From assembly GCF_016806835.2 (NCBI RefSeq), contig NZ_CP086113.1, forward strand, positions 124,001 through 188,000: a stretch of DNA of 64,000 bases, read 5' to 3'. Shown piece after piece: positions 1 to 64,000 of this stretch. Made by a program: the position numbers and the translations under genes. The stretch's first letter is position 1, and every line of letters begins with the position of its first letter. The notes under the pieces are model-generated. The model saw only the letters and a list, made by a program, of their open reading frames with translations. It had not been told where the DNA came from and did no database searches. Origin of the DNA: Skermanella rosea (GTDB taxonomy: Bacteria; Pseudomonadota; Alphaproteobacteria; Azospirillales; Azospirillaceae).

Positions 1-48
1 CGGCCACGACGCCGGACAAGCCCACGGTCCGGGCGCCGTTCCGGACAG

Positions 49-1539
49 TCAGGAAAGTCTCTTCCTGACGGCGAACCCGACCGCGATGGCAAGCATGACC
101 GCCGTGACCCCGTAGAGAGCCAGGGAAATCGGGCTCTGGAACAGGATCCCGACATCGCCGTCGCTGATGCTGAGCGCCCGTCGGAAACTGTTCTCCATAT
201 CGGCACCCAGCAGGAGGCCGAGAACGATCGGCACCAGGGAAATGTCGAGCTTGCGCAGCGCGAAGCCCAGGAGGCCGAAGCCGATCATGACCATCAGGTC
301 GAAACTGCTGTGGCTGATCGAGTACACGCCGACGAAGCTGACCATCACGACGAGCGGCATGAGCACCCATGTCGGCAGCAGGAGCATCCGGGTGAACATC
401 CCGACCATGGGCAGATTGAGCGCGAGAAGCACGACGTTGGCCACGTACAGCGCGGCGATCAGGCCCCACACGATATCGGGCTGACGCTCGAACAGCAGCG
501 GGCCGGGCGTGATGTTGAGCGAGATCAGCAGGGCCAGCATGACCGCCGTGGTGCCGCTACCGGGAACCCCCAGCGTCAGCATCGGGATCAGCGCGCCGCC
601 GGCCGCCGCGTTGTTGCCGGCCTCCGGTGCGGCGACCCCCCGGGGGTCTCCCTTGCCGAACGTACCGTTCTTGTCCGAGACGCGTTTCTCGGCGATGTAG
701 GAGAGGAAGGCGCCCAGCGAAGCCCCGGCCCCGGGCAGGACGCCGGCTACGAAGCCGATCAGCGAGCCGCGCATCATCGCACCCAGGCTGATCCGGATAT
801 CGTTCAGCCTGGGGAGCACGCGTCCCACCCGGGGCATTTCGGCGGTGGGTTCGTGGGAGGTTTCCAGGAAGATCAGGACCTCGCTGATGGCGAACAGGCC
901 GACGATCGCGACGATCGGGTCGAAGCCGTCGTAGAGTTCGAACTGGCCGAGCGTGAATCGCTGGACACCGCTGGCAGGGTCGAGGCCCACGGTCGCCAGG
1001 AGCAGCCCAAGGAAAGCGGCGATCAGCGTCTTGGCCGGGTTGGCGCCGGTTATGCCGCCGATCGTCGCGAACGCCATCACGTAGAGCGCGAAGTACTCGG
1101 TGGGCCCGAAATGGATGGCGGCGCCGGCAAGCAGCGGCGAGAACAGCGTCAGCCCGATCGTCGCCAGCGTGGCACCGACGAACGAGGCGACGGCCGATAT
1201 GGCAAGAGCCTCGGAGGCCCTCCCGGACTTGGCCATGGGATAGCCGTCCAGGGTCGTCATGATCGCCGGTTCATCGCCCGGGATGTTGAGCATGATGCTC
1301 GATATGCGGCCGCCGTACATGCACCCGTAGTAGACGCACGACAGCAGTATCATCGACGAGGCCGGGTTGAGCTGCAGCGAGAAGGCCAGCGGGATCAGGA
1401 TGGCGACGCCGTTGACCGGACCGATACCCGGCAGGGCTCCGATGATGGTCCCGATGAAGCAGCCGAATATGGCCAGGCCGAGGTTGCCCGGGGTCAGCGC
1501 TACCGCGAACCCGTCGAGCAGAGACGTCATGATGTCCAT
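49..1539 (-). CDS. tctA: Tripartite tricarboxylate transporter large permease (TctA family)
   Basis: This is the large integral-membrane subunit of a tripartite tricarboxylate (TTT) transporter, which imports organic acids using a periplasmic binding protein. The 496 residues match the usual family length. They are dominated by hydrophobic segments and carry the family hallmark GALPGIGPVNG near residue 34 and MYGGRISSIMLNIPGDEPA around residues 74-92. The start lies 4 bp after the tctB stop, so it is translated from the same tctC-tctB-tctA transcript on the minus strand. The substrate is not evident from sequence. The neighbouring CoA-transferase and lyase genes suggest a carboxylic acid that is activated to a CoA thioester. 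Confidence 0.93.
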   Translation of the reverse strand: MDIMTSLLDGFAVALTPGNLGLAIFGCFIGTIIGALPGIGPVNGVAILIPLAFSLQLNPASSMILLSCVYYGCMYGGRISSIMLNIPGDEPAIMTTLDGYPMAKSGRASEALAISAVASFVGATLATIGLTLFSPLLAGAAIHFGPTEYFALYVMAFATIGGITGANPAKTLIAAFLGLLLATVGLDPASGVQRFTLGQFELYDGFDPIVAIVGLFAISEVLIFLETSHEPTAEMPRVGRVLPRLNDIRISLGAMMRGSLIGFVAGVLPGAGASLGAFLSYIAEKRVSDKNGTFGKGDPRGVAAPEAGNNAAAGGALIPMLTLGVPGSGTTAVMLALLISLNITPGPLLFERQPDIVWGLIAALYVANVVLLALNLPMVGMFTRMLLLPTWVLMPLVVMVSFVGVYSISHSSFDLMVMIGFGLLGFALRKLDISLVPIVLGLLLGADMENSFRRALSISDGDVGILFQSPISLALYGVTAVMLAIAVGFAVRKRLS

Positions 1540-1543
1540 GGGG

Positions 1544-1975
1544 TTATCCGACGGTTTGGGGCCATAGCGGCAGCGGCAGGTCGAGGACCTGGTCGAACAG
1601 CACGAACAGCACGAGGGACAGGGCGGTACCGGTCGCGAGGGCCGGCAGCCAGCGCGCCCCGAGCAGCCGCGCCAGGAAGGTCACGCCGAGCAGGGTGGCC
1701 ACCGGGAAGCCCAGCGTCTCCAGCAGCAGGGCGTATCCTCCCAGGACCGCGACCGCCAGAGCCTGGCGAAGCAAGGGCCGTCCTCCGGCCCATCGCGGGT
1801 TCGGATCCGGCCGCAGGATCAGGAACAGGCTCAGTATTCCGAGCGGCACCGCGAGCAGGCGCGGGAAGGCCGCGGGGCCGACCGGGTCCGAGAATCCGGC
1901 CTCGAAGCTCCCCGCGGTCACGAAGGCCCACGCCGCCAGTGCCGCGAACAGCAGTCCGGCGATGCGGTCGCTCAC
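1544..1975 (-). CDS. tctB: Tripartite tricarboxylate transporter small permease (TctB family)
   Basis: This is the small membrane subunit of the TTT transporter, about 143 residues with four predicted hydrophobic helices. The GTG start at 1975 is preferred because it overlaps the tctC stop in a GTGA arrangement and gives a normal TctB N-terminus (VSDRIAGLLFAALAAW). The longer frame reading up to 2101 would add 42 residues of non-membrane sequence lying inside tctC. TctB sequences are poorly conserved, so the call rests on size, topology and its place between tctC and tctA. Confidence 0.85.
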   Translation of the reverse strand: MSDRIAGLLFAALAAWAFVTAGSFEAGFSDPVGPAAFPRLLAVPLGILSLFLILRPDPNPRWAGGRPLLRQALAVAVLGGYALLLETLGFPVATLLGVTFLARLLGARWLPALATGTALSLVLFVLFDQVLDLPLPLWPQTVG

Positions 1976-2943
1976 CTGATGATCCCGATCGCCTTGGAAA
2001 TTTCCCGCATATCGGCGACCTGCTCGTTCACGAAGGCCTGGAACTCCTCGCCGCCGCGCCAGATCGGCACGAGACCCTTGGACGTGGCGGTTTCCTTCCA
2101 CTCCTCGGACTCGTACAGGTTCTTGAGGATGTCGACCCAGCCCCGGTACGCCTCGTCGGATACCTCGCCGCCGGTGTAGAAGCCGCGCCAGTTATAGCCG
2201 GTCACGTCGATGCCCTGTTCCTTGGCGGTCGGCACGTCCGGGAAGGCGGGGATCCGCTCGTCGGAGAGTGCCGCGAGAATGCGGACGTCGCCGGACTCGA
2301 CGAAGCCTGCAACCTCCCCGAGGTCGGTGACGACGGTGCCGACATGCCCGCCGAGCATCTGGGTCACCGCGGGCCCGCCGCCGTCGAACTGGACCCAGCG
2401 GATCTTCCGCAGGTCGGCACTGGTCACGCCGGTCTCCTGCGCGAGCATGAGGAGGCGGATATGGTCCCAGCCGCCGATGCCCGAAGATCCGGCGGCCACC
2501 ACCGAACCCGGATCCGACTTCAGCGAGGCGAGAAGCTCGGCGAGGTTCCGGATCGGAGACTCCTTGGGAACCAGGACGACTCCGACATCGGTGCCCAGCA
2601 TGCCGATCCAGCGCATGACGTCGGCATCGGCCGGGTACTTTCCCTGGGCGATCTGCGTGATGCCGACCGTGCTGGTGGCGACGATAAGGTTCTCTGCACC
2701 GGGACGCTTGGAAGCGACGTTGGCATAGGCGACGGCGCCGACGCCTCCCGCCATGTTGGTGACCTGCACCGGCCCGGGAACAAGGTTCTGGTCATAGAGC
2801 AGTTTGCCCACGGTGCGGCAGGTGAAATCCCAGCCGCCTCCCGGATCGGCCGGAGCGATGCATTCGACGTTCGCCGGCGTGAAGGCGCTCAGCGAAACTA
2901 TCAAGGCGGCACCGCCGACGATGCGTTTCAGGGCCGTTATCAT
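1972..2943 (-). CDS. tctC: Tripartite tricarboxylate transporter periplasmic binding protein (TctC/Bug family)
   Basis: This is the extracytoplasmic solute receptor of the TTT system. It has 323 residues with a signal peptide over about residues 1-25 (a Lys-Arg N-region followed by a hydrophobic core). The Bug-family pocket motif CIAPADPGGGWD follows, and the central region contains SSGIGGWDHIR. Bug proteins usually bind carboxylated ligands through two water-bridged loops in this first motif. It is the first transporter gene after the GntR gene, with a gap of about 70 bp, and overlaps tctB by 4 bp. Confidence 0.92.
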   Translation of the reverse strand: MITALKRIVGGAALIVSLSAFTPANVECIAPADPGGGWDFTCRTVGKLLYDQNLVPGPVQVTNMAGGVGAVAYANVASKRPGAENLIVATSTVGITQIAQGKYPADADVMRWIGMLGTDVGVVLVPKESPIRNLAELLASLKSDPGSVVAAGSSGIGGWDHIRLLMLAQETGVTSADLRKIRWVQFDGGGPAVTQMLGGHVGTVVTDLGEVAGFVESGDVRILAALSDERIPAFPDVPTAKEQGIDVTGYNWRGFYTGGEVSDEAYRGWVDILKNLYESEEWKETATSKGLVPIWRGGEEFQAFVNEQVADMREISKAIGIIR

Positions 2944-3012
2944 GATCTGGCGTTCCTCTCCATTTTTATCATTGAAGCGATGACGTTCCCGAGGAGGCGA
3001 GGCGGATCTCCC

Positions 3013-3720
3013 TCATGTCACGAGACGTTCGCGGGCACCGCCAAGCACCGAGCCGCGGAGCCTGGACTTGCGGATCTCGGTCTCGAACGCTGCCAGGACG
3101 GCATCGCGTCCCGATCGCACATGGGCGGCTATGGCCTGGACAGCCGCCTCGGCGTCTCCCGCCCGGATGAGCGTCACGATCCGGCTGTGCTCGCGATGCG
3201 CCGTGTCGCGGCCTTCGGGCGTACTGGCGAGCAGCCAGCGCGCGCGGTCGATGCGCAGCATGATGTCCTCGACCGCCCGGATGAGAAACGGGTTTCCGGA
3301 CAGGCCGGCCAGCATGACATGCACGTCGCTGCCGATCCGGAACCATGTCTCGGGTGCCGCGTCGTGCAGCCCGCGATCGATCGTCGCCTGGATGGCATCC
3401 AGCTGTTCCGGCAGGGCGCGGGCGCAGGCCAGCCGCACAGCCTGCGATTCGACGATCTCCCGCCACTCGTAGACGGAGGCCAGCTCCCGCTCGCTGATCG
3501 GGGCGACGCGGTAGCCGCGGTGTTCGCGAACCACCAGCCCCTCGCGTTCCAGGCGCAGCAGCGCCTCGCGGATCGGTGTCCGCGAAGCGCCGACGAGCGC
3601 TTGCAGGTCCCGCTCGGAGACTCTCTCCCCAGGCACCAGGTCGAGTTCCAGGATGAGCTTGCGCAGCCGCGCAAACACCTGGTTTCCGATCTGCCTGCTG
3701 CCGTCGCCGTCGTTCCCCAT
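3013..3720 (-). CDS. GntR-family transcriptional regulator (FCD subfamily)
   Basis: This 235-residue DNA-binding regulator has an N-terminal winged helix with the signature GASRTPIREALLRLEREGLV and an all-helical C-terminal FCD ligand domain (FRIGSDVHVMLAGLSGNPFL). The ATG at 3720 is chosen because upstream in-frame residues look non-coding and would run into the divergent promoter. It is divergent from the lyase/CoA-transferase pair and sits upstream of tctCBA on the same strand. It probably controls both directions in response to the transported acid or its CoA derivative. FCD regulators usually repress and are released by carboxylic acids. Confidence 0.9.
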   Translation of the reverse strand: MGNDGDGSRQIGNQVFARLRKLILELDLVPGERVSERDLQALVGASRTPIREALLRLEREGLVVREHRGYRVAPISERELASVYEWREIVESQAVRLACARALPEQLDAIQATIDRGLHDAAPETWFRIGSDVHVMLAGLSGNPFLIRAVEDIMLRIDRARWLLASTPEGRDTAHREHSRIVTLIRAGDAEAAVQAIAAHVRSGRDAVLAAFETEIRKSRLRGSVLGGARERLVT

Positions 3721-3823
3721 CGAAAACCCTCGACTCCGCTCTGGCCTTGCGCCACCGGTTGGGTGTAGACGGTATGCCAAATTGGTCGACCACCGCAACC
3801 CCCAACGAGCCGAAAGGACGAGC
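3721..3823. promoter_or_regulatory. Divergent promoter region with GntR-type operator
   Basis: This is the 103-bp gap between the divergent GntR/tctCBA operon and the lyase gene. It contains a perfect 10-bp palindrome TGGTCGACCA at 3783-3792 and a GGTATGCC element at 3771-3778. FadR-type GntR proteins classically bind TGGT...ACCA sites. The same palindrome type, TGGTATACCA, recurs upstream of dctP at 6133. A ribosome site (GAAAGGACG) precedes the ATG at 3824. Confidence 0.5.
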
Positions 3824-4801
3824 ATGCTAGAGCGCACGACTGACGATCAGACGATCCGTATGGAGGGCTTTCCCACCGAGGTCACGGTGATCGATGTCGG
3901 CCCGCGCGACGGGTTGCAGTCCGAGGCCGGATGGATTCCGACGGAAGAGAAGATCGCCCTGATCAACGGCCTGATAGACGCCGGGATCCGGCAGCTGGAG
4001 GCGACATCGTTCGTGTCGCCGCGGGCGGTTCCGCAGATGCGCGACGCCGCCGAGGTGATCGCCGGAATCGACCGGTCGAAGGGCGCGGCGCTGACCGCCC
4101 TGGTGCCGAACGCCCGGGGAGCCGAACGCGCCGCCGCCGCGGGGATCGACGCCATGGTGGTCTTCCTGTCCGCCTCCGAAAGCCATAACCGGAAGAATGT
4201 GAACCGTTCCGTCGCGCAATCCCTGGACGGCTTCGGCGAGGTATGCGGGGTCGCCGGCGAGGCCGGCATTCCCGTGTACGGCGCGATCGCGACGTCCTTC
4301 GGCTGTCCCTTCGAGGGCTCCGTTCCGGTAAGCCGGGTCGTGGACATCGCCAAGGCGTACCGGGACCTCGGCATCACCCGCCTGACGCTGGGCGACACGA
4401 CGGGCATGGCGACACCCCCCATCGTCAAGGCGACCTGCCGCGCGCTGTGCCGGGAGTTGCCGGACATCGAGGTGACGCTTCACTTCCACAATACGCGCGG
4501 CGTCGGGCTCGCCTGCGTCTACACGGGGCTCGAGGAGGGGGTGACCCGCTACGAGGCGTCGATCGGGGGCCTTGGCGGCTGCCCCTTCGCCCCAGGTGCC
4601 ACCGGGAACATCTGCACCGAGGACCTCGTCTACATGCTCGACGAGTGCGGGGTCCGCTCCGGCGTCGACCTCGCGCGCCTGGTGGAGGTCTCGCGACGGC
4701 TTGAGCGGGTTATCGGCCGGACGCTGCCGGGTCAGGTGATGAAGGCCGGGCCGCGGCTATCGCTCTATCCCGTCGACTCCGTCGCGACGGCTTGCGGTTG
4801 A
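3824..4801 (+). CDS. Hydroxymethylglutaryl-CoA lyase-type enzyme (first copy)
   Basis: This 325-residue protein is a member of the HMG-CoA lyase family, metal-dependent TIM barrels that cleave 3-hydroxy-3-methylacyl-CoAs such as HMG-CoA into acetyl-CoA and a ketoacid. The catalytic features are intact: VGPRDGLQ (R28, D29), ATSFVSP, the metal-binding LHFHN and the catalytic-cysteine loop GGLGGCPFAPGATGN. The start at 3824 has a good ribosome site; in-frame sequence upstream runs through the divergent promoter. The CoA-transferase gene follows after 9 bp, so the pair probably activates and cleaves one substrate. The exact acyl-CoA is unknown: HMG-CoA, citramalyl-CoA or a related compound. Confidence 0.9.
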   Translation: MLERTTDDQTIRMEGFPTEVTVIDVGPRDGLQSEAGWIPTEEKIALINGLIDAGIRQLEATSFVSPRAVPQMRDAAEVIAGIDRSKGAALTALVPNARGAERAAAAGIDAMVVFLSASESHNRKNVNRSVAQSLDGFGEVCGVAGEAGIPVYGAIATSFGCPFEGSVPVSRVVDIAKAYRDLGITRLTLGDTTGMATPPIVKATCRALCRELPDIEVTLHFHNTRGVGLACVYTGLEEGVTRYEASIGGLGGCPFAPGATGNICTEDLVYMLDECGVRSGVDLARLVEVSRRLERVIGRTLPGQVMKAGPRLSLYPVDSVATACG

Positions 4802-4810
4802 GGTGAAGTC

Positions 4811-6049
4811 ATGACCACTCCATTGGACGGCATCCGCGTCGTCGATCTCACGCGCGTCCTTTCGGGACCGTTCTGCACCATGCTGCTCGGCGACATGGGT
4901 GCCGAGGTGATCAAGGTCGAGCCGGAGAACGGCGACCCGGTCCGCGAACAGGGCACGATCCGCGAGGGCCTGAGCTGGTACTTCGCCAGCTTCAACCGCA
5001 ACAAGAAGTCGATCGCGCTGGACCTCTACTCCGAGGAAGGAAAGGAGATCCTGGCCCGCCTGATCGCCACCGCCGACGTCCTGGTCGAGAATTTCAGGCC
5101 CGGCGTGCTGGCCAAGATGGGTTTCGGTCCCGAGCGCCTGGAGGAAATCAACCCCCGCCTGGTGACCTGCAGCGTCAATGGCTACGGCAGCACCGGCCCG
5201 TATGTCGACCGTCCCGCCTTCGACTTCATCGCCCAGGCGATGAGCGGCTTCATGAGCGTCAACGGGGCGGCCGACCAGGAGCCCATGCGCAGCGGTCAGC
5301 CGATCACCGATTTGGTGGCCGGCCTGTACGCCGCCTTCGGGATTTTGGCCGCCCTGCGGTCCCGCGACATGACCGGCCGGGGCCAGCGCGTCGAATCGGC
5401 GATGGTGAACGGGGCGGTCAGCCTGATGGCCTACCTGGCCTCCGAGTTCTTCGCGACCGGCCAGGTGCCGCCGCGAACCGGCAACGATCATCCCCTCGTG
5501 GCGCCATACGGGCTCTTCCAGGCATCCGATGGGGAGGTGGCCGTGGCACCCAGCAACGATGTCGTCCTCGGCCGTTTCCTGGGAGCGCTGGACCTGCGGG
5601 ACTTGTTGAGCGATCCGCGCTTCGACGACAATCCGAAGCGCTTCGGCCGGCGCGCCGAGCTGAAGACGATCATCGACGAGCGCATGCGGACCCGCAGCCA
5701 GGCGGAGTGGATCGCCAAGCTAAACGCCGTCGGCGTTCCCTGCGGCAAGGTGCAGGACCTGGCCGAAGTCTTCGCCGATCCCCAGGTCAGGGCGCAGGAA
5801 ATGGTGATCGACGTCGACCACCCGGGCGCCGGAACGGTCCGCATGCTGGGCTTTCCGGTCAAGCTCGCCGGGACGCCGTGCCGCGTTCTCCGTCCGGCAC
5901 CGCCGCTCGGCGGCGACACGGGCGACGTGCTTCGGTCGATCGGCCTTTCCGAGAAGGAGATCGGCGATCTGGAGGCGGCGCGGATCGTGCGGGTCGCGGC
6001 CGAACCGCAGGGTCATTACATGCCGCGGAAGCCCGAGCCCGCGCCGTGA
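4811..6049 (+). CDS. Family III CoA-transferase (CaiB/BaiF type, first copy)
   Basis: This 412-residue enzyme transfers CoA between an acyl-CoA donor and a free acid. It shows the CaiB/BaiF fold motifs GDMGAEVIKVE near the N-terminus and LVENFRPGVL around residue 91. The expected catalytic aspartate is D167, in the motif GQPITDLVAGLYAAFG. It lies 9 bp downstream of the HMG-CoA-lyase-type gene. Together they would make and split a hydroxyacyl-CoA, with succinyl-CoA or acetyl-CoA as the likely donor (inference). Confidence 0.92.
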   Translation: MTTPLDGIRVVDLTRVLSGPFCTMLLGDMGAEVIKVEPENGDPVREQGTIREGLSWYFASFNRNKKSIALDLYSEEGKEILARLIATADVLVENFRPGVLAKMGFGPERLEEINPRLVTCSVNGYGSTGPYVDRPAFDFIAQAMSGFMSVNGAADQEPMRSGQPITDLVAGLYAAFGILAALRSRDMTGRGQRVESAMVNGAVSLMAYLASEFFATGQVPPRTGNDHPLVAPYGLFQASDGEVAVAPSNDVVLGRFLGALDLRDLLSDPRFDDNPKRFGRRAELKTIIDERMRTRSQAEWIAKLNAVGVPCGKVQDLAEVFADPQVRAQEMVIDVDHPGAGTVRMLGFPVKLAGTPCRVLRPAPPLGGDTGDVLRSIGLSEKEIGDLEAARIVRVAAEPQGHYMPRKPEPAP

Positions 6050-6132
6050 CGGTGCCCGCGAAGCGGACGGCGGGCACGGCGCCGAAAGGATAGTATGGAA
6101 ACCAACTTTTTCCGTTGATTCGGTATTCCCCT

Positions 6133-6142
6133 TGGTATACCA
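6133..6142. promoter_or_regulatory. Putative GntR operator upstream of dctP
   Basis: The perfect palindrome TGGTATACCA sits in the 236-bp gap before the TRAP binding-protein gene. A GGTATGC element follows at 6146. The same two elements occur in the opposite order in the divergent promoter at 3771-3792, which suggests that one of the two GntR proteins controls both promoters. Confidence 0.45.
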
Positions 6143-6285
6143 GTCGGTATGCGGACTCGCGGACCGGTCCGAAGACCGCGCGCACGAACAAGAACGGCCG
6201 CGGCCGCCCGGCGTGACCAACGCCCGGGAGAAGACAAGGCCCGGCCGTACAAGGGCCAGATAAGGGCCAGACAAAGGGAGGAAGA

Positions 6286-7260
6286 ATGAAAACGAGCATC
6301 CTGGCGATCGCAGCGGCCGTCGCCCTGTTCACATCGCCCGTCCACGCGCAGAAGCTGCAGCTGTCGCACAATGCGGCGCCCGGCAATCCTAAATCCGACG
6401 CGTCGCTGCTGTTCGCGAAACTCGTCGCCGAGAAGACCGAGGGGCGCGTCCAGATCGATGTCGGAGGCAGCGCGCAGTTCGGCGAGGACGCCGAGGCGCT
6501 GACCAACATGCGCCTCGGGACCATGGCCTTCAGCGCGAACTCCCAGGGCACGACATCCGGCGTGGTTCCCGAGATCGCCGTGCTGGGCCTGCCGTTCCTC
6601 TTCCAGGACCTGCCCCAGGCCTGGAAGGTCGTGGACGGCCCCGTCGGCGAAACCATCAGGAAGGCGGCGGATCCCATGGGGCTGGTCGTCCTGGCCTACT
6701 GGGACAACGGCATCCGGCACACCAGCAACAATGTCCGCCCGATCGAGAAGCCCGCGGACCTCGCTGGCATCAAGGTCCGCACGCCTCCCGATCCGATGAC
6801 GGTCGACATCTTCAAGGCTCTCGGCGCCAACCCGACGCCGCTGGCCTTCTCCGAACTCTACATCGCCCTCCAGCAGGGGGTGGTCGACGGCCAGGAAAAC
6901 CCGCTGATCAACATCTACTCCTCGAAGCTCCACGAGGTGCAGAAATACATCTCCCTGACCAGCCACAAGTACGAGACCACGGTCCTCCTCGCCAGCAAGG
7001 TCGTCTTCAACACCTTCTCCGACAAGGACAAGGAAGCGATCCGGGCCGCGGCCAAGGAAGCCGGCGAGTTCAACCGCCAGCGTTCGCTGAACGACGAGAT
7101 CGAACTCCGCAAGACGATCGAGGCGACCGGGGTCCGGTTCAACGAGGTGGACACCGGGCCCTTCGTGGAGAAGACGAAGCCGGTCTATGACCTGTGGCGC
7201 GCCAAGTTCCCCGACCTTGTGGACCTGGTCGTCAAGGAAGCGGCCGCGGCCAGGCAGTGA
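6286..7260 (+). CDS. dctP: TRAP transporter substrate-binding protein (DctP family)
   Basis: This is a periplasmic solute receptor of a TRAP transporter, 324 residues, with a clear signal peptide (about residues 1-21, ending VHAQ). The DctP signature includes the carboxylate-binding arginine R165 in AGIKVRTP and the downstream QQGVVDGQENP motif. A strong ribosome site (GGGAGGAAGA) precedes the start. No DctQ or DctM membrane subunit lies nearby: the next gene is a GntR regulator. The protein either partners with membrane subunits encoded elsewhere or acts as a sensor or scavenger. Its position between two CoA-transferase modules points to a related carboxylic acid. Confidence 0.92.
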   Translation: MKTSILAIAAAVALFTSPVHAQKLQLSHNAAPGNPKSDASLLFAKLVAEKTEGRVQIDVGGSAQFGEDAEALTNMRLGTMAFSANSQGTTSGVVPEIAVLGLPFLFQDLPQAWKVVDGPVGETIRKAADPMGLVVLAYWDNGIRHTSNNVRPIEKPADLAGIKVRTPPDPMTVDIFKALGANPTPLAFSELYIALQQGVVDGQENPLINIYSSKLHEVQKYISLTSHKYETTVLLASKVVFNTFSDKDKEAIRAAAKEAGEFNRQRSLNDEIELRKTIEATGVRFNEVDTGPFVEKTKPVYDLWRAKFPDLVDLVVKEAAAARQ

Positions 7261-7273
7261 TGCGGCAAGGGAT

Positions 7274-7296
7274 GCCGGGCTCTCTCCTTGCCCGGC
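7274..7296 (+). terminator. Terminator-like hairpin after dctP
   Basis: A perfect 7-bp stem (GCCGGGC / GCCCGGC) with a 9-nt loop lies 14 bp after the dctP stop and is followed by GTTCCTTT. The stem is stable but the T-run is weak, so this is probable, not certain. Confidence 0.45.
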
Positions 7297-7374
7297 GTTC
7301 CTTTCCCACGCTGGAAGACGGGCACCGGCGGCGCGAGGCGGCGAAATCGCGGGACCACCCTGCCCGCCCCGACA

Positions 7375-8055
7375 ATGAGGATACTGACTGTGTCACAGAT
7401 GCACAGCGTGTACGAACAGATGCGCGAGAACATCCTGTCGCTTGGCATGAAGCCGGGAGAGAGGTTCAGCGAACGCACCCTGGAAAGCCGTTTCGAGGCT
7501 TCCAGGACGCCGATCCGGGCGGCTCTCTCCCGTCTCGAGGGCGAGGGGCTGGTGTGTCGCGACGAGCGCGGCTGGTCGGTCACCCCGATCTCCTTCGGCG
7601 AGATCGAGCAGGTCTCGGAATTCAGGCGCTGCATCGAGCGCGACGCGATCGCGCTGGCCTGCGAGCGGGCGGATCCCGGCCATATCGACGTCGTCGTCGA
7701 GATGGTGACCTCCTGCACGATCGACGGGCCCAGGGCCGAGTGGCATCGTGTCGGCACGGAGCTTCACGTCGAGATCGCCCGCATGAGCGGAAACGCGTTC
7801 TTCGTCCGGGCGATCGAGGACGTCATGCTCAGGCTGGCGCGGGCGCGGTGGCTCGAGGTCTGGACGGCCGAGGGGCGAGAACGCTCGATCCGCGAACACC
7901 TGCACATCCTGGAGCTGATCCGCGAGCGACGGCGCGACGAGGCCGTGGAGGCGATCACGACCCACGCGTCCGATGCCTGCCGGCGAAGCCTGGCCGCTCT
8001 CATGGGAGACACGAAGCAGCGCCGCGGGCTCGCCATCGTCGGAGGATTCGCATGA
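7375..8055 (+). CDS. GntR-family transcriptional regulator (FCD subfamily, second copy)
   Basis: This 226-residue regulator has an N-terminal winged helix (ASRTPIRAALSRLEGEGLV) and a C-terminal FCD ligand domain (GTELHVEIARMSGNAFFVRA). It resembles the regulator at 3013-3720 in layout and wording. The ATG at 7375 is chosen over an upstream in-frame ATG at 7288 because the upstream part is low-quality and overlaps the terminator hairpin. Its stop overlaps the ATG of the next gene (ATGA), so it is the first gene of the operon with the second CoA-transferase. It is probably autoregulated. Confidence 0.88.
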   Translation: MRILTVSQMHSVYEQMRENILSLGMKPGERFSERTLESRFEASRTPIRAALSRLEGEGLVCRDERGWSVTPISFGEIEQVSEFRRCIERDAIALACERADPGHIDVVVEMVTSCTIDGPRAEWHRVGTELHVEIARMSGNAFFVRAIEDVMLRLARARWLEVWTAEGRERSIREHLHILELIRERRRDEAVEAITTHASDACRRSLAALMGDTKQRRGLAIVGGFA

Positions 8056-9260
8056 GCGCGCGAACGGGCGCCGGCCCGCTTGGCGGTATCAAGGTCATCG
8101 AGCTGGGCGCGTTCATCGCCGGCCCGTTCTGCGGACAGATCCTCGCCGACCTCGGCGCCGACGTCGTCAAGGTCGAGCCGCCGTCCGGCGGGGACGCCAT
8201 GCGGCAGTGGGGCGCCGTGCAGCGGGACGGCAAATCCCTCTGGTGGCCGGTGATCGCCCGCAACAAGCAGTCGGTCACGCTCGACCTGCGCACCGCGGAC
8301 GGCCAGGAGATCGTCCGCAAGCTCGCGCGGGAGGCCGACGTCCTCATCGAGAACTTCAGGCCCGGCACGCTGGAGAAGTGGAACCTCTCTCCCGAGGCGC
8401 TCCAGGCGGACAACGAGCGCCTGATCGTCGGCCGGGTATCGGGATTCGGCCAGACCGGGCCTTACCGGAACCGCGCCGGGTTCGGCGCCATCGCGGAAGC
8501 CATGGCCGGCCTGCGAAACCTCGCGGGATATCCGGACCAGCCGCCGCCGCGGGTCGGGGTCTCGATCGGCGATTCCCTGGCGGGCATGTTCACCGCCATC
8601 GGCATCCTGGCCGCCCTGGAAGCCAGGCACGGGTCCGGGCGGGGCCAGACGGTGGATGTCGGCATCACCGACAGCATCCTGGGCGTCCTGGAGAGCGTGG
8701 TGTCGGAATACAGCGCCACCGGAGCGATCCGCCGGCGCACCGGCTCGACGCTGCCCGGGATCGCGCCCTCCAACCTCTACCCGACCGGAGACGGCTCCTG
8801 GATCCTGATCGCCGGCAACGGGGACGGCATCTTCCGCCGCTTGGCGACGGCCATGGGGCGGCCGGAACTCGGCGAGGATCCCCGCTACGCCACGCACCGC
8901 GAGCGGGGCATCCGCCAACGGGAGCTGGACGATCTGATCGCGTCGTGGACCCGGACGCGCACCATGGCCGACCTGCTGGACCTCATGGAGGAGCACGGCG
9001 TTCCCGCCGGTCCCGTCAGCGATGCCGCTGATGTCGCGGGCAACCCGCACTTCCGGGAACGCGGATCTGTCGTCGATATCGAGACCGAGGATTACGGGAC
9101 CCTCGCCATGCAGGGCGTCGTGCCGCGGCTTTCGGAAACACCGGGGACGATCCGCTGGGTCGGACCACCCCTTGGCGCCCACACCGACAGGATCCTGGCC
9201 GATCGGCTGGGCCTGGACGAGCAGGCCCTGGCGGGTCTGCGCGCCCGCGGCGTGATCTGA
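8052..9260 (+). CDS. Family III CoA-transferase (CaiB/BaiF type, second copy)
   Basis: This 402-residue CoA-transferase has LADLGADVVKVEPPSGGD near residue 31 and LIENFRPGTLEKW around residue 98. The expected catalytic aspartate is D174 in GVSIGDSLAGM. It overlaps the GntR stop by 4 bp and precedes the iron alcohol dehydrogenase by 34 bp. It differs clearly from the copy at 4811-6049, so the two probably use different acids or donors. The GVSIGD-type active site is seen in enzymes that handle short dicarboxylic or hydroxy acids, but specificity cannot be assigned. Confidence 0.92.
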   Translation: MSARTGAGPLGGIKVIELGAFIAGPFCGQILADLGADVVKVEPPSGGDAMRQWGAVQRDGKSLWWPVIARNKQSVTLDLRTADGQEIVRKLAREADVLIENFRPGTLEKWNLSPEALQADNERLIVGRVSGFGQTGPYRNRAGFGAIAEAMAGLRNLAGYPDQPPPRVGVSIGDSLAGMFTAIGILAALEARHGSGRGQTVDVGITDSILGVLESVVSEYSATGAIRRRTGSTLPGIAPSNLYPTGDGSWILIAGNGDGIFRRLATAMGRPELGEDPRYATHRERGIRQRELDDLIASWTRTRTMADLLDLMEEHGVPAGPVSDAADVAGNPHFRERGSVVDIETEDYGTLAMQGVVPRLSETPGTIRWVGPPLGAHTDRILADRLGLDEQALAGLRARGVI

Positions 9261-9294
9261 GCGACGCCTGAAAAGAACAAAGGAGAAAACGACA

Positions 9295-10458
9295 ATGGCG
9301 AGTCCGACGGTATTCACGGCGATCCAGCGGCTGGTCCACGGCCGCGGCGTCATCGCCCAGCTTCCGGCCGAGATCGACCGCCTGCACGCGCGCAAGATCC
9401 TCATCGTCACGGACCCGGGCCTGGTGAAGGCCGGGATCGCCCCGCGCGTGACGGAACTGCTGGGCGGGCGCCGCGGCGATCTCTTCACCGAGGTCGAACC
9501 GGATCCGAGCATCGAGACGGTCATCGCCTGCGCCGAAACGGTGCGCCGGGAGGGCTACGATCTCATCGTCGGCCTGGGCGGCGGCAGCGCGCTCGACGTG
9601 GCCAAGTGCGCCTCGGTCCTGGCCCGCAACGAGGGCGACGTGGCGCAGTACCTGGGGATCGACAAGGTGGAGCGCCCCGGCGTGCCGAAGATCCTGATCC
9701 CGACCACGTCGGGAACCGGCAGCGAGGTCACCAACGTCGCCGTCCTGAGCCTGAAGGCCGACAAGACGAAGAAGGGAATCGTCAGCCGCCACCTTCTCGC
9801 CGATACGGCCATCCTGGACCCCGAACTCACCCTTGGCCTGCCGCCGGCGGTCACCGCCTCCACCGGCATGGACGCGCTGACCCACGCGATCGAGGCCTAT
9901 GTTTCCCGCTTCGCCCAGCCGCTCACCGACGACTTCGCGCTGAAGGCCATCCGCATGATCGCCTCGTCGCTGCGGACGGCGGTCCACAACGGCCGGAACA
10001 TCCAGGCCCGGGAGAGCATGCTGACGGCCAGCCTCTACGCGGGCCTCGCCTTCGGCAGCGCCGCCACCGGCATGGTGCACGGGCTGGCCATGCCTCTGGG
10101 CGGGCGGTTCAACGTCCCCCACGGCGTCGCGAACTCGGTCCTGCTGCCGTACGTGATGCGCTGGAACATGGTGAGCGCGCTGGACCGCTACCGGGACATC
10201 GCCATCGCGATGGGGGAAAAGGTCGAACAGCTTCCCGTCCGCACGGGCGCCGAACGGGCCGTCCTTGCCGTCGAGGCCCTGTCGCGCGACATCGGCATCC
10301 CGGCTTTCCTGGATGACCTGGACATTCCGCGCTCGGCGATCGAATCCCTGGCGTCCGACGGCATGACGAACAGCCGGCAGGTGCTGCCCAACCCTCGCGA
10401 CGTCACCTACGAAGGCCTTGTCGGCATCCTTGAGGACGCCTTCAGGAAGGAAGCCTGA
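9295..10458 (+). CDS. Iron-containing (group III) alcohol dehydrogenase
   Basis: This NAD(P)-dependent metal alcohol dehydrogenase has 387 residues. It shows the nucleotide-binding [12 protein letters not shown] and the [15 protein letters not shown] loop. The metal-ligand signatures are [14 protein letters not shown] (Asp and His) and [11 protein letters not shown]...NVPHGVAN (two His). A strong ribosome site (AAAGGAG) precedes the start. In the operon it lies between a CoA-transferase and a lyase, with an aldehyde dehydrogenase downstream. It may therefore oxidise a hydroxyacid or alcohol to the aldehyde that the last gene then oxidises (inference). Confidence 0.92.
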
Positions 10459-10459
10459 C

Positions 10460-11365
10460 ATGCGCATCCCCTCTTCCGTCTCGATGATCGAGGTCGGCCC
10501 GCGCGACGGCCTTCAGAACGAGAAGCAGATGCTTCCGACCGACGCCAAGATCACGCTCGTCCGCAGGCTCGCGGCCGCGGGGTTCCGCGAGATCGAGGTG
10601 ACCTCCTTCACGCACCCGAAATGGATCCCGAACCTGGCGGACGCCGAGGAGGTGGTCAGGGCCGTCGGCGATCTGGACTTCAAGGCCTTCGCCCTGGTGC
10701 CGAACCGCCGCGGGCTCGACCGCGCCGTCGGGGCCGGGATCAAGGGCGTGACCTTCGTCTTCTCCGCCACCGACGGCCACAACAAGCGCAACCTCAACCG
10801 GACGACCGAGGACTCGATCAGCGAGATCCTCGTCCTGGAGGATGAGACGCGGCGCATGGGACTGGATACCCGCATCTCGCTCTCGGTCGTCTTCGGCTGC
10901 CCCTTCGAGGGCGATGTCCCGGAGGAACGGATCCTGTCGATCGTCGGACGGCTCGCGGACGCCGGCTCCACCCGGATCGGGCTGTGCGACACGATCGGCG
11001 TCGCCGACCCTGCGCAGGTCCACCGCCTGTGCGCCCGCCTCATCGGGCAGTTCCCGGCGGTCTCGTTCGAGCTTCATCTCCACGACACCCGGGGCCGGGC
11101 GCTCGCCAACATGCTGGCGGGCCTCGATGCCGGGATCACCACCTTCGACGCGGCGGTCGGAGGACTGGGCGGCTGTCCCTATGCTCCCGGAGCCACCGGC
11201 AACGTGGCGACCGAGGACGCGGTCTCGATGCTGGCCGCCATGGGCGTGCGGACGGGGATCGACGAGGGCGCCCTGCTCCACGCGGCTTCCCTGCTGGCCG
11301 ACTGGCGGGACCGCCCCCTGGACAGCGCCACCTGGCGTACCAGCATGGCCTGCAAGGCCGCCTGA
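10460..11365 (+). CDS. Hydroxymethylglutaryl-CoA lyase-type enzyme (second copy)
   Basis: This 301-residue HMG-CoA-lyase family enzyme has intact catalytic motifs: EVGPRDGLQNE, EVTSFTHP, metal-binding LHLHDTRG and the cysteine loop GGLGGCPYAPGATGN. The ATG at 10460 is one base past the alcohol dehydrogenase stop, showing tight coupling. It is a distinct paralogue of the enzyme at 3824-4801. Having two lyases, each next to its own CoA-transferase, suggests two parallel or sequential cleavages. Confidence 0.9.
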   Translation: MRIPSSVSMIEVGPRDGLQNEKQMLPTDAKITLVRRLAAAGFREIEVTSFTHPKWIPNLADAEEVVRAVGDLDFKAFALVPNRRGLDRAVGAGIKGVTFVFSATDGHNKRNLNRTTEDSISEILVLEDETRRMGLDTRISLSVVFGCPFEGDVPEERILSIVGRLADAGSTRIGLCDTIGVADPAQVHRLCARLIGQFPAVSFELHLHDTRGRALANMLAGLDAGITTFDAAVGGLGGCPYAPGATGNVATEDAVSMLAAMGVRTGIDEGALLHAASLLADWRDRPLDSATWRTSMACKAA

Positions 11366-11416
11366 AACGGTTATCACCCGCCGGCGCGCGGCAACGAAGA
11401 ACGAGCGAGAAACAGG

Positions 11417-12943
11417 ATGACACCCAGCACACCCCATGAGTCCCAGGGTCCCGGCAAGGACGGCCTGGTCCGCTACGACATGCTGATCGGCGGCGAATGG
11501 ACGGCGGCCCGGTCCGGCGAGGTCTTCGAAACCCAGAACCCCTATACCGGGAAGACCTGGGCGCTGATCCCGCGCGGCGGCGAGGCGGACGTGGACCGCG
11601 CCGTCGAGGCCGCCCACGCCGCCTTCAACGGCGACGCCTGGAGGTCGATCAACGCGACCGGACGCGGAGCCCTGCTGCGCAAGCTCGGCGACGCCCTGGC
11701 CGACCATGCCGAGCGCCTCGCCCATATCGAAGTCCGGGACAACGGCAAGCTCCTGACCGAGATGCTCGGCCAGACCAACTACATGCGGCAGTGGTATTAT
11801 TACTTCGGCGGCCTGGCCGACAAGGTCGAGGGCGCCGTGCTGCCGATCGACAAGCCCGGCAACTTCACCTACATCCGGCACGAGCCGATCGGCGTCGTCG
11901 GCGCCATCATCCCCTGGAACTCCCCGCTGTTCCTGACCGCCTGGAAGCTGGCCCCGGCACTCGCGGCCGGCAACACCGTCGTCGTGAAGCCGTCGGAGTT
12001 CACGTCCGCCTCCATGCTGGAGTTCGCCCGGATCTTCGAATCCGTCGGCTTTCCGCCCGGCGTCCTGAACGTGGTGACCGGCTTCGGCGCGGAGGTGGGG
12101 CAGCGCCTGGTCGAGCACCCCCTGGTCTCCAAGATCGCCTTCACGGGATCCGAGACCACGGGCAAGCGGATCTACCAGGCCGCGGCCGCGACCCTGAAGC
12201 GCGTGACCCTGGAGCTCGGCGGCAAGTCGGCGAACATCGTGCTTGCCGACGCCAACCTGGACAACGCCGTGAAAGGCGTCGTCTCCGGCATCTTCGCCGC
12301 CAGCGGCCAGACCTGCATCGCCGGCTCGCGCCTGCTCGTCGACCGCCGGATCCATGACGAGTTCATCGGTCGGCTGGTGGCGTTCGCGCGCACCGCGACG
12401 CTCGGCGACCCGATGCTGCCGACGACCCAGGTGGGCCCGGTCACGACCAAGCCGCAGCTCGAGAAAGTCCTCTCCTACCTGGACATCGCGCGGAACGAGG
12501 GGGCCGAGGCCGTGCTCGGCGGCCGGCAACCGAGCGATCCCCAACTGAGCGGCGGCTGGTTCGTCGAGCCCACCATCTTCACCGGCGTCAACAACACCAT
12601 GCGCATCGCCCGCGAGGAGATCTTCGGGCCGGTGCTGTCGGTCATCCCCTTCGAGGACGAGGACGAGGCCGTCTCGATCGCCAACGACTCACCCTACGGC
12701 CTCGGCGCCGGATTGTGGACCGAGAGCATCTCGAAGGCCCACACGCTGCCGAACCGGCTGCAGACCGGCATGGTCTGGGTCAATACCTACCGGGCGACGA
12801 GCTACATGGCGCCGTTCGGCGGGTACAAGCAGAGCGGCATCGGGCGGGAAAGCGGACAGGAGGCGATCAAGGAGTACCTGCAGACCAAGACCGTCTGGAT
12901 CTCGACCGAGACCGAGGTGCCGAATCCCTTCGTGATGCGCTGA
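11417..12943 (+). CDS. NAD(P)-dependent aldehyde dehydrogenase
   Basis: This 508-residue aldehyde dehydrogenase oxidises an aldehyde to its acid. It carries the conserved PWNSPLFL cofactor-site segment, the general-base motif LELGGKSANIV and the catalytic cysteine in SGQTCIAGSR. The C-terminal APFGGYKQSGIGRE motif is complete. It is the last gene of the GntR-led operon, 51 bp after the lyase. It resembles betaine- or hydroxymuconic-type ALDHs in general form. The substrate probably comes from the iron alcohol dehydrogenase or the lyase. Confidence 0.93.
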   Translation: MTPSTPHESQGPGKDGLVRYDMLIGGEWTAARSGEVFETQNPYTGKTWALIPRGGEADVDRAVEAAHAAFNGDAWRSINATGRGALLRKLGDALADHAERLAHIEVRDNGKLLTEMLGQTNYMRQWYYYFGGLADKVEGAVLPIDKPGNFTYIRHEPIGVVGAIIPWNSPLFLTAWKLAPALAAGNTVVVKPSEFTSASMLEFARIFESVGFPPGVLNVVTGFGAEVGQRLVEHPLVSKIAFTGSETTGKRIYQAAAATLKRVTLELGGKSANIVLADANLDNAVKGVVSGIFAASGQTCIAGSRLLVDRRIHDEFIGRLVAFARTATLGDPMLPTTQVGPVTTKPQLEKVLSYLDIARNEGAEAVLGGRQPSDPQLSGGWFVEPTIFTGVNNTMRIAREEIFGPVLSVIPFEDEDEAVSIANDSPYGLGAGLWTESISKAHTLPNRLQTGMVWVNTYRATSYMAPFGGYKQSGIGRESGQEAIKEYLQTKTVWISTETEVPNPFVMR

Positions 12944-13057
12944 CGTCGCGAGGATACCGACGGCAGGAAACGGGCAAGCCCCGATCCTGCGAAACTCAAG
13001 GTAGCATCCAGATTCAAGGATGGCCTTGAGCCGGCCGGGGCGGGCGAGCCCGCCTCG

Positions 13058-13122
13058 GCATGCGGCTTTCAGCTTCAGGAGGCCGGGCTCCATACCCGCC
13101 ACACCCGATGAACGCCGGATGC
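13058..13122 (+). repeat. Diverged copy of the repeat that flanks the second mazEF module
   Basis: This segment starts GCATGCGGCTTTCAGCTTC and contains CATACCCGCC. It aligns at roughly 75-80% with the 88-bp inverted repeats at 18963-19050 and 19765-19852. It lies about 160 bp upstream of the first mazEF pair. The remaining 12944-13281 stretch shows no convincing gene. Confidence 0.5.
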
Positions 13123-13281
13123 ATCCCGATCCATGCGCCGACGTCTTCACGAGCATCTGTCCGGAAAGACCCCTCCTGCATGGCGTCCGGCGACCTTGCC
13201 GGAAGTCGGGGAAACCGGAATCCGTGTAGCCTTCCCACCCTGCGCCGATGTGTATCCATCGTATCTACGCCGAGAGATCAG

Positions 13282-13518
13282 ATGCGTACTGAAATCGCTA
13301 AATGGGGCAATAGCCTGGCGGTGCGCCTGCCGAAGCGGATCATCGAGCAGGCCGGGCTCACGGAAGGCGCGGCCATCGAACTGGCCGTTGAGTCTGGCGC
13401 GGTCGTCCTGCGTCCAGCTCGGCCGCGCTACACCATCGATGAGCTGCTGGCTGGCATGACACCGGAGAACCAGCACGAGAGCTTCGATGATGGCCCGGTC
13501 GGCCACGAGCTGATCTGA
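13282..13518 (+). CDS. mazE: MazE/AbrB-type antitoxin
   Basis: This 78-residue protein has an N-terminal SpoVT-AbrB DNA-binding domain (MRTEIAKWGNSLAVRLPKR). It is followed by an acidic C-terminal tail that would wrap the toxin (GMTPENQHESFDDGPVGHEL). The family antitoxins bind and neutralise MazF and repress their own operon. Its stop overlaps the toxin ATG by one base (TGATG), the standard TA arrangement. The start at 13282 gives the canonical N-terminus. Confidence 0.93.
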   Translation: MRTEIAKWGNSLAVRLPKRIIEQAGLTEGAAIELAVESGAVVLRPARPRYTIDELLAGMTPENQHESFDDGPVGHELI

Positions 13519-13853
13519 TGGCCGTGCCAGGTCGCGGCGATCTGGTCTGGATCGATTCTACGCCCAACGCGGTCCACGAGCAGGCCGGGCGACGACCGGC
13601 TCTGGTGCTCTCGCCCCGGGAGTACCACCGACTCACGAAATTCGCCGTCGTGTGCCCGATCACCAGCACGATCAAGGGGCACCCTTTCGAGGTCGTTCTG
13701 CCCATGGGCCTGGGTTTCTCCGGTGCCGTGCTGACCGACCAGGTCAAAAGCATCGACCGCAATGCAAGGCGGATCGAACCGGTTGGGAAGGCGCCCGACA
13801 GTGTGATCCAGGAGGTGCTGGCTCGGATCGGCCCTCTGCTCGGAATTCAGTAA
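13518..13853 (+). CDS. mazF: MazF-type endoribonuclease toxin
   Basis: This 111-residue toxin of the MazF/PemK fold is expected to cut mRNA at short motifs. The family elements are visible: PGRGDLVWIDSTPN at the N-terminus, QAGRRPALVLSPREY, the conserved VVCPITSTIKGHPFEV strand and LTDQVKSIDRNARR. It is translationally coupled to mazE. Length and motifs are complete, so it is probably active. Confidence 0.93.
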   Translation: MAVPGRGDLVWIDSTPNAVHEQAGRRPALVLSPREYHRLTKFAVVCPITSTIKGHPFEVVLPMGLGFSGAVLTDQVKSIDRNARRIEPVGKAPDSVIQEVLARIGPLLGIQ

Positions 13854-13961
13854 TCCCGGCTCTTTTGAACCGCACCGGGTTTACCGGACGCCGGCAATCT
13901 TGGTCCACCCGCATTTCCGGTGCAACGCGAACGCGCCGAAGGGTGAGGATAATCACATAAG

Positions 13962-14211
13962 GGAAAACGCCTTTTCTCCGCGATCGATCTGGAATGCAAC
14001 CGGCCGATCGACCTGCTGCCCGCCCGCCAAGGTGACGCGGTCGCGGCCTCGCTGAGGGATCGTCCAGGCACTGAGACGCTGTGCGGTCGTGATCTTCTGC
14101 ATGCAGCAGATCGGCCCGGTGCTGGCGGATCCGCTTCTCCAGATCGGCGACCATGTCCGACAACTCGGCCCGCTTGTCCTTCAGCGCCGCAACGACAGGT
14201 GCCTCGGCCAT
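13962..14211 (-). pseudogene. Decayed small ORF of a type often found beside mobile elements
   Basis: The frame starts at 14211 with MAEAPVVAALKDKRAELSDM followed by a coiled-coil-like VADLEKRIRQHRADLLH. I associate this opening with short proteins found near recombinase genes in alphaproteobacteria. After about 37 residues the frame becomes low-quality, which suggests a frameshift or deletion. Nothing else convincing lies between 13854 and 14590. Confidence 0.35.
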
Positions 14212-14409
14212 GACGACTATTCTCTTGATGGCAAAAGAGTATGGCCATCAGCTCAAAAACCCTGGGCGCCCCGGTACCCGGCGGCGAATGCTGCATAAGG
14301 CCGTCATTCCGCGGTGAAACCCTCGATCCGGAAGCGTTTGCGTCCTCCCTGACTGGCGAGACGCGTGGTGGACCACGATTCAGGACAGAAAAATCGATAA
14401 TCAAAGAGC

Positions 14410-14430
14410 GATGTACACCGGGTATACATC
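14410..14430. promoter_or_regulatory. Near-perfect 21-bp palindrome upstream of membrane protein gene
   Basis: GATGTACACCGGGTATACATC is symmetrical apart from one position pair and the centre. It lies about 160 bp upstream of the gene at 14591 and could be an operator. No regulator can be named. Confidence 0.3.
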
Positions 14431-14590
14431 GAATAAGACGTAGACATTCTTGCTACAGATTAGTGATTCTGCCAGTGGTTTCCAAGGTGCCTCGCATATC
14501 TTGAAGTCCCACTGAACGCGCTCTTTCACTCGGCGGGCGAATTTTTGCACCCTTGGCGATCTCGGTAGAGCGTATTATTCAGAGGCTACA

Positions 14591-16180
14591 TTGCGCAATG
14601 CCCTTTGCAGTGTGATCGACGATGTGGACGACCGCGGAAGCGCGAGAATACCGGCGGTCGGATGGCTGCTCTTGTTCACCGTCGTCGCGGCCATGCCCTT
14701 GACGATAGTGGAACTGCCGCCGTTCAATGACTATACCAATCATCTGGTCCGCCTGCGGATGATCGCCCAATGGGGGGCCGATCCCTACCTGGACGATTTT
14801 TATCAGATCGTGTGGGCCGTCGTTCCGAACTTGGCGATCGATCTGATCCTCCCGCCTGTGATCCAGCTCGTCGGGGAGTTCGCGGCCGGCAAGCTATTCA
14901 TCGTCAGCCTGTTCGTCCTGCAGATGACCGGCATCGCGGCGATCCAGCGCGCCACCTATGGCAGGGTGACGGTTGCTCCCCTGCTCGGCACCCTTTTCCT
15001 GTACAACCTGTGCCTGCTTTATGGATTGATCAATTATCTCCTGTCGGTCGCCTTGGCATTGTGGGCGGTCGCCGGCTGGCTTCATCTCCGGCATCGGGGG
15101 CTTGCCCTGCGTTGGGCCTATCTGCTGGTCGCCTATGGCGTGCTCTTCCTGACGCATCTTTCCGGCGTCGGCCTGTTCGGTTTGGCCTTGGGATGCATTG
15201 AACTGAGCGCGCGCCCGATAACGCGCAGCTCGTTCCCGCGACATGCAATCCGGATACTGGTTTCTCTCGGCCCCTCCCTTCTCATCGTCCCGGTATTGAT
15301 GTCCCTGGGATCCGCGACCGATCTGGCGGCGAGCGAGACGCGTTGGCTCCTGCACCGCAAGAGACTCGCTCTCGACTGGCTTGTTGGAAGCTACTATCCG
15401 GTGCTGGATCTTGCCTTCGCCGCCGCCCTGGCCGCCGTCGCGTTCTGGGCGTTGCGGCGCCGGATCATGATCGTCGACCGCCCCGGCATCCTGCTGCTGA
15501 TTTTCGGCGCGGGGCTGTTCGCCGTCGTCCCTTTCACCCTGCTTGGCGCCGTCTTTTCCGACCTCCGCCTGGTCATAGGCATCCTGTTCCTGACATTGGG
15601 CTTCGTCCGCCTGGAATTCGAGAACGCCCGGCAGGTCCGCGTTTTCCTCGCCGGTATAAGCGGCTTGCTGCTGCTGAGGGTCGGCAGCGTCGCGGTCGCG
15701 TTCCTGACGATGTCGCCGATCATCGGCGAGTTCCGCCAATCTCTCGCCAACATCCGGCCCGGCAGCCGGGTCATGGTGATGGCCGACGACCGGCATCACC
15801 GATCCCGATTGCTGTGGACCACGGGCTACGCCGAGGACAGGGACGTCTTCTTCGCGTTGAACCAGGCCCCGGCGCTGGTGGTCACCCACAGGTCAAGTTA
15901 TGTACCCATCGTCTTCGCGCAGCCCGGAAAACAGATTCTCGAAGTCCGGCCGGAATACAGGGATCTCCGCAATCCGGAAGACCAGGCGCCGCTGGTCCGC
16001 CACCTCCAGAAACGTCCTTCGCCCGAAACCCAGGATCCAGGCCAACGCTTCAAGGATTGGCAGAGGCGGTTCGACTATCTGTACGTCCTGTTCACGCGGC
16101 CCGACGATCCCGCTCCCTTTCCCAACCTGGAACTCCTCGCCCAGGGCCAGCACTTCCGGCTTTATCGCCTGCCGCACTGA
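14591..16180 (+). CDS. Polytopic membrane protein, possibly GT-C-like glycosyltransferase
   Basis: This 529-residue protein has about ten hydrophobic segments followed by a soluble C-terminal region (from about residue 395). An early loop reads PPFNDYTNHLVRL, resembling the acidic/His loop after the first helix in GT-C lipid-linked sugar transferases. The C-terminus contains VMVMADDRHHRSRLL and a Tyr/Pro-rich tail. The TTG start at 14591 is uncertain: GTG at 14612 is an in-frame alternative. It precedes the sulfatase-superfamily gene on the same strand. A cell-surface polysaccharide role is inference. Confidence 0.55.
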   Translation: MRNALCSVIDDVDDRGSARIPAVGWLLLFTVVAAMPLTIVELPPFNDYTNHLVRLRMIAQWGADPYLDDFYQIVWAVVPNLAIDLILPPVIQLVGEFAAGKLFIVSLFVLQMTGIAAIQRATYGRVTVAPLLGTLFLYNLCLLYGLINYLLSVALALWAVAGWLHLRHRGLALRWAYLLVAYGVLFLTHLSGVGLFGLALGCIELSARPITRSSFPRHAIRILVSLGPSLLIVPVLMSLGSATDLAASETRWLLHRKRLALDWLVGSYYPVLDLAFAAALAAVAFWALRRRIMIVDRPGILLLIFGAGLFAVVPFTLLGAVFSDLRLVIGILFLTLGFVRLEFENARQVRVFLAGISGLLLLRVGSVAVAFLTMSPIIGEFRQSLANIRPGSRVMVMADDRHHRSRLLWTTGYAEDRDVFFALNQAPALVVTHRSSYVPIVFAQPGKQILEVRPEYRDLRNPEDQAPLVRHLQKRPSPETQDPGQRFKDWQRRFDYLYVLFTRPDDPAPFPNLELLAQGQHFRLYRLPH

Positions 16181-16377
16181 GGGAAGGGTGTGACGAGACA
16201 GCTGAGTCTCCTTGACGACGGGGTGCCGCCGTCTGCCGTGTTTCCCGCAGGCTGTCGGGTCCATGAACCCAACTTACGGCCTGGGTCCAGACGCCGGGTG
16301 ACTACTAGCGATGAACTTACCGACGTGACATTGCAAAGGATAGCCATCGCGTCCAGCCGGCAATTTGGATCAAGCCC

Positions 16378-17961
16378 ATGAAATCCTGGAATTTCCCACT
16401 CTACCCGCTGTTGATGGCCGGCTACTGCCCGATTTACATGATGGCGGCGGATCAGGGTATGACCGACGTCGTCAATGTGATCAGGCCGACGATTGCCTGC
16501 GTCCTGCTGGCACTGCTCCTGATGGTAATTCTCAGCGCCATGCTACGCGATCGGGACCGTGCCGCCTTCTGGGTGGCGATGATTGTCGGCCTGATCTTTG
16601 GGGGCAAGTTCGCCCAACGGATCATCGCCCGTGTAATCGAAGGCGCCACGGAACCCGTGGCGGAACTCTTTATCTTGGCAGGGATGACGGCAGTTGCAGT
16701 CCTGCTTGCGATCTTTGTCAGGCCCGGTCACAACATGACCCGCATTGCCAACGTCATAGCGGCCGTGATGGTGATCTTTCCGACCACGGCTCTGCTGCAG
16801 CGCGAGTTCAGCTTCTCCGGCGCCGCGGCTGACACGCGCTTGAGTTTACCGGAAAGCTCCGGATTTCATGGCGCCATGGATACCGGTATTCGACCGAACA
16901 TCGTCCATGTCGTTCTCGACGGCTATTCGCGGCAGGATGTCCTGGCAGATCTGTACGAATTCGACAACACACCCTTCCTGAACAGGCTGCGCGACATGGG
17001 GTTCGCCGTGGCAGACCGGGCCACGACGCCGTTCAATCAAACATTACTGGTCATGAGCAGCATCTTTTCAGGTACGATGCTGGAGGGCAGCCAGCGTGCC
17101 CAGTCGGGAATCGAGCTGCGCGATACTGTCCGGAGTTATCTCCGCCACAATCCAGTAATGGAAACCCTTTCGCGGCTTGGGTATCGGACCGCTGCCGTGG
17201 ATGTCCGCTACGATCCCGTCAGGATGGATTTCCTCGATCAATTACTGGAAGCCAACGCGATCACTAATTTCGAGGCGGCAGTCTTCCAACGCACCTCGCT
17301 CTATTTCATAGCCTATAATTTGGGTCTTGCGAGCCCCAGCATCTCGCACGAGGTTTTCACGAAGCCTTATGAATCTGAACTGACCGACCCATTCTTCCTG
17401 TATGTCCACCTGCTGGCACCTCATCCGCCATTCGACGTGAACAGGCATGGCCAAGCCATCAGACCGGAAGGCGGTCACAGGGGAATGGTGGATGGCAATC
17501 ACCTGACGGACAACAGTGATCATCGGCGTGAACTCTACCAGCGTGGCTATGTCGAAAAGCTGGAGTTCGTCAACCAAGGCGTCCTGTCGATGGTCAGGCG
17601 CATCATCAGCCGGGCCATCGAGCCCACTGTCATAATCATCCATGGCGATCATGGCGGCGGGCTTCACCTCAATCACGCCAATCTGGCCGACACCTGCGTC
17701 CAGGAACGGTTTTCGCCTCTTGTCGCCGTCTATGCCAGCGATGATCGACTGCAGCGCGCCCTTCCAACCGACCTGAACTTGGTGAACCTCTACCGGGTCG
17801 TCTTCAACACATACTTCGGGACGGAGATGCCGCTTCTGCCGAACCGGAGCGTCTTCGCCAACTGGATGAATCCTGCCCGGCAACAGACGGTGCCGTCGGA
17901 GCGTCTCACCGCGGCACCGGGGCTTTGCACGCAAGTCGAGGCCAGCCCACTCCAGAAATAA
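16378..17961 (+). CDS. Membrane-anchored sulfatase/phosphatase-superfamily hydrolase or transferase
   Basis: This 527-residue protein has four to five N-terminal transmembrane helices (about residues 5-140) and a periplasmic alkaline-phosphatase-superfamily domain. The metal-binding aspartate is in NIVHVVLDGYSRQDV (D181). The C-terminal metal motif is IIIHGDHGGG (H422, D424, H425). A threonine in ATTPFNQTLL is the likely nucleophile position. The layout resembles LTA-synthase or phosphoethanolamine-transferase-like enzymes that modify surface glycans. There is no formylglycine C/SxPxR motif, arguing against a true sulfatase. It follows the GT-C-like gene by about 200 bp. Confidence 0.78.
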   Translation: MKSWNFPLYPLLMAGYCPIYMMAADQGMTDVVNVIRPTIACVLLALLLMVILSAMLRDRDRAAFWVAMIVGLIFGGKFAQRIIARVIEGATEPVAELFILAGMTAVAVLLAIFVRPGHNMTRIANVIAAVMVIFPTTALLQREFSFSGAAADTRLSLPESSGFHGAMDTGIRPNIVHVVLDGYSRQDVLADLYEFDNTPFLNRLRDMGFAVADRATTPFNQTLLVMSSIFSGTMLEGSQRAQSGIELRDTVRSYLRHNPVMETLSRLGYRTAAVDVRYDPVRMDFLDQLLEANAITNFEAAVFQRTSLYFIAYNLGLASPSISHEVFTKPYESELTDPFFLYVHLLAPHPPFDVNRHGQAIRPEGGHRGMVDGNHLTDNSDHRRELYQRGYVEKLEFVNQGVLSMVRRIISRAIEPTVIIIHGDHGGGLHLNHANLADTCVQERFSPLVAVYASDDRLQRALPTDLNLVNLYRVVFNTYFGTEMPLLPNRSVFANWMNPARQQTVPSERLTAAPGLCTQVEASPLQK

Positions 17962-17977
17962 TCTGCCGGCGTAGCTT

Positions 17978-18878
17978 GCTCTGGTGCAGGGAGGCGGGAA
18001 AGCGGATTGTTGCCCTACTTCCTTGCTTGTCAGGAGGCTCGGATAGACTCCGGGCGATCCGGGTTTCGACCTCCTGGGCCGGCCGGTCGGGCGTGCGAGC
18101 GCAAGGTGTCGCCAATGATGCGCTTGTCGCGGCTCATCGTCCCTTCGGCCCCGGCCCTCGCGTTGTAGCCCGAGGTTCGCTGCCGTCCCATGCGGCCCTG
18201 CTCGGCGATGGCCTGGATATGGCAGTCGCGCTGGGTTGGGTCCGTTTCGGTGGAGTCGCTCAGAACGGCCGTCGCCCGTGGCGGCACGACCACCGCGGCC
18301 CCTTGAGAGTGCACGGCCACAGCATCGTAAACCCGGTCCTGGTGATAAGCACCGTCAGCGACGGCTGCGGCAAGTGGCTCCTCAACCTGATCAAGCAGAG
18401 GTTCGAGTTCGGCGGCATCGTCGACTTCCTTGCTGGTCAGGGTCGAGGCGACGATCGTGCCGGTCTTCGCGTCGACACCCAGGTGCAGCTTACTCCAGGC
18501 CCGGCGGCGCTGAGTGCCATGCTTTTCGACCAGCCATTCGCCCGGCCCGCTCAGCTACACCCCGGTGCTGTGGACCAGCAGGTGCACCGGTTCATTCGCC
18601 GCCCGGGGCTGAAGGGCCACTGCCAGCGTCCTGGCCCGCCGGCTCAACGTCGAGTGATCCGGGTCGAGTGATCCGGCACCGGCAGGTCCAGCCCCATAAG
18701 CCCGAGCAGGGAGCCGACCAGTCCCTGGGGCTGGAGCAGCCGGCTGGTGGAACACCGCCCGCAGGATCAGCGACGTCTCGATCGCCAGGTCCGAGTAGCG
18801 CGCCTGACCGCCCGGCGTGATCCGAGGGGCTGCTCGCCAGGCCGCGACCGCCTCATCGGCATTGTACTTGTGCGGCAT
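17978..18878 (-). pseudogene. IS5-family transposase pseudogene
   Basis: Fragments of one DDE transposase can be read across frames. The N-terminus is MPHKYNAD joined directly to EAVAAWRAAPRITPGG, implying an internal deletion. Then comes RYSDLAIETSLILRAVFHQP, and in another frame DHSTLSRRARTLAVALQ up to VHSTGV, where a TAG stop at 18555 replaces a lysine codon. The C-terminal half reads VAVHSQGAAVVVPPRATAV and TMSRDKRIIGDTLRSHARP. Frameshifts, the nonsense codon and a roughly 40-bp deletion compared with the fragment at 21894-22100 show it is dead. Confidence 0.85.
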
Positions 18879-18962
18879 GCTCAGGCAGGGCGATCAGGCG
18901 GGGGCCTGCCCTGTATCCGACATCGCCCGGCCGGGCAACCGCGGCATCCCTGCACCAAACCA

Positions 18963-19050
18963 GCATGCGGCTCTCAGCTTCGGCGGGCCGGCTTCTATAC
19001 CCGCCAAGCCCCGTGGCCGCCAGACGCAGGCTGATTTATTCGCCAACGTC
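18963..19050 (+). repeat. Left arm of 88-bp inverted repeat around mazEF module 2
   Basis: The segment begins GCATGCGGCTCTCAGCTTCG and ends CGCCAACGTC. Its reverse complement occurs at 19765-19852 with 86 of 88 positions identical. It contains an internal GGCGGG / CCCGCC stem. The two arms enclose the toxin-antitoxin genes at 19173-19729. Confidence 0.85.
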
Positions 19051-19172
19051 ACTCCCGATCGCAACCATAGTGGCGTCTTATCCAGGATTGAGTCCGAAAC
19101 TTAGGAATTTCTGCTCATATGAAATCTTGCCCGACCCGTCTATGTTACATGTAACAGCTGGAAAGATATGCC

Positions 19173-19397
19173 ATGCCTTCGACCGTCCGTCACCGTGTCC
19201 AGACCCACCGGGCGCAGCTTCGCGCGCAGGGACTGAGGCCGATCCAGATCTGGGTGCCGGATGTCCGCTCCCCCACGTTCAAGGAAGAGGCGCGGCGGCA
19301 GTCCCGTGCCGTTGCCGCCGCACCCGACGAAGCCGACACCATGGACTTCCTGGAGGATATCCAGGATCTTGGCGATGATGTCGGCGACAGGCCGTGA
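19173..19397 (+). CDS. MazE-like antitoxin (DUF3018 type)
   Basis: This 74-residue protein begins with the family-typical RHRVQTHRAQLRAQGLRPIQ and IWVPDVRSPTFKEEARRQS. The acidic C-terminus (EADTMDFLEDIQDLGDD) should bind the toxin. It lacks the AbrB domain of the antitoxin at 13282, so the two systems are not duplicates. The GTGA overlap with the next gene couples them. Confidence 0.88.
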   Translation: MPSTVRHRVQTHRAQLRAQGLRPIQIWVPDVRSPTFKEEARRQSRAVAAAPDEADTMDFLEDIQDLGDDVGDRP

Positions 19398-19729
19398 GGC
19401 GTGGCGATCTGGTCACCATCGCTGGCCGGATCGGCGGCGATTATGACGGCAAACCCCGGCCCGCGGTGATCATCCAGTCCGACGATTTTCCGGACACCGA
19501 CAGCGTCACCGTTTCGCTGCTGACCTCCATCGGCATCGACGCCCCACTGCTGAGACTGCGCATCGACCCGGCGCCGGCCAACAACCTTCGCCAGACCTCC
19601 TGGGTCATGATCGACAAGATCGCGACCGTCAGGCGAAGAAACATAAGGGCCGTGTTCGGCCGCTTGAGCGATGCCGAACTGGTCCAGGTCAACCGCGCCT
19701 TGCCGGTGTTTCTCGGGATCGCGGGGTGA
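19394..19729 (+). CDS. MazF/PemK-type endoribonuclease toxin
   Basis: This 111-residue toxin starts with GTG at 19394, overlapping the antitoxin stop. It shows the PemK/MazF core: RRGDLVTIAG, DGKPRPAVIIQSDDF, SVTVSLLTSIG and a typical WVMIDKIATVRRRNI segment. It is full length and probably functional. The whole module sits between 88-bp inverted repeats and next to IS remnants, consistent with mobilisation. Confidence 0.9.
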   Translation: MRRGDLVTIAGRIGGDYDGKPRPAVIIQSDDFPDTDSVTVSLLTSIGIDAPLLRLRIDPAPANNLRQTSWVMIDKIATVRRRNIRAVFGRLSDAELVQVNRALPVFLGIAG

Positions 19730-19764
19730 GCTCGACTTTGGCCATCCTAAATGGGACTGCGGAC

Positions 19765-19852
19765 GACGTTGGCGCATAAATCGGCCTGCGTCTGGCGGCC
19801 ACGGGGCTTGGCGGGTATAGAAGCCGGCCCGCCGAAGCTGAGAGCCGCATGC
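19765..19852 (-). repeat. Right arm of 88-bp inverted repeat around mazEF module 2
   Basis: Read on the minus strand this matches 18963-19050 at 86 of 88 positions. Its outer end overlaps the ATG of an IS5-type transposase fragment that reads outward. The left arm likewise faces an outward-reading IS5 N-terminus about 85 bp away. Confidence 0.85.
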
Positions 19853-19959
19853 CGGTCAAAGTCAACCAGAGCTGTCGCCATAAGGTTGCGAAGGCTCGGT
19901 ACCGCGTGCAGAACTGGTCAGCCTACGATGCGGCGCTGCGCCGGCGTGGTTACGAGGGC
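19849..19959 (+). pseudogene. IS5-family transposase N-terminal fragment
   Basis: The frame reads MPVKVNQSCRHKVAKARYRV then QNWSAYDAALRRRG, a typical N-terminus of IS5-group DDE transposases. The similarity stops after about 37 residues and the catalytic domain is missing. Confidence 0.75.
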
Positions 19960-20169
19960 GAGCCCGTCAGCAGACCATTTTCCGCCACTCGCCGCGGTGA
20001 TCATCCCGCCCCGATGGGCCGTCGTGCCAAGATCCACTTGAGGTCTTCAGTGCTGAGGTGGGGTGCCGGATAAATCCTGCTTGCCATCCCGCCAATCTGG
20101 GAAGCAAGGCCATGCTCCGGTATCTCTCATTCCATACGCTCAGCCAGTTTACCAAAAATGCTTGCCATC

Positions 20170-20346
20170 TCACCGCTCAGCCGGAAACCGTATCAGGCAC
20201 TCGGCAACCGGGCACCGATGGCGGTGTGGCGTGACGGCGTCACCGGCCCGCTCGGCGCCACGGCTGTGGATATGACGCTGCGCTCGGATAACGCTCGCGC
20301 GCTGCCCACATCTCCACAGCCGCAACCAAAGGTGAAGGTAGCTTGA
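20170..20346 (+). pseudogene. IS3-family transposase (OrfB) C-terminal remnant
   Basis: The frame contains PYQALGNRAPMAVWRDGVTG followed by AVDMTLRSDNARALPTSPQ, the usual end of IS3-group integrase-like transposases. The DDE core is absent. Between this and 20726 there is no gene, only the palindromic pair at 20425-20508. Confidence 0.7.
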
Positions 20347-20424
20347 TTTTACTTTAGGAGCGGCTTCCTCCAACTAGAGCTGTACCCGACCAGGTCGATC
20401 CGCCCGGGACAGCTGATCCAATGC

Positions 20425-20508
20425 GTTGCGCCATTGGCGCAACCTAAGATTGTCGGCCCGCATCACCTCCGCCCTGCATCGAGCCGTAGGTTGCGTCCAT
20501 GGCGCAAC
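20425..20508. promoter_or_regulatory. Pair of 19-bp palindromes with linking inverted repeat
   Basis: GTTGCGCCATTGGCGCAAC at 20425-20443 is a perfect palindrome around a single central base. A near copy, GTTGCGTCCATGGCGCAAC, lies at 20490-20508. The inner edges also pair: GCAACCTA (20439) with TAGGTTGC (20487). The pair lies about 220 bp upstream of the RTX gene. It could be a double operator or a cruciform. Confidence 0.4.
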
Positions 20509-20726
20509 ACAGTGCGGCGAGTGGAGCGACCGGCTGCGAGGACCGGAGCGGTTCAACCTGATCGGGGACCGCTCTAAGCAGCCGGTCTCCGTGGTCCTCA
20601 AGGGCCGGTCCAGCTCAGTCAATTGCTCAATGAACCTGTGCCGAGGATATAATCTCATCGTTCCAGCACATGCGGGGCAACGTTATGACATGATTTTCAA
20701 AGATAAGTCAGCGCGACGGGGACGAA

Positions 20727-21824
20727 ATGGCGGTAATCAGGGGAACCGACAAATCGGAAACCATGTATGGTACGGCCTCTGCCGACACCATCTATGGCTA
20801 CGGCGGCAACGACAGCCTCTACGGCAGGGCAGGCAATGACCAGATCTGGGGCGGTGCCGGCGCAGACAGGATTTGGGGAGAGGAGGGTGCGGACAGGATC
20901 TGGGGAGGGAACGGCAACGACATTCTGCGCGGCCAGACGGGCGACGATAACGTCTACGCAGGCAACGGCAACGACACGGTCTACGGCGGGATAGGCAACG
21001 ATATCCTGCACGGCGATGCCGGAACCGACAAAATCTGGGGCGATGCCGGCAACGACACGATCAAGGGTGGGACCGGCATCAGCTATCTCTACGGCGGTGA
21101 TGGCAACGACCATCTGCACTACGACCCAACCAGCGACAATATCACCAATATCGGTACTTACTTGTCACCGACGGTTCTGGACGGAGGCAATAGTTACGAT
21201 ACGCTTTACCTTTACAGCCATGCCACTTTTACAGAGACCGGAACCGGACTGGTCAAGCGTGCACAAGTCGAGATCGACATAGAGTATGCCGGCAATTTCC
21301 TTTTCCTGGAGGGGCCGAGGCGAGTAGACCCATACATCAAGACCGGGACCTTCACGAACATCGAAGTGATCGTCGCCGGGGACAACACGCCGATTGACTT
21401 TTGGGGTTCCCAAGACAATAGGGGCATGACGGTCATCGGTTCCGGAGCCGATGATACGTTCACCAGTTCTTATGCGATCGACACTTTCGACGGAGGGGCC
21501 GGAAACGATCTTTTCCGGATGGTCGAGGGGTCGGGCGTCGATCGCGTATTCAGCAACGCCACCGACAGCGACACGTTTTACTTTACCGCCTATGATAACG
21601 GCGCTGCCGACATCACGGGTTTCAATGGTGCCGGTGTCGCCGGTGGAGATAAAATCATCTTTGCTGCATATAGGGAGTTTTACCCGGAAGCACCAGAGAC
21701 CTATCTTCGCGTGTCAGAGTGGGACGACTACACAGAATTTTACTTCGGTGACGGAGCCATCTATGCGAAGGTGGATGCCGTAGGGCTAAAGCTTGGCCTG
21801 GATTACGATTTCCAGATCACCTGA
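20727..21824 (+). CDS. RTX-repeat calcium-binding protein, probable type I secretion substrate
   Basis: This 365-residue protein has an N-terminal block (about residues 5-135) of glycine/aspartate nonapeptides of the GGxGxDx(L/I/V) type, such as YGGIGNDILHGDAGTDKIWG. Each turn of the resulting beta-roll binds Ca2+. A second, weaker RTX-like stretch follows near residues 245-265 (FDGGAGNDLF). No enzymatic domain is recognisable. The C-terminus is hydrophobic/polar without cleavable signal, as for type I substrates. No ABC/MFP export genes are nearby. The ribosome site GGGGAC precedes the ATG. Confidence 0.85.
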   Translation: MAVIRGTDKSETMYGTASADTIYGYGGNDSLYGRAGNDQIWGGAGADRIWGEEGADRIWGGNGNDILRGQTGDDNVYAGNGNDTVYGGIGNDILHGDAGTDKIWGDAGNDTIKGGTGISYLYGGDGNDHLHYDPTSDNITNIGTYLSPTVLDGGNSYDTLYLYSHATFTETGTGLVKRAQVEIDIEYAGNFLFLEGPRRVDPYIKTGTFTNIEVIVAGDNTPIDFWGSQDNRGMTVIGSGADDTFTSSYAIDTFDGGAGNDLFRMVEGSGVDRVFSNATDSDTFYFTAYDNGAADITGFNGAGVAGGDKIIFAAYREFYPEAPETYLRVSEWDDYTEFYFGDGAIYAKVDAVGLKLGLDYDFQIT

Positions 21825-21893
21825 CTAGTGCAGGGACTCATTGAAGGGATGCAGCGGGAAGGCGCCTGAGCTTTTCCAGGATGGTCTCGGCGG

Positions 21894-22100
21894 TGCTCTG
21901 GTTGCAGGAAGGCGGGAAAGCGGATTGCTGCCCTACTTCCTTGCTTATCAGGAGGCTCGGATAGACTCCGGGCGTCCGAGATCGAGCATGCGGTTGAGGA
22001 CGGTGACGGCGATCCGGGTTTCGACCTCCTGGGCCGGCCGGGCGTGAGAGCGCAAGGTGTCGCCAATGATGCGCTTGTCGCGGCTCATCGCCCCTTCACA
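21894..22100 (-). pseudogene. IS5-family transposase C-terminal fragment
   Basis: The minus-strand frame reads MSRDKRIIGDTLRSHARPAQ then EVETRIAVTVLNRMLDLGRP, the intact C-terminal tail of the same transposase type as 17978-18878. The DNA of the two copies aligns from GCTCTGG (21893, 17978). This copy keeps about 40 bp lost from the other. Nothing else is seen between 21825 and 22242. Confidence 0.8.
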
Positions 22101-22242
22101 ACCCAAACCAACAATGCTGTACCCCTTCTCCGGCGTCCAGGTTATTGGTGGCGGAACATAAACGGGCGATGCCTGCCCGCAAGGGGCGGCCGGACAAGGT
22201 TCAGTTTCTCCACCCCTTGCCCGGCACTCCCTGGCATACTCC

Positions 22243-23016
22243 TTAGCCAATCAGGAAGTTCGCCTCGCTCAGGTCACTGGTCTGCAAGCCGACAAAGGTG
22301 ATCGCGCCGACATCGGCACCGAGATCGAGAGAAATTCCGTAGGACTGCTGACTTAGATCGGCTAGAGGATCGAAATCCGGGCCGAAGCCGCTCAAGTCTA
22401 TGACGTCCTGGCTCTTGTCGAAATCAAGGATCGCATCGGTACCGGCGGTATCGGGACGAAAAATGAACCTGTCTGCTCCGCCGAGTCCGACGAGGAGGTC
22501 GTTCCCCTCCCCTCCCTCGATCGTGTCACTGGCATTGCCGCCGATGATTACATCATTACCGGCATCTCCGACCAGGGTGTCCGGCGCGTGATTGTCCAGA
22601 TCCAAATTGGCTACGGCCCTGATCAGGTCGTCACCCTCCCCACCGAAGATCGCGTCGGCCGCGACATCGCCGCCGCGCAGATCATCATTTCCGGTTTCGC
22701 CGAAAACCCGGTCTCCGTCCGGATCATTCCAGACGACGACGTCGTCGCCCTCGCCGCCGTACACGACGTCAGCACCAGCCATTCCGCCGACATTGTCGTT
22801 GCCGGCACCGCCGAAGATCAGGTCATTACCGCCTCCTGTGGTGATGATATCACTGCCGACGTTGCCATCGATGGTGTCATCACCCTCCCCGCCGTCGATC
22901 GTGTCGTCGCCCTCAAGTCCGTTGATGAGGTCCGCTCCGGCGAGGCCCTGGATCATGTCGGACTCAGGAGTGCCAACCAGGAAATCGTCTCCGTCGATAC
23001 CGATAATATTGGACAT
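22243..23016 (-). CDS. RTX-repeat calcium-binding protein (second)
   Basis: This 257-residue protein consists almost wholly of RTX nonapeptides (for example GGEGDDTIDG, GGAGNDNVGG, GGEGNDLLVG). It ends with a typical type I C-terminal domain: RFIFRPDTAGTDAILDFDKS, then DVIDLSGFGPDFDP, ending ANFLIG. That tail matches the peptidase-M10-serralysin C-terminal style. It faces away from the first RTX gene, with an IS5 fragment between them. No protease or other domain is present, so it may be an adhesin, a matrix protein or a degraded larger gene. Confidence 0.85.
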   Translation of the reverse strand: MSNIIGIDGDDFLVGTPESDMIQGLAGADLINGLEGDDTIDGGEGDDTIDGNVGSDIITTGGGNDLIFGGAGNDNVGGMAGADVVYGGEGDDVVVWNDPDGDRVFGETGNDDLRGGDVAADAIFGGEGDDLIRAVANLDLDNHAPDTLVGDAGNDVIIGGNASDTIEGGEGNDLLVGLGGADRFIFRPDTAGTDAILDFDKSQDVIDLSGFGPDFDPLADLSQQSYGISLDLGADVGAITFVGLQTSDLSEANFLIG

Positions 23017-23358
23017 TTTTTCATCCTGTTACTTGTAAGGGAAAGCCACCCACCTCTTTGGCGAGACGCATGGCGTGGCCGTGTCAAGTAATCGACACAA
23101 AAGAATTGGGTTTCATCATGTGCGTCTGAGCGTTCAAGATCTGATCAGCAGGTCCGACCCGTGGCACTGGATCGAGTATTGTTTGCCTTGGGCCGCAGCA
23201 CCGCTATTGCGATCTACGTTTCTCGACGGCGAAGCCGGGCGCCGCAGACCGGACCCGAAAGCGGTGCGCATCATGATCCGGTATTGCATCGGCGGACGCC
23301 GGAACGCGGGTCCGCGGCGTCAGGAGCCAGGACCTGCCGTCTGCTTTCCGGGGCCTGA
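23017..23358. other. Non-coding gap between RTX gene and P450 gene
   Basis: 342 bp without a convincing gene. It should hold the promoter of the RTX gene at 22243-23016 (AT-rich patch near 23090-23130) and the 3' end of the P450 transcript. Confidence 0.5.
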
Positions 23359-24603
23359 TCAGGGAGGGTCCCAGCTGGCCATGAGCGCCTTGAGGCCGTG
23401 TATGGCGAAGTTCGGCTGCCACGAAGGTTCCTCGATATCCTGCAGCCGCATGCCGGGTAGACGGCCGAGAATGCCGATGAAGGCCTCCTGGCCCTCGATC
23501 TGGGTAAGCTGGGCGCCCAGGCAGAAGTGTATTCCGCCCCCGAACGAGAGCGGCCTGTTGTTCGAGCGGCCAAGGTCGAGACTATCAGGTTCATCGAACT
23601 TGGCGGGGTCGCGGTTCGCTGCCCCGACCAGGCACAGCACGACCTGGCCCTCGGCAATGGTCGTTCCGGCGATTTCGGTATCTTCGAAAGCGGTGCGGCC
23701 GACAAACTGCACCGGTGAGTCGTAGCGCAGCAATTCGGTCACGGCCGAGGGAAAGAGGCGCGGATTCAAGTGTAGCCGTGCGAGTTGGCCCGGGTTGCGG
23801 TGGAGAGCCAGCAGGCCGTTGCCGATCAGGTTGCGTGTCGTCTCGTGGCCCGCGGCGAAGAGCAGCCAGACATTGGCCAGCAGCTCGTCGTTGGTCAACC
23901 CGCCTTCGTCCCCGACCTGCACCAGGGCAGTAACCAGATCGTCTCCGGGGTCGCGACGGCGCCGCTCGAAGAGATCTGTGAAATACGCGCCCTGCTCCTC
24001 GAACATGGCATTGGCTTCGCGTAATTCCGATTCATTCATCGGAACCGGGTCAAGCATGCGGGTGCTTATCGCCGTTTCGTGGAAAAGCCGCCTGTCCTCC
24101 GCCGGAATTCCCAGCAGATCGCATATCACGGTGACCGGCAGGACGTGAGCGAAGTCGCGGATCACATCCATGGTGCCACGGGGCACAAGCTGATCAAGCA
24201 GTTCGCCGACCAGAGTCCGGATGCGCTGCCGCATCGATTCCACCCGGCGGGCTGAAAAAGCCTTGGTGACCAGTCCGCGCAGACGCGTATGATCCGGCGG
24301 CTCCTGCATCAGCATGGTCATGGCCATCAGTCGGAACGCCGTCTGGTCCATCATGCTGCGTCGGTAGATGTTCTCGAGAAGAGCCCCATACCGGCGTCCG
24401 AAACGTCGATCCCTGAGAATCTCGGAGCAGACGTCATAAGAGGTTGCGAGCCAGTAGTTGCCGGCGGGGTCCCATAGCAAAGGGCTTTGCTGGCGCAGCC
24501 AGTGGTACGTCGGGTAAGGATTTCGGATGAAGTCCGGATCTCTTGGATTGAACAGAGGAAGCGGACGCTTCGATACCATGTCGACTGTGATGTCTTCCAT
24601 CAT
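23359..24603 (-). CDS. Cytochrome P450
   Basis: This 414-residue soluble bacterial P450 has the haem-ligand loop FGGGIHFCLGAQL with C361, the oxygen-activating I-helix AGHETT (251-256) and the ExxR pair ELLR (290-293). The size and the early QEPPDHTRLRGLV motif fit class I enzymes that need a ferredoxin and a reductase. Neither is encoded nearby. A cytochrome c gene lies 134 bp upstream on the same strand and may be co-transcribed. The substrate is unknown; the family commonly hydroxylates terpenoids or fatty acids. Confidence 0.94.
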   Translation of the reverse strand: MMEDITVDMVSKRPLPLFNPRDPDFIRNPYPTYHWLRQQSPLLWDPAGNYWLATSYDVCSEILRDRRFGRRYGALLENIYRRSMMDQTAFRLMAMTMLMQEPPDHTRLRGLVTKAFSARRVESMRQRIRTLVGELLDQLVPRGTMDVIRDFAHVLPVTVICDLLGIPAEDRRLFHETAISTRMLDPVPMNESELREANAMFEEQGAYFTDLFERRRRDPGDDLVTALVQVGDEGGLTNDELLANVWLLFAAGHETTRNLIGNGLLALHRNPGQLARLHLNPRLFPSAVTELLRYDSPVQFVGRTAFEDTEIAGTTIAEGQVVLCLVGAANRDPAKFDEPDSLDLGRSNNRPLSFGGGIHFCLGAQLTQIEGQEAFIGILGRLPGMRLQDIEEPSWQPNFAIHGLKALMASWDPP

Positions 24604-24737
24604 GATGCTTCCGTGGGATCTTCGGGAGGTTCGACACTGGGTTGTACTATTGTGTTCGCAGCGCCGAACATTCGGCCTGATATTTCCGGGTATTTCGCCG
24701 AGTGGATTTCAGCCTCGGCAAGTCGAACGCGTTTCGG

Positions 24738-25466
24738 TCAGTTTGGAGGCGCCAGGTGGCGGGGTGCGGAAGTTCCCGTGTCCGTCGGCGAAGAACCGCC
24801 GTTCCGGCCGCCTTGTCCGGCAGCCCGTTCCGAACCTTCGTCCGGTGCCTCTGCTGGGCCGTCAGGGGCCGTGAGTTTCATAACGACGAGATCGACCTTC
24901 TCATCGGGCCCGAATGGTCCCGGAACTTTCTGGCTGACGGGTGGCAGGCTGATCAGGTAGTCGGCAATGGCCCCGACATCCGATTTGCTCAGGTCGGCGA
25001 AAGCGCGCCAGGGCATGATCGGTGCCAGAATGCGTCCGTCAGGCCTGACCCCGGTCTGCATCGCGGCGATGATGTCATCCCTGGTCCAGCCGCCCAGCCC
25101 GGTTTCCCGGTCAGGTGTCAGGTTGGATCCGAAGAAGACACCCATGCCCGCCATCTCGAAACCTATGTCCGAACCGGCCAGGCGACGGAACGGGTCGGGC
25201 TTTCCGAGAAAATAGCCTGGTGTGTGGCAGTCGTTGCATCCTCCCAGATTCACCAGATACCGGCCCCGCTCGATCTGATCCGCGGAAGCCGCCTCGCGTG
25301 CCGGCAGCGGCGACTGGACATGCCTTTCGGCATGATCCGCTGTCGCCGGATGGAATATCCATGCCGCCATTACGGCACTTGCCGAAATGGCGAGCAGCAC
25401 CACCGGCATCCGAAGTGATCCGTGCCTGCGTATCGGCTGGGTTTGGGGTGCCTGTTCGCCTGTCAT
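24738..25466 (-). CDS. Membrane-anchored or exported c-type cytochrome
   Basis: This 242-residue protein has an N-terminal hydrophobic segment (about residues 20-37). One class I haem-c site follows, CNDCH at residues 77-81, in LVNLGGCNDCHTPG. A likely axial methionine sits in APIMPWRAFADLS, followed by the usual final helix SDVGAIADYLISLP. The last 60 residues are Pro/Ser/Gly-rich and disordered. It may pass electrons to or from the di-haem peroxidase at 27509 or another periplasmic oxidoreductase. Confidence 0.88.
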   Translation of the reverse strand: MTGEQAPQTQPIRRHGSLRMPVVLLAISASAVMAAWIFHPATADHAERHVQSPLPAREAASADQIERGRYLVNLGGCNDCHTPGYFLGKPDPFRRLAGSDIGFEMAGMGVFFGSNLTPDRETGLGGWTRDDIIAAMQTGVRPDGRILAPIMPWRAFADLSKSDVGAIADYLISLPPVSQKVPGPFGPDEKVDLVVMKLTAPDGPAEAPDEGSERAAGQGGRNGGSSPTDTGTSAPRHLAPPN

Positions 25467-25993
25467 GGGTCGATGCTCCTGTCCGTCTGACAGTCCCGAG
25501 AATGCGGCGGGAACGCTGCGGCGTTATTTCAGGAAACAGGAGTCGTGTTGCGTCTGTAACCCGCTCCGCTGCTGCCCGTTCGAGTGAACATGAGGCCCCG
25601 ATGTCTTCGAGTGAACATGAGGCCCCGATGTCCAGGCATCTCCGCCCGTCCTGGGCTCAGTGCCCCGTATGATCAGGGGTTGGAGTGTGCCCAGCCCGGG
25701 GCAGTTGCCGTTCGCGAGCCTTGCGCATATTTGGCGGTGTTTCTCCGAGCCGGAGGGGAAGCTGCACATCATGCTGACCGTCCGAGATCGTTCTTGCGCG
25801 AGCATGCCGATCCGGATCGGCAGGGGCCGGGAATGCGCGCATGTTCCGGTCGTAACCACGGCCCGACATTCTGAAATCGCCTTCAAACAGATCGTCTGTA
25901 GGTCTGCCGGGGAGATGCGGCGTCCCGCGGCTGCACTCGGAATCTTGGATTTATCCCAGGGCCGCCCGGTGCCGCGAAACAATCGGCAGGGTC
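25467..25993. other. Gene-free stretch with 27-bp tandem repeat
   Basis: No convincing gene. Two exact tandem copies of a 27-bp unit starting TTCGAGTGAACATGAGGCCC lie at 25579-25605 and 25606-25632. The cytochrome c promoter is probably near the left end. Confidence 0.5.
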
Positions 25994-26275
25994 ATGATGA
26001 TCGGAAAATACGGGTTCTTCTTCGTATCGGGGCGCGGAAACCATGACGGCGGTGATGGTTATGCTTGCACGCTCCGCGGTTCACGCCGCCTGTGGTTCAG
26101 AGTTCGGATAGGGACAGCACGTCTGCTGGCTCGGGTCAGGAAGGAACATCACGACCGGCGGGAACGGGAATGGTTCAGCAGGGCGCGCAGGCAACAGCTG
26201 CATGACATCGGGGTGAACCGCATCGGATGCATGATCCATCCGGATCCGGAGCGGTTCGAGACGGGTCGGAGATGA
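25994..26275 (+). CDS. Small protein with DUF1127-like C-terminus
   Basis: This 93-residue basic protein contains RLLARVRKEHHDRREREWF followed by SRARRQQLHDIGVNR. The final part resembles the DUF1127 motif (L..L.DIG(L/V).R) of small alphaproteobacterial regulators linked to RNA binding and phosphate or carbon metabolism. The N-terminus is atypical and the ribosome site is weak. Translation may start further in, or this may be a decayed copy. Confidence 0.35.
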   Translation: MMIGKYGFFFVSGRGNHDGGDGYACTLRGSRRLWFRVRIGTARLLARVRKEHHDRREREWFSRARRQQLHDIGVNRIGCMIHPDPERFETGRR

Positions 26276-26324
26276 GGCGCCCTATGCTTATCGTCACTCC
26301 TGCGAGGGGTTCCCCGATCAGATT

Positions 26325-27041
26325 TCAGAATGGTTCGACCGCGGCCGTGAATATGTAGCCGACTCCTCGTTCGGTCCGGATCATGCGAGGTGCGTTGGGA
26401 TCGATTTCGAGCTTGCGCCGCAGCCGCAGGACCTTGACGTCGATACTGCGATCATAGACGTCCTCATGGATCCGCGTCGCCTGCATCAGGTGGTCGCGCG
26501 TCAGGGGCCGCTGCGGTGCCTCCAGGAAGGCCAGAAGCAGGGCATACTCGCCTTTCGTGAGGGCGACCTGATCGCCGCTGGGATCGAGCAGCCGGCGGGC
26601 CCGCCGTTCAACGCGCCAGCCACCAAACCTGTAGCCGCCGCGTTCCGGCTCCCGCGAGCGGCCGGCCCTGCCCATTTCCTGGCGTCGCAGCACCGCACGC
26701 ACGCGTGCCATCAGTTCCCTGAGGCTGAACGGCTTGGTCAGATAGTCGTCCGCGCCGAGCTCCAGGCCGAGGACGCGATCGATTTCATCGCGGCGGTGCC
26801 CGGTGGTGATGATGATCGGCACGTCCGAGTGGGACCGGATCTGCCTGAGGAGGTCAAGACCGTCCTCCTGTCCAAGCCTCAGGTCGAGGATGATCGCACT
26901 GGGTTGCCGGTTCGATAGATGTCTGCCCAGTTCAAATCCGCCGGCAATGGCGACGGCCGGAACACCATTGTCCTCGAAGTAGCTCGTGACCATGCGCCGA
27001 ATGGACGGATCATCGTCGATAACCAGTATGTATCCCGTCAT
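26325..27041 (-). CDS. OmpR-family response regulator
   Basis: This 238-residue regulator has a receiver domain with the acidic pocket DDD (9-11), the phospho-acceptor D53 in ILDLRLG and K103 in LTKPFS. A C-terminal winged helix follows, ending SIDVKVLRLRRKLEIDPNAP and RTERGVGYIF. The ATG at 27041 gives the canonical TGYILVIDDD start; the frame continues upstream without typical receiver sequence. It is divergent from the peroxidase-kinase operon at 27509-31107, whose kinase is its likely partner. Confidence 0.92.
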   Translation of the reverse strand: MTGYILVIDDDPSIRRMVTSYFEDNGVPAVAIAGGFELGRHLSNRQPSAIILDLRLGQEDGLDLLRQIRSHSDVPIIITTGHRRDEIDRVLGLELGADDYLTKPFSLRELMARVRAVLRRQEMGRAGRSREPERGGYRFGGWRVERRARRLLDPSGDQVALTKGEYALLLAFLEAPQRPLTRDHLMQATRIHEDVYDRSIDVKVLRLRRKLEIDPNAPRMIRTERGVGYIFTAAVEPF

Positions 27042-27508
27042 CAGGGTGTCGCGCCGGGCACCGGCATCCATGCGTCCATCCGTGTTGCAACAGGCGGCGT
27101 TTCCTGGTTCTTCCGGCATGCTGGATGAATGTCCTTGCAAGTCCATGGATTTCCCTGTGTGGGGCAGGGCACCTGCCACCCAGGCCGGGGGCACCCGCCG
27201 AAGCGAGGTGGAGCACTGCCTGATGCGCCTCACAAAGCGCCAGCGTGAGACAACCGTACGGTCCTTGTGCGGCACTGGCGTGGCACGGAGAACCGGTCTT
27301 CCTGCCGGAGCAGCCGCATGTGATCCGGGTCGATACGGGGTCCGCTGCCTAGCATCGCAATGACACCCAAGCAAATTCTACAAAGATCATAGCTCCAAGA
27401 GGTAACGCGAGGTAGAAAATTACGGATGTAAGAAAATTCCGGTGCTTTGCAGTGATGCCGTAGCGCCCGTGCGCTTCAAATGTTCGTGAGGATGCATCAG
27501 GAGGCGTC
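27042..27508. promoter_or_regulatory. Divergent promoter region between response regulator and peroxidase operon
   Basis: 467 bp without a supported gene. The AT-rich part near 27360-27430, just before the peroxidase gene, is the likely promoter zone. I see no strong palindrome. Confidence 0.4.
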
Positions 27509-28564
27509 ATGTCATCGCAGATATCCGATCCAGAGGAACCCCCTCGACGCAACCCTCGCCGGTGGCGCGGAACGAAATCCGGAGGTGCCGGCGGTTCGAA
27601 GCGGGTGTGCTTGGCAGCGGTTGCCAGTGCCGCGGCGATCCTCACCCTGATCAGCGGCTTCGATGCTGTCCTGACCGCGTCCGTGGCAGAGCCGTCGCGA
27701 CTGCCCGAGCGATACGCGGTCCGGACCGATGAGCCGCTGACTCCGATCCGGAACGTCCCCGAGCCGCGTACCGCCGGCGCAATGCTCGGCGAGCGGCTGT
27801 TTGCGGATCCCCGTCTATCCGGGGACGGTTCGCGCAGCTGTGCCACCTGTCACGATCTCGGCACCAATGGCGCTTCAGGGCGGAAACTCGACGAAGGGCT
27901 CGACGGGTCGGAGCTTCCCCTCAACACCAGTACCGTGTTCAATGCCGCGCTCAATTTCAGGCTCAACTGGGAGGGTGCGTTCCGCACCCTGGAGGATCAG
28001 GCACGGGCCACGATAGAGAATCCCCGCATCATGGGCAGCAGCGTCGATGAAGTCGTTTCCAGGCTGGCCGCGGATCCGGACATGGCGGCCAGCTTCCGGG
28101 ATGCCTATGGGCGGGAGCCCGATGTCGCAGGCCTCCTGGCGGCACTCGCCGATTTCGAGCGGACGCTGGTGACCCCCGACAGTCCTTTCGACCGATGGCT
28201 GGAAGGGGATGACGGCGCCCTTTCGGCGGAAGAGCTGGAAGGCTATGAAGAGTTCAAGTCGCTCGGGTGCGCCGCCTGCCATCAGGGAGGCAACGTCGGA
28301 GGCAACCTTTTCCAGAGACACGGCATCTTCTACCCGCTGGCCTCGCCCGAGCCGGAGCTCCTTCGCGTGCCCAGCCTGCGGAACATCGAAACCACCGCAC
28401 CCTATTTCCATGACGGCAGTGCCCCCACCCTTGAAGTCGCGGTCCGGAGGATGGCCAGGGCCCAGCTCAACTCCCAGCTGACCGATCGGCAGGTAAGTTC
28501 CATCGTCGCTTTCCTACGCGCACTGACCGGAAATTTCCGGGGCCGCCAGGTCGGAGCGCCGTGA
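27509..28564 (+). CDS. Di-haem cytochrome c peroxidase (MauG/CcpA superfamily)
   Basis: This 351-residue periplasmic protein has an N-terminal hydrophobic anchor (about residues 33-50) and two c-haem sites, CATCH (111-115) and CAACH (254-258). Downstream are the family motifs VPSLRNIETTAPYFHDGSAP and a final LTDRQVSSIVAFLRAL helix. CcpA-type enzymes reduce H2O2, while MauG-type enzymes perform protein oxidation. The split cannot be made by eye. Its stop overlaps the start of the sensor kinase gene, so peroxidase and kinase are co-translated. Confidence 0.92.
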   Translation: MSSQISDPEEPPRRNPRRWRGTKSGGAGGSKRVCLAAVASAAAILTLISGFDAVLTASVAEPSRLPERYAVRTDEPLTPIRNVPEPRTAGAMLGERLFADPRLSGDGSRSCATCHDLGTNGASGRKLDEGLDGSELPLNTSTVFNAALNFRLNWEGAFRTLEDQARATIENPRIMGSSVDEVVSRLAADPDMAASFRDAYGREPDVAGLLAALADFERTLVTPDSPFDRWLEGDDGALSAEELEGYEEFKSLGCAACHQGGNVGGNLFQRHGIFYPLASPEPELLRVPSLRNIETTAPYFHDGSAPTLEVAVRRMARAQLNSQLTDRQVSSIVAFLRALTGNFRGRQVGAP

Positions 28565-31107
28565 TGAGGGTCGGCTCGTTCGCGGCCGGAGCGGTCGCTC
28601 TCGTCTTGCTGCTGACGTGGATAGCCTTCCGCGGCATGAGTGCCGAGCTGGATGACTGGAAGCATGCCTCGACCGTACTGGAAAAGATCGAAACGGCGAG
28701 GAACATGATCGATCGAAATGTCCTGAGCGCCCGCACGGGCATTCTTCGGAACTATGATCCGATCGTCCGGGAAATCGGCCTCGTGCGAAGCAGTGTCGAA
28801 CGCTTGCGCTCCGATACGGTCGGTGACGCCGAGATCGGTGATGCGGTCGGTGCCCTGCAGGAGGCCTTGGTACGGGACGAGAGATTGATCGAGGAATTCA
28901 AGAGCCGCAATGCCTTGCTGCAGAACTCCCTGGCCTATTTCGTCGTCCTGAACCAGAACCTCGAGGGCCAGAGCCAAAGCCAGGGCCAGAGCCGGGACTT
29001 TGCCGGGCAGATCGGGAGACTTGCAGCCGCCATGCTGCGGCTGACCCTCGATACCACGCCTGGATCGGCCGCGCATGTCGATGCCCAGCTGGATGTCCTG
29101 TTGATCACGAGCATTGCGACAGGAAACGTGGTGGCTGCGCAGCCCTTGCTGGAGCACGGGCGCATGCTTCGCGATCAGCTTCCCGCGACGGACGCCCTGC
29201 TCAGGGATCTCCTCTCCTCCCCGGCCTCGGGACATATGGAAGCTGTCCAGAGGCTGATCGAGGAGCGTGCCGCAGCCGCCGGGGCCGCAGCCAGCATGTT
29301 CCGGTACATGCTTTATATCATCTCCGTGCTTCTGGTATGCATGCTTGTATATCTCGGGGCACAGTTGCAGGCGCGGGCACGGGCGCTTCGGTTCCGGGCC
29401 GATTTCGAGCACGCGATCGCGGCCATCTCGACCCGCTTCCTGTCTTCAGGATCGGCTGATCCGACGTCGCATGTCGAGCGGGCGCTTTCGGAGCTTGCCG
29501 CCTGCATCGGTGCGGATCGCGCCTACTTCGTCGATGGCCGAATGGCAGGAGATTACCAGTGGAGCCGGAACGGCGTAGACCCGGCACCGGGTTGGCCTGA
29601 GCGGATGCGACGGCTTGCCGCGGCTTTCGAGCGCGGCGACAACGGAACCATCCATGTTCCGGCGATCAGGCGAAGCGCCCGGGCGACGACCCGCGCCAGG
29701 ACCGGCCGGGAGATCGACCGCGGACCGGGCGACGCCATCGATCAGATGGCCGACGCCGGTCTCCACGCATGGGTCGGCGTGCCGTCCCCGGACGCCGAAA
29801 GTCCGGGCGGCATTCTGGGTTTCGACGCCCTGCGTCCTGGACCGATGACCAGGTGGCATGATTACGGCCTGTTCCGCATGGCATTCGACACCATATCGGC
29901 AGCCGTCGAGCGCGATTGGCTGACCCGCGAGAAAGAGCGGCTGGAGGCCGGCCTGCAGCAGGCGCGCCGGATGGAGACGGTCGGCGCCCTCGCCAGCGGA
30001 GTCGCTCACAACTTCAACAACATCGTAGGGGCAATCCTCGGTTATACCGAGATGGCGCGGGAGAGAGTGCCGCCGGACGGCCGGCTGGCGGAGAACCTCG
30101 ACGAGATCCGGCTCGCCGCTGAACGGGCCCTGGCCCTGGTCGATCAGATCCTCACGTTCGGCCGGCGCGGCATCTCGCAGCGGAAGCTGACGCGGGTCCG
30201 GGATCTTGTCGACGAGACGGCCTCCATGCTCGCGGCATCCCTTCCGCCACGGATCGAACTCAGGGTCAGGGACTCTTCCGGAGATACCAGGATCCCTGCG
30301 GACCCGGCCCGCCTCCAGCAGGTGCTGATGAACCTGGCCGCCAACGCGGCGCAGGCGATGGACGGTGAAGGGGTCATCGACATCGCCATAGCGGCGATCG
30401 AAACCGGAGATGCGGTACGGCTTGGGTCGGACGAGCTGGGTCCGGGTCGGTACGCAACGCTCAGGGTTACCGACGGGGGCCGAGGCATGGACACGGCGAC
30501 CCAGGAGCGGATCTTCGAGCCTTTCTTCACGACCCGGTCGGACGGAAACGGGCTCGGCCTGGCCACGGCGCGCGAGATAGTGCGCGAGCATGGCGGTGCG
30601 ATCTCGGTCCGAAGCGCTCCGGGGGAAGGAACGACGTTCGAAGTCTGGCTGCCGTACGCCATCCCGGAAAGCCGTCCGAAGGAGTCGGCGCCTGGGCGGC
30701 AGCTTCCGGTGACTTCCCTGCGTGGCGAAGGTGAAACTGTCCTCATCCTCGACGGCGATGGTCAGCGATTGCTCCGCCTGGAAGAGATCGTGGCCGCGCT
30801 TGGCTACGAGCCGGTCGGGGTCACACGGGCGGAAGAGGCTGCGCGATCGCTCGGTCGGCCGGGTTCCGAGTTCGTGGCGGTTCTGATCTGCGAGCCCCGA
30901 TCGTCGGCCTTCGACGTTTCAGCGCTTCTTCGCCGGGAAGCACCGGCGCTGCCGATCATCCTGGCAACGACATCCGCTGCCGATATCCACCCCCCTGCCC
31001 TCGCGGCCGCCGGCATCCGCGAGATCGTCCACAGTCCCGTGACCCCTGCGGAGCTTGCCCGCGCCTTGTCATTCTGTCGGAAAAGCCAGGAGACGGCCGC
31101 CGGATAA
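28561..31107 (+). CDS. Hybrid-like sensor histidine kinase with DAHL-type sensor and degenerate receiver
   Basis: This 848-residue kinase has an N-terminal helix and a helical periplasmic region. The sequence LSARTGILRNYDPIVREIGL suggests the DAHL double sensory domain. A second membrane helix (about residues 251-266) and a GAF-like region follow. The H-box is GALASGVAHNFNNIVGAIL (H483 from the GTG start), then an ATPase domain with GGRGMDTATQERIFEPFF and GNGLGLATA. The last 120 residues look like a receiver, but the phospho-acceptor position reads ICEPRSS and the Lys position reads HSPVTPAEL, so it is probably not phosphorylated. The start is GTG 28561 or ATG 28564. The partner is probably the regulator at 26325. 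Confidence 0.88.
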   Translation: MMRVGSFAAGAVALVLLLTWIAFRGMSAELDDWKHASTVLEKIETARNMIDRNVLSARTGILRNYDPIVREIGLVRSSVERLRSDTVGDAEIGDAVGALQEALVRDERLIEEFKSRNALLQNSLAYFVVLNQNLEGQSQSQGQSRDFAGQIGRLAAAMLRLTLDTTPGSAAHVDAQLDVLLITSIATGNVVAAQPLLEHGRMLRDQLPATDALLRDLLSSPASGHMEAVQRLIEERAAAAGAAASMFRYMLYIISVLLVCMLVYLGAQLQARARALRFRADFEHAIAAISTRFLSSGSADPTSHVERALSELAACIGADRAYFVDGRMAGDYQWSRNGVDPAPGWPERMRRLAAAFERGDNGTIHVPAIRRSARATTRARTGREIDRGPGDAIDQMADAGLHAWVGVPSPDAESPGGILGFDALRPGPMTRWHDYGLFRMAFDTISAAVERDWLTREKERLEAGLQQARRMETVGALASGVAHNFNNIVGAILGYTEMARERVPPDGRLAENLDEIRLAAERALALVDQILTFGRRGISQRKLTRVRDLVDETASMLAASLPPRIELRVRDSSGDTRIPADPARLQQVLMNLAANAAQAMDGEGVIDIAIAAIETGDAVRLGSDELGPGRYATLRVTDGGRGMDTATQERIFEPFFTTRSDGNGLGLATAREIVREHGGAISVRSAPGEGTTFEVWLPYAIPESRPKESAPGRQLPVTSLRGEGETVLILDGDGQRLLRLEEIVAALGYEPVGVTRAEEAARSLGRPGSEFVAVLICEPRSSAFDVSALLRREAPALPIILATTSAADIHPPALAAAGIREIVHSPVTPAELARALSFCRKSQETAAG

Positions 31108-31127
31108 GCAAGCTGGGGCACCAGGGT

Positions 31128-31147
31128 TCCCGCCCCTGCCGGCGGGA
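31128..31147. terminator. Convergent terminator hairpin
   Basis: A perfect 7-bp stem TCCCGCC / GGCGGGA with a 6-nt loop lies between the convergent kinase and hxlR-type genes. Confidence 0.45.
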
Positions 31148-31167
31148 TATCTGCCTCCTCCTTGTGT

Positions 31168-31575
31168 TCAGCTGCCCGGCGTCTCCTCGATAAGCTTCGA
31201 CCTGACCTCGGCGGGCGCGCCCTCCGCCCAGAGCAGCAGGGCGTCCAGCGCCGGACACAGGGACTGGCCCCATTCCGTCAGGTGATACTCCACCTTCGGC
31301 GGAACCTGGTGGTGGACGATGCGCCCGACCACGCCATCGCTCTCCAGCTGGCGCAGTTGCTGGATCAGCATCTTCTGGGAAACGCCGGGGATCGCCCGCT
31401 CCAGATCGGAGAAGCGCCGCACCTGGCCACCGAACAGCTGGAACAGGATCACGAGCTTCCACCGACCCTCCAGAACCCGGAGCACGTTCTGCACGCTCTG
31501 AGCCCCGGAATGAGGCGTATAGGATGCCCGCTTACCTTCAGGTGAGTACCTTACTTTTTCGTCCGTACTTGTCAT
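31168..31575 (-). CDS. HxlR-family transcriptional regulator
   Basis: This 135-residue winged-helix protein has the HxlR signature: VLRVLEGRWKLVILFQLFGG, RFSDLERAIPGVSQKMLIQQ, then LRQLESDGVVGR and a VEYHLTEWGQSL wing. HxlR proteins usually sense electrophiles or redox changes and regulate an adjacent oxidoreductase. Here the divergent gene is a short-chain dehydrogenase, its likely target. Confidence 0.92.
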   Translation of the reverse strand: MTSTDEKVRYSPEGKRASYTPHSGAQSVQNVLRVLEGRWKLVILFQLFGGQVRRFSDLERAIPGVSQKMLIQQLRQLESDGVVGRIVHHQVPPKVEYHLTEWGQSLCPALDALLLWAEGAPAEVRSKLIEETPGS

Positions 31576-31630
31576 CCGGAAAGCCTAGTAGCAATTTTCC
31601 ACCGACGCAAAGTAATCCAGGAGAGAGCAT

Positions 31631-31678
31631 ATGGACACGAGAATGCCGATCGCGATCACCGCCCTGGAGATCGCGTGA
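31631..31678 (+). CDS. 15-codon upstream ORF coupled to the SDR gene
   Basis: The strong ribosome site AGGAGAG (31619-31625) fits the ATG at 31631. That ORF encodes MDTRMPIAITALEIA and stops in TGATG, whose ATG starts the dehydrogenase. The SDR gene itself has no comparable ribosome site. This could be a leader peptide driving coupled translation or the stub of a deleted gene. Confidence 0.45.
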   Translation: MDTRMPIAITALEIA

Positions 31679-32466
31679 TGCCCGCCCTTATCGATCCGGC
31701 CGAGTTCCAGGGGCGCCGCGTCGTCGTTACCGGCGGCACCAAGGGTACCGGCCGTGCGACGGTCCGAAGATTCCTGGCGGGCGGCGCCCAGGTCCTGACC
31801 GCCGCTCGCAGCGGTGCCCATGGCCCGGAGGGGGCTCGGCTCGTGGAGGCGGACCTGACCACGCCGGAAGGATCCTCGAGGCTCGCCGAGGCGGCCCTGG
31901 AGCACCTCGGCGGCGTGGACATTCTGGTGCATGTGCTGGGGGGCTCCACCGCGCCGGGTGGGGGATTCGCGGCCCTGACGGACGATGACTGGCGCGCCGA
32001 GCTCGACCTGAACCTGCTTTCGGCGGTGAGGCTTGATCGAGCCCTGCTGCCGCAGATGATCGCGCGCGGCGAAGGGGCCGTCGTCCACGTCTCGTCGATC
32101 CAGAGGCGACTGCCGCTGTACGACTCCACGACGGCCTATGCGGCCGCCAAGGCCGCCTTGACGACCTACAGCAAGGCGTTGTCCAAGGAACTCGGGCCCA
32201 AGGGCGTGCGGGTCAACGTCGTCTCGCCGGGCTGGATCTACACGGAAGCCTCGGACGCCCTGATCACCCGGATCGCCGACAGCACCGGCGGGACGCCGGA
32301 AGCGGCGCGCCAAAGCATCCTGGACGCTCTCGGGGGCATCCCCCTGGGACGTCCGGCCCGGCCCGAGGAAGTGGCCGAACTCATCGCCTTCCTGGCCTCG
32401 GACCGGGCCTCGGCCATCCACGGCGCGGAACACGTCATAGACGGCGGAACGGTGCCGACGGTCTAG
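31678..32466 (+). CDS. Short-chain dehydrogenase/reductase
   Basis: This 262-residue Rossmann oxidoreductase has the cofactor loop VVTGGTKGTGRATVRRF, the catalytic Ser in VVHVSSIQRRL and the YAAAKAAL Tyr/Lys motif. The loop after the first strand (TAARSG, with an Arg) favours NADP(H). GTG at 31675 is an alternative start that adds one residue. It is divergent from the HxlR regulator and probably under its control. The substrate is unknown. Confidence 0.93.
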   Translation: MPALIDPAEFQGRRVVVTGGTKGTGRATVRRFLAGGAQVLTAARSGAHGPEGARLVEADLTTPEGSSRLAEAALEHLGGVDILVHVLGGSTAPGGGFAALTDDDWRAELDLNLLSAVRLDRALLPQMIARGEGAVVHVSSIQRRLPLYDSTTAYAAAKAALTTYSKALSKELGPKGVRVNVVSPGWIYTEASDALITRIADSTGGTPEAARQSILDALGGIPLGRPARPEEVAELIAFLASDRASAIHGAEHVIDGGTVPTV

Positions 32467-32497
32467 GACCCGTCGGGCTTTTCCGGCGCCTGATCGG

Positions 32498-32546
32498 CGG
32501 ATCGCGTCCCGCGGCGTCGCATAGGAGCGCCGTGGGACGCGATCCG
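32498..32546. repeat. Long palindromic hairpin between convergent genes
   Basis: CGGATCGCGTCCCGCGGCG (32498-32516) pairs with CGCCGTGGGACGCGATCCG (32528-32546), 18 of 19 positions, around an 11-nt loop. It lies between the convergent SDR and hydrolase genes and can act as a bidirectional terminator. Its core resembles the inverted repeat at 63369-63429, suggesting a REP-like family. Confidence 0.7.
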
Positions 32547-32556
32547 GCACGATCCC

Positions 32557-33396
32557 TCAGCCGATCGATCCAAGAAAGTCCGAAAGGATGAGGTTCACCT
32601 GCTCCGGTTGCTCGAGCGTCGCGCTATGTCCGCAAGCGTCGAGGATATGGAGACCGCACCCGATGCGCTCCGCCATCACGGCGCTCTCCGCGGCGGGGCG
32701 GGACCGGTCCTCGCATCCGGCGACGATGACGGTGGGAGCCCGGACCCTGTCCAGGACGTCCAGGGCATCCTCCCGGCCGAATATCAGGCGACCGAGAGGC
32801 GCGATCGTCCCGCGCAGGCGGGCCGCGTCGTACCGGGCGATCTGGTCGCGCAGGAGGATCGGCAGGTCCGGAGACCGGGTCGCGACATCCGGCGCGAAGA
32901 AGAGCGGGATGATATGCGACATGATCGCGTCGTTCACCCGTCCGTCGCGCTCGACCGCATCCAGCATGCCGAAATAGGTGCGACGGTTCGCCTCCGGTTC
33001 CGCGCCGAGATAGCTGTTGAGCAGGGCGAGGCCGGTCACCCGCTCCGGTGCCATGGCCGCGAGATGCGCGCCCCACATGCCGCCCATCGACGAACCGACC
33101 ACCGCGAAGCGCTCGATTCCGAGGCGGTCCATCAGGGCGAGCATCTGCGCGGCGAGATCGGCATGCCGGCGCGTGTCCGCCGGCATCGGCCCGGAGTCGC
33201 CATGGCCCCACATCTCGGGGACGATGAGGCGGTATCGCGAATGCAGGGCATCGATCTGGGGCCGCCACATCCGCCAGTCCCAGAGGTAGCCGTGGCCAAG
33301 AAGCACCGCCGGCCCCCGGCCGCACTCGACCATGGAAAGCGGGCTGCCGGCGATCTCGAAAACGCGGCGGGTGGGCGGGTTGCTTTGAGTCGTCAT
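32557..33396 (-). CDS. Alpha/beta hydrolase
   Basis: This 279-residue hydrolase has the oxyanion segment LLGHGYLWDWRMWRPQID, the nucleophile elbow VVGSSMGGMWG and the catalytic His in ACGHSATLEQPEQVN. The ATG at 33396 gives a compact N-terminus (MTTQSNPPTRRVFEIAG). It is the last of four minus-strand genes (ohr, hydrolase, GMC oxidoreductase, this gene) with gaps of 31, 74 and 100 bp, which suggests a shared transcript. Confidence 0.9.
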   Translation of the reverse strand: MTTQSNPPTRRVFEIAGSPLSMVECGRGPAVLLGHGYLWDWRMWRPQIDALHSRYRLIVPEMWGHGDSGPMPADTRRHADLAAQMLALMDRLGIERFAVVGSSMGGMWGAHLAAMAPERVTGLALLNSYLGAEPEANRRTYFGMLDAVERDGRVNDAIMSHIIPLFFAPDVATRSPDLPILLRDQIARYDAARLRGTIAPLGRLIFGREDALDVLDRVRAPTVIVAGCEDRSRPAAESAVMAERIGCGLHILDACGHSATLEQPEQVNLILSDFLGSIG

Positions 33397-33496
33397 CGTC
33401 TTCCCCGTGAGATAGGTGGCGGCCGCACGGCCGCCGGTCCCCGGCATGGCGGGATGCCTCGCCGGGTCGCCGAAGGGCGGTTGTCGAAGTGTCGGC

Positions 33497-35083
33497 CTAC
33501 AGGCCGTGCCTGGCGCGGAGCCGCGCCGCCGCCTGCTCGCCGATGATCGCGCACGGCGCCTGGGTATTGCCCGTGGTCACGCGCGGCAGGATGGAGCCGT
33601 CCGCGACCCGAAGGCCTTCGACGCCATACACGGCGAGCGAAGCGTCGACGACCGACATGTCGTCGCGCCCCATCTTCGCCGTGCCGCATTGATGCCAGTA
33701 GGTGACGGCCGAATCGCGGATGAAGGCATCCTCCCCGTCGGCATGGAGGACGCCCGGAATGGCTTCGCGCGTGACATAGGGCTTGAACGCCTCGGCGTTT
33801 CCGAGAGCGCGGCACAGCCTGACGCAGGCCCGGGCCGTTTCCAGGTCGGCGGGGTCGGACAACATGTTGGCGTCGATGGCCGGCGGCTTGCGGGGATCGG
33901 CATCGCGCAGGCGGACGCGACCGCGGCTCTTCGGCAGCGCCAGCCCCGCGAACATCGTCCAGCCATGCTCCGGCACGCCGAGTGCCGCGGTGCGCTCGCT
34001 CGGCACCGGAAACTCGACCTGGCAGAACAGCAGGTCGGGGGCATCGAGTTCGGGGCGGCTCTTCCAGTACAGCGTGGCTTCGCTGCCGCTGTTGCGCGGT
34101 GCGATCGCCTCCTTGCATTCCCAGGTGCAGCCGAAGGAGACATGGTCCTGCATGTTCCGCCCGACTCCGGGCAGATGCCGGAGGACCGGGATCGAATGCC
34201 GCTCCAGCTCGGTCCGGTCGCCGATGCCCGACAGCATGAGCAGCTTGGGCGTGTTGATCGCGCCGGCGGACAGTATCACCTCGCAGCCTGCCCGGATCGC
34301 GAAGATGCGTCCGTCCTTCTCGACCTCGACGCCGCATGCCCGGCGACCGTCGAACAGCACGCGCCGCACCTGCGCGCCGGTCAGGATGGTCAGGTTGGAA
34401 CGATCGGACCAGGGGTGGACATAAGCCCGGTACAGCGACTGGCGCCGGCCGTCGCGCACCAGCATGTCGGTCAGGGCCGCGCCGCCCGGCCCTTCCATCA
34501 TGGCGCCGTTCGGGCTCCCGAACGTCGGGATGCCCAGTTCGCCCGCCGCGCCCAGCATCGCGTGCGCGAGCGGGTTGGGATCCTGGGCGGGCTGAACCCA
34601 GACGGGGCCGTCGGTGCCGCGGTAGCGCGGGTCCGGGGTCCCTCGCCAGTTCTCGATCCGCCGGTAGATGTCGAGGACCGAGTCGTAGCCCCATGCGGCA
34701 TCGCCGGCTTCGGACGCGAAGAAATCCCAGTCGTTACGATGGCCCCGCGCCCACACCATCACGTTCACGCTCGAGCCGCCTCCCAAGCCCTTGCCCATCG
34801 ACATGGACAAGGTGCGGCCACGAAGATGCGGGTTGGGTTCGGCCTGGAAGCCCCAGTCGCGCTCGCTTCCGAGATTGGTCGGCCAGCGGGCGGGATCCAG
34901 CACCGATTCTGCCTCGTCGCTTCCGCCGGCCTCGATCAGGAGGACTCGCACGTCGGGATTCTCGGCGAGACGACGGCCGATGACCGAACCCGACGCACCC
35001 GCGCCGCAGACGATGAAATCATGGTCGGTATCCGGTTCGGCGGCGAACCGCCGCCGATGTTCCTGCGGGTGATGGCTTGGCAT
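33497..35083 (-). CDS. GMC-family FAD-dependent oxidoreductase (choline dehydrogenase-like)
   Basis: This 528-residue flavoenzyme has the N-terminal FAD dinucleotide fold DFIVCGAGASGSVIGRRLAE, the GMC signature GKGLGGGSSVNVMVWARGH, and SAGAINTPKLLMLSGIGD. The C-terminal active-site region contains TYWHQCGTAKMG with the conserved His. The family oxidises primary alcohols. It sits between two alpha/beta hydrolases in the ohr-headed gene string. Confidence 0.94.
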   Translation of the reverse strand: MPSHHPQEHRRRFAAEPDTDHDFIVCGAGASGSVIGRRLAENPDVRVLLIEAGGSDEAESVLDPARWPTNLGSERDWGFQAEPNPHLRGRTLSMSMGKGLGGGSSVNVMVWARGHRNDWDFFASEAGDAAWGYDSVLDIYRRIENWRGTPDPRYRGTDGPVWVQPAQDPNPLAHAMLGAAGELGIPTFGSPNGAMMEGPGGAALTDMLVRDGRRQSLYRAYVHPWSDRSNLTILTGAQVRRVLFDGRRACGVEVEKDGRIFAIRAGCEVILSAGAINTPKLLMLSGIGDRTELERHSIPVLRHLPGVGRNMQDHVSFGCTWECKEAIAPRNSGSEATLYWKSRPELDAPDLLFCQVEFPVPSERTAALGVPEHGWTMFAGLALPKSRGRVRLRDADPRKPPAIDANMLSDPADLETARACVRLCRALGNAEAFKPYVTREAIPGVLHADGEDAFIRDSAVTYWHQCGTAKMGRDDMSVVDASLAVYGVEGLRVADGSILPRVTTGNTQAPCAIIGEQAAARLRARHGL

Positions 35084-35157
35084 CGTTTTTTCCTTTTTCG
35101 CGGATGCTTGTCGAGAGCCGGCAGTGCGGGGGAGCCGGCGCCGAAGATCAGGGAAGA

Positions 35158-35958
35158 TCAGCGCGTCTTGCGCGGGCTTTCCGTCGCGGCCCGGTCGATC
35201 ACGTCGGCGACGACCTTGGGCTGGGTCATGAAGACCGCGTGGCTGGCCGGCACCTCGGTGACCTTGGCGCCGATGCGGTTCGCCATATGGCGCAGCATGC
35301 GGAGGTCGAACGCCTTGTCATCGGTCGCGATGACGGCCCAGCTCGGCCTGGAACGCCATGCGGCCTGGGTCAGCTTGGTCCCGAAGGCCGACAGGTTGAT
35401 CGGCACCTGCGAGTCGCGCATGAAGGCGGCGTCCGCGTCGCTCGCATCGGCGGCGAAGCCGATCTTGAAGTTCTCCGCCTTCACGACGCCGAAGCCGTCG
35501 CCCTGCGTGTCGATGACGAATTCGGCGGGTGTCACAAAGCCTTCATATTGCTGGGCCGTCGTTTCGCCCGCGTCGGGCGAGAGGGCGGAGACATAGACCA
35601 GACCGGCGACCTTCGGATCGACGCCTGCTTCGGTGATGACCGTGCCGCCCCAGCTGTGGCCGACGAGGATCGTCGGACCGTCCTGCCTGGCGAGCGCGCG
35701 CTTCGTCGCGGCGACGTCGTCGGCGAGCGAGGTCAGCGGGTTCTGGACGATGGTGACGCGATAGCCCCGCCGCGTCAGATCGTCATGGACGCCGCGCCAG
35801 CCCGACCCGTCGGCGAAGGCGCCATGGACCAGCACGACGTTGCGGACCGCCCGCTCCCCGATACCATGGGGGCCGTGGTTGGCCTGCTGAGCTTGGGCGG
35901 CGAACGGCAAGGCGACTACGACCGCGGCGACGGCGACGGCGCGAAGTTTGTTCATCAT
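35158..35958 (-). CDS. Secreted alpha/beta hydrolase
   Basis: This 266-residue protein has a signal peptide (MMNKLRAVAVAAVVVALPFA AQA) and a compact hydrolase domain: LVHGAFADGSGWRGV for the oxyanion loop, and VGHSWGGTVITEAG for the nucleophile serine. The double-Met start at 35958 has a ribosome site (AAAGGAAA); the frame continues upstream but overlaps ohr. The domain resembles the small esterases related to EstC and salicylate esterase. It is the gene directly after ohr, 31 bp apart. Confidence 0.9.
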   Translation of the reverse strand: MMNKLRAVAVAAVVVALPFAAQAQQANHGPHGIGERAVRNVVLVHGAFADGSGWRGVHDDLTRRGYRVTIVQNPLTSLADDVAATKRALARQDGPTILVGHSWGGTVITEAGVDPKVAGLVYVSALSPDAGETTAQQYEGFVTPAEFVIDTQGDGFGVVKAENFKIGFAADASDADAAFMRDSQVPINLSAFGTKLTQAAWRSRPSWAVIATDDKAFDLRMLRHMANRIGAKVTEVPASHAVFMTQPKVVADVIDRAATESPRKTR

Positions 35959-35989
35959 CGGAGATTTCCTTTCTTGAAGGATGGACGGC

Positions 35990-36421
35990 TCAGGCGGCCA
36001 GCGTGAGGCGAACGTCAAGGCCGCCGCGGGTGGCGTGCGAGTAGGGGCAGACGACATGCGCCTGCTCGACCAATTCCCGGGCGAGGCCGGCATCGATCCC
36101 CGGCAGAGCGATCGTCAGCGCGACGTCGAGCCCGAAGCCCTGGCCGTCGTCGCGCGGGCCGATGCCCACGGCGGCGGTGACGCTGATGTCGTCGGCGATC
36201 TTCACCTTGCGTTGGGCGGCGACGAACCTGAGCGCGCCAAGGAAGCAGGCGGCATAGCCGGAAGCGAACAGCTGTTCGGGATTGGCGCCTTCGCCACCGG
36301 CCCCGCCGAGTTCCTTGGGCGTGACGAGCGCGACGCTGAACGCGCCGTCGGTGGTGGCGGCGTGGCCGGTGCGGCCACCGGTCGCCGTGGCTGCGGTGCG
36401 ATAGAGGATGTTCATGGCCAT
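35990..36421 (-). CDS. ohr: Organic hydroperoxide resistance protein (Ohr/OsmC family)
   Basis: This 143-residue thiol peroxidase has both redox cysteines, in GYAACFLGAL and HVVCPYSHATRG, and the catalytic Glu/Arg region ANPEQLFASGY. Ohr reduces organic hydroperoxides with lipoylated electron donors. It is divergent from the MarR-type regulator at 36554, the classic ohr/ohrR layout, and an 18-bp inverted repeat lies 17 bp before the start. Confidence 0.94.
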   Translation of the reverse strand: MAMNILYRTAATATGGRTGHAATTDGAFSVALVTPKELGGAGGEGANPEQLFASGYAACFLGALRFVAAQRKVKIADDISVTAAVGIGPRDDGQGFGLDVALTIALPGIDAGLARELVEQAHVVCPYSHATRGGLDVRLTLAA

Positions 36422-36438
36422 CTCCTATAGTTCGATAA

Positions 36439-36456
36439 TTGTTATCGTGATAACAA
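36439..36456. promoter_or_regulatory. Putative OhrR operator
   Basis: TTGTTATCGTGATAACAA has two perfect 8-bp arms around a GT centre. It is placed in the ohr promoter region between the divergent ohr and ohrR genes, as expected for an OhrR binding site. Confidence 0.6.
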
Positions 36457-36492
36457 AATGCTTAACACCCCGCATTTCCCTCGTCCAGAGAA

Positions 36493-36508
36493 AAATATCG
36501 CGATATTT
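36493..36508. promoter_or_regulatory. Second palindrome in the ohr/ohrR intergenic region
   Basis: AAATATCGCGATATTT is a perfect 16-bp palindrome nearer to ohrR, possibly an autoregulatory site. Its sequence differs from the first palindrome. Confidence 0.45.
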
Positions 36509-36553
36509 ATTTTCGCGATCGCATATCCCATATAGCGGGTGAAGGAGCATGCC

Positions 36554-37024
36554 ATGACGAACGAAACCAACCGCCCGGTCCCGTTGGACGACCAGCTTTG
36601 CTACGCCATCTATTCGGCGGGCATCGCGATCCAACGCGCCTACAAACCCCTGCTCGACGCGCTTGGATTGACCTATCCGCAGTATCTCGTGCTCAACGTC
36701 CTATGGCGCGAGGACGGCCAGACGGTCGGGCGCATCGCCGAGCAGCTCGCGCTCGAATCGAGCACGCTCACCCCGCTGCTGAAACGGCTGGAGGCGGCCG
36801 GCCTGATCCGACGGACGCGCAATCCGGAGAACGAGCGGCAGGTAGTCATCGCGCTGACAGACCAGGGGCGCGCCCTGGAGAACAGGGCCGGATGCCTCGG
36901 CGAAACCCTGCTCGAGGCGTCCGGCCAATCCCCTGCGGAATTGGGAGACATCAACGTGAAGGTCAGGCGGCTGCGGGATGAGATCTACAGCCGCATCGGG
37001 CGCTGGAGCCTCGACCGTATCTGA
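36554..37024 (+). CDS. ohrR: MarR-family organic peroxide sensor (OhrR)
   Basis: This 156-residue regulator has the OhrR hallmark reactive cysteine near the N-terminus in LDDQLCYAIYSAG. The winged helix covers QTVGRIAEQLALESSTLTPL and RTRNPENERQVVIALTDQG. Oxidation of this cysteine by organic peroxides releases the DNA. The ATG at 36554 is chosen over GTG 36539 because GAAGGAG precedes it at good spacing. It is divergent from ohr. Confidence 0.93.
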   Translation: MTNETNRPVPLDDQLCYAIYSAGIAIQRAYKPLLDALGLTYPQYLVLNVLWREDGQTVGRIAEQLALESSTLTPLLKRLEAAGLIRRTRNPENERQVVIALTDQGRALENRAGCLGETLLEASGQSPAELGDINVKVRRLRDEIYSRIGRWSLDRI

Positions 37025-37518
37025 AACCGGTGCGCAGTCGTGACGGGATCGAATGGAAACGGTGTGCCGCTTGGACGCGACTGCGCCAGATGCCGGTAGG
37101 GCTTGCGTGACCTTTCTCCCTGTTTCCTCCGAAACCCGATCGCCCTGGATCTGAAGCATCCGCGAAACCTAGCCCCACTACAGTCCTGGAACGGCTTTCC
37201 GGTGGACCGCGGACAAGCCGGTCGAGGAGGGCAAGGGCCAGTCATCCTTATTGGATGCCGATATCCGTAGGGTTGGTGAATAGGGCAGCCGCAGGTGCCG
37301 GATCTGTCCGCTCGTCAGCCCGTCATCATGCTGGAGCATTGGGAACGTGGCCCATCAGTTTCCCTTCCGCCGCACGCGCGCATCCCCGCCGATCCGGCAC
37401 GGCGAATATTGGAATTCTCCGACTGCCCAAGGTAGTTCGCCACGTGGTGATTGGATCGTCAGCGGGAGAAAGTAGGGCGCTCATCGAGCGACAGAACCTC
37501 AACATCAGGGAGAGTCAG
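37025..37518. other. Non-coding gap after ohrR
   Basis: 494 bp with no supported gene. The end holds a ribosome site (AGGGAGAG) for the hydrolase at 37519. The rest shows no clear structure. Confidence 0.5.
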
Positions 37519-38342
37519 ATGGGCACAGAAAACCGCATTCTTGAAGTAGAGACCACTCACGGCAAGGTTGTCACCGAAGACAATGGACGAGATGCATCCA
37601 CTCTTGTTCTGATTCACGGCAATTCTTCTTGCCGACGGGTCTTCGATCGTCAGTCCGAAAGTGAATTGGGTCGGACCTATCGGCTCGTCACGTTCGATCT
37701 ACCTGGCCACGGCGACTCCGAGGACGCGGTCCACCCTGAACACACCTACACGAGACCCGGACTCGCCGACGCGGTCGTTGAGATGCTCGCGAAACTCGAT
37801 ATCTCCGAGGCTGCGCTGCTGGGTTGGTCCCTCGGCGGGCACATCGCGATCGAGATGCTCGGGAAGTTCGGCGGGGTGCAAGGGCTCATCCTCACCGGGA
37901 CACCCCCGTCAGAAGCGGTGGCATGGCCGAGGGCTTCAGGCGTCCTCCCCATGCGGGGCTGGGCGCCCGTCAGGATCTGTCCGCCGCCGACATCGACCGG
38001 TTCGCGCAGATGATCTTGGGCGAACCGGTCGAGCCTTTCCTTCGAGAAGCCATAAGACGAGCCGACGGGCGATGCCGCAGACTGTTGTTCGAGGCGGCGC
38101 TTGCAGGCGCAGGCGTCGATCAGCGCAAAGCCGTCGAATCAAGCTCGATCCCGATCGCGGTCATCAACGGCAGTGCGGATCCGTTGGTAAACCTCGACTA
38201 CATCAGAGAGGTCAGATATGCCAACCTCTGGGAACGGAAATGCCATTGCCTTGACGGCGTTGGTCATGCGCCGTTCTGGCATGCAGCAGACGAATACAAT
38301 GTAATATTGCGAAGGTTTCTTCAGGGCGTATTTTCTGAATGA
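37519..38342 (+). pseudogene. Alpha/beta hydrolase with a single-base frameshift
   Basis: The first frame gives MGTENRILEVETTHGKVVTE, the LIHGNSSCRRVFDRQ oxyanion loop and the LLGWSLGGHIAIEM nucleophile elbow, then loses sense near 37907. The protein continues in another frame: GGMAEGFRRPPHAGLGARQD, then SIPIAVINGSADPLVN (acid) and GVGHAPFWHAADEYN (His). Adding one C to the run at 37903-37907 restores a continuous product of about 274 residues. It is either a recent pseudogene or a homopolymer sequencing error. Confidence 0.85.
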
Positions 38343-38462
38343 GATCGACGTAACCGCTCGGCCCGGCCGGACCAGAGAGCGCGTGGTGGCGGGATGATAC
38401 GTCCCATCGTCACCTTTTCCCGGTCGGGATTATCTCAGCCACCCCGTCTGCCTGTGCCATAA

Positions 38463-38482
38463 CGCTCCGCCCATCCGGAGCG
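38463..38482 (-). terminator. Terminator-like hairpin after tssG
   Basis: A perfect 7-bp stem CGCTCCG / CGGAGCG with a 6-nt loop lies 8 bp past the tssG stop, at the end of the minus-strand T6SS operon. The T-run is poor. Confidence 0.4.
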
Positions 38483-38490
38483 GATCGATT

Positions 38491-39561
38491 CTACGGCGGT
38501 TCCCAATTCAATGGCGCGAGCATCAGGTCCCCGGCATCGCTTTCGTCCGGACGGCGGCCCAACCATGTGGTCCAGCCGAGCCGCCCCTGGTGGCCAAGCT
38601 TGAGCTTCGGAACCTGATCGGCGCGCAGGATGAGCCCGAGGGTCCAATCCAGTTCGTCTCCGACATAGTTGCGCACCAGCGGCACCATCAGGCCGACGCT
38701 CTCCCCACCGGGTAGCAGCCGCTCATACTCTGCCAGGGTCAGCGGCCCCATGACGATGCGAAAGCGGTGATAGAACAACCTGATGCGCCGGCCCACCGTG
38801 GCAGTGACGCCGAGCGTGCCGTTCTCAGGATCCGCACCAAGCGCCAGGCGCTGGCCCGGTGCGATCTCGACCCATTTCGGATCGAACTCCCGAATAGTGA
38901 CCGGCATCGAGTAGAAGGCGCTCAGGATGGCCTGAAGCCCTTCGGCATTGCGGGTGTGGGAACCGAGGCGCCCGGCGAAGTGCAGCTTGGCGAGATCCGG
39001 CATCCCGTCCCTGCCCCGAAGCTCCGGCATGCCATACCCGGCCAAGGCGCCGATCCGGGCAGCGAAGCCATCCTCGCCGGGACGGTCGTGGGACACCGTC
39101 GGCTCGCTCGCCGCCCAGGCGCGGAACAGCAGCGAGGCCATGCGGTGATGGAAGATGTCGGCGAAGCAGGCGAACGCTTCATCGCCAGCGTTATGGAGAC
39201 GCTGATGGGCGTATTCGGTCAGGTGCAGCGGCAGCGGACCGTTGGGACCGAACAGGCCGAAGAAGAAGGTCATGATCCGGGTATGGCCACCGTCCGGCCC
39301 GACGCTTTCCAGCGCGCGGGGCGGAAAGATCGTGCTCGGTGACTGGCCGAGCCGAACCGGGTCCTCCTCCGGATGCCGCGACTCCCCTATCCTCGGACCG
39401 GGCGTGGAGCTGGCATCGATGCGACGCAGCAAGGCGAAGAAATCGAATTTCTCAGGCGCCCGGTTCGCCTCGCGGAGGATTTCGGACAGGGCTTCATGAG
39501 CCGGCGGGACGGCGCCAATGGGCATCAGGCCTGCCGCCGGCGCCCGAGTTTCATCCGCCAT
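38491..39561 (-). CDS. tssG: Type VI secretion baseplate subunit TssG
   Basis: This 356-residue baseplate wedge protein is of the ImpH/VasB family. Typical segments are FDFFALLRRIDASSTPGPRI, then TFFFGLFGPNGPLPLHLTEY and QRLHNAGDEAFACFADIFHH. The ATG at 39561 overlaps the end of tssF by 37 bp; the frame continues upstream within tssF. TssG pairs with two TssF and TssE to form each wedge around the VgrG spike. Confidence 0.93.
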   Translation of the reverse strand: MADETRAPAAGLMPIGAVPPAHEALSEILREANRAPEKFDFFALLRRIDASSTPGPRIGESRHPEEDPVRLGQSPSTIFPPRALESVGPDGGHTRIMTFFFGLFGPNGPLPLHLTEYAHQRLHNAGDEAFACFADIFHHRMASLLFRAWAASEPTVSHDRPGEDGFAARIGALAGYGMPELRGRDGMPDLAKLHFAGRLGSHTRNAEGLQAILSAFYSMPVTIREFDPKWVEIAPGQRLALGADPENGTLGVTATVGRRIRLFYHRFRIVMGPLTLAEYERLLPGGESVGLMVPLVRNYVGDELDWTLGLILRADQVPKLKLGHQGRLGWTTWLGRRPDESDAGDLMLAPLNWEPP

Positions 39562-41399
39562 CGCATGATCTCTCCGCGCTGCCTCGTCCGCAGGACGCTT
39601 TCCGTGAATGAGTTGATCGAGACGTACTGGGCAAAGAAGTGCTCCAGCACCGCGGCGAAGGGAAAACAACCGATGCCCTCGAAGGCGGCTTCATCAAGCG
39701 TCGTCTCGATCTCCAGGCCGCGCGCCACCGCCGCAAGGCCGCCCGAAGGAAGACGGCGGACGATGGGACGCGACCGGATATTGCGCGTACCCGCAACCTG
39801 CCGCATGGCGCCGGCGTCGCCGGGATCGGCGTATAGCCGGAGCAACGCCCGCAGGGCATCGGCTCCCCCGTCACCGGTGTCGGTGAGCGAAAGATGGTTG
39901 AGCGAGAGATGGCTGATCAGATGCCAGGCGACCTCTCCTTCGGCGGGCGATGGACGGGGCCTGGTGGGACCGGCGATGCAGCGGATCCGGGCGACCGGTG
40001 CTCCGATCTCCAGCGTGAAATCGGTCTCGCCGCGACCGACGGGCATCAGCAGCGGCAGGTCGCGGTTGGTACACAGGCACCGGACAGCCAATTGCCGCAG
40101 GCTGGGTCGGTAGGGCGCCGCGTGTGCGTCGACGATGGAGACGAAGACGTCGCTCCCCCCATAGGATGTCCGCTGCCCTTCCCTTTGCTCACGGCTGGAG
40201 ACGAGCCGCGGCGCGCGCCGGATCGTGTAATAGGAGCCGCCGGCCGCTTTCGGTTCCAGATCCTGGATGGCATAGAAGGGACGGAAGACCGTGGCGGCCG
40301 ATCGGTCGTCGTGTTCACCCTGGACATCCAGCACGGAATGCACCTCGACATCGAGCGGACGGACCCGGTCGACGGGAAGATGGTACTCGAAGGTCCGCTC
40401 GCTCACGATGATGCGATCCGCCTGCCGCTCGAACAGGTTGACGATCGGGCTGGCGAACAGGACCATGGATTCGCGGGTGAGGCCGCGTTGCAGCCGCGGC
40501 TCGGCCCGGCGGAGCAGGAAGACGAGTTCGAGGTCCTCGCCGCTCGACGACCGGACGGCGTCCGCCAGCCCTCCGATCTCCACGAACAAGGCCCGCTCCG
40601 GCAGGGCGAAATATTCCTGCAAGGCCCGATAGCCCGTGAAGGAACGCGCCGGGAAGGGCAGCAGCGCCTCATCGTCGCCGAACCCGACATGCAGGACATG
40701 GGCGGCGGCGATCACTTCCTGCCAGGGCGAGGGCCGGACGATGGGCCGGGCGACGACAGCCGTCACGTCGGCCAGCAGCTGTTCGGCCAGCGCGCCGCCG
40801 GTACCGCCGGCCGGCGGCAGGTAGAGCCGGAGCGACTTAAGCTTCAAGCGGTCGAAGGGCATGCCGTTGGTCGTGCGAAGCCGCACCCGCAAGGCGGCCG
40901 CCATGCCATGCCGCTTGTCGATGGCCAGTCCCGATATCTCGGACGCCGCCGCGAAATAATCGACGGCGGCGACCGTGATCGGCCAGAGGTGGACATCCTG
41001 CGCGGTCCTGAACTCGCACTGGGTGACGGCATCAGCGGCCAGTTGCCCCACCAGGGACGTCCCGCGCGGTATCAGGTAGCCGTTCTCCAGCCGCCCGCCC
41101 TCCCGGTCCGGATCGAAACGCGCGATGCCCAGCGACGGCGTAGGCGCCAGGAAATGAGGATAGACCATTTCCAGCAGGTGCTGGGTGAAGGCGGGAAAGC
41201 GGGCGTCGAGCTTCAGTTGGACGCGCGCGGCCAGGAAGGCAAAGCCTTCGAGCAGACGTTCGACATAGGGGTCGGAGACGTCGGCCGTATCCATGCCGAG
41301 CCGGCCGGCGATCTTGGGAAAGGACCGGGCGAACTCGCCTCCCATTTCCCGGATGTGGTGAAGCTCCTGATTGTAGAAGCGCAGGAAGGTTTCGTCCAT
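39525..41399 (-). CDS. tssF: Type VI secretion baseplate subunit TssF
   Basis: This 624-residue ImpG/VasA-family baseplate protein starts with FLRFYNQELHHIREMGGEFA and SDPYVERLLEGFAFLAARVQ, a highly characteristic N-terminus. The C-terminus contains LEHFFAQYVSINSFTESVL. It directly abuts the tssE stop and overlaps tssG. It is full length and intact. Confidence 0.95.
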   Translation of the reverse strand: MDETFLRFYNQELHHIREMGGEFARSFPKIAGRLGMDTADVSDPYVERLLEGFAFLAARVQLKLDARFPAFTQHLLEMVYPHFLAPTPSLGIARFDPDREGGRLENGYLIPRGTSLVGQLAADAVTQCEFRTAQDVHLWPITVAAVDYFAAASEISGLAIDKRHGMAAALRVRLRTTNGMPFDRLKLKSLRLYLPPAGGTGGALAEQLLADVTAVVARPIVRPSPWQEVIAAAHVLHVGFGDDEALLPFPARSFTGYRALQEYFALPERALFVEIGGLADAVRSSSGEDLELVFLLRRAEPRLQRGLTRESMVLFASPIVNLFERQADRIIVSERTFEYHLPVDRVRPLDVEVHSVLDVQGEHDDRSAATVFRPFYAIQDLEPKAAGGSYYTIRRAPRLVSSREQREGQRTSYGGSDVFVSIVDAHAAPYRPSLRQLAVRCLCTNRDLPLLMPVGRGETDFTLEIGAPVARIRCIAGPTRPRPSPAEGEVAWHLISHLSLNHLSLTDTGDGGADALRALLRLYADPGDAGAMRQVAGTRNIRSRPIVRRLPSGGLAAVARGLEIETTLDEAAFEGIGCFPFAAVLEHFFAQYVSINSFTESVLRTRQRGEIMRWRMKLGRRRQA

Positions 41400-41897
41400 C
41401 TACTCCGCCTCGGCAGGTTGCTCGGCTATCCTGACGGTGTTGCGGTCCCGGTCCACCTCCGTCCGGAGCCTCAGGCGAAGCGGCACCGGCTGCGCCCAGA
41501 GATCGGCCTCGATGATGAAAACCAGCGTGGTGTCGCTGGAGCCGGCCGGAAGCAGCTTGACCTGGACGCCGCTCATCAGGCGGGGTTCGAAAACCGTCAG
41601 CGCTTCCTGGATCGCCCGCTCGAAGTCGCTGCGGTCCGTGGTGCCGCCGCCTTGCCCGGCCATCGGCCGCACGCCGTAGTTCAAGACACTCGAGGCGATC
41701 TCCGGATGATCGGAGAGATCGACCGACGAGCCCAGCGGGGTCGCGTTCAACAACCAGGAAACGTCACGCAGGATGACCGCGCGCAGCTGCGAGAGCGAAA
41801 AGGTGCGCCCGCCGTCCTGAGCCACTCCCTCCCCGCCGTCCGTGAGGCGGTCCAGGAGGGAGGGCTGGACGAGATCGCGATAGCTGGTTTTGGGCAT
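41400..41897 (-). CDS. tssE: Type VI secretion baseplate subunit TssE (gp25-like)
   Basis: This 165-residue homologue of phage T4 gp25 links sheath and baseplate. It has LRAVILRDVSWLLNATPLGS, then HPEIASSVLNYGVRPMAGQG and the lysozyme-like C-terminal strand region. The last codon is followed immediately by the tssF start. Confidence 0.93.
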   Translation of the reverse strand: MPKTSYRDLVQPSLLDRLTDGGEGVAQDGGRTFSLSQLRAVILRDVSWLLNATPLGSSVDLSDHPEIASSVLNYGVRPMAGQGGGTTDRSDFERAIQEALTVFEPRLMSGVQVKLLPAGSSDTTLVFIIEADLWAQPVPLRLRLRTEVDRDRNTVRIAEQPAEAE

Positions 41898-41943
41898 ATG
41901 GGATGACCGGAGCTGGGGGAGTGGCTTCGAACCGGCGTTGCCG

Positions 41944-42477
41944 TCAGGTCACCTTGTCGGTGGCGCTGTTGGCGATCTGGCTCCAGGCGCTTTCGCCGGC
42001 ATCGACCAGTTGGCCGGCCTTGTCCTGTTTCTTGTAGGCGATCTTGCAGGCGCCGAAACGGAAGACAATCGATTCGTCAGGGGCGGGATCGCCGTAGCTC
42101 CATTCGATGCGCTCGACCGCCAGCATGGAGAAGGTCCAGGTCAGGAACACGTTGGACTGCGCCTGGGTGCCCGCTCCCTTGTCGCCGGTCGATTTCAGCA
42201 GCACCAGTTGCACATTGTCGAAATGCGCGCCGCTGCCGCAGGCGACGAAGAGATCGGCGGACGCCGTATCTACCTGTTTCCTGATCGAGAACGCCTCGAA
42301 CTCGGCCTTGCCCGCGCCGGCGCCTGCGGTATGCGACGTGATGTTGAGCTTGTTCTCGAGCGAGAAGCTCCACTCGTCGCCAAGGGTGATCGCATTGGCC
42401 TTGAGCTTCGACTCACCCTTAGGATGAATGCCGCTCTTCGAGGCTTGCGTGAAGAGAAGATAGGCATCGAAAGACAT
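41944..42477 (-). CDS. hcp: Hcp inner-tube protein (TssD)
   Basis: This 177-residue Hcp begins MSFDAYLLFTQASKSG and carries GAHFDNVQLVLLKSTGDK and the ERIEWSYGDPAPDESIVFRF region. Hexameric rings of it form the secreted tube. It lies between tssC and tssE in the minus-strand operon (gaps of 34 and 46 bp). There is no C-terminal extension, so it is structural, not an evolved effector. Confidence 0.94.
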   Translation of the reverse strand: MSFDAYLLFTQASKSGIHPKGESKLKANAITLGDEWSFSLENKLNITSHTAGAGAGKAEFEAFSIRKQVDTASADLFVACGSGAHFDNVQLVLLKSTGDKGAGTQAQSNVFLTWTFSMLAVERIEWSYGDPAPDESIVFRFGACKIAYKKQDKAGQLVDAGESAWSQIANSATDKVT

Positions 42478-42511
42478 GATGAACTCCGGTGGAGAAGGAT
42501 GATTCCTGAAC

Positions 42512-44011
42512 TCACGCCAGCTTGGCGGAAGGCAGCCGGGACACGAGGCGAAGCGAAACCGTCAGCCCTTCGAGCTGGAAATGCGGTCTCAGGTAGAAGC
42601 GGGCCTGGTAGTAGCCTGGATTGTCCTGGACCTCCTCGACGATGACCTCGGCGGCGGCCAAGGGTTTCTTCGCCTTGTCCTCCTCGCTCGCAAGGTTCGG
42701 CGACGAGTGGACGTAGTTCTGTATCCAGCGATTGAGCCAGGCCTCGACATCCGACCGGTCCTTGAAGGAACCGATCTTGTCGCGCACCAGGCACTTCAGG
42801 TAATGGGCGAAGCGTGACGTCGCGAACATGTAAGGCAGCCTGGCACTCAGCTCGGCATTGGCCGAGGCGTCCGGATCGTCGAACTTGATCGGCTTGTTGA
42901 GGGTCTGCGCCCCGATGAAGACCGCCATGTCGGTGTTCTTTCGGTGGAGCATCGGCAGCAGCCCGTTCCGCGAAAGCTCCGCCTCGCGCCGGTCGCTGAT
43001 CGCGATCTCGGTAGGACACTTCAAGTCCACGCCGCCGTCGTCGCTCGGAAAGGTGTGGGCGGGAAGTCCCTCGACCAAGCCTCCGGATTCGACCCCGCGG
43101 ATCTGCGACATCCAGCCATACAGCTTGTAGGAGCGGGTGATGTTGACGCCCATCGCGTAGGCGGCGTTGCACCAGAGATACTTGCCGCTGTCACCGCCGT
43201 CGACGTCCTCCTCGAAGGCGAATTCGGCGACGGGGTCGGTCTTGCTGCCGTAGGGCAGGCGTCCGAGCGTGCGGGGCAATGTCAGCGCGATGTAGCGCGA
43301 GTCCTCGGAGTCCCGCAGCGATCGCCAGGCCGCGTATTCCGGCGTCTGGAAGATCTTGGTGAGATCGCGCGGATTGGCGAGTTCCTGCCAGGATTCCATG
43401 TTGAGGAGCTGAGGGGCCGCGGCAGCGATGAAGGGGGCATGCGCCGCCGCCGCGATCTGACCGAGGGACGCGAGCAGCTCGACGTCGGGCGGCGTGTGGT
43501 CGAAGTGGAAGTCGCCGATCAGGCAGCCATAAGGCTCGCCGCCGATCTGGCCGAACTCCTCCTCGTAGATCTTCTTGAATAGCGGGCTTTGATCCCAGGC
43601 GATCCCCCGGTACTTCCGCGCGGAACGCGCAAGTTCCTTCTTGCTGGTGTTCAGCACCCGGATCTTCAAGGTTTCGTCGGTTTCGGTGTTGAAGACGAGC
43701 TGGTGAAGGCCGCGCCATGCCGCTTCCAACTGCTGGAAATCGGGATGATGGATGATCAGGTTCAGCTGTTCGGTCAGCTTGCGGTCGAGTTCCGCGACGA
43801 TCGCCTGGATCGTGGCGACGGCATCGTCGCCGATCAACCGGGTTTCGGCCAGCGCCTGCCCTGCCAAGGTCGCCACCGCGCGCTCGATCGCGTCGCGGTA
43901 CTGTTCGGTGCGCGGCTTGAACTCGCGCTGAAGGAGCTGGGCGAAGCCGTCGTCGGTCAGGGTGGCTTCCGCGACAGGCGGTGCCGCCTGCTGCATCCGG
44001 TCCGGACTCAT
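42512..44011 (-). CDS. tssC: Type VI secretion sheath large subunit TssC
   Basis: This 499-residue VipB/ImpC protein contains HHPDFQQLEAAWRGLHQLVF, then SPLFKKIYEEEFGQIGGEPY and AHAPFIAAAAPQLLNMESWQ, all typical. With TssB it forms the contractile sheath that drives Hcp out. Its ATG overlaps the tssB stop (ATGA). Confidence 0.96.
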   Translation of the reverse strand: MSPDRMQQAAPPVAEATLTDDGFAQLLQREFKPRTEQYRDAIERAVATLAGQALAETRLIGDDAVATIQAIVAELDRKLTEQLNLIIHHPDFQQLEAAWRGLHQLVFNTETDETLKIRVLNTSKKELARSARKYRGIAWDQSPLFKKIYEEEFGQIGGEPYGCLIGDFHFDHTPPDVELLASLGQIAAAAHAPFIAAAAPQLLNMESWQELANPRDLTKIFQTPEYAAWRSLRDSEDSRYIALTLPRTLGRLPYGSKTDPVAEFAFEEDVDGGDSGKYLWCNAAYAMGVNITRSYKLYGWMSQIRGVESGGLVEGLPAHTFPSDDGGVDLKCPTEIAISDRREAELSRNGLLPMLHRKNTDMAVFIGAQTLNKPIKFDDPDASANAELSARLPYMFATSRFAHYLKCLVRDKIGSFKDRSDVEAWLNRWIQNYVHSSPNLASEEDKAKKPLAAAEVIVEEVQDNPGYYQARFYLRPHFQLEGLTVSLRLVSRLPSAKLA

Positions 44012-44553
44012 GACTGTGCTTCCCCTTGGTCCGATGCGGCGGTCTCTTCAGAGCCGGCCGACGTGCCGGCCCTGGCCGACACGGCCTTCAGCAACTCCGG
44101 GTCGGCGAGAAGCCGGCCCAGCAGGCGTTCGGCACCGCTCTTGCCGTCCATGTATGTCAGGAGGTTGCCGAGCTCCGTCCGGGCATCCAGGAGCTTCCGG
44201 AGGGCATCGACCCGGCGCGCCACGGCGGCCGGCGAAAAGTCGTCCATCTGCTCGAACGTCAGGTCGACCGGCAGGCTTCCTTCGCCGGTCAGGGTGTTTT
44301 CGACGCTGATCGCCACCCGTGGCTTCATTGAGCGAAGCCTTGCGTCGAAATTGTCGACATCGATCTCGACCATCTTGCGATCGGCCAGATCCGGCAGCGG
44401 CTCGACGCGCTTTCCGGAAAGATCGGCCATCACCCCCACGACGAAAGGCAACTGCACCTTCCGCTCGCTGCCGTAGAGCTCGACGTCGTACTCGATCTGG
44501 ACACGGGGCGCCCGGTTGCGACGGATGAATTTCTGACTGCTGGCTTTCAACAT
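44008..44553 (-). CDS. tssB: Type VI secretion sheath small subunit TssB
   Basis: This 181-residue VipA/ImpB protein begins with SSQKFIRRNRAPRVQIEYDV and contains LPFVVGVMADLSGKRVEPLP. The C-terminal helix region has RKLLDARTELGNLLTYMDGK. It overlaps tssC by 4 bp and starts 3 bp after tssA, so the three are translationally coupled. Confidence 0.95.
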   Translation of the reverse strand: MLKASSQKFIRRNRAPRVQIEYDVELYGSERKVQLPFVVGVMADLSGKRVEPLPDLADRKMVEIDVDNFDARLRSMKPRVAISVENTLTGEGSLPVDLTFEQMDDFSPAAVARRVDALRKLLDARTELGNLLTYMDGKSGAERLLGRLLADPELLKAVSARAGTSAGSEETAASDQGEAQS

Positions 44554-44556
44554 GAT

Positions 44557-45582
44557 TTAATCTTCGTCCTCTTCGATCGGTCCGGGACTGCGAAGCCCGG
44601 CCACGTTGCGGAACTGGGGAGCGCCGTCGGGCGCCAGCTCCATCAGCAGCTCGAGAAAATCCCGCGACACCATCTGCTTGGCCCGCTCCAGCAGAACGGG
44701 GACGGGACTCGACGGCTCGTTCGTGCGGTACCACTGGCAGATGCGGTCAAGCAGGCCGATCACGTCGGCGCGGCTGGCGATTCCGCCGGCCACCGATTGC
44801 GTCGGACCGTCCTCCCGCCCGGTCTCGGTATCGGCTGGTTCGGCCGTGCGCCTGGGCCGTTGATCGTCGATCACCGACTTGACCTGCGCCAGCAACCCCT
44901 TCAGCGGGTCCAGCCGGATCGTGTCGCCTGGTCCGACACGGGTCAGGATGCTGGCTTCGATGGCGGCCAGCGAGGCAAGACAGGATGCGATCGCGGCGCT
45001 CGCCTCGTCGAGCGCCGCCGAGCCGGTCTCGCCGAACGCTCCCTCGACCTGAGCCAGCGTCGGACCATCGCCGTCCGGGTTGCCATGCCGGACCGCCTGC
45101 CAGTCGTTGAAGGTGAAGCTGCCGACGCCGCGGGCGGCCGCAAGCGGAATACGCCGGATTTCAGCCAGCAATCCGGCTGGATCACGGAGATTGGCAAGCG
45201 CGTTCAGGCGTATCGTCTGATCGCCCCCGTCGTCCGGGTCCGGAGCCGGGTGCAGTTCGTCCCAGTAGCCGTCCAGGTAACCGGCGATCAGCGAGAGACC
45301 GCCGGCAAGCCCGGCGAATCCCTCGGTATTGAGCCAAGCACGAGCCAGGGATATCGCGATGCGGATGTCCTTGCTGCGCCCGGCAAGCTCACCCCCCAGT
45401 TCCGCGATACGCCGCCAGTCCGGCGCTTCACCAATGGCGGTCTGGTCGCCGGCCTGCCGCTCGGGGCCGGCACGGGTGGCGCGTTCGAAATCCAGGAAGC
45501 CCGGATCGTAGTCCAGGGGTTCACCGCACAGGGACGCTCCGTCGATCGGCTCAAGCAATTCCGCATGATCAGCGCTTCGCAT
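44557..45582 (-). CDS. tssA: Type VI secretion assembly protein TssA
   Basis: This 341-residue ImpA-family protein has the N-terminal domain LLEPIDGASLCGEPLDYDPG, then DWRRIAELGGELAGRSKDIR and GYLDGYWDELHPAPDPDDGG. The C-terminal part has IGLLDRICQWYRTNEPSSPV. The ATG at 45582 has a ribosome site (GGAAGG) and starts the minus-strand operon. The short C-terminal half makes it a short-type TssA, which coordinates sheath polymerisation at the baseplate. Confidence 0.93.
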   Translation of the reverse strand: MRSADHAELLEPIDGASLCGEPLDYDPGFLDFERATRAGPERQAGDQTAIGEAPDWRRIAELGGELAGRSKDIRIAISLARAWLNTEGFAGLAGGLSLIAGYLDGYWDELHPAPDPDDGGDQTIRLNALANLRDPAGLLAEIRRIPLAAARGVGSFTFNDWQAVRHGNPDGDGPTLAQVEGAFGETGSAALDEASAAIASCLASLAAIEASILTRVGPGDTIRLDPLKGLLAQVKSVIDDQRPRRTAEPADTETGREDGPTQSVAGGIASRADVIGLLDRICQWYRTNEPSSPVPVLLERAKQMVSRDFLELLMELAPDGAPQFRNVAGLRSPGPIEEDED

Positions 45583-45842
45583 CTTTCGCCTTCCGGGCCT
45601 GCGATAAATAAGCGATGTCGATCCGATGGTCGTTCGACACTGCATGCCGTGATTATTAAGTCATCTACCGGGAAGATCGTCATACGGCATTGGCATATCG
45701 GTATGCCGCCGATGAGACGACTTCGGATCACATTGGCGAATATCGTTATTACTCTAACGCATGGAAGAACAATTCGAGACCTGTCTATCTTGAGGCCACC
45801 AAATCCAACATCAAACAAGCCCACAATAGGCGGACCGCGCGA
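45583..45842. promoter_or_regulatory. Divergent T6SS promoter region
   Basis: This is the 260-bp AT-richer gap between tssA (minus) and tssK (plus). It carries a perfect inverted repeat GGCATA-TCGG-TATGCC at 45692-45707, in the middle of the gap, and several AT-rich tracts (45650, 45735-45760). I see no clear sigma-54 site: the nearest candidate has the wrong spacing. Confidence 0.45.
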
Positions 45843-47180
45843 ATGTCGTGGAACAACAGGGTCATCTGGTCGGAGGGATTGTTCCTGCGGCCGCAGCACC
45901 TTCAGCAAGCCGATCGCTACATGGAGAAGTTCGTACGCGGCCGGACCCAGGCGTTGCGCGGTTACGGCTGGGGGTTCACCGAACTCCGGATCAACCGTGA
46001 ACTGCTGAGCCTCGGCAAGATCGCCATCGAGTATGCGGCCGGCGTCATGGAGGACGGCACGCCTTTCGCCATCCCCGACGAAGCCGACCAGCCGGCCCCC
46101 TTTGCTCCCCCCGGCAACCTGCGCAACGCGGTCATCCATCTGGCGCTGCCGGCCTATCAGCCGGGCGCCGCCGAAGCGGATGCCAGGACCGGAGACGAAG
46201 TCGTCACCCGCTACAGGGTCGCTGAACAGGATCTCGCCGACGGCAATGCCGGAGAACGGGAGCAGGTCGCGATCGACATCGGCCGCCTGCGCTTCCGGCT
46301 GATCGCCGAAGGCGCCGAACGGACGGGCTTCATCTCCATGCCGATCGCCCGCCTGATGGAGGTCCGAGCGGACCATCAGGTCGTCCTCGACGAAAGCTTC
46401 GTTCCTCCGGCGCTCGACTGCGCCTGCTCATCGGTCCTGGCCGGCTACGTGACCGAGATCGAGGGACTGCTGCATCACCGCGGCGAAGCCCTGGCGGCCC
46501 GCGTCTCGCAATCCGGGGCCAAGGGCGTCGCGGAAATCGCGGATTTCCTGATGCTCCAGATGATCAACCGTCACGAACCGTCCTTCGCTCATCTGAGCCG
46601 GAGTTCCACGGTGCACCCCGAGACGCTGTACGGCCTGATGGTTCAGCTTGCCGGCGAGCTTGCGACATATGCCCGCCCGGACAAGCGGACGCTGGCATAT
46701 CCGACATACCGGCACGAGGATCTGGCGGCGACGTTCCAGCCCGTCATCCAGTCGATCCGCCAGTCGCTGAACACCGTCCTGGAGCAGACGGCGATCCAGG
46801 TTCCGCTCCGTGAGCACAGGTATGGGATTCATCTGGCCGAAGTGAACGACCGGACCCTCTTCCGGACCTCGGCCTTCGTGCTGGCGGTACGCGCCGACGT
46901 CGAAGCGGAGCGGTTGCGCCGCGCCTTCCCGTCCCAGGTGAAGATCGGCCCGGTCGAGAGGATCAAGGAACTGGTCAATGTGGCTTTGCCGGGAATGGTG
47001 GTCGATCCGCTTCCGGTGGCGCCCCGCCAGATCCCGTTCCATGTCGGCGTGACTTACTTCGAGATCGACCGGAACAGCGCCTTCTGGAAGGAGATGCAGA
47101 CCTCCGGCGGCCTGGCGCTGCATGTCGCGGGCGATTTTCCCAACCTCGAAATAACCCTCTGGGCGATCCGCGGCGACTGA
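45843..47180 (+). CDS. tssK: Type VI secretion baseplate-membrane connector TssK
   Basis: This 445-residue ImpJ/VasE protein has the diagnostic N-terminus NNRVIWSEGLFLRPQHLQQA and the C-terminal YFEIDRNSAFWKEMQTSGGL and LHVAGDFPNLEITLWAIR. It links the baseplate to TssL/TssM. The ATG at 45843 is chosen because the upstream frame runs into the divergent promoter. It is the first gene of the plus-strand T6SS operon. Confidence 0.95.
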   Translation: MSWNNRVIWSEGLFLRPQHLQQADRYMEKFVRGRTQALRGYGWGFTELRINRELLSLGKIAIEYAAGVMEDGTPFAIPDEADQPAPFAPPGNLRNAVIHLALPAYQPGAAEADARTGDEVVTRYRVAEQDLADGNAGEREQVAIDIGRLRFRLIAEGAERTGFISMPIARLMEVRADHQVVLDESFVPPALDCACSSVLAGYVTEIEGLLHHRGEALAARVSQSGAKGVAEIADFLMLQMINRHEPSFAHLSRSSTVHPETLYGLMVQLAGELATYARPDKRTLAYPTYRHEDLAATFQPVIQSIRQSLNTVLEQTAIQVPLREHRYGIHLAEVNDRTLFRTSAFVLAVRADVEAERLRRAFPSQVKIGPVERIKELVNVALPGMVVDPLPVAPRQIPFHVGVTYFEIDRNSAFWKEMQTSGGLALHVAGDFPNLEITLWAIRGD

Positions 47181-47224
47181 TCCATTCGCCCCGCTTATCC
47201 GTCCAGCCGTGGAGGCACGAACCC

Positions 47225-48556
47225 ATGCCATTGGTCTTGCGCGTCGAGGGACCGGGAGCGATCCGGTACCGCGGATCGGACTTGCCCGAGTTGATCGAGA
47301 TCGACGACCTGCTGACGGTCGGCCGCGACGAGAGGAACGACCTCGTCCTGAGCGACGAACGACGGGGCATCTCGACCGAACATTGCCGCATCGAACGCAT
47401 CGACCGGGAATACAGGGCGACCGACCGTAGCCGCAACGGCACCTTCCTCAATGACGACACCGTGGCGATCGGACCTGACAATCATCCTTCGCTGAAGGCC
47501 GGCGACGTGATCCGGGTCGGCGAATTCGCCCTTCATGTCGTCTCGGTACAGGCGCCGATGCCGCTGCCAGCCCTGGAAGAACCGGACCTTCCCGTCACTC
47601 CCGACCTTGAGGCCGTCTCCGAACCGCATTCTCCCAACCCTCCCTTCCCCAGGCCGGCACAGTCGATGGGGCCGCTCGACGAAGACGAAGAGCCGGCCGA
47701 AGACATGACCTTCCGGGACGCCGCCGCCAGGAACTCCTTCGCGGACCACCTGCGGCCGGAAGCCTCGGTCTTCGTGGCACCCGCCGTCGGGCACCAACGG
47801 ATTCCGGACGACTGGGAGTTTTCAGCCGAAGCGCCACCCCGCGACATCGGAGAATTCGACCGGCTCCCGCCGGCTGCCGGGTCCGAGCCGGTCGGCATCG
47901 ACAAGCCGGCGGAAGACCTTGCGTCCAAGGCCGTCGATACGATGCTCGGCATCTGCGGGCTGACGCGGGGCGACGTGCCGGACGATCGCCTTGTCGACGT
48001 AATGAGCCGCATGGCGCACGCCTTCCGCATAGCGGTCGGCAATCTCCACGAGATGCTGGTCGCACGCTCGGAAGCCAAGCAGGAATTCGGGGCCGAGCGG
48101 ACGATGATCGCGCGGCTGGACAACAATGCGCTGAAGTTTCCGATGGACATGAACGCCGCCCTGCGGACGCTGATGATGAACGACATGGCCGGCTTCCTGC
48201 CGGCGGAGCAGGCGGTCGCCCAGGCATTCGACGATATCAAGGCACATCAGGTAAGCCTGCTGGCCACCACCCAGGCGACACTCCAGATGCTGGTGCGCCA
48301 GTTGGCGCCGGGATCGGTCACCGCCGGGATAAAACGCGGGCACATCACCGGATGGGTGCCGTTCCTCGGCAAGGCGCGGGCCTGGGACCGTTATGTTCAG
48401 TTGCACGGCAGCATCGACGACGACCTGGCGGCCGGCGACATGAGAATGCCGGCCGACATTTCGTCCCGTGCCTTCGCCCCGCGCACGTCGGGTCGGCAGC
48501 CGTTCCGCCGAAGGGCGAAGCCTGCAACTCCCGCGACCGGGAGGCCGAAGCCATGA
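47225..48556 (+). CDS. tagH: T6SS-associated FHA-domain protein (TagH/Fha, ImpI-like)
   Basis: This 443-residue protein has an N-terminal forkhead-associated domain (about residues 20-95) with the phosphothreonine-binding pattern TVGRDERNDLVLSDERRGIS then HCRIER and RSRNGTFLND. A Pro-rich linker leads to a C-terminal ImpI-type helical domain (about residues 225-385, ending QLHGSIDDDL). In studied systems Fha is phosphorylated by PpkA and promotes assembly. The kinase at 55180 is its likely partner. Its stop overlaps tssL. Confidence 0.92.
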   Translation: MPLVLRVEGPGAIRYRGSDLPELIEIDDLLTVGRDERNDLVLSDERRGISTEHCRIERIDREYRATDRSRNGTFLNDDTVAIGPDNHPSLKAGDVIRVGEFALHVVSVQAPMPLPALEEPDLPVTPDLEAVSEPHSPNPPFPRPAQSMGPLDEDEEPAEDMTFRDAAARNSFADHLRPEASVFVAPAVGHQRIPDDWEFSAEAPPRDIGEFDRLPPAAGSEPVGIDKPAEDLASKAVDTMLGICGLTRGDVPDDRLVDVMSRMAHAFRIAVGNLHEMLVARSEAKQEFGAERTMIARLDNNALKFPMDMNAALRTLMMNDMAGFLPAEQAVAQAFDDIKAHQVSLLATTQATLQMLVRQLAPGSVTAGIKRGHITGWVPFLGKARAWDRYVQLHGSIDDDLAAGDMRMPADISSRAFAPRTSGRQPFRRRAKPATPATGRPKP

Positions 48557-49854
48557 CCGCCGACCAGACCGCAATCGTTCCCGCCGATGTCTTCCTGGGT
48601 CTCCAACGGGGCTACGACACGCTCGATCCGCCAGGGCAGGATTCGTCCAGGCCGTGGGAGCGGATCAGCCTCGGCCGTACCAGTCCGCTCGTCATGGCGG
48701 CGGCGCCGCTGCTCAGCCTGTGCGGGCGCATCAAGAGCCAGGCGTCGCATGCCGACGTCGATACCCTGCGCCTGCATGTCCTGGGCGAGATCGACCGTTT
48801 CGAGCGCAGGATCACGCCGCTTGGCCTGTCGGCGCGATCGATCCGGGCGGGCAAATACGCTCTCTGCGCGACGATAGACGATATCGTTCTCAATACTCCC
48901 TGGGGCGGCAACAGCGTCTGGACGACCCGGAGCATGGTCGGCACGCTGTTCAGCGAAACCTGGGGCGGCGATCGCTTCTTCGATCTGCTGACCCAACTGA
49001 AGCGGGACCCCGGAAACAACATCGACCTGATCGAGCTGCTCTATTACTGCATCAGCCTTGGGTTCGAGGGAAAGTACCGGATCGCGCCGCGCGGCGCGTC
49101 GGAACTCGTCACGATTCGCGAGGACCTGTATCGGCTGATCCGAAACGTCCGGGGCGACTTCGAGCAGGACATCTCCCCGCACTGGCGCGGGACCGGCCTT
49201 GGACATCGCGGCCCCGATGCCGTCGTGCCACCCTGGATCACCGCGGCGGTGGCTGCGGCCTTTCTGCTCCTGATCCTCTCCGGCCTCGCTCTCGCGATCA
49301 ACCAGCGCTCCGATGGCGCATTTGCAGGATTGGCCGCCCTGCCGCCGGCCGGCGGCGTCGATCTGATCCGTGCGGCCCCTGTTCCTCCACCTCCCCCACC
49401 GCCGGAGGTCGCCGCCGGCCGGACAGAGGCGCTTCGGACGTTTCTGGAACCCGAGATTCGTGAGGGGCTGGTTTCGATGCGGGAGGATGCACAGACCATC
49501 GGCGTCCGGATCGCGGGCGACGGCATGTTTTCCTCCGGCCGCGCCGACGTGCTTGAGCGGTTCAAGCCCCTGCTCGGTCGCATCGGCCAGGCGCTGAACG
49601 ACCAGCCGGGCGAGATCCTGGTCACCGGCCATACCGACAGCCTGCCGATCCGCTCCCTCAAGTTCCCGTCGAACTGGGACCTCTCGCTGGCGCGAGCGAG
49701 GGCGGCGGCGTCCCTGATCGGCGGCGCCATGGCGGATCCGTCGCGGCTGACCCCCGAAGGGAAAGATTCAAGCCAGCCGGTCGCCTCGAACGACACGGAC
49801 CAAGGGCGCAAGCTGAACCGGCGAATCGAGCTGGTCATCCTCAAGGCCCAATGA
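48553..49854 (+). CDS. tssL: TssL (DotU/IcmH) with C-terminal OmpA peptidoglycan-binding domain
   Basis: This 433-residue protein has the cytoplasmic DotU domain (SPLVMAAAPLLSLCGRIKSQ, LCATIDDIVLNTPWG), one membrane helix (about residues 228-250), a Pro-rich linker and a periplasmic OmpA-like domain. The OmpA domain has ILVTGHTDSLPIRSLKFPSN, WDLSLARARAAASLI and NRRIELVIL. Such fused TssL proteins anchor the membrane complex to peptidoglycan. This probably compensates for the absence of tssJ here. The ATG at 48553 overlaps the tagH stop (ATGA). Confidence 0.95.
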   Translation: MTADQTAIVPADVFLGLQRGYDTLDPPGQDSSRPWERISLGRTSPLVMAAAPLLSLCGRIKSQASHADVDTLRLHVLGEIDRFERRITPLGLSARSIRAGKYALCATIDDIVLNTPWGGNSVWTTRSMVGTLFSETWGGDRFFDLLTQLKRDPGNNIDLIELLYYCISLGFEGKYRIAPRGASELVTIREDLYRLIRNVRGDFEQDISPHWRGTGLGHRGPDAVVPPWITAAVAAAFLLLILSGLALAINQRSDGAFAGLAALPPAGGVDLIRAAPVPPPPPPPEVAAGRTEALRTFLEPEIREGLVSMREDAQTIGVRIAGDGMFSSGRADVLERFKPLLGRIGQALNDQPGEILVTGHTDSLPIRSLKFPSNWDLSLARARAAASLIGGAMADPSRLTPEGKDSSQPVASNDTDQGRKLNRRIELVILKAQ

Positions 49855-49865
49855 GGGGAAATTCG

Positions 49866-52800
49866 ATGATCGATGCCCTGAAGCTGCCGATCTCCCTGCG
49901 GACGGGATTCATTCTCTGCGGGCTCGCCGTCGTTTCCGGGGCGGCCTTCGTCATCGGACCGCTGATTTCTATCGGCGGCGCCGATCCCTTCTCCAGCCTT
50001 GCCGGCCGGATCGGCTTTGCCGCGCTGGCACCGGGGATCTACGGCGTGACGAGGCTGGTCGAGAGCTGGAGGACGTTCCGGCAGAATGCGGCCATGCTCG
50101 ATTCGGCGGTCAGGCCGGAAGCCGATGCCGCCGGCGGGGCCGAATACGCCCATGAGAGCGCGGAGATCGCCCAACGCCTGCGGGAAGCCCTGTCGGTGCT
50201 CAGGAAGCGCCGTTTTCCGGGAGCCGCAGGCAAACGCTGGCTGTACCAGATCCCCTGGTACGTCATCATCGGACCGCCGGGTTCCGGAAAGACGACGGCG
50301 CTGGTGAATGCCGGCCTCAGCTTCCCGCTTGCCGACCGGTTCGGCAGGAATGCCATGCGCGGCATAGGCGGAACGCGAAGCTGCGACTGGTGGTTCACCG
50401 ACGAAGCCGTGCTGATCGACACCGCCGGCCGCTACACGACCCAGGACAGCGATGCCGGCAAGGACCATGCCGCGTGGCTTGGGTTTCTGCGCCTGCTGAG
50501 GCGATATCGCCGCCGTCAGCCCCTGAACGGGCTGCTGGTGGCGATCGCGGTCGACGAGGTGACCGAAGGCCGGGAGGAGGCGCGTCTGGCGCATGCCCGG
50601 CTGATCCGCCGGCGCATTCAGGAAGTCCAGGCCGAGTTGCGGATCCGGCTGCCGGTCTACCTGCTCCTGACCAAGGCGGACCTGATCTCCGGCTTTACCG
50701 AGTTCTTCGACGATCTCGGCCGAGAAGGCCGGCAGTCCGTCTGGGGCTTTACCTTCGACCTGGATGGCGACCGGCAGGAAGATGGAAAGGACGACCGTGG
50801 CGTCGCGCCGGTAGACCGCTTCGGCGGTGCGTTCGACGCGCTGGTCGGCCGGCTGGACGAAAGGCTGATCGACCGGCTGCATCAGGAACGCGACGGCGCC
50901 CGGCGCAATGCCGTCTACAGCTTTCCGCACCAGGTCGCCAGCATCAAGGACGCGCTGACCCAGTTCGTCGAGGAGGCGTTCCGCCCGAACTCCTTCGAGC
51001 AGGAGATCATGCTGCGCGGTGCCTATTTCCTCAGCGGCACCCAGGTCGGTACGCCGATCGACCGCGTCCTGGCCGCCATGAGGAGGAGTTTCGGGATCGG
51101 TCCTCAGCCGAAGGCGGCCGGTATCCAGCCGAAGCGCAGCTATTTCCTGACCCGCCTGCTGCGCGAGGTGGTGTTCGGCGAAGCCGGATTGGCGAATGCC
51201 GATCCCCGGATCGAGCGAAATCGGCGCCGCATCGCCTGGAGCCTCCATGGCGCGATCGCCGTCCTGTGCGTCGCGGCGGCCGGGGTGGCGGGGATCGGCT
51301 ACATGCTCAATCGGACGCTGATCGAGAAGGTCGAAGCCGCCGCGGGCGACTATGCCTTGAAGGCGCGGGAGATGGACCTGGACCAGGTCGGCGATTTCGA
51401 CCTCGCCCGCGTCCTGCCCCTGCTCAACGAGGTGCGCGACATCCCGACCGGCTATGCGGAACGAGATCTCCCGCGCTCGTGGCTGGCGGGCCTGGGCCTG
51501 GACCAGACCGAAAAGCTCGGCTCGCAAACGGTCGGCGCCTATCGGCGCATCCTCGGCTCCGTGTTGCTGCCGCGCCTGATCCTGAGATTGGAGGACCAGC
51601 TCCGCAAGCGCCCTGACGAACCGGAGTTCCTCCATCAGGCCCTGAAGGCCTATCTCATGCTCGGCGGACAGGGGCCGATGGACCGCGCGTTCGTCGAGCG
51701 CTGGTTCGAGTTCGAGCTACGGGCATCCTACCCCGACCAGCAGGATGCCCGGCTGCGACAGGATCTCGGCGGCCACATCAAGGCCCTGCTCGAGCGTCCG
51801 CTGCCGCAAGTCGGCCTGGACGGCGATCTGGTGAGCCAGCTCCGCGCCGTCCTGAAACAGACTTCGCTCGCCAAGCAGACGCTCGACGCGATCGCCGCCG
51901 GTCCGGAGGCCGCCGCACTTCCCGGCTGGACGATAGCCGATCATGCCGGCCCGGCCGGCACCTGGGTCTTCCACCGCGCCAGCGGCCTGCCGCTCGCCGA
52001 CGGCATTCCCGGTCTGTATACCCGTGACGGCTTCTTCAGGACCTTCCTGCCGTTGCTGCCCCATTACGCCGAAACGATGCGGCAGGAGGCGTGGGTCCTT
52101 GGCAGCGGGCCGGTAAAGATGAGCCCGGAAGCCGAGGCGGAGCACGAACGCGATACCGTCGGTCTTTATCTCCAGGCGTTCGCGCTCCGATGGGACAGGT
52201 TGCTGGGCGACGTCGCCGTCAATTCCGCGAAATCCTATGACGACGCGTTGCGCACGCTGAGCATCCTGTCTTCGCCGACCTCTCCGATCCGCCTTCTGGT
52301 CGTCTCGGCCGGCACAGAGACCAGGCTCGCACAGCCGGCCGGCGACGCGGCGCCCCCGAACCGTCAGGCGATGGCCGACGAGAAACTCGCCAAGCTCCTG
52401 CTTCGGCAGCGGAACCCCGACAGCATCGCCGCGCTGGCAGAGCGCTTCAGCGCCGAGCATTTCCGGGAACTGCACGCGCTGAGCATGGTTCCGCCCGGCA
52501 GTTCGGCCAGCGCCCAACCTCGGATCGACGAGGTGATCGTCAGCCTCGGCAATCTCTACCGCTCGCTCAACCAAGCCCGCTTCGGGGGAACAAGCTCCGG
52601 GGACGCACGGGGCGACGGTCAGATCACGCCGCTGCAAGACAGCGTCGACGGTGCGGCTGCCCTGGCCGAGATCGATGCGCAGGCCGCCAGCCTGCCGGCT
52701 CCCGTGCGTAACTGGATCACCGGCATCAGCCGGACCAGTTCCTCCATGTCGTCGGACGGCGTTCGTCAACGGCTCACCGATGCGTGGCTTGGAAACGGCG

Positions 52801-53477
52801 GTCGGTTCTGTGCCCAGGCGACGGCCGGCCGCTACCCTTTCGACAGGACCGGTACCGACGAAATCTCGCTCGAAGACTTCGCCCGGCTCTTTGCGAAGGG
52901 CGGGCTGATCGACAGCTTCTTCGAACAGAACCTGGCTTCCTTCGTGGACAAATCCGCCCAGCCCTGGCGATGGCGCAAGCTCGGCCCGGTCGATTTGAAG
53001 TTGTCGCGGGAGTCCCTTGCCCAGTTCGAGCGGGCGGCGCTGATCCGCGACAGCATGTTCCCGCCCGGCAGCACCAGACCGGAGGCCGGCTTCCGCCTGA
53101 CGCTGGTGCGTACCAGTTTCGGGACGAGCGGGATCGACGTCTCCGTCGGCGGCAGGACCGCCAGCCTTGCTCCGGGAAGCGCCCAGTCGGCGCAATTGAG
53201 CTGGCCCGGGAACGATCCCGCCACCGGTACGAGCGTGACCTTCAAGTCCGGTCTTCCCAACTCCCGTCCGACCGCGATCGTCATCGACGGTCCCTGGTCG
53301 CTGTTCCGCCTGCTCGACCGGAGCCTGCTCCAGGCCGACGCCGCGACGCGCGATCGTCTGACGGTCCGGATCGCCAGCGGTCCCGCCGAGGTCGATCTCC
53401 TCCTTCAGGAAAGCAGCCTTGCAAACCCGTTCGGGGCTAATCCCGTCAGCGCATTCCGCTGTCCCAGAACCCTCTGA
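49866..53477 (+). CDS. tssM: Type VI secretion membrane protein TssM (IcmF)
   Basis: This 1203-residue inner-membrane ATPase-like core protein has two N-terminal helices, a Walker A GPPGSGKTT (G136 on) and a DTAGRY Walker-B-like motif. A third helix follows at about residues 457-480, then a large periplasmic domain ending in IcmF C-terminal sequence (VDLKLSRESLAQFERAALIR). The ATG at 49866 has a strong AGGGGA site. The ATG at 49851, overlapping the tssL stop, is an alternative that adds five residues. Confidence 0.95.
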   Translation: MIDALKLPISLRTGFILCGLAVVSGAAFVIGPLISIGGADPFSSLAGRIGFAALAPGIYGVTRLVESWRTFRQNAAMLDSAVRPEADAAGGAEYAHESAEIAQRLREALSVLRKRRFPGAAGKRWLYQIPWYVIIGPPGSGKTTALVNAGLSFPLADRFGRNAMRGIGGTRSCDWWFTDEAVLIDTAGRYTTQDSDAGKDHAAWLGFLRLLRRYRRRQPLNGLLVAIAVDEVTEGREEARLAHARLIRRRIQEVQAELRIRLPVYLLLTKADLISGFTEFFDDLGREGRQSVWGFTFDLDGDRQEDGKDDRGVAPVDRFGGAFDALVGRLDERLIDRLHQERDGARRNAVYSFPHQVASIKDALTQFVEEAFRPNSFEQEIMLRGAYFLSGTQVGTPIDRVLAAMRRSFGIGPQPKAAGIQPKRSYFLTRLLREVVFGEAGLANADPRIERNRRRIAWSLHGAIAVLCVAAAGVAGIGYMLNRTLIEKVEAAAGDYALKAREMDLDQVGDFDLARVLPLLNEVRDIPTGYAERDLPRSWLAGLGLDQTEKLGSQTVGAYRRILGSVLLPRLILRLEDQLRKRPDEPEFLHQALKAYLMLGGQGPMDRAFVERWFEFELRASYPDQQDARLRQDLGGHIKALLERPLPQVGLDGDLVSQLRAVLKQTSLAKQTLDAIAAGPEAAALPGWTIADHAGPAGTWVFHRASGLPLADGIPGLYTRDGFFRTFLPLLPHYAETMRQEAWVLGSGPVKMSPEAEAEHERDTVGLYLQAFALRWDRLLGDVAVNSAKSYDDALRTLSILSSPTSPIRLLVVSAGTETRLAQPAGDAAPPNRQAMADEKLAKLLLRQRNPDSIAALAERFSAEHFRELHALSMVPPGSSASAQPRIDEVIVSLGNLYRSLNQARFGGTSSGDARGDGQITPLQDSVDGAAALAEIDAQAASLPAPVRNWITGISRTSSSMSSDGVRQRLTDAWLGNGGRFCAQATAGRYPFDRTGTDEISLEDFARLFAKGGLIDSFFEQNLASFVDKSAQPWRWRKLGPVDLKLSRESLAQFERAALIRDSMFPPGSTRPEAGFRLTLVRTSFGTSGIDVSVGGRTASLAPGSAQSAQLSWPGNDPATGTSVTFKSGLPNSRPTAIVIDGPWSLFRLLDRSLLQADAATRDRLTVRIASGPAEVDLLLQESSLANPFGANPVSAFRCPRTL

Positions 53478-53492
53478 CCAGAGGCCCTTTTC

Positions 53493-54242
53493 ATGACCGT
53501 TTCACGCATCGGCTACTACGGCAAGCTTCCCGCCAGAGCCGACTTCGTCAGCCGCCGTCTTCCCGAGGAGTTCGTCAAGCCGTGGGATGCCTGGATACAA
53601 TCGGCTCTCTCGGCCGGCGAATCCTGGGGCGGCGAGGTCTGGAGGCAGCGCTTCCTGGCATCGCCCACCTGGCGTTTCGCCCTGCCGGCCGGCACATGCG
53701 GCCGTACCGGCTGGACCGGTGCCCTTCGCCCGAGCGTGGATGCGGTCGGGCGCTGCTTTCCGTTCGTGCTGGCGGCGGAACTGCCGGGTGCTGCTGACAT
53801 CCTCGCAGTCATGGATGCCGGTTCCGGATGGTTCGAGACATTGGAAGCGATGGCCGGCGCTACTGCCCGGCCCGACTTCGATCTCGGATGGCTGGACCGG
53901 CCGGTTCCGTCCATCCGGTCAGCCGCCGGCGGGAAAATCCGATGGCCGTCGCTCGGCGCCGCGCATTCCGTCGGGCTCTGGCACGAACTCCCCAGCATCC
54001 TTGCGGTGACGACGGCACTGCGCCGAAAGCCTGCATCCGGGCGGGCGGCGGCGCTCTGGTGGACGGCCGGCACGCCGGCCTTCGGCTCCGGCATCGCGCT
54101 CACTGCGGGACTGATCCCTCCCGCCGCCTTTCCTGCCCTGATCGACGGTTCCTGGGGCGACCATGGCTGGACGGTGACGGACGGCACGGCGCAGGCCGAC
54201 GATCCGGAACCGGCCCCGCCGGAATGGGATCGGACGGCATGA
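53493..54242 (+). CDS. tagF: T6SS-associated protein TagF (ImpM)
   Basis: This 249-residue protein carries the ImpM N-terminus IGYYGKLPARADFVSRRLPE and WDAWIQSALSAGESWGG, and the GALRPSVDAVGRCFPFVLAA segment. TagF is a post-translational repressor of T6SS that acts with Fha in other proteobacteria. A phosphatase (PppA) fusion or gene is not present here. It follows tssM by 15 bp. Confidence 0.93.
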   Translation: MTVSRIGYYGKLPARADFVSRRLPEEFVKPWDAWIQSALSAGESWGGEVWRQRFLASPTWRFALPAGTCGRTGWTGALRPSVDAVGRCFPFVLAAELPGAADILAVMDAGSGWFETLEAMAGATARPDFDLGWLDRPVPSIRSAAGGKIRWPSLGAAHSVGLWHELPSILAVTTALRRKPASGRAAALWWTAGTPAFGSGIALTAGLIPPAAFPALIDGSWGDHGWTVTDGTAQADDPEPAPPEWDRTA

Positions 54243-54264
54243 CGTCGATCGTAGGGAGATCGCC

Positions 54265-55137
54265 ATGCGGCTGATCGTGAAGTTCAACCTGGTGATCACA
54301 CTGGCTTGCGTCACCGGCCTGATCGTGTCGGCCCTGCTGATGCGGGAAAAGTTCGTTACCGATGCCCGTACCGAAGTCCTCGCGAATGCCCGGATCATGA
54401 TGCAGTCCAGCGATTCGATCATGCGCTACACCGAGCAGGAGGTCACCCCGCTGCCGCAGGCGCTCGGGCATGACAAATTCGTCAGGGCGGCGGTACCGTT
54501 CTTCGCAGCCGGGTCGATCTTCGAGGACCTGCGCCGGCACTACCCGGACTATTCGGTTCGCAATGTGGCACTCAACCCGACCAATCCGCGGGATCGTCCG
54601 ACCGAGTCCGAAGCCGATATCGTAAACGGTTTCCGGTCCTTTCCTGACCGAGCCGAAATGGTGACCGAGCGGCAGACGCCCAATGGCCCGATCATGAGCC
54701 TGTCGCGCCCGCTGGTCGCGGCACCGGAGTGCCTTGCCTGCCATAGCACGCCGGCAAATGCGCCGAGTGCCATGATCGACACCTACGGCAGCGCCAACGG
54801 CTTCGGCTGGCAGCCCAATGAGACCGTCGGGGCGCAGATCGTTTCGGTACCCCTCAGCCTGCCGCTCGCGCGGGCCGAAGAGGCCGTCGCTCACCTGCTC
54901 CTCACCTGCGGAACGGTCTTCCTGGCCGTCCTCGCCGTGCTCAACCTCTTTCTCTATTACCTTGTCGTCAAACCGATCCGGGACATGGCGAAGATGGCCA
55001 ACGATGTCAGCCTGGGCAAGCCGGACACGCCGGAATACGAGCGCCGGGGCAGCGACGAGATCGCGACCCTCAGCCTGTCGTTCAACCGGATGCGTCGCAG
55101 CCTGGAAGGTGCCATTCGAATGATCGAGGGCACATGA
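54265..55137 (+). CDS. Membrane c-haem sensor protein (DUF3365/Tll0287-like domain plus HAMP)
   Basis: This 290-residue protein has an N-terminal helix (about residues 7-26) and a periplasmic domain of about 180 residues. That domain contains a covalent haem motif ECLACHS (C156-H160). A second helix follows (about residues 208-232), then a cytoplasmic HAMP domain (VVKPIRDMAKMANDVSLGKP) ending at about residue 285. It has no kinase or cyclase output of its own. It sits 22 bp after tagF and 42 bp before the Ser/Thr kinase. The likely role is to sense redox state or a gaseous ligand through the haem and pass the signal to the kinase; that link is inference. Confidence 0.88.
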   Translation: MRLIVKFNLVITLACVTGLIVSALLMREKFVTDARTEVLANARIMMQSSDSIMRYTEQEVTPLPQALGHDKFVRAAVPFFAAGSIFEDLRRHYPDYSVRNVALNPTNPRDRPTESEADIVNGFRSFPDRAEMVTERQTPNGPIMSLSRPLVAAPECLACHSTPANAPSAMIDTYGSANGFGWQPNETVGAQIVSVPLSLPLARAEEAVAHLLLTCGTVFLAVLAVLNLFLYYLVVKPIRDMAKMANDVSLGKPDTPEYERRGSDEIATLSLSFNRMRRSLEGAIRMIEGT

Positions 55138-55179
55138 CCGCCTTGCCGGAAAACACACACGACAGGGGGAGCATCGTCG

Positions 55180-56505
55180 ATGGAACTGCCCTGTGAATTG
55201 GGTCGCTATGTCCTGCTGGAGCGTATCGGTTCCGGTGCGATGGGGTCCGTATTCCGAGGTGAAGATCCGGTGATCGGACGTCCGGTGGCGGTCAAGGCGA
55301 TCCACGCGAGCTTGCTGAACCCCGGCGACCGGGACCAGCATCTGGCGCGCTTCAAGGTCGAGGTGAAATCGGCCGGACGCTGCCAGCATCCGAACATCGT
55401 CGCGATCTACGACTACCTGGAGCAGGACGGCGACCCCCATATCGTGATGGAACTGGCACCGGGCAGATCGCTCCAGCATCTGATGACCGGGCGACGCCGG
55501 TTCCCGGTTACGCTTGCGGCCGATCTGATCGGGCAGTTGCTGGCGGCTCTCGGCCACGCGCACGGGCGCGGCGTGATCCACCGCGACATAAAGCCGGCCA
55601 ATCTCATCATTGATGGGGATCGGCGGCTGAAAGTCACCGATTTCGGCATCGCCCGCCTTGGCGGGGGCGATATCACCGTCAATGGGATGATGCTCGGCAC
55701 CCCCGCCTTCATGGCCCCCGAACAACTCAAGGGCGACGATCTGGATCACAGGGCCGACCTGTTCGCCGCCGGGATGGTGCTGCTGCATCTGGTCACCGGT
55801 CGTTTACCTTATGAGGGGGCGAGCTTGGCCGGTTTGCTGGTCGAGCTTGCCTCCGACCGCCCTGTCGACCCCCACCATGCCGGCGACGTCGATCCACGCC
55901 TGACGCCTGTGCTGAAACGCGCCCTGGCGAAGCATCCCGATGACCGCTTCGAGACCGCCGGCGCCTTTGCGGAGGCCCTTGCATCGGCCGTGTCGCGGCC
56001 GGACGACAGCGAGCTCTGGCCTTCCGAAGCGCCAGCGGCGACAGGCTGCCTGCAATCCGACTTCATCCAGCGCGTCGAGCGCGAATTGATGGAAGTGACC
56101 GGACCTGTAGCCCGCATCCTGGTGCGCGAAGCGGGGAAACGCGCGGCGTCGGAGGAGCAAATCGTCTCCCGGCTGGCGGCCGGCATTCCCGATGCGCGAA
56201 GCCGCGACCAGTTCCTCCATGCGTTCGCGGAGCGCAGGCCGAAGGTGCCCTCCCCCTCTCCCCCTCCCTCTCGCGAGCTCGGCAGTGGCGCTGGACTGCC
56301 GATCTCGCCCCAGGCGCTGGAAGCGGTACAGACTCTGCTGGTCAGCTTCGTCGGGCCCTTCGGGCGCATCCTGGTCCGCCAGGGATCGGTGCGGGCGGCA
56401 TCCATCAGCCAATTCTATGACCAGTTGGCGGTTCACATCAAACACGAGAAGGACCGGGAGGCGTTTCGTAGGAAATTCTTGGAAAGAATCCCGCCGAAGT
56501 CTTGA
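55180..56505 (+). CDS. Soluble serine/threonine protein kinase (PpkA-like) with tandem C-terminal repeat domain
   Basis: This 441-residue kinase has an intact catalytic domain (about residues 9-275): the glycine loop RIGSGAMGSVF, K39 in VAVKAIH, HRDIKPANL (D136), DFG (D154) and PAFMAPEQL. The C-terminal part has two related units of about 60 residues (291-349 and 376-436), each with GP(V/F)xRILVR...RAAS..Q, joined by a Ser/Pro linker. It lacks the transmembrane helix and periplasmic domain of classical PpkA. The membrane sensor encoded immediately upstream may supply these in trans. TagH is the expected substrate. Confidence 0.93.
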   Translation: MELPCELGRYVLLERIGSGAMGSVFRGEDPVIGRPVAVKAIHASLLNPGDRDQHLARFKVEVKSAGRCQHPNIVAIYDYLEQDGDPHIVMELAPGRSLQHLMTGRRRFPVTLAADLIGQLLAALGHAHGRGVIHRDIKPANLIIDGDRRLKVTDFGIARLGGGDITVNGMMLGTPAFMAPEQLKGDDLDHRADLFAAGMVLLHLVTGRLPYEGASLAGLLVELASDRPVDPHHAGDVDPRLTPVLKRALAKHPDDRFETAGAFAEALASAVSRPDDSELWPSEAPAATGCLQSDFIQRVERELMEVTGPVARILVREAGKRAASEEQIVSRLAAGIPDARSRDQFLHAFAERRPKVPSPSPPPSRELGSGAGLPISPQALEAVQTLLVSFVGPFGRILVRQGSVRAASISQFYDQLAVHIKHEKDREAFRRKFLERIPPKS

Positions 56506-56669
56506 CGGCGTTCCGGACACTGCGGCCCCGGCACATCGTCGGTATAGGAATATCGGTAGACCGGCTTTGCATGAACCCCTCGTGTTACCGAATGGTAATT
56601 GTAACGCGACAATCCCCAACCGCCGGTATCCGGCAGTCCGGGCATGCCCGTTGAAGAAAGATCGCTGCG

Positions 56670-59279
56670 ATGACGATCATTACCCGCGACACCGTATTCG
56701 ACCGGCTCGGCGAGTTCTCGATGAAAACCCTCCAGGGCGCCTTCGAGTTTGCGACCTTGCGCGGCGATACTTACATCGAACCGGTCCATTGGCTCGATCG
56801 CTGGCTGCGTGCCGAGGACAGCGATGCCTCGCTGATCCTCGAGCGGCTTCAGGTTCCGCGCGACGCCTTGCAGAAGGACATCGAAGCCGCGCTGTCGAGC
56901 ATGGTCCGGGAACGCTCCTCCCGCCTCGACTTCTCCCGCGAGCTTGAACTCCTCATGGAGCGGGGCTGGATCGGCGCAAGCCTGCTGTTCGGCCAATCCA
57001 GGATCCGCACCGGGCACCTGCTGCATGGCATGATCGAGGACACGCGATTGCGCCGGCTGGCCTGCGATATCTCACCGCTTTTCAAGCGTGTCGAGGCGGC
57101 GGTCATCGCGGAGCGCTTCGGCGACCTGACGCGGGGATCGTCCGAGGAAGGCATCGATCCTTCAGGCGATTCCACCCCGGTAGCGACCGCCCATCTCGCC
57201 GGTCACGAGACAGCCTTGGGCCGATACGTTACCGACCTGACCGCGGAAGCGGAGGCCGGGCGGATCGATCCGGCGACGGGCCGCGAACGCGAGGTCCGGC
57301 TGATCGTCGATATCCTGATGCGGCGTCGGCAAAACAATCCGATCGTCGTCGGAGAAGCCGGCGTCGGCAAGACCGCCGTCGTGGAAGCCCTGGCCGCACG
57401 GATCGCCAAAGGCGACGTGCCGCCGGCCATGCGCGATGTGAGGCTGATGTCGCTCGATCTCGCCGCTCTGCAGGCGGGAGCTTCGGCGAAGGGCGAGTTC
57501 GAGAACCGCCTGAAACAGGTGATCGCCGAAATCGCCGGATCGGCAAAACCCATCGTCCTGTTCATCGACGAGGCGCATTCCCTGATCGGCGCGGGAGGGG
57601 CCGCCGGAACGGGCGACGCCGCCAACCTGCTCAAGCCGGCATTGGCGCGGGGGACCCTGCGTACGATCGCCGCTACGACCTGGGCGGAATACAAGAAGCA
57701 TATCGAAAAGGACCCGGCGCTGTCACGCCGGTTCCAGGTCGTCCAGGTCGACGAGCCGGACGAGGAGCGCGCCGTCGCCATGCTGCGCGGGATGGTACCG
57801 GTCTTTGCCGAACATCACGGGATCGCCGTTCTGGACGAGGCGGTCGTGGCGGCGGTCCGATTCTCGCACCGATATATCCAGGGCCGCCAGCTGCCGGACA
57901 AGGCCGTTTCGGTGCTGGACACGGCCTGTGCGAGAGTGGCGCTGAGCCGGAACGCCGTGCCGGCAGGCATCGAAGACTTGATGCGGCGGATCGAGCGTCT
58001 CGATACCGAACTGACGGCCCTGGCGGCGGAGCGGCGCGTTGGCCGCCTGGACGAAGCGCGGGAGGACCTGCTGTCGGGCCGATTGACGGCGGAACGGTCG
58101 GCACTGGCGGGGCTCCAGGCGCGCCATGCCGAGGAGTCCGCCCTGGTGTCGGAGATCATTGCACTGGAAGCCCGTCTGCGCGATCGGGAATCGCGGGACG
58201 AACTCGATAAGCTCCGGGGGCTGCGCGTCGACCTCGCGGCACTTCAGGGTGGTCGTCCCCTGGTGCTGCCCGCGGTCGACGAACAGGCGGTGGCAACCGT
58301 GATCGAAAGCTGGACCGGTATCCCCGTCGGGCGGATGCTGTCCGACGAGATCGACGCCGTCCTGACTTTGGCCGATACGGTGAAGCGTCGCGTCATCGGC
58401 CAGGACCACGCGCTCGACGCCATCGCAAGACGGATCGAAACCGCCCGGGCCGGCCTGGACGACCCATCCAAGCCCAAAGGCGTGTTCCTGCTGGTCGGTC
58501 CGTCCGGCGTCGGCAAGACCGAGACCGCCCTGGCGCTCGCGGAAAGCCTGTTCGGCAGTGACGACAACGTCGTCGCGATCAACATGTCGGAGTTCCAGGA
58601 GGCTCACACCGTTTCGACGCTGAAAGGCTCGCCGCCGGGCTATGTCGGATATGGAGAGGGCGGGCGCCTGACCGAAGCGGTGCGCCGCAAGCCCTACAGC
58701 GTCGTCCTGCTCGACGAGATCGAAAAGGCGCATCCCGACGTCCACGAGATCTTCTTCCAGGTTTTCGACAAGGGCTGGATGGAAGACGGCGAAGGCCGGA
58801 GGATCGACTTCCGCAATACGATCATCCTGCTGACGTCGAATGCTGGGTCCGATCTCATCTTGCGGTTGTGCAAGGATTCCATGCGGCTGCCGGCGCCCGA
58901 CGACGTCTCCCGCTCCCTTCGCGATCCCCTACTGGAGGTTTTCCCGGCGGCGCTGCTCGGCCGCCTCTCGGTCGTTCCCTATTATCCGCTGACGGACGCG
59001 ATGCTCGATCGCATCATCGGCCTGCGCCTGGACTCCGTCCAGAACCGCATCGAAGCAAGCTGGAATGTGCCGTTCACCTATGCCGAGACGCTGGTCAGCC
59101 ATATCCGCGCACGCTGCTACGAGGTGGAAAGCGGAGGAAGGATGATCGACGCCATCATGACCGGAACGCTTCTGCCGGATATCAGCCGGGAGGTCCTGAG
59201 ACGGTTGCGGGACCGGCAGCCGCTGACCGGTATCCACGTCGACGTGGACCAGGGAGAACTGCGCTACGAGTTCACGTGA
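56670..59279 (+). CDS. clpV: T6SS ClpV (TssH) AAA+ ATPase
   Basis: This 869-residue double AAA+ ATPase recycles contracted sheath. Nucleotide sites are GEAGVGKT (228-235) with VLFIDEAHSLIGAGG, and GPSGVGKT (610-617) with VVLLDEIEKAHPDVHE. The N-terminal ClpN domain is divergent, as in ClpV, and a ClpB-type middle coiled coil (about residues 435-530) is present. A ribosome site (GAAGAAAGA) precedes the ATG. The 164-bp gap after the kinase gene could hold an internal promoter. Confidence 0.95.
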   Translation: MTIITRDTVFDRLGEFSMKTLQGAFEFATLRGDTYIEPVHWLDRWLRAEDSDASLILERLQVPRDALQKDIEAALSSMVRERSSRLDFSRELELLMERGWIGASLLFGQSRIRTGHLLHGMIEDTRLRRLACDISPLFKRVEAAVIAERFGDLTRGSSEEGIDPSGDSTPVATAHLAGHETALGRYVTDLTAEAEAGRIDPATGREREVRLIVDILMRRRQNNPIVVGEAGVGKTAVVEALAARIAKGDVPPAMRDVRLMSLDLAALQAGASAKGEFENRLKQVIAEIAGSAKPIVLFIDEAHSLIGAGGAAGTGDAANLLKPALARGTLRTIAATTWAEYKKHIEKDPALSRRFQVVQVDEPDEERAVAMLRGMVPVFAEHHGIAVLDEAVVAAVRFSHRYIQGRQLPDKAVSVLDTACARVALSRNAVPAGIEDLMRRIERLDTELTALAAERRVGRLDEAREDLLSGRLTAERSALAGLQARHAEESALVSEIIALEARLRDRESRDELDKLRGLRVDLAALQGGRPLVLPAVDEQAVATVIESWTGIPVGRMLSDEIDAVLTLADTVKRRVIGQDHALDAIARRIETARAGLDDPSKPKGVFLLVGPSGVGKTETALALAESLFGSDDNVVAINMSEFQEAHTVSTLKGSPPGYVGYGEGGRLTEAVRRKPYSVVLLDEIEKAHPDVHEIFFQVFDKGWMEDGEGRRIDFRNTIILLTSNAGSDLILRLCKDSMRLPAPDDVSRSLRDPLLEVFPAALLGRLSVVPYYPLTDAMLDRIIGLRLDSVQNRIEASWNVPFTYAETLVSHIRARCYEVESGGRMIDAIMTGTLLPDISREVLRRLRDRQPLTGIHVDVDQGELRYEFT

Positions 59280-59307
59280 GGCTTTCGCGCTGCAGGATTG
59301 CATTTCG

Positions 59308-59325
59308 TTACGTTACCGGCGTAAC
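59308..59325. promoter_or_regulatory. Putative LysR binding site
   Basis: TTACG-N7-CGTAA (59308-59324) fits a T-N11-A LysR box, with a nested GTTAC-CGGC-GTAAC (59312-59325). It lies in the gap before the lysR-type gene. Confidence 0.4.
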
Positions 59326-59445
59326 CGTCTTCCGACATGCTGACATACGACGGCAGCTTGAAGCGACGATGATCCGAAGTCACACGAGGCAAGCGGATGG
59401 CCCCAAAGCCGGGCGACCGCGAAAGACGTAAGGTGAATCAGGATC

Positions 59446-60504
59446 ATGCAAACCGGTTTCGGAACAAGCGTCGGACGTCCCCGTCTGCGGTCGGTCGGCT
59501 CCCCTCCCCGGCAGGATGGCGGACGGCAGACATCGCCGCACCGGCGGATCAATCTCGCGGGTGTCGATCTCAATCTGTTGGTGGCGCTCGAGGCGCTGCT
59601 GGTGGAGCGCAACGTAACGCACGCAGCCGACAGGGTCGGTCTGAGCCAGCCGGCGATGAGTCGCGCATTGGGCCGGCTGCGAGGCTTGTTCGATGACGAG
59701 TTGCTGGTGCGATCGTCCTCCGGCCTCGTGCCGACCGCGCGTTCCGAACAACTGGCGGCCGAACTGCCCGAAGCCCTGAACATGCTGCGCACTCTGCTGG
59801 CATCGCGGGAAACGGCGCCGGGATCGTGGGAAGCCACGGTCAACATCGACCTTCCCGATCATCAGGCGCTGGACCTGTTGCCACGGCTGCTCCCCCGCTT
59901 GCGAGAAGCGGCGCCGGGCGTCACCGTCGTCACCGCCCCTCTCGGCAGCCGGACGCTGCGCGCCCTTGAAAGCGGCGCCGTCGATCTTGCCGTCGGTCAG
60001 CTCAGGACCACTCCCTTCGGCTTCTACCGCCGCACCATCCTGACCGATCGGTTCGTCTGCCTGCTGCGCGCGGGTCACCCGGCACTCCAGGGCGGGACGC
60101 CGGAGCCGGAAAGCTTGGTCGGCCTCCGTCATGTCGCGATCGCACCGCCGGCCCTGGAAGAGCCCGGCCTTGTCTACGATGCCGTCGCGATGCTGGAAAT
60201 CCCCGACCCCAGTCCGGTCGTGGTCCAGAACACGATGGCGGCGGCGATGCTGGTAGCCGAAACCGACATGGTCCTGACCATCCCGCGCCGGACCGCGACC
60301 CGCATCGCGCGGATGCTGCCGCTGGCCATAACGGCACCCCCGACGCCCCTGCCGGCCTACGAGCTGTCGCTGGTGTGGCACGAGCGTCTTCATCGCGATC
60401 CGAACTGCGCGTGGCTGCGCGGCGAGCTGGCGGCCTCCCTGGCCCCGGCAGCCGGCTCGTCGGCTGGGCAGGCCGGCGCACACCCCCTTGCCGGGGCCGC
60501 GTGA
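59446..60504 (+). CDS. LysR-family transcriptional regulator in the T6SS operon
   Basis: This 352-residue LysR regulator has a helix-turn-helix LVERNVTHAADRVGLSQPAM SRALGRLR and a periplasmic-binding-like effector domain. An unusual N-terminal extension of about 35 basic residues precedes the usual DLNLLVALEALL. The effector domain resembles the NodD/PnbR-like subgroup (LRTTPFGFYRRTILTDRFVC). It is placed between clpV and vgrG on the same strand, so it may regulate vgrG, the T6SS or itself. It is intact. Confidence 0.9.
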   Translation: MQTGFGTSVGRPRLRSVGSPPRQDGGRQTSPHRRINLAGVDLNLLVALEALLVERNVTHAADRVGLSQPAMSRALGRLRGLFDDELLVRSSSGLVPTARSEQLAAELPEALNMLRTLLASRETAPGSWEATVNIDLPDHQALDLLPRLLPRLREAAPGVTVVTAPLGSRTLRALESGAVDLAVGQLRTTPFGFYRRTILTDRFVCLLRAGHPALQGGTPEPESLVGLRHVAIAPPALEEPGLVYDAVAMLEIPDPSPVVVQNTMAAAMLVAETDMVLTIPRRTATRIARMLPLAITAPPTPLPAYELSLVWHERLHRDPNCAWLRGELAASLAPAAGSSAGQAGAHPLAGAA

Positions 60505-60566
60505 AAGCCGCCTCCCGGCGACCATGGACCCTACCGATCCTCATTCCGAAACGGGAGCATAACGCC

Positions 60567-62519
60567 ATGCCCTATCCGGCCGCCTCAGGCGATCTTCTGA
60601 CCGACAACCGCTATGCGGAATTGACCTCGCCGGCGCTCGACGCAAGGAAAACCAAGCTCAGGTGGATGAAGGGCGTGGAACGGATCGGCGAACCATTCCT
60701 GTTCGAAGCCAAGGTCATCAGCAGCGAACCGATCAGGGATTTGTCTCCCCTGATCGGACAGTCCGCCACGACGGCCCTGAAGCTGTCGGGAGGAAGGACG
60801 CGATACTACAACGGTCTCATCACACGTTGCCGCTACGTGGGCATAGACGATACCCGGCGTACGAACTACCTGCTGGAAATCCGTCCATGGCTTTGGCTGC
60901 TCGACCAGCGGCGAAACTCGCGCATATTCCAGAAGAAGCCGACGCTGGAAATCGTCAGGACCATCTTCGCCGATCATCCGCAAGCGACATTCATCGACCG
61001 CACGAAGCCGAGCGGACTGCCGCCGCTGGAGTATGGTGTCCAGCATGAAGAGTCGGACCTTGCCTTCGTCAGCCGGCTGCTGGAACGCGAAGGGATCTAT
61101 TACTACTTCGATCATTCCGCGGACCGGCATGAACTTGTCCTGGTCAACGACACTTCGGCGCACAAGCCATGCGATCCGGAAGAGATCGAAACCCATCTGA
61201 ACCTGAAGAATCCGGGCATCCGCGACGACATCATCTGGGAATGGCAGGAGGAAGCGGCCCTTGTCCCCAGCCAGGTGATGCTGAACGACTACGACTTCGA
61301 GAAACCGAACGCCGATCTGAAGTGGATCTGCCCGGTCGCCGGGACTGCACCGGGAAAACGCGAGACCTATCATCATCCGGGCACCTACCGGTCGCTGTCC
61401 GAGGGACAGGTGCTTGCAAGGCTCCGTGCCGAGGAAATCGCCTGCCGGCAATCCCGCGTCACGGTTTCGGGAAATCTTCGGCCGCTCAAGCCCGGCTATG
61501 TCTTCAAGGCGGGCAACCCCTTCGACGTGACCGAAGGCGCCGGCACTCGCCAGACCAGGAACAGCTATCTGGCAATCGGCGTGACCTTCGAAATCCAAGG
61601 AGAGGGCGGAACCCGCGAGGACGGCGACCAGGATCGCTGGTTCCTGTACCGGGGCCGGGTCGAAGCCCTGACGGCGACCACCCCCTACCGGCCGCCCCTG
61701 CGGACCCCTGCACCGGTGATCGCCGGACCGCAGACGGCACTCGTCGTCGGTCATCCCGGCGAGGAGATCACGACCGACCGCTTCGGCCGCATCAAGGTGC
61801 AATTCCACTGGGATCGCTACGGCAAGAAGGACGGCAACAGCTCCTGCTGGGTCCGGGTCGCCCAAAGCCTGGCGGGACAAGGATGGGGCGGACTGGCGAC
61901 ACCGCGCATCGGGCAGGAAGTCGTCGTCGCCTTCGAAGGCGGCTGCCCGGACCGTCCGCTGGTGATCGGTGCGGTCTATAACCAGACCAACATGCCGGCC
62001 GCCAACCTGCCGCGGGATGCGACCCGCTCCGCCTTCAAGACCCGGACGTCACCTGACGGGTTCAGCGCCGGCAATGAACTGAGGTTCGAGGATCTTCGTG
62101 GATCGGAGCATGTCTACCTCAAGGCGCAGCGCAACCATGTGGTCGACGTGACCAACCTGTACGCGGTGGAGGCCGGCGGAAGCGCTACGATCACGTCGAA
62201 GTCCCGCACCGTTCTGGAAGGCGCCATGGTTCCAGGCGGCGCGATGGGCAGCAGGATCGAGGTGACACCGCAAGGAATCGCTTTGCGCGTGACCGGCCCG
62301 GCCGGGGTTCAAAGCCTCGTGCTGGGGCCGGACGGAGTCACCCTGGAGGGTCTGACGATCAGGCTGATGTCCAAGGGAATGATCTTCACGTCTCCCGTAC
62401 CCCTGCCCCTGCCCCCGTCCATCGCGGCGGCGTTCCAAGCGACCCAGGTCCTTCTGGTCGCGAAAGCCCGGACGGACGCCCAGCTGGATGCCGCCGAGGC
62501 CGAGCGCGACCGGACCTGA
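60567..62519 (+). CDS. vgrG: Type VI secretion spike protein VgrG (TssI)
   Basis: This 650-residue trimeric spike protein has a gp27-like N-terminal part (WMKGVERIGEPFLFEAKVIS, EGIYYYFDHSADRHELVLVN). The OB-fold signature is GRIKVQFHWDRYGKKDGNSS, with IGQEVVVAFEGGCPDRPLVI, followed by a beta-helical C-terminus. The end shows no effector domain. The ATG at 60567 has a GGGAG site; the frame upstream overlaps lysR. No PAAR or adaptor gene is adjacent. Confidence 0.95.
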   Translation: MPYPAASGDLLTDNRYAELTSPALDARKTKLRWMKGVERIGEPFLFEAKVISSEPIRDLSPLIGQSATTALKLSGGRTRYYNGLITRCRYVGIDDTRRTNYLLEIRPWLWLLDQRRNSRIFQKKPTLEIVRTIFADHPQATFIDRTKPSGLPPLEYGVQHEESDLAFVSRLLEREGIYYYFDHSADRHELVLVNDTSAHKPCDPEEIETHLNLKNPGIRDDIIWEWQEEAALVPSQVMLNDYDFEKPNADLKWICPVAGTAPGKRETYHHPGTYRSLSEGQVLARLRAEEIACRQSRVTVSGNLRPLKPGYVFKAGNPFDVTEGAGTRQTRNSYLAIGVTFEIQGEGGTREDGDQDRWFLYRGRVEALTATTPYRPPLRTPAPVIAGPQTALVVGHPGEEITTDRFGRIKVQFHWDRYGKKDGNSSCWVRVAQSLAGQGWGGLATPRIGQEVVVAFEGGCPDRPLVIGAVYNQTNMPAANLPRDATRSAFKTRTSPDGFSAGNELRFEDLRGSEHVYLKAQRNHVVDVTNLYAVEAGGSATITSKSRTVLEGAMVPGGAMGSRIEVTPQGIALRVTGPAGVQSLVLGPDGVTLEGLTIRLMSKGMIFTSPVPLPLPPSIAAAFQATQVLLVAKARTDAQLDAAEAERDRT

Positions 62520-62562
62520 GAACCGCGCACCGGCGCCAGTTTCGGAGCTCGGCATCGGCCGT

Positions 62563-62590
62563 GAAGGCGGCATGGGTCCATGCCGCCTTC
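62563..62590. terminator. Strong convergent hairpin terminator
   Basis: A perfect 13-bp stem (GAAGGCGGCATGG / CCATGCCGCCTTC) with a 2-nt loop lies between the convergent vgrG and 62600-63073 genes. Confidence 0.75.
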
Positions 62591-62599
62591 CGGCGCCGG

Positions 62600-63073
62600 C
62601 TAGAATGCGTCGACCGGGTAGCAGGTCACGATCTTGTAGCCGCCTTTGCCATCCGTCTCGATGACGGCGGTCAGCGACCGGAGCTTGCCGTTCCGGCATT
62701 CCGCGTAAGCGCCTTGAACTCCCATCGTGCCTTCCGCGATCCTGACAGTGATGGACGACGAGCCGACGGATACGTTCGCCAGACTGATCCGCTCCTTCTT
62801 CTTCGAGGATTTGATCCGCTCGAGATCGCGCTTGCCACTCGACGTCTTGAAGTAGGCGGAAAGTGCCTCATTCTGGTCGCCGGAAGACTTGAAGGTCGAG
62901 AATTTCGTTCCAACCCGGAAATTATTGTTGAAGCGGGCGATCAGTTCGGCATCGCTCTTGTCGGCATGCCGTTCGCGCGAATGCATCGGCGCTCCATGGT
63001 GCGACGGAGCGCCTTCCGACTTGTCGAGCACCCGCTTGGCATCTTTGTTCTTGAAAGTGGTGGATTGCGGCAT
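62600..63073 (-). CDS. Hypothetical basic protein, possible T6SS cargo
   Basis: This 157-residue lysine-rich protein has no signal peptide. After a His/Lys-rich N-terminus (HHGAPMHSRERHADKSDAEL) it shows a compact alpha+beta segment ending GKGGYKIVTCYPVDAF. The order RHxxKSDAEL ... STF ... TCYP loosely recalls the bacterial RNase A-like and BECR polymorphic-toxin domains, which end in a TAYP-type strand. I cannot confirm this. A good ribosome site (GAGG) precedes the ATG. It is convergent with vgrG, with no obvious immunity gene beside it, which weakens the toxin idea. Confidence 0.6.
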   Translation of the reverse strand: MPQSTTFKNKDAKRVLDKSEGAPSHHGAPMHSRERHADKSDAELIARFNNNFRVGTKFSTFKSSGDQNEALSAYFKTSSGKRDLERIKSSKKKERISLANVSVGSSSITVRIAEGTMGVQGAYAECRNGKLRSLTAVIETDGKGGYKIVTCYPVDAF

Positions 63074-63644
63074 TCCGGTTTTCCTCTGTTCACGATCGCG
63101 GTCATGGGGACTGCAAGCTTGTAACCGCAGGTACTTCGAGGAAGAGCGCCGCCGATGGCATCAAGTCTAATGCGATGCGGAGACTCGCGGATCATGTTTT
63201 CCTCTCCTGCTCCGTTACAGGCGGACAGGATCGGGGACGTTGACTACCGAATGATTTCAAGTTTCAGCAACAGTATTGCAGACGTAATCTTGGCGGTGTC
63301 CGGCCTTATGTAGCATCCGCAGATGGTTACCGAGTTGCCAGGGGTCTTTGACGTGAAACGATGCTCTCGATCGTGTCCCACGGCCTGGCCCGGAACGGGC
63401 TCTCCTGCACCAAGCCATGGGACACGATCCGTTCCCGGAACGGTTTAGGGGATGCCATCGCGGGTGGCCTCCTCGATCACATGCCACCCTGTGCGGGGCC
63501 GGAGGACGCGAAACGACATCTCGGCATTCCGCACGCCAATGCCGAAAAACGCTACCTTGCTCGACCCCAGCGCGTAACACCGGCGGCGTGACCCGGCTGA
63601 ACCGACCGTCGGAGAATCCGGCGCGGCTCGACGATGCGCCGGCG
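63074..63644. other. Gene-free stretch with 12-bp-arm inverted repeat
   Basis: No supported gene. GATCGTGTCCCA (63369-63380) is repeated inverted as TGGGACACGATC (63418-63429). Its core is related to the hairpin at 32498-32546. The promoter of the 62600 gene should lie near 63074-63200. Confidence 0.55.
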
Positions 63645-63908
63645 TCAGCCCATCCTGCCGACGAACAGCTTCTCCACCCTCATGTCGCGGAACGTGTACG
63701 GTGTTCCCCCGACGCCAAGCCCTGGACTGGCGCAGGCCGGCGAACGGCATCCGTCCACGCGGAACGCCGTGTGATCGTTCACCATGACCGCGGAACCGCC
63801 GAGCCGGGCGTAAGGAAGGGCGTTGGCCCGGCCGATCGCCCCGTCGAGGTCGTCATAGGCGTAGACGCAGACGACGGGGCCGAACACTTCGTGGGTGGAC
63901 AGGCGGCA
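63645..63908 (-). pseudogene. Aldehyde dehydrogenase C-terminal remnant
   Basis: The frame reads STHEVFGPVVCVYAYDDLDG then AIGRANALPYARLGG, continues with SAVMVNDHTAFRVDG and ends LGVGGTPYTFRDMRVEKLFV. This is the end of an NAD-aldehyde dehydrogenase with a deletion after ALPYA. The middle PFAGLRQS segment is found in another frame, showing frameshifts. The catalytic region is missing. Confidence 0.8.
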
Positions 63909-63929
63909 ATCGGGCGGCGGTGCCGAAGA

Positions 63930-64000
63930 TCAGCGCGACGCCATGATGGCGGCGCTCTTCGGGTGCAGCGAGATGGCGTGGGTGAACAGGGCCTCCAAGC
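63930..64000 (-). CDS. C-terminal end of a gene entering from the right edge
   Basis: A minus-strand frame from the window edge ends at TGA 63930-63932 with LEALFTHAISLHPKSAAIMA SR. It abuts the aldehyde dehydrogenase remnant. Too short to identify. Confidence 0.3.
   Translation of the reverse strand, partial: LEALFTHAISLHPKSAAIMASR

Follow-up and report, generated by a model that had tools for sequence, protein, structure and literature searches.

A putative split haem receptor kinase in the type VI secretion operon of Skermanella rosea, and a C-terminal domain that accompanies HAMP receptors without outputs

In Skermanella rosea, a predicted periplasmic haem receptor that lacks any output domain (HaemS) and a soluble Ser/Thr kinase (STK) are encoded side by side within an operon of the type VI secretion system (T6SS), and we consider it reasonably likely that they constitute a transmembrane receptor kinase split over two genes, with the threonine-phosphorylation pathway of the T6SS downstream of it and nitric oxide (NO) being the most likely ligand of the haem. 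That both proteins form a two-gene receptor kinase, as proposed in the initial annotation of this DNA, is strongly supported and very probably correct, since the genes for receptor and kinase adjoin each other in more than one phylum and the kinase carries a C-terminal domain (TCD, described below) that tracks the receptor.

The main features of the window, that is, the whole 64-kb stretch of DNA that was analysed, are collected in Table 1. The T6SS cluster comprises a minus-strand part (38491-45582; TssG, TssF, TssE, Hcp, TssC, TssB and TssA) and a plus-strand part (45846-59279; TssK, TagH, TssL, TssM, TagF, HaemS, STK and ClpV), with a LysR gene and then VgrG downstream of the latter. From TagH to STK, the genes overlap by 4 bp or are separated by gaps of 15-42 bp; the 42 bp between HaemS and the kinase were correctly annotated, as were the coordinates, and the gene content bears out the placement of the pair in a T6SS operon together with TagH (an FHA protein) and TagF. 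It was also rightly noted that no pppA is seen here, as neither the cluster nor the rest of the window holds a credible PP2C gene, PppA-type or other, and the sole PP2C_2 match in the S. rosea genome (E<=0.001) lies on another contig. For TssM, an alternative start is possible at 49866.

Table 1. Features of the receptor-kinase pair and of the surrounding T6SS cluster (positions in the window).
Feature	Position	Strand	Description
HaemS	54265..55137	+	290 aa; TM1 - periplasmic Tll0287/sCache_haem domain - TM2 - HAMP - stop (Pfam, hydropathy, 20-row alignment)
Tll0287-like (sCache_haem) domain	54364..54852	+	HaemS residues 34-196; Pfam PF11845 (formerly DUF3365), E 1e-33
c-haem attachment motif	54730..54744	+	CLACH; HaemS residues 156-160
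HAMP domain	54952..55107	+	HaemS residues 230-281; E 3e-8
STK	55180..56505	+	Soluble Ser/Thr kinase; 441 aa
STK kinase domain	55207..55953	+	Residues 10-258, with catalytic motifs; Pkinase E 2e-46
TCD copy 1	56050..56235	+	STK residues 291-352
TCD copy 2	56302..56487	+	STK residues 375-436; AF2 model pLDDT 91, four helices
TagF	53493..54242	+	Ends 22 bp 5' of HaemS
TagH	47225..48556	+	FHA domain and T6SS FHA C-terminal domain
TssL	48553..49854	+	DotU and OmpA; N-terminal TAIVP motif, Thr6 a candidate phospho-site
TssM	49851..53477	+	
TssK	45846..47180	+	
TssH/ClpV	56670..59279	+	
TssC, TssB, TssA	42512..45582	-	
Hcp	41944..42477	-	T6SS_HCP E 4e-15
TssG, TssF, TssE	38491..41897	-	
VgrG (TssI)	60567..62519	+	

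HaemS belongs to PF11845 (117 bits, against a gathering score of 24.1) and is the only match to this family in the 7.76 Mb, seven-contig genome. Its two hydrophobic stretches (residues 1-28 and 206-239), the CxxCH motif of sCache_haem/Tll0287-like proteins (C156-H160) and a stop codon 9 residues past HAMP are those of a two-helix protein with a periplasmic haem motif and no output domain, so that Pfam and hydropathy agree with its first description. Because cysteines are found only at positions 15, 156, 159 and 215, the periplasmic part lacks a third (axial) Cys, and HAMP and this lack are the features of signalling-type sCache_haem proteins. HisKA and HATPase are absent from both HaemS and STK, which are consequently not a two-component sensor kinase, and a histidine-kinase or c-di-GMP output was rejected because Pfam finds no such domain in either protein. 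In a 20-row receptor alignment, the Cys pair of the haem motif is invariant and the His is absent from one row (L040); conservation also extends to the last part of HAMP and the RMxxSLxxA tail behind it, which we propose as the docking end of HaemS. The nearest named relatives are Skermanella stibiiresistens (94% identity of HaemS), S. aerolata (93%) and Arenibaculum pallidiluteum (73%).

The domain formerly known as DUF3365 was renamed sCache_heme in a 2026 preprint, where a 2TM-HAMP protein of P. azotoformans without an axial Cys shows an NO off-rate of 6.25e-4 per second and no stable O2 complex (PMC12889525). HaemS has the same domain, CxxCH motif, two TM helices and HAMP, and likewise no axial Cys; because of these shared features NO is the favoured ligand, and by analogy there would be an even chance that it is the signal. 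The original suggestion of a diatomic gas therefore stands as far as it fits a published protein of the same architecture, which binds NO and not O2 (PMC12889525), and has its basis in that protein and not in HaemS itself. The main alternative to NO is redox: HaemS would be a redox sensor or electron carrier that reports periplasmic oxidant or respiratory state and still drives the kinase. Although the soluble Tll0287-type members are redox-like and all tested proteins produce superoxide with O2 (PMC12889525), HaemS resembles the NO-binding member in having HAMP and no axial Cys, and we regard this alternative as unlikely. NirK has no match above cut-off in the S. rosea genome, so that an NO source of its own would be hypothetical, a point against our favoured explanation; among 13 genomes only one (G005) has such a match. 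In the available text of the preprint, the P. azotoformans receptor is not described as having a fused output domain and no trans partner is named, “serine”, “TIR” and “type VI” occurring 0 times in its main text (PMC12889525); the partner, the shared domain and the T6SS context identified here go beyond it. Within the open-licence PMC literature, we found no paper joining DUF3365 with type VI secretion and, among the matches listed, no T6SS haem receptor.

STK keeps all the catalytic motifs (GSGAMG, VAVK, HRDIKPAN, DFG and APE) and has no membrane helix, as no 19-residue window exceeds a hydropathy of 1.3, in agreement with its first description as a kinase that lacks the membrane part of PpkA. 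Its catalytic domain, whose best PDB relatives are PknB and PknA, is common to PknB-type kinases. Unlike these kinases, however, STK has no PASTA match above cut-off and no TM, and carries the tandem TCD in place. Classification as a PASTA kinase (Stk1/PknB) was rejected, given 247 bits for NCBIfam NF033483 against a cut-off of 450, and so was classification as a defence-system gene: 34 PADLOC families match STK and, for the best 25 of the 34, the best stretches fall within residues 6-331, mostly in the kinase domain. Only one other match to STK occurs in its own genome, a kinase with 30% identity over residues 57-269. As the predicted full-length model is only moderate (pLDDT 77.8, 9 alignment rows), we do not interpret the packing of the STK domains.

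A contig scan with HaemS yielded 23 related loci. By tblastn with the window proteins, STK adjoins HaemS inside a T6SS in Skermanella and Arenibaculum, adjoins it on the same strand in two Azoarcus and is convergent with it in three Acidobacteriota. In the flanks of the last two groups, no other window T6SS protein was matched at E<=1e-4 except for a partial ClpV-like match (L023), and the three Acidobacteriota loci have no match to TssK, TssM, TssL or TagH. The gene that follows the Azoarcus kinase, missed by tblastn with the window TagH, is of TagH type according to Pfam (FHA, 1e-13; T6SS_FHA_C, 4e-35), and the 10 kb around the Azoarcus pair yielded no further T6SS gene.

Among 65 receptor-bearing genomes, TssK is present in 45 (20 lack it, and 8 have it only elsewhere), and the receptor lies within 10 kb of tssK in 35 and within 25 kb in 37, leaving 28 with no linked T6SS; this set is not random, as 30 of the 37 linked genomes are Caballeronia, which were searched on purpose. 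T6SS-linked receptors are found in 4 of 4 Azospirillaceae, in three other alphaproteobacteria (G220, and G426 and G1199, where the receptor is inside one contiguous T6SS cluster) and in 30 of 30 receptor-bearing Caballeronia, always at 10 kb or less from a tssK, of which some genomes hold up to seven matches. By draw, the linked share is 4/7 in Alphaproteobacteria (own genome included) and 1/24 in Gammaproteobacteria. For instance, Caballeronia Lep1P3 and C. zhejiangensis show the order FecR - DUF3365 - kinase - PP2C, followed on the opposite strand by tagF, tssM, tssL, tssK and tagH, while Caballeronia SL2Y3 has a T6SS-linked pair without PP2C; Paraburkholderia aromaticivorans is another named T6SS-linked example. 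The Caballeronia plasmids NZ_CP084262 and NZ_CP084267 match two of the linked genomes (G516 and G517). On a tree of 71 receptors, built by a quick method after dropping rows with <230 matched residues, duplicates and GGDEF fusions, T6SS linkage changes state at least 3 times, and output type does so at least 4 times; support is good for the Burkholderiaceae T6SS clade but not for the deep order of the alphaproteobacteria. Several alphaproteobacterial families and Caballeronia/Paraburkholderia thus have the module in T6SS loci, but it is not T6SS-specific, so that the proposed tie between pair and T6SS holds in some lineages (37 of 65 genomes, 30 of them of one genus) and not in others (1/24 in the gammaproteobacterial draw).

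These distributions also bear on whether the pair is instead a general NO/redox receptor kinase that sits in a T6SS operon through shared expression and has other targets, as in a nitrosative-stress response. Operon position could indeed reflect co-expression only, the pair is away from tssK in the 28 unlinked genomes, Rhodovulum sp. P5 has no annotated T6SS gene within 15 kb, the three Acidobacteriota loci lack the T6SS matches mentioned above, and the catalytic part of STK is plain PknB-like. By contrast, T6SS linkage arose in at least two separate groups (the Burkholderiaceae clade and alphaproteobacteria), FHA and often PP2C genes belong to the same cluster, and the proximity to a tssK in all 30 Caballeronia and the TagH-type gene beside the Azoarcus pair speak against a kinase of general purpose. 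We judge such a kinase improbable and T6SS the probable target of HaemS and STK here.

In the T6SS PpkA/PppA/Fha pathway of P. aeruginosa, S. marcescens, A. tumefaciens and A. citrulli, a Ser/Thr kinase, an FHA protein, TagF and often a PP2C are encoded in one cluster, and a Ser/Thr kinase, an FHA protein and TagF also share the cluster described here. PpkA is described as membrane-associated, with a periplasmic domain of its own in P. aeruginosa, S. marcescens and A. citrulli, and the inputs named for these pathways are TagQRST, RtkS and TssW (PMC6082577, PMC10482370, PMC12607579). STK does not combine kinase, TM helix and periplasmic domain in one protein and, being a kinase without TM, falls outside the definition of PpkA: kinase and receptor are two genes here, the receptor being the one with the haem motif. 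By analogy, HaemS and STK should operate in the manner of PpkA, except that the receptor is a protein of its own. The lack of pppA was rejected as a defining trait of the two-gene arrangement and is a trait of Skermanella, since 24 of the 37 T6SS-linked genomes have a PP2C gene at 20 kb or less, as against 0 of 3 Skermanella; in Arenibaculum, it is located between TagF and HaemS.

Regarding the substrate, TssL or Fha is the phospho-target in the PpkA/PppA/Fha pathway. For instance, the TssL of A. tumefaciens has its phosphorylation site at Thr14, and the phosphopeptide is a ligand of Fha, the unphosphorylated 8-mer being DLPTVVEI (PMC3953482). For the window there is only a candidate TssL motif, in which Thr6 (TAIVP) would be the phosphorylation site; T[AIV][ILMR]xP is found at the N-terminus of 10 of 10 T6SS-linked TssL, window included, a count drawn from linked loci only. 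TagH keeps the FHA residues GR..S.EH..NGT, which we take to be the phospho-Thr-binding motif.

In STK, the kinase domain is followed by 174 residues in which a ~62-residue four-helix domain, TCD, occurs twice. Pfam and NCBIfam offered no credible match, with E searched up to 1-5, and a PDB fold search gave no significant match, its weak matches being generic helical arrangements. A single window query (phmmer) sufficed to find TCD in proteins encoded beside other receptors, namely the TIR protein of L038 (6e-9), the class III cyclase of L079 (2e-10) and the MscS-like channel of L113 (2e-5). A model built from 17 kinase copies alone likewise finds the copies of TIR proteins (4e-13 to 8e-21), class III cyclase partners (5e-16 to 1e-32) and MscS-like partners (8e-10 and 1e-6). 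TCD-bearing partners of receptors are mostly kinases and otherwise belong to these three classes, with TCD at their C-terminal end and often as a tandem pair; in L037, it occupies a separate frame behind the TIR frame. Within the window, TCD occurs beyond chance in STK only, and 27 control loci (25 distinct places), consisting of receptors with fused outputs, other HAMP proteins and L060, gave 0 matches at E<=0.5. Two comparator kinases encoded away from HaemS, with catalytic domains 42-44% identical, also lack TCD.

HaemS-profile matches at E<=1e-30 occur in 16 genomes of a draw of 398 Pseudomonadota. Five besides the window exceed 170 bits, four of them with an adjacent kinase; the fifth (G431) needs no partner, as it has a fused GGDEF output. 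Overall, 67 of 76 output-less receptor loci outside the window have a TCD partner next to the receptor, each place being counted once and the GGDEF fusion left out (19/23 related loci; 4/4 at L061-L064; 12/12 in one genus; 6/6 in the alphaproteobacterial draw; 23/27 in the gammaproteobacterial draw without G330; 3/4 plasmids, L106-L109). A search for DUF3365-HAMP genes beside kinases with this C-terminal domain, which the initial annotation had recommended, thus uncovered a conserved neighbourhood, with receptor and kinase genes side by side in Alpha-, Beta- and Gammaproteobacteria and Acidobacteriota; in L069, the kinase is 1.5 kb from the receptor.

In five of the nine misses, a contig ends on the partner's likely side. 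Four are at contig ends (L025, L034, L039 and L041, although L034 still shows the TIR part), and two are in G792, where one receptor has its kinase cut by a contig end and the other is cut on the upstream side, with no TCD in 1.5 kb downstream. In G805, a TCD kinase lies 259 kb away; the G770 miss is a second, partial receptor copy; and the receptor of the cyanobacterium Rippkaea (L109; 292 bits) has no TCD 6 kb upstream or 2.6 kb downstream. Outside the count are Kovacikia (L159; a frame of 526 residues without TCD), a partial Sphaerospermopsis match, two Caballeronia plasmids with a kinase adjacent to the receptor by annotation (L154 and L155) and L060, a 305-residue receptor of 132 bits (below the score cut) with no TCD in 1.5 kb. 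The TCD-less receptors of Rippkaea and L060, together with the PP2C-less Skermanella cluster, are points against our preferred explanation.

Co-occurrence was assessed in a draw of 369 gammaproteobacterial genomes, with a TCD model from 28 copies (window and related loci) and at most 16 first-look candidates scored per genome. TCD is found in 30 genomes and a HaemS-type receptor in 24; both occur in 23, the receptor only in 1, TCD only in 7 and neither in 338, with a Fisher p of 2e-29 that overstates independence because the genomes are related. Moreover, 26 of 36 TCD proteins are at 2 kb or less from a receptor, and 24 of 28 receptor loci have TCD within 2 kb. As for the TCD-only genomes, a truncated or broken receptor adjoins in two (G786 and G680), two involve contig ends (G616 and G810), and in two TCD adjoins a dCache-HAMP receptor without output (G546 and G574, the dCache score of the latter being below the Pfam cut-off); none of these explanations applies to the seventh (G833).

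In view of the adjacency, the genome co-occurrence and the control results, we read TCD, from its sequence distribution, as a putative dock for the receptor HAMP, that is, the part that would couple output to receptor. TCD might otherwise serve the outputs as an accessory domain, for oligomerisation or another purpose, with adjacency derived from shared regulation, a proposal compatible with the frequent tandem pairs, the generic helical fold matches and the few output-less receptors without a TCD neighbour. It sits poorly, however, with four chemically unrelated outputs carrying TCD beside output-less HAMP receptors, with its presence beside two non-haem dCache-HAMP receptors, and with its absence from the two comparator kinases, and it seems to us rather improbable. 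If TCD is a dock, it could be a plug that places interchangeable outputs (Ser/Thr kinases, class III cyclases, TIR proteins and MscS-like channels) under the control, in trans, of output-less HAMP receptors, most of them haem/NO sensors and some of them Cache receptors of other kinds, the kinase version having been taken up by T6SS at least twice, which would put a contact weapon under post-translational control by periplasmic NO; the chances for and against this extended proposal appear balanced. A chance neighbourhood or misannotation was rejected with near certainty, as the receptor-kinase neighbourhood is conserved far outside Skermanella.

In the split receptor kinase that we favour, HaemS would be a periplasmic sensor, probably dimeric, with a covalent c-haem without axial Cys that binds a ligand, most likely NO, or possibly reads redox state. 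The signal would travel along TM2 and HAMP until it reaches the short conserved tail, to which STK may be recruited via its two TCD domains, and clustering or release at this tail would set the activity of STK. The T6SS substrate of active STK would most likely be TssL, at its N-terminal Thr (TAIVP), or else TagH; the mark would be read by the TagH FHA domain and lead to T6SS assembly, and TagF, encoded next door, would oppose TagH-driven assembly. The sequences themselves show the gene content, the intact motifs, the conserved pair, the shared TCD and the recurrent link to T6SS; haem loading, ligand, docking, substrate and the direction of the effect belong to the model.

The trigger of T6SS threonine phosphorylation is an open question in many bacteria; a review attributes it to an unknown protein in A. 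tumefaciens and to an unknown signal in V. alginolyticus (PMC10482370). With a haem receptor encoded in the operon, one input becomes chemically testable, and in HaemS/STK the T6SS phosphorylation switch may have a further variant. The TCD plug may have wider significance: the shared domain offers a concrete way in which HAMP receptors without outputs might signal, and coupling through it would connect TIR proteins, cyclases and channels with NO sensing. As a minor observation, one of the two TCD-less comparator kinases, from Sphingobium, has its own HAMP and adjoins TagH-type and phosphatase genes.

Partners of the haem receptor, a two-helix membrane protein with a periplasmic CxxCH domain and a HAMP domain, are varied and mostly carry the TCD, a four-helix C-terminal domain of about 62 residues proposed as the dock for the receptor HAMP. 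For instance, a receptor gene followed by a TIR-TCD gene was observed in Rhodanobacter, Dyella, Pinirhizobacter and one Eremiobacteraeota MAG, and in L037 the TIR and TCD parts are split over two frames. In the Dyella dinghuensis receptor (L040, 10001-10861), the alignment shows a CMSCR motif, in which the haem-ligating His is replaced. In L079 and L080, a single receptor lies between an upstream TCD kinase and a downstream TCD class III cyclase, and the MscS-like partners are possibly NO-gated channels. For the Rippkaea receptor, no TCD neighbour was found within 6 kb upstream and 2.6 kb downstream.

As small TCD proteins also adjoin dCache-HAMP receptors (L151 and L152), there is a hint that this domain serves HAMP receptors generally.

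A TagH-type FHA gene (TagH being the FHA protein of the T6SS) lies right behind the receptor-kinase pair of the Azoarcus loci L028 and L029; in both, no other T6SS gene was found within 10 kb. The Sphingobium kinase may be a receptor kinase of this kind with its parts joined in one protein.

Receptors are often preceded by a third gene, a place occupied in Skermanella by that of the T6SS protein TagF.

Genes associated with output-less receptors and TCD proteins (positions within each locus)
Feature	Locus	Position	Strand or remark
Output-less haem receptor, Rippkaea plasmid	L109	5986-6894	
MscS-like channel, C-terminal TCD, adjoining haem receptor	L113	2355-3845	
Same	L115	2-1438	
TIR-domain gene ending in one TCD, few bp 3' of receptor gene	L024, L026, L027, L030-L033, L035, L040	about 10834-11551	
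TCD on small protein, next to output-less non-haem dCache-HAMP receptor	L151	256-2067	
Same	L152	1492-3153	weak DUF4388 match
TagH-type FHA gene immediately after receptor-kinase pair, Azoarcus	L028	12560-13606	-
Kinase with own HAMP, then TagH-type and phosphatase genes, Sphingobium	L157	8965-12406	
FecR-like, upstream of receptor	L028, L061, L107		L028, L061 under Pfam's cut-off
Caspase-like plus peptidoglycan-binding, upstream of receptor	L062, L112, L114		
Peptidoglycan-binding, upstream of receptor	L064, L106		

In the window, a small gene at 62600-63073 (minus strand), adjoining that of VgrG, has a match at E 8e-7 to PF18431, the CdiA-CT RNase A domain, and encodes a candidate T6SS cargo.
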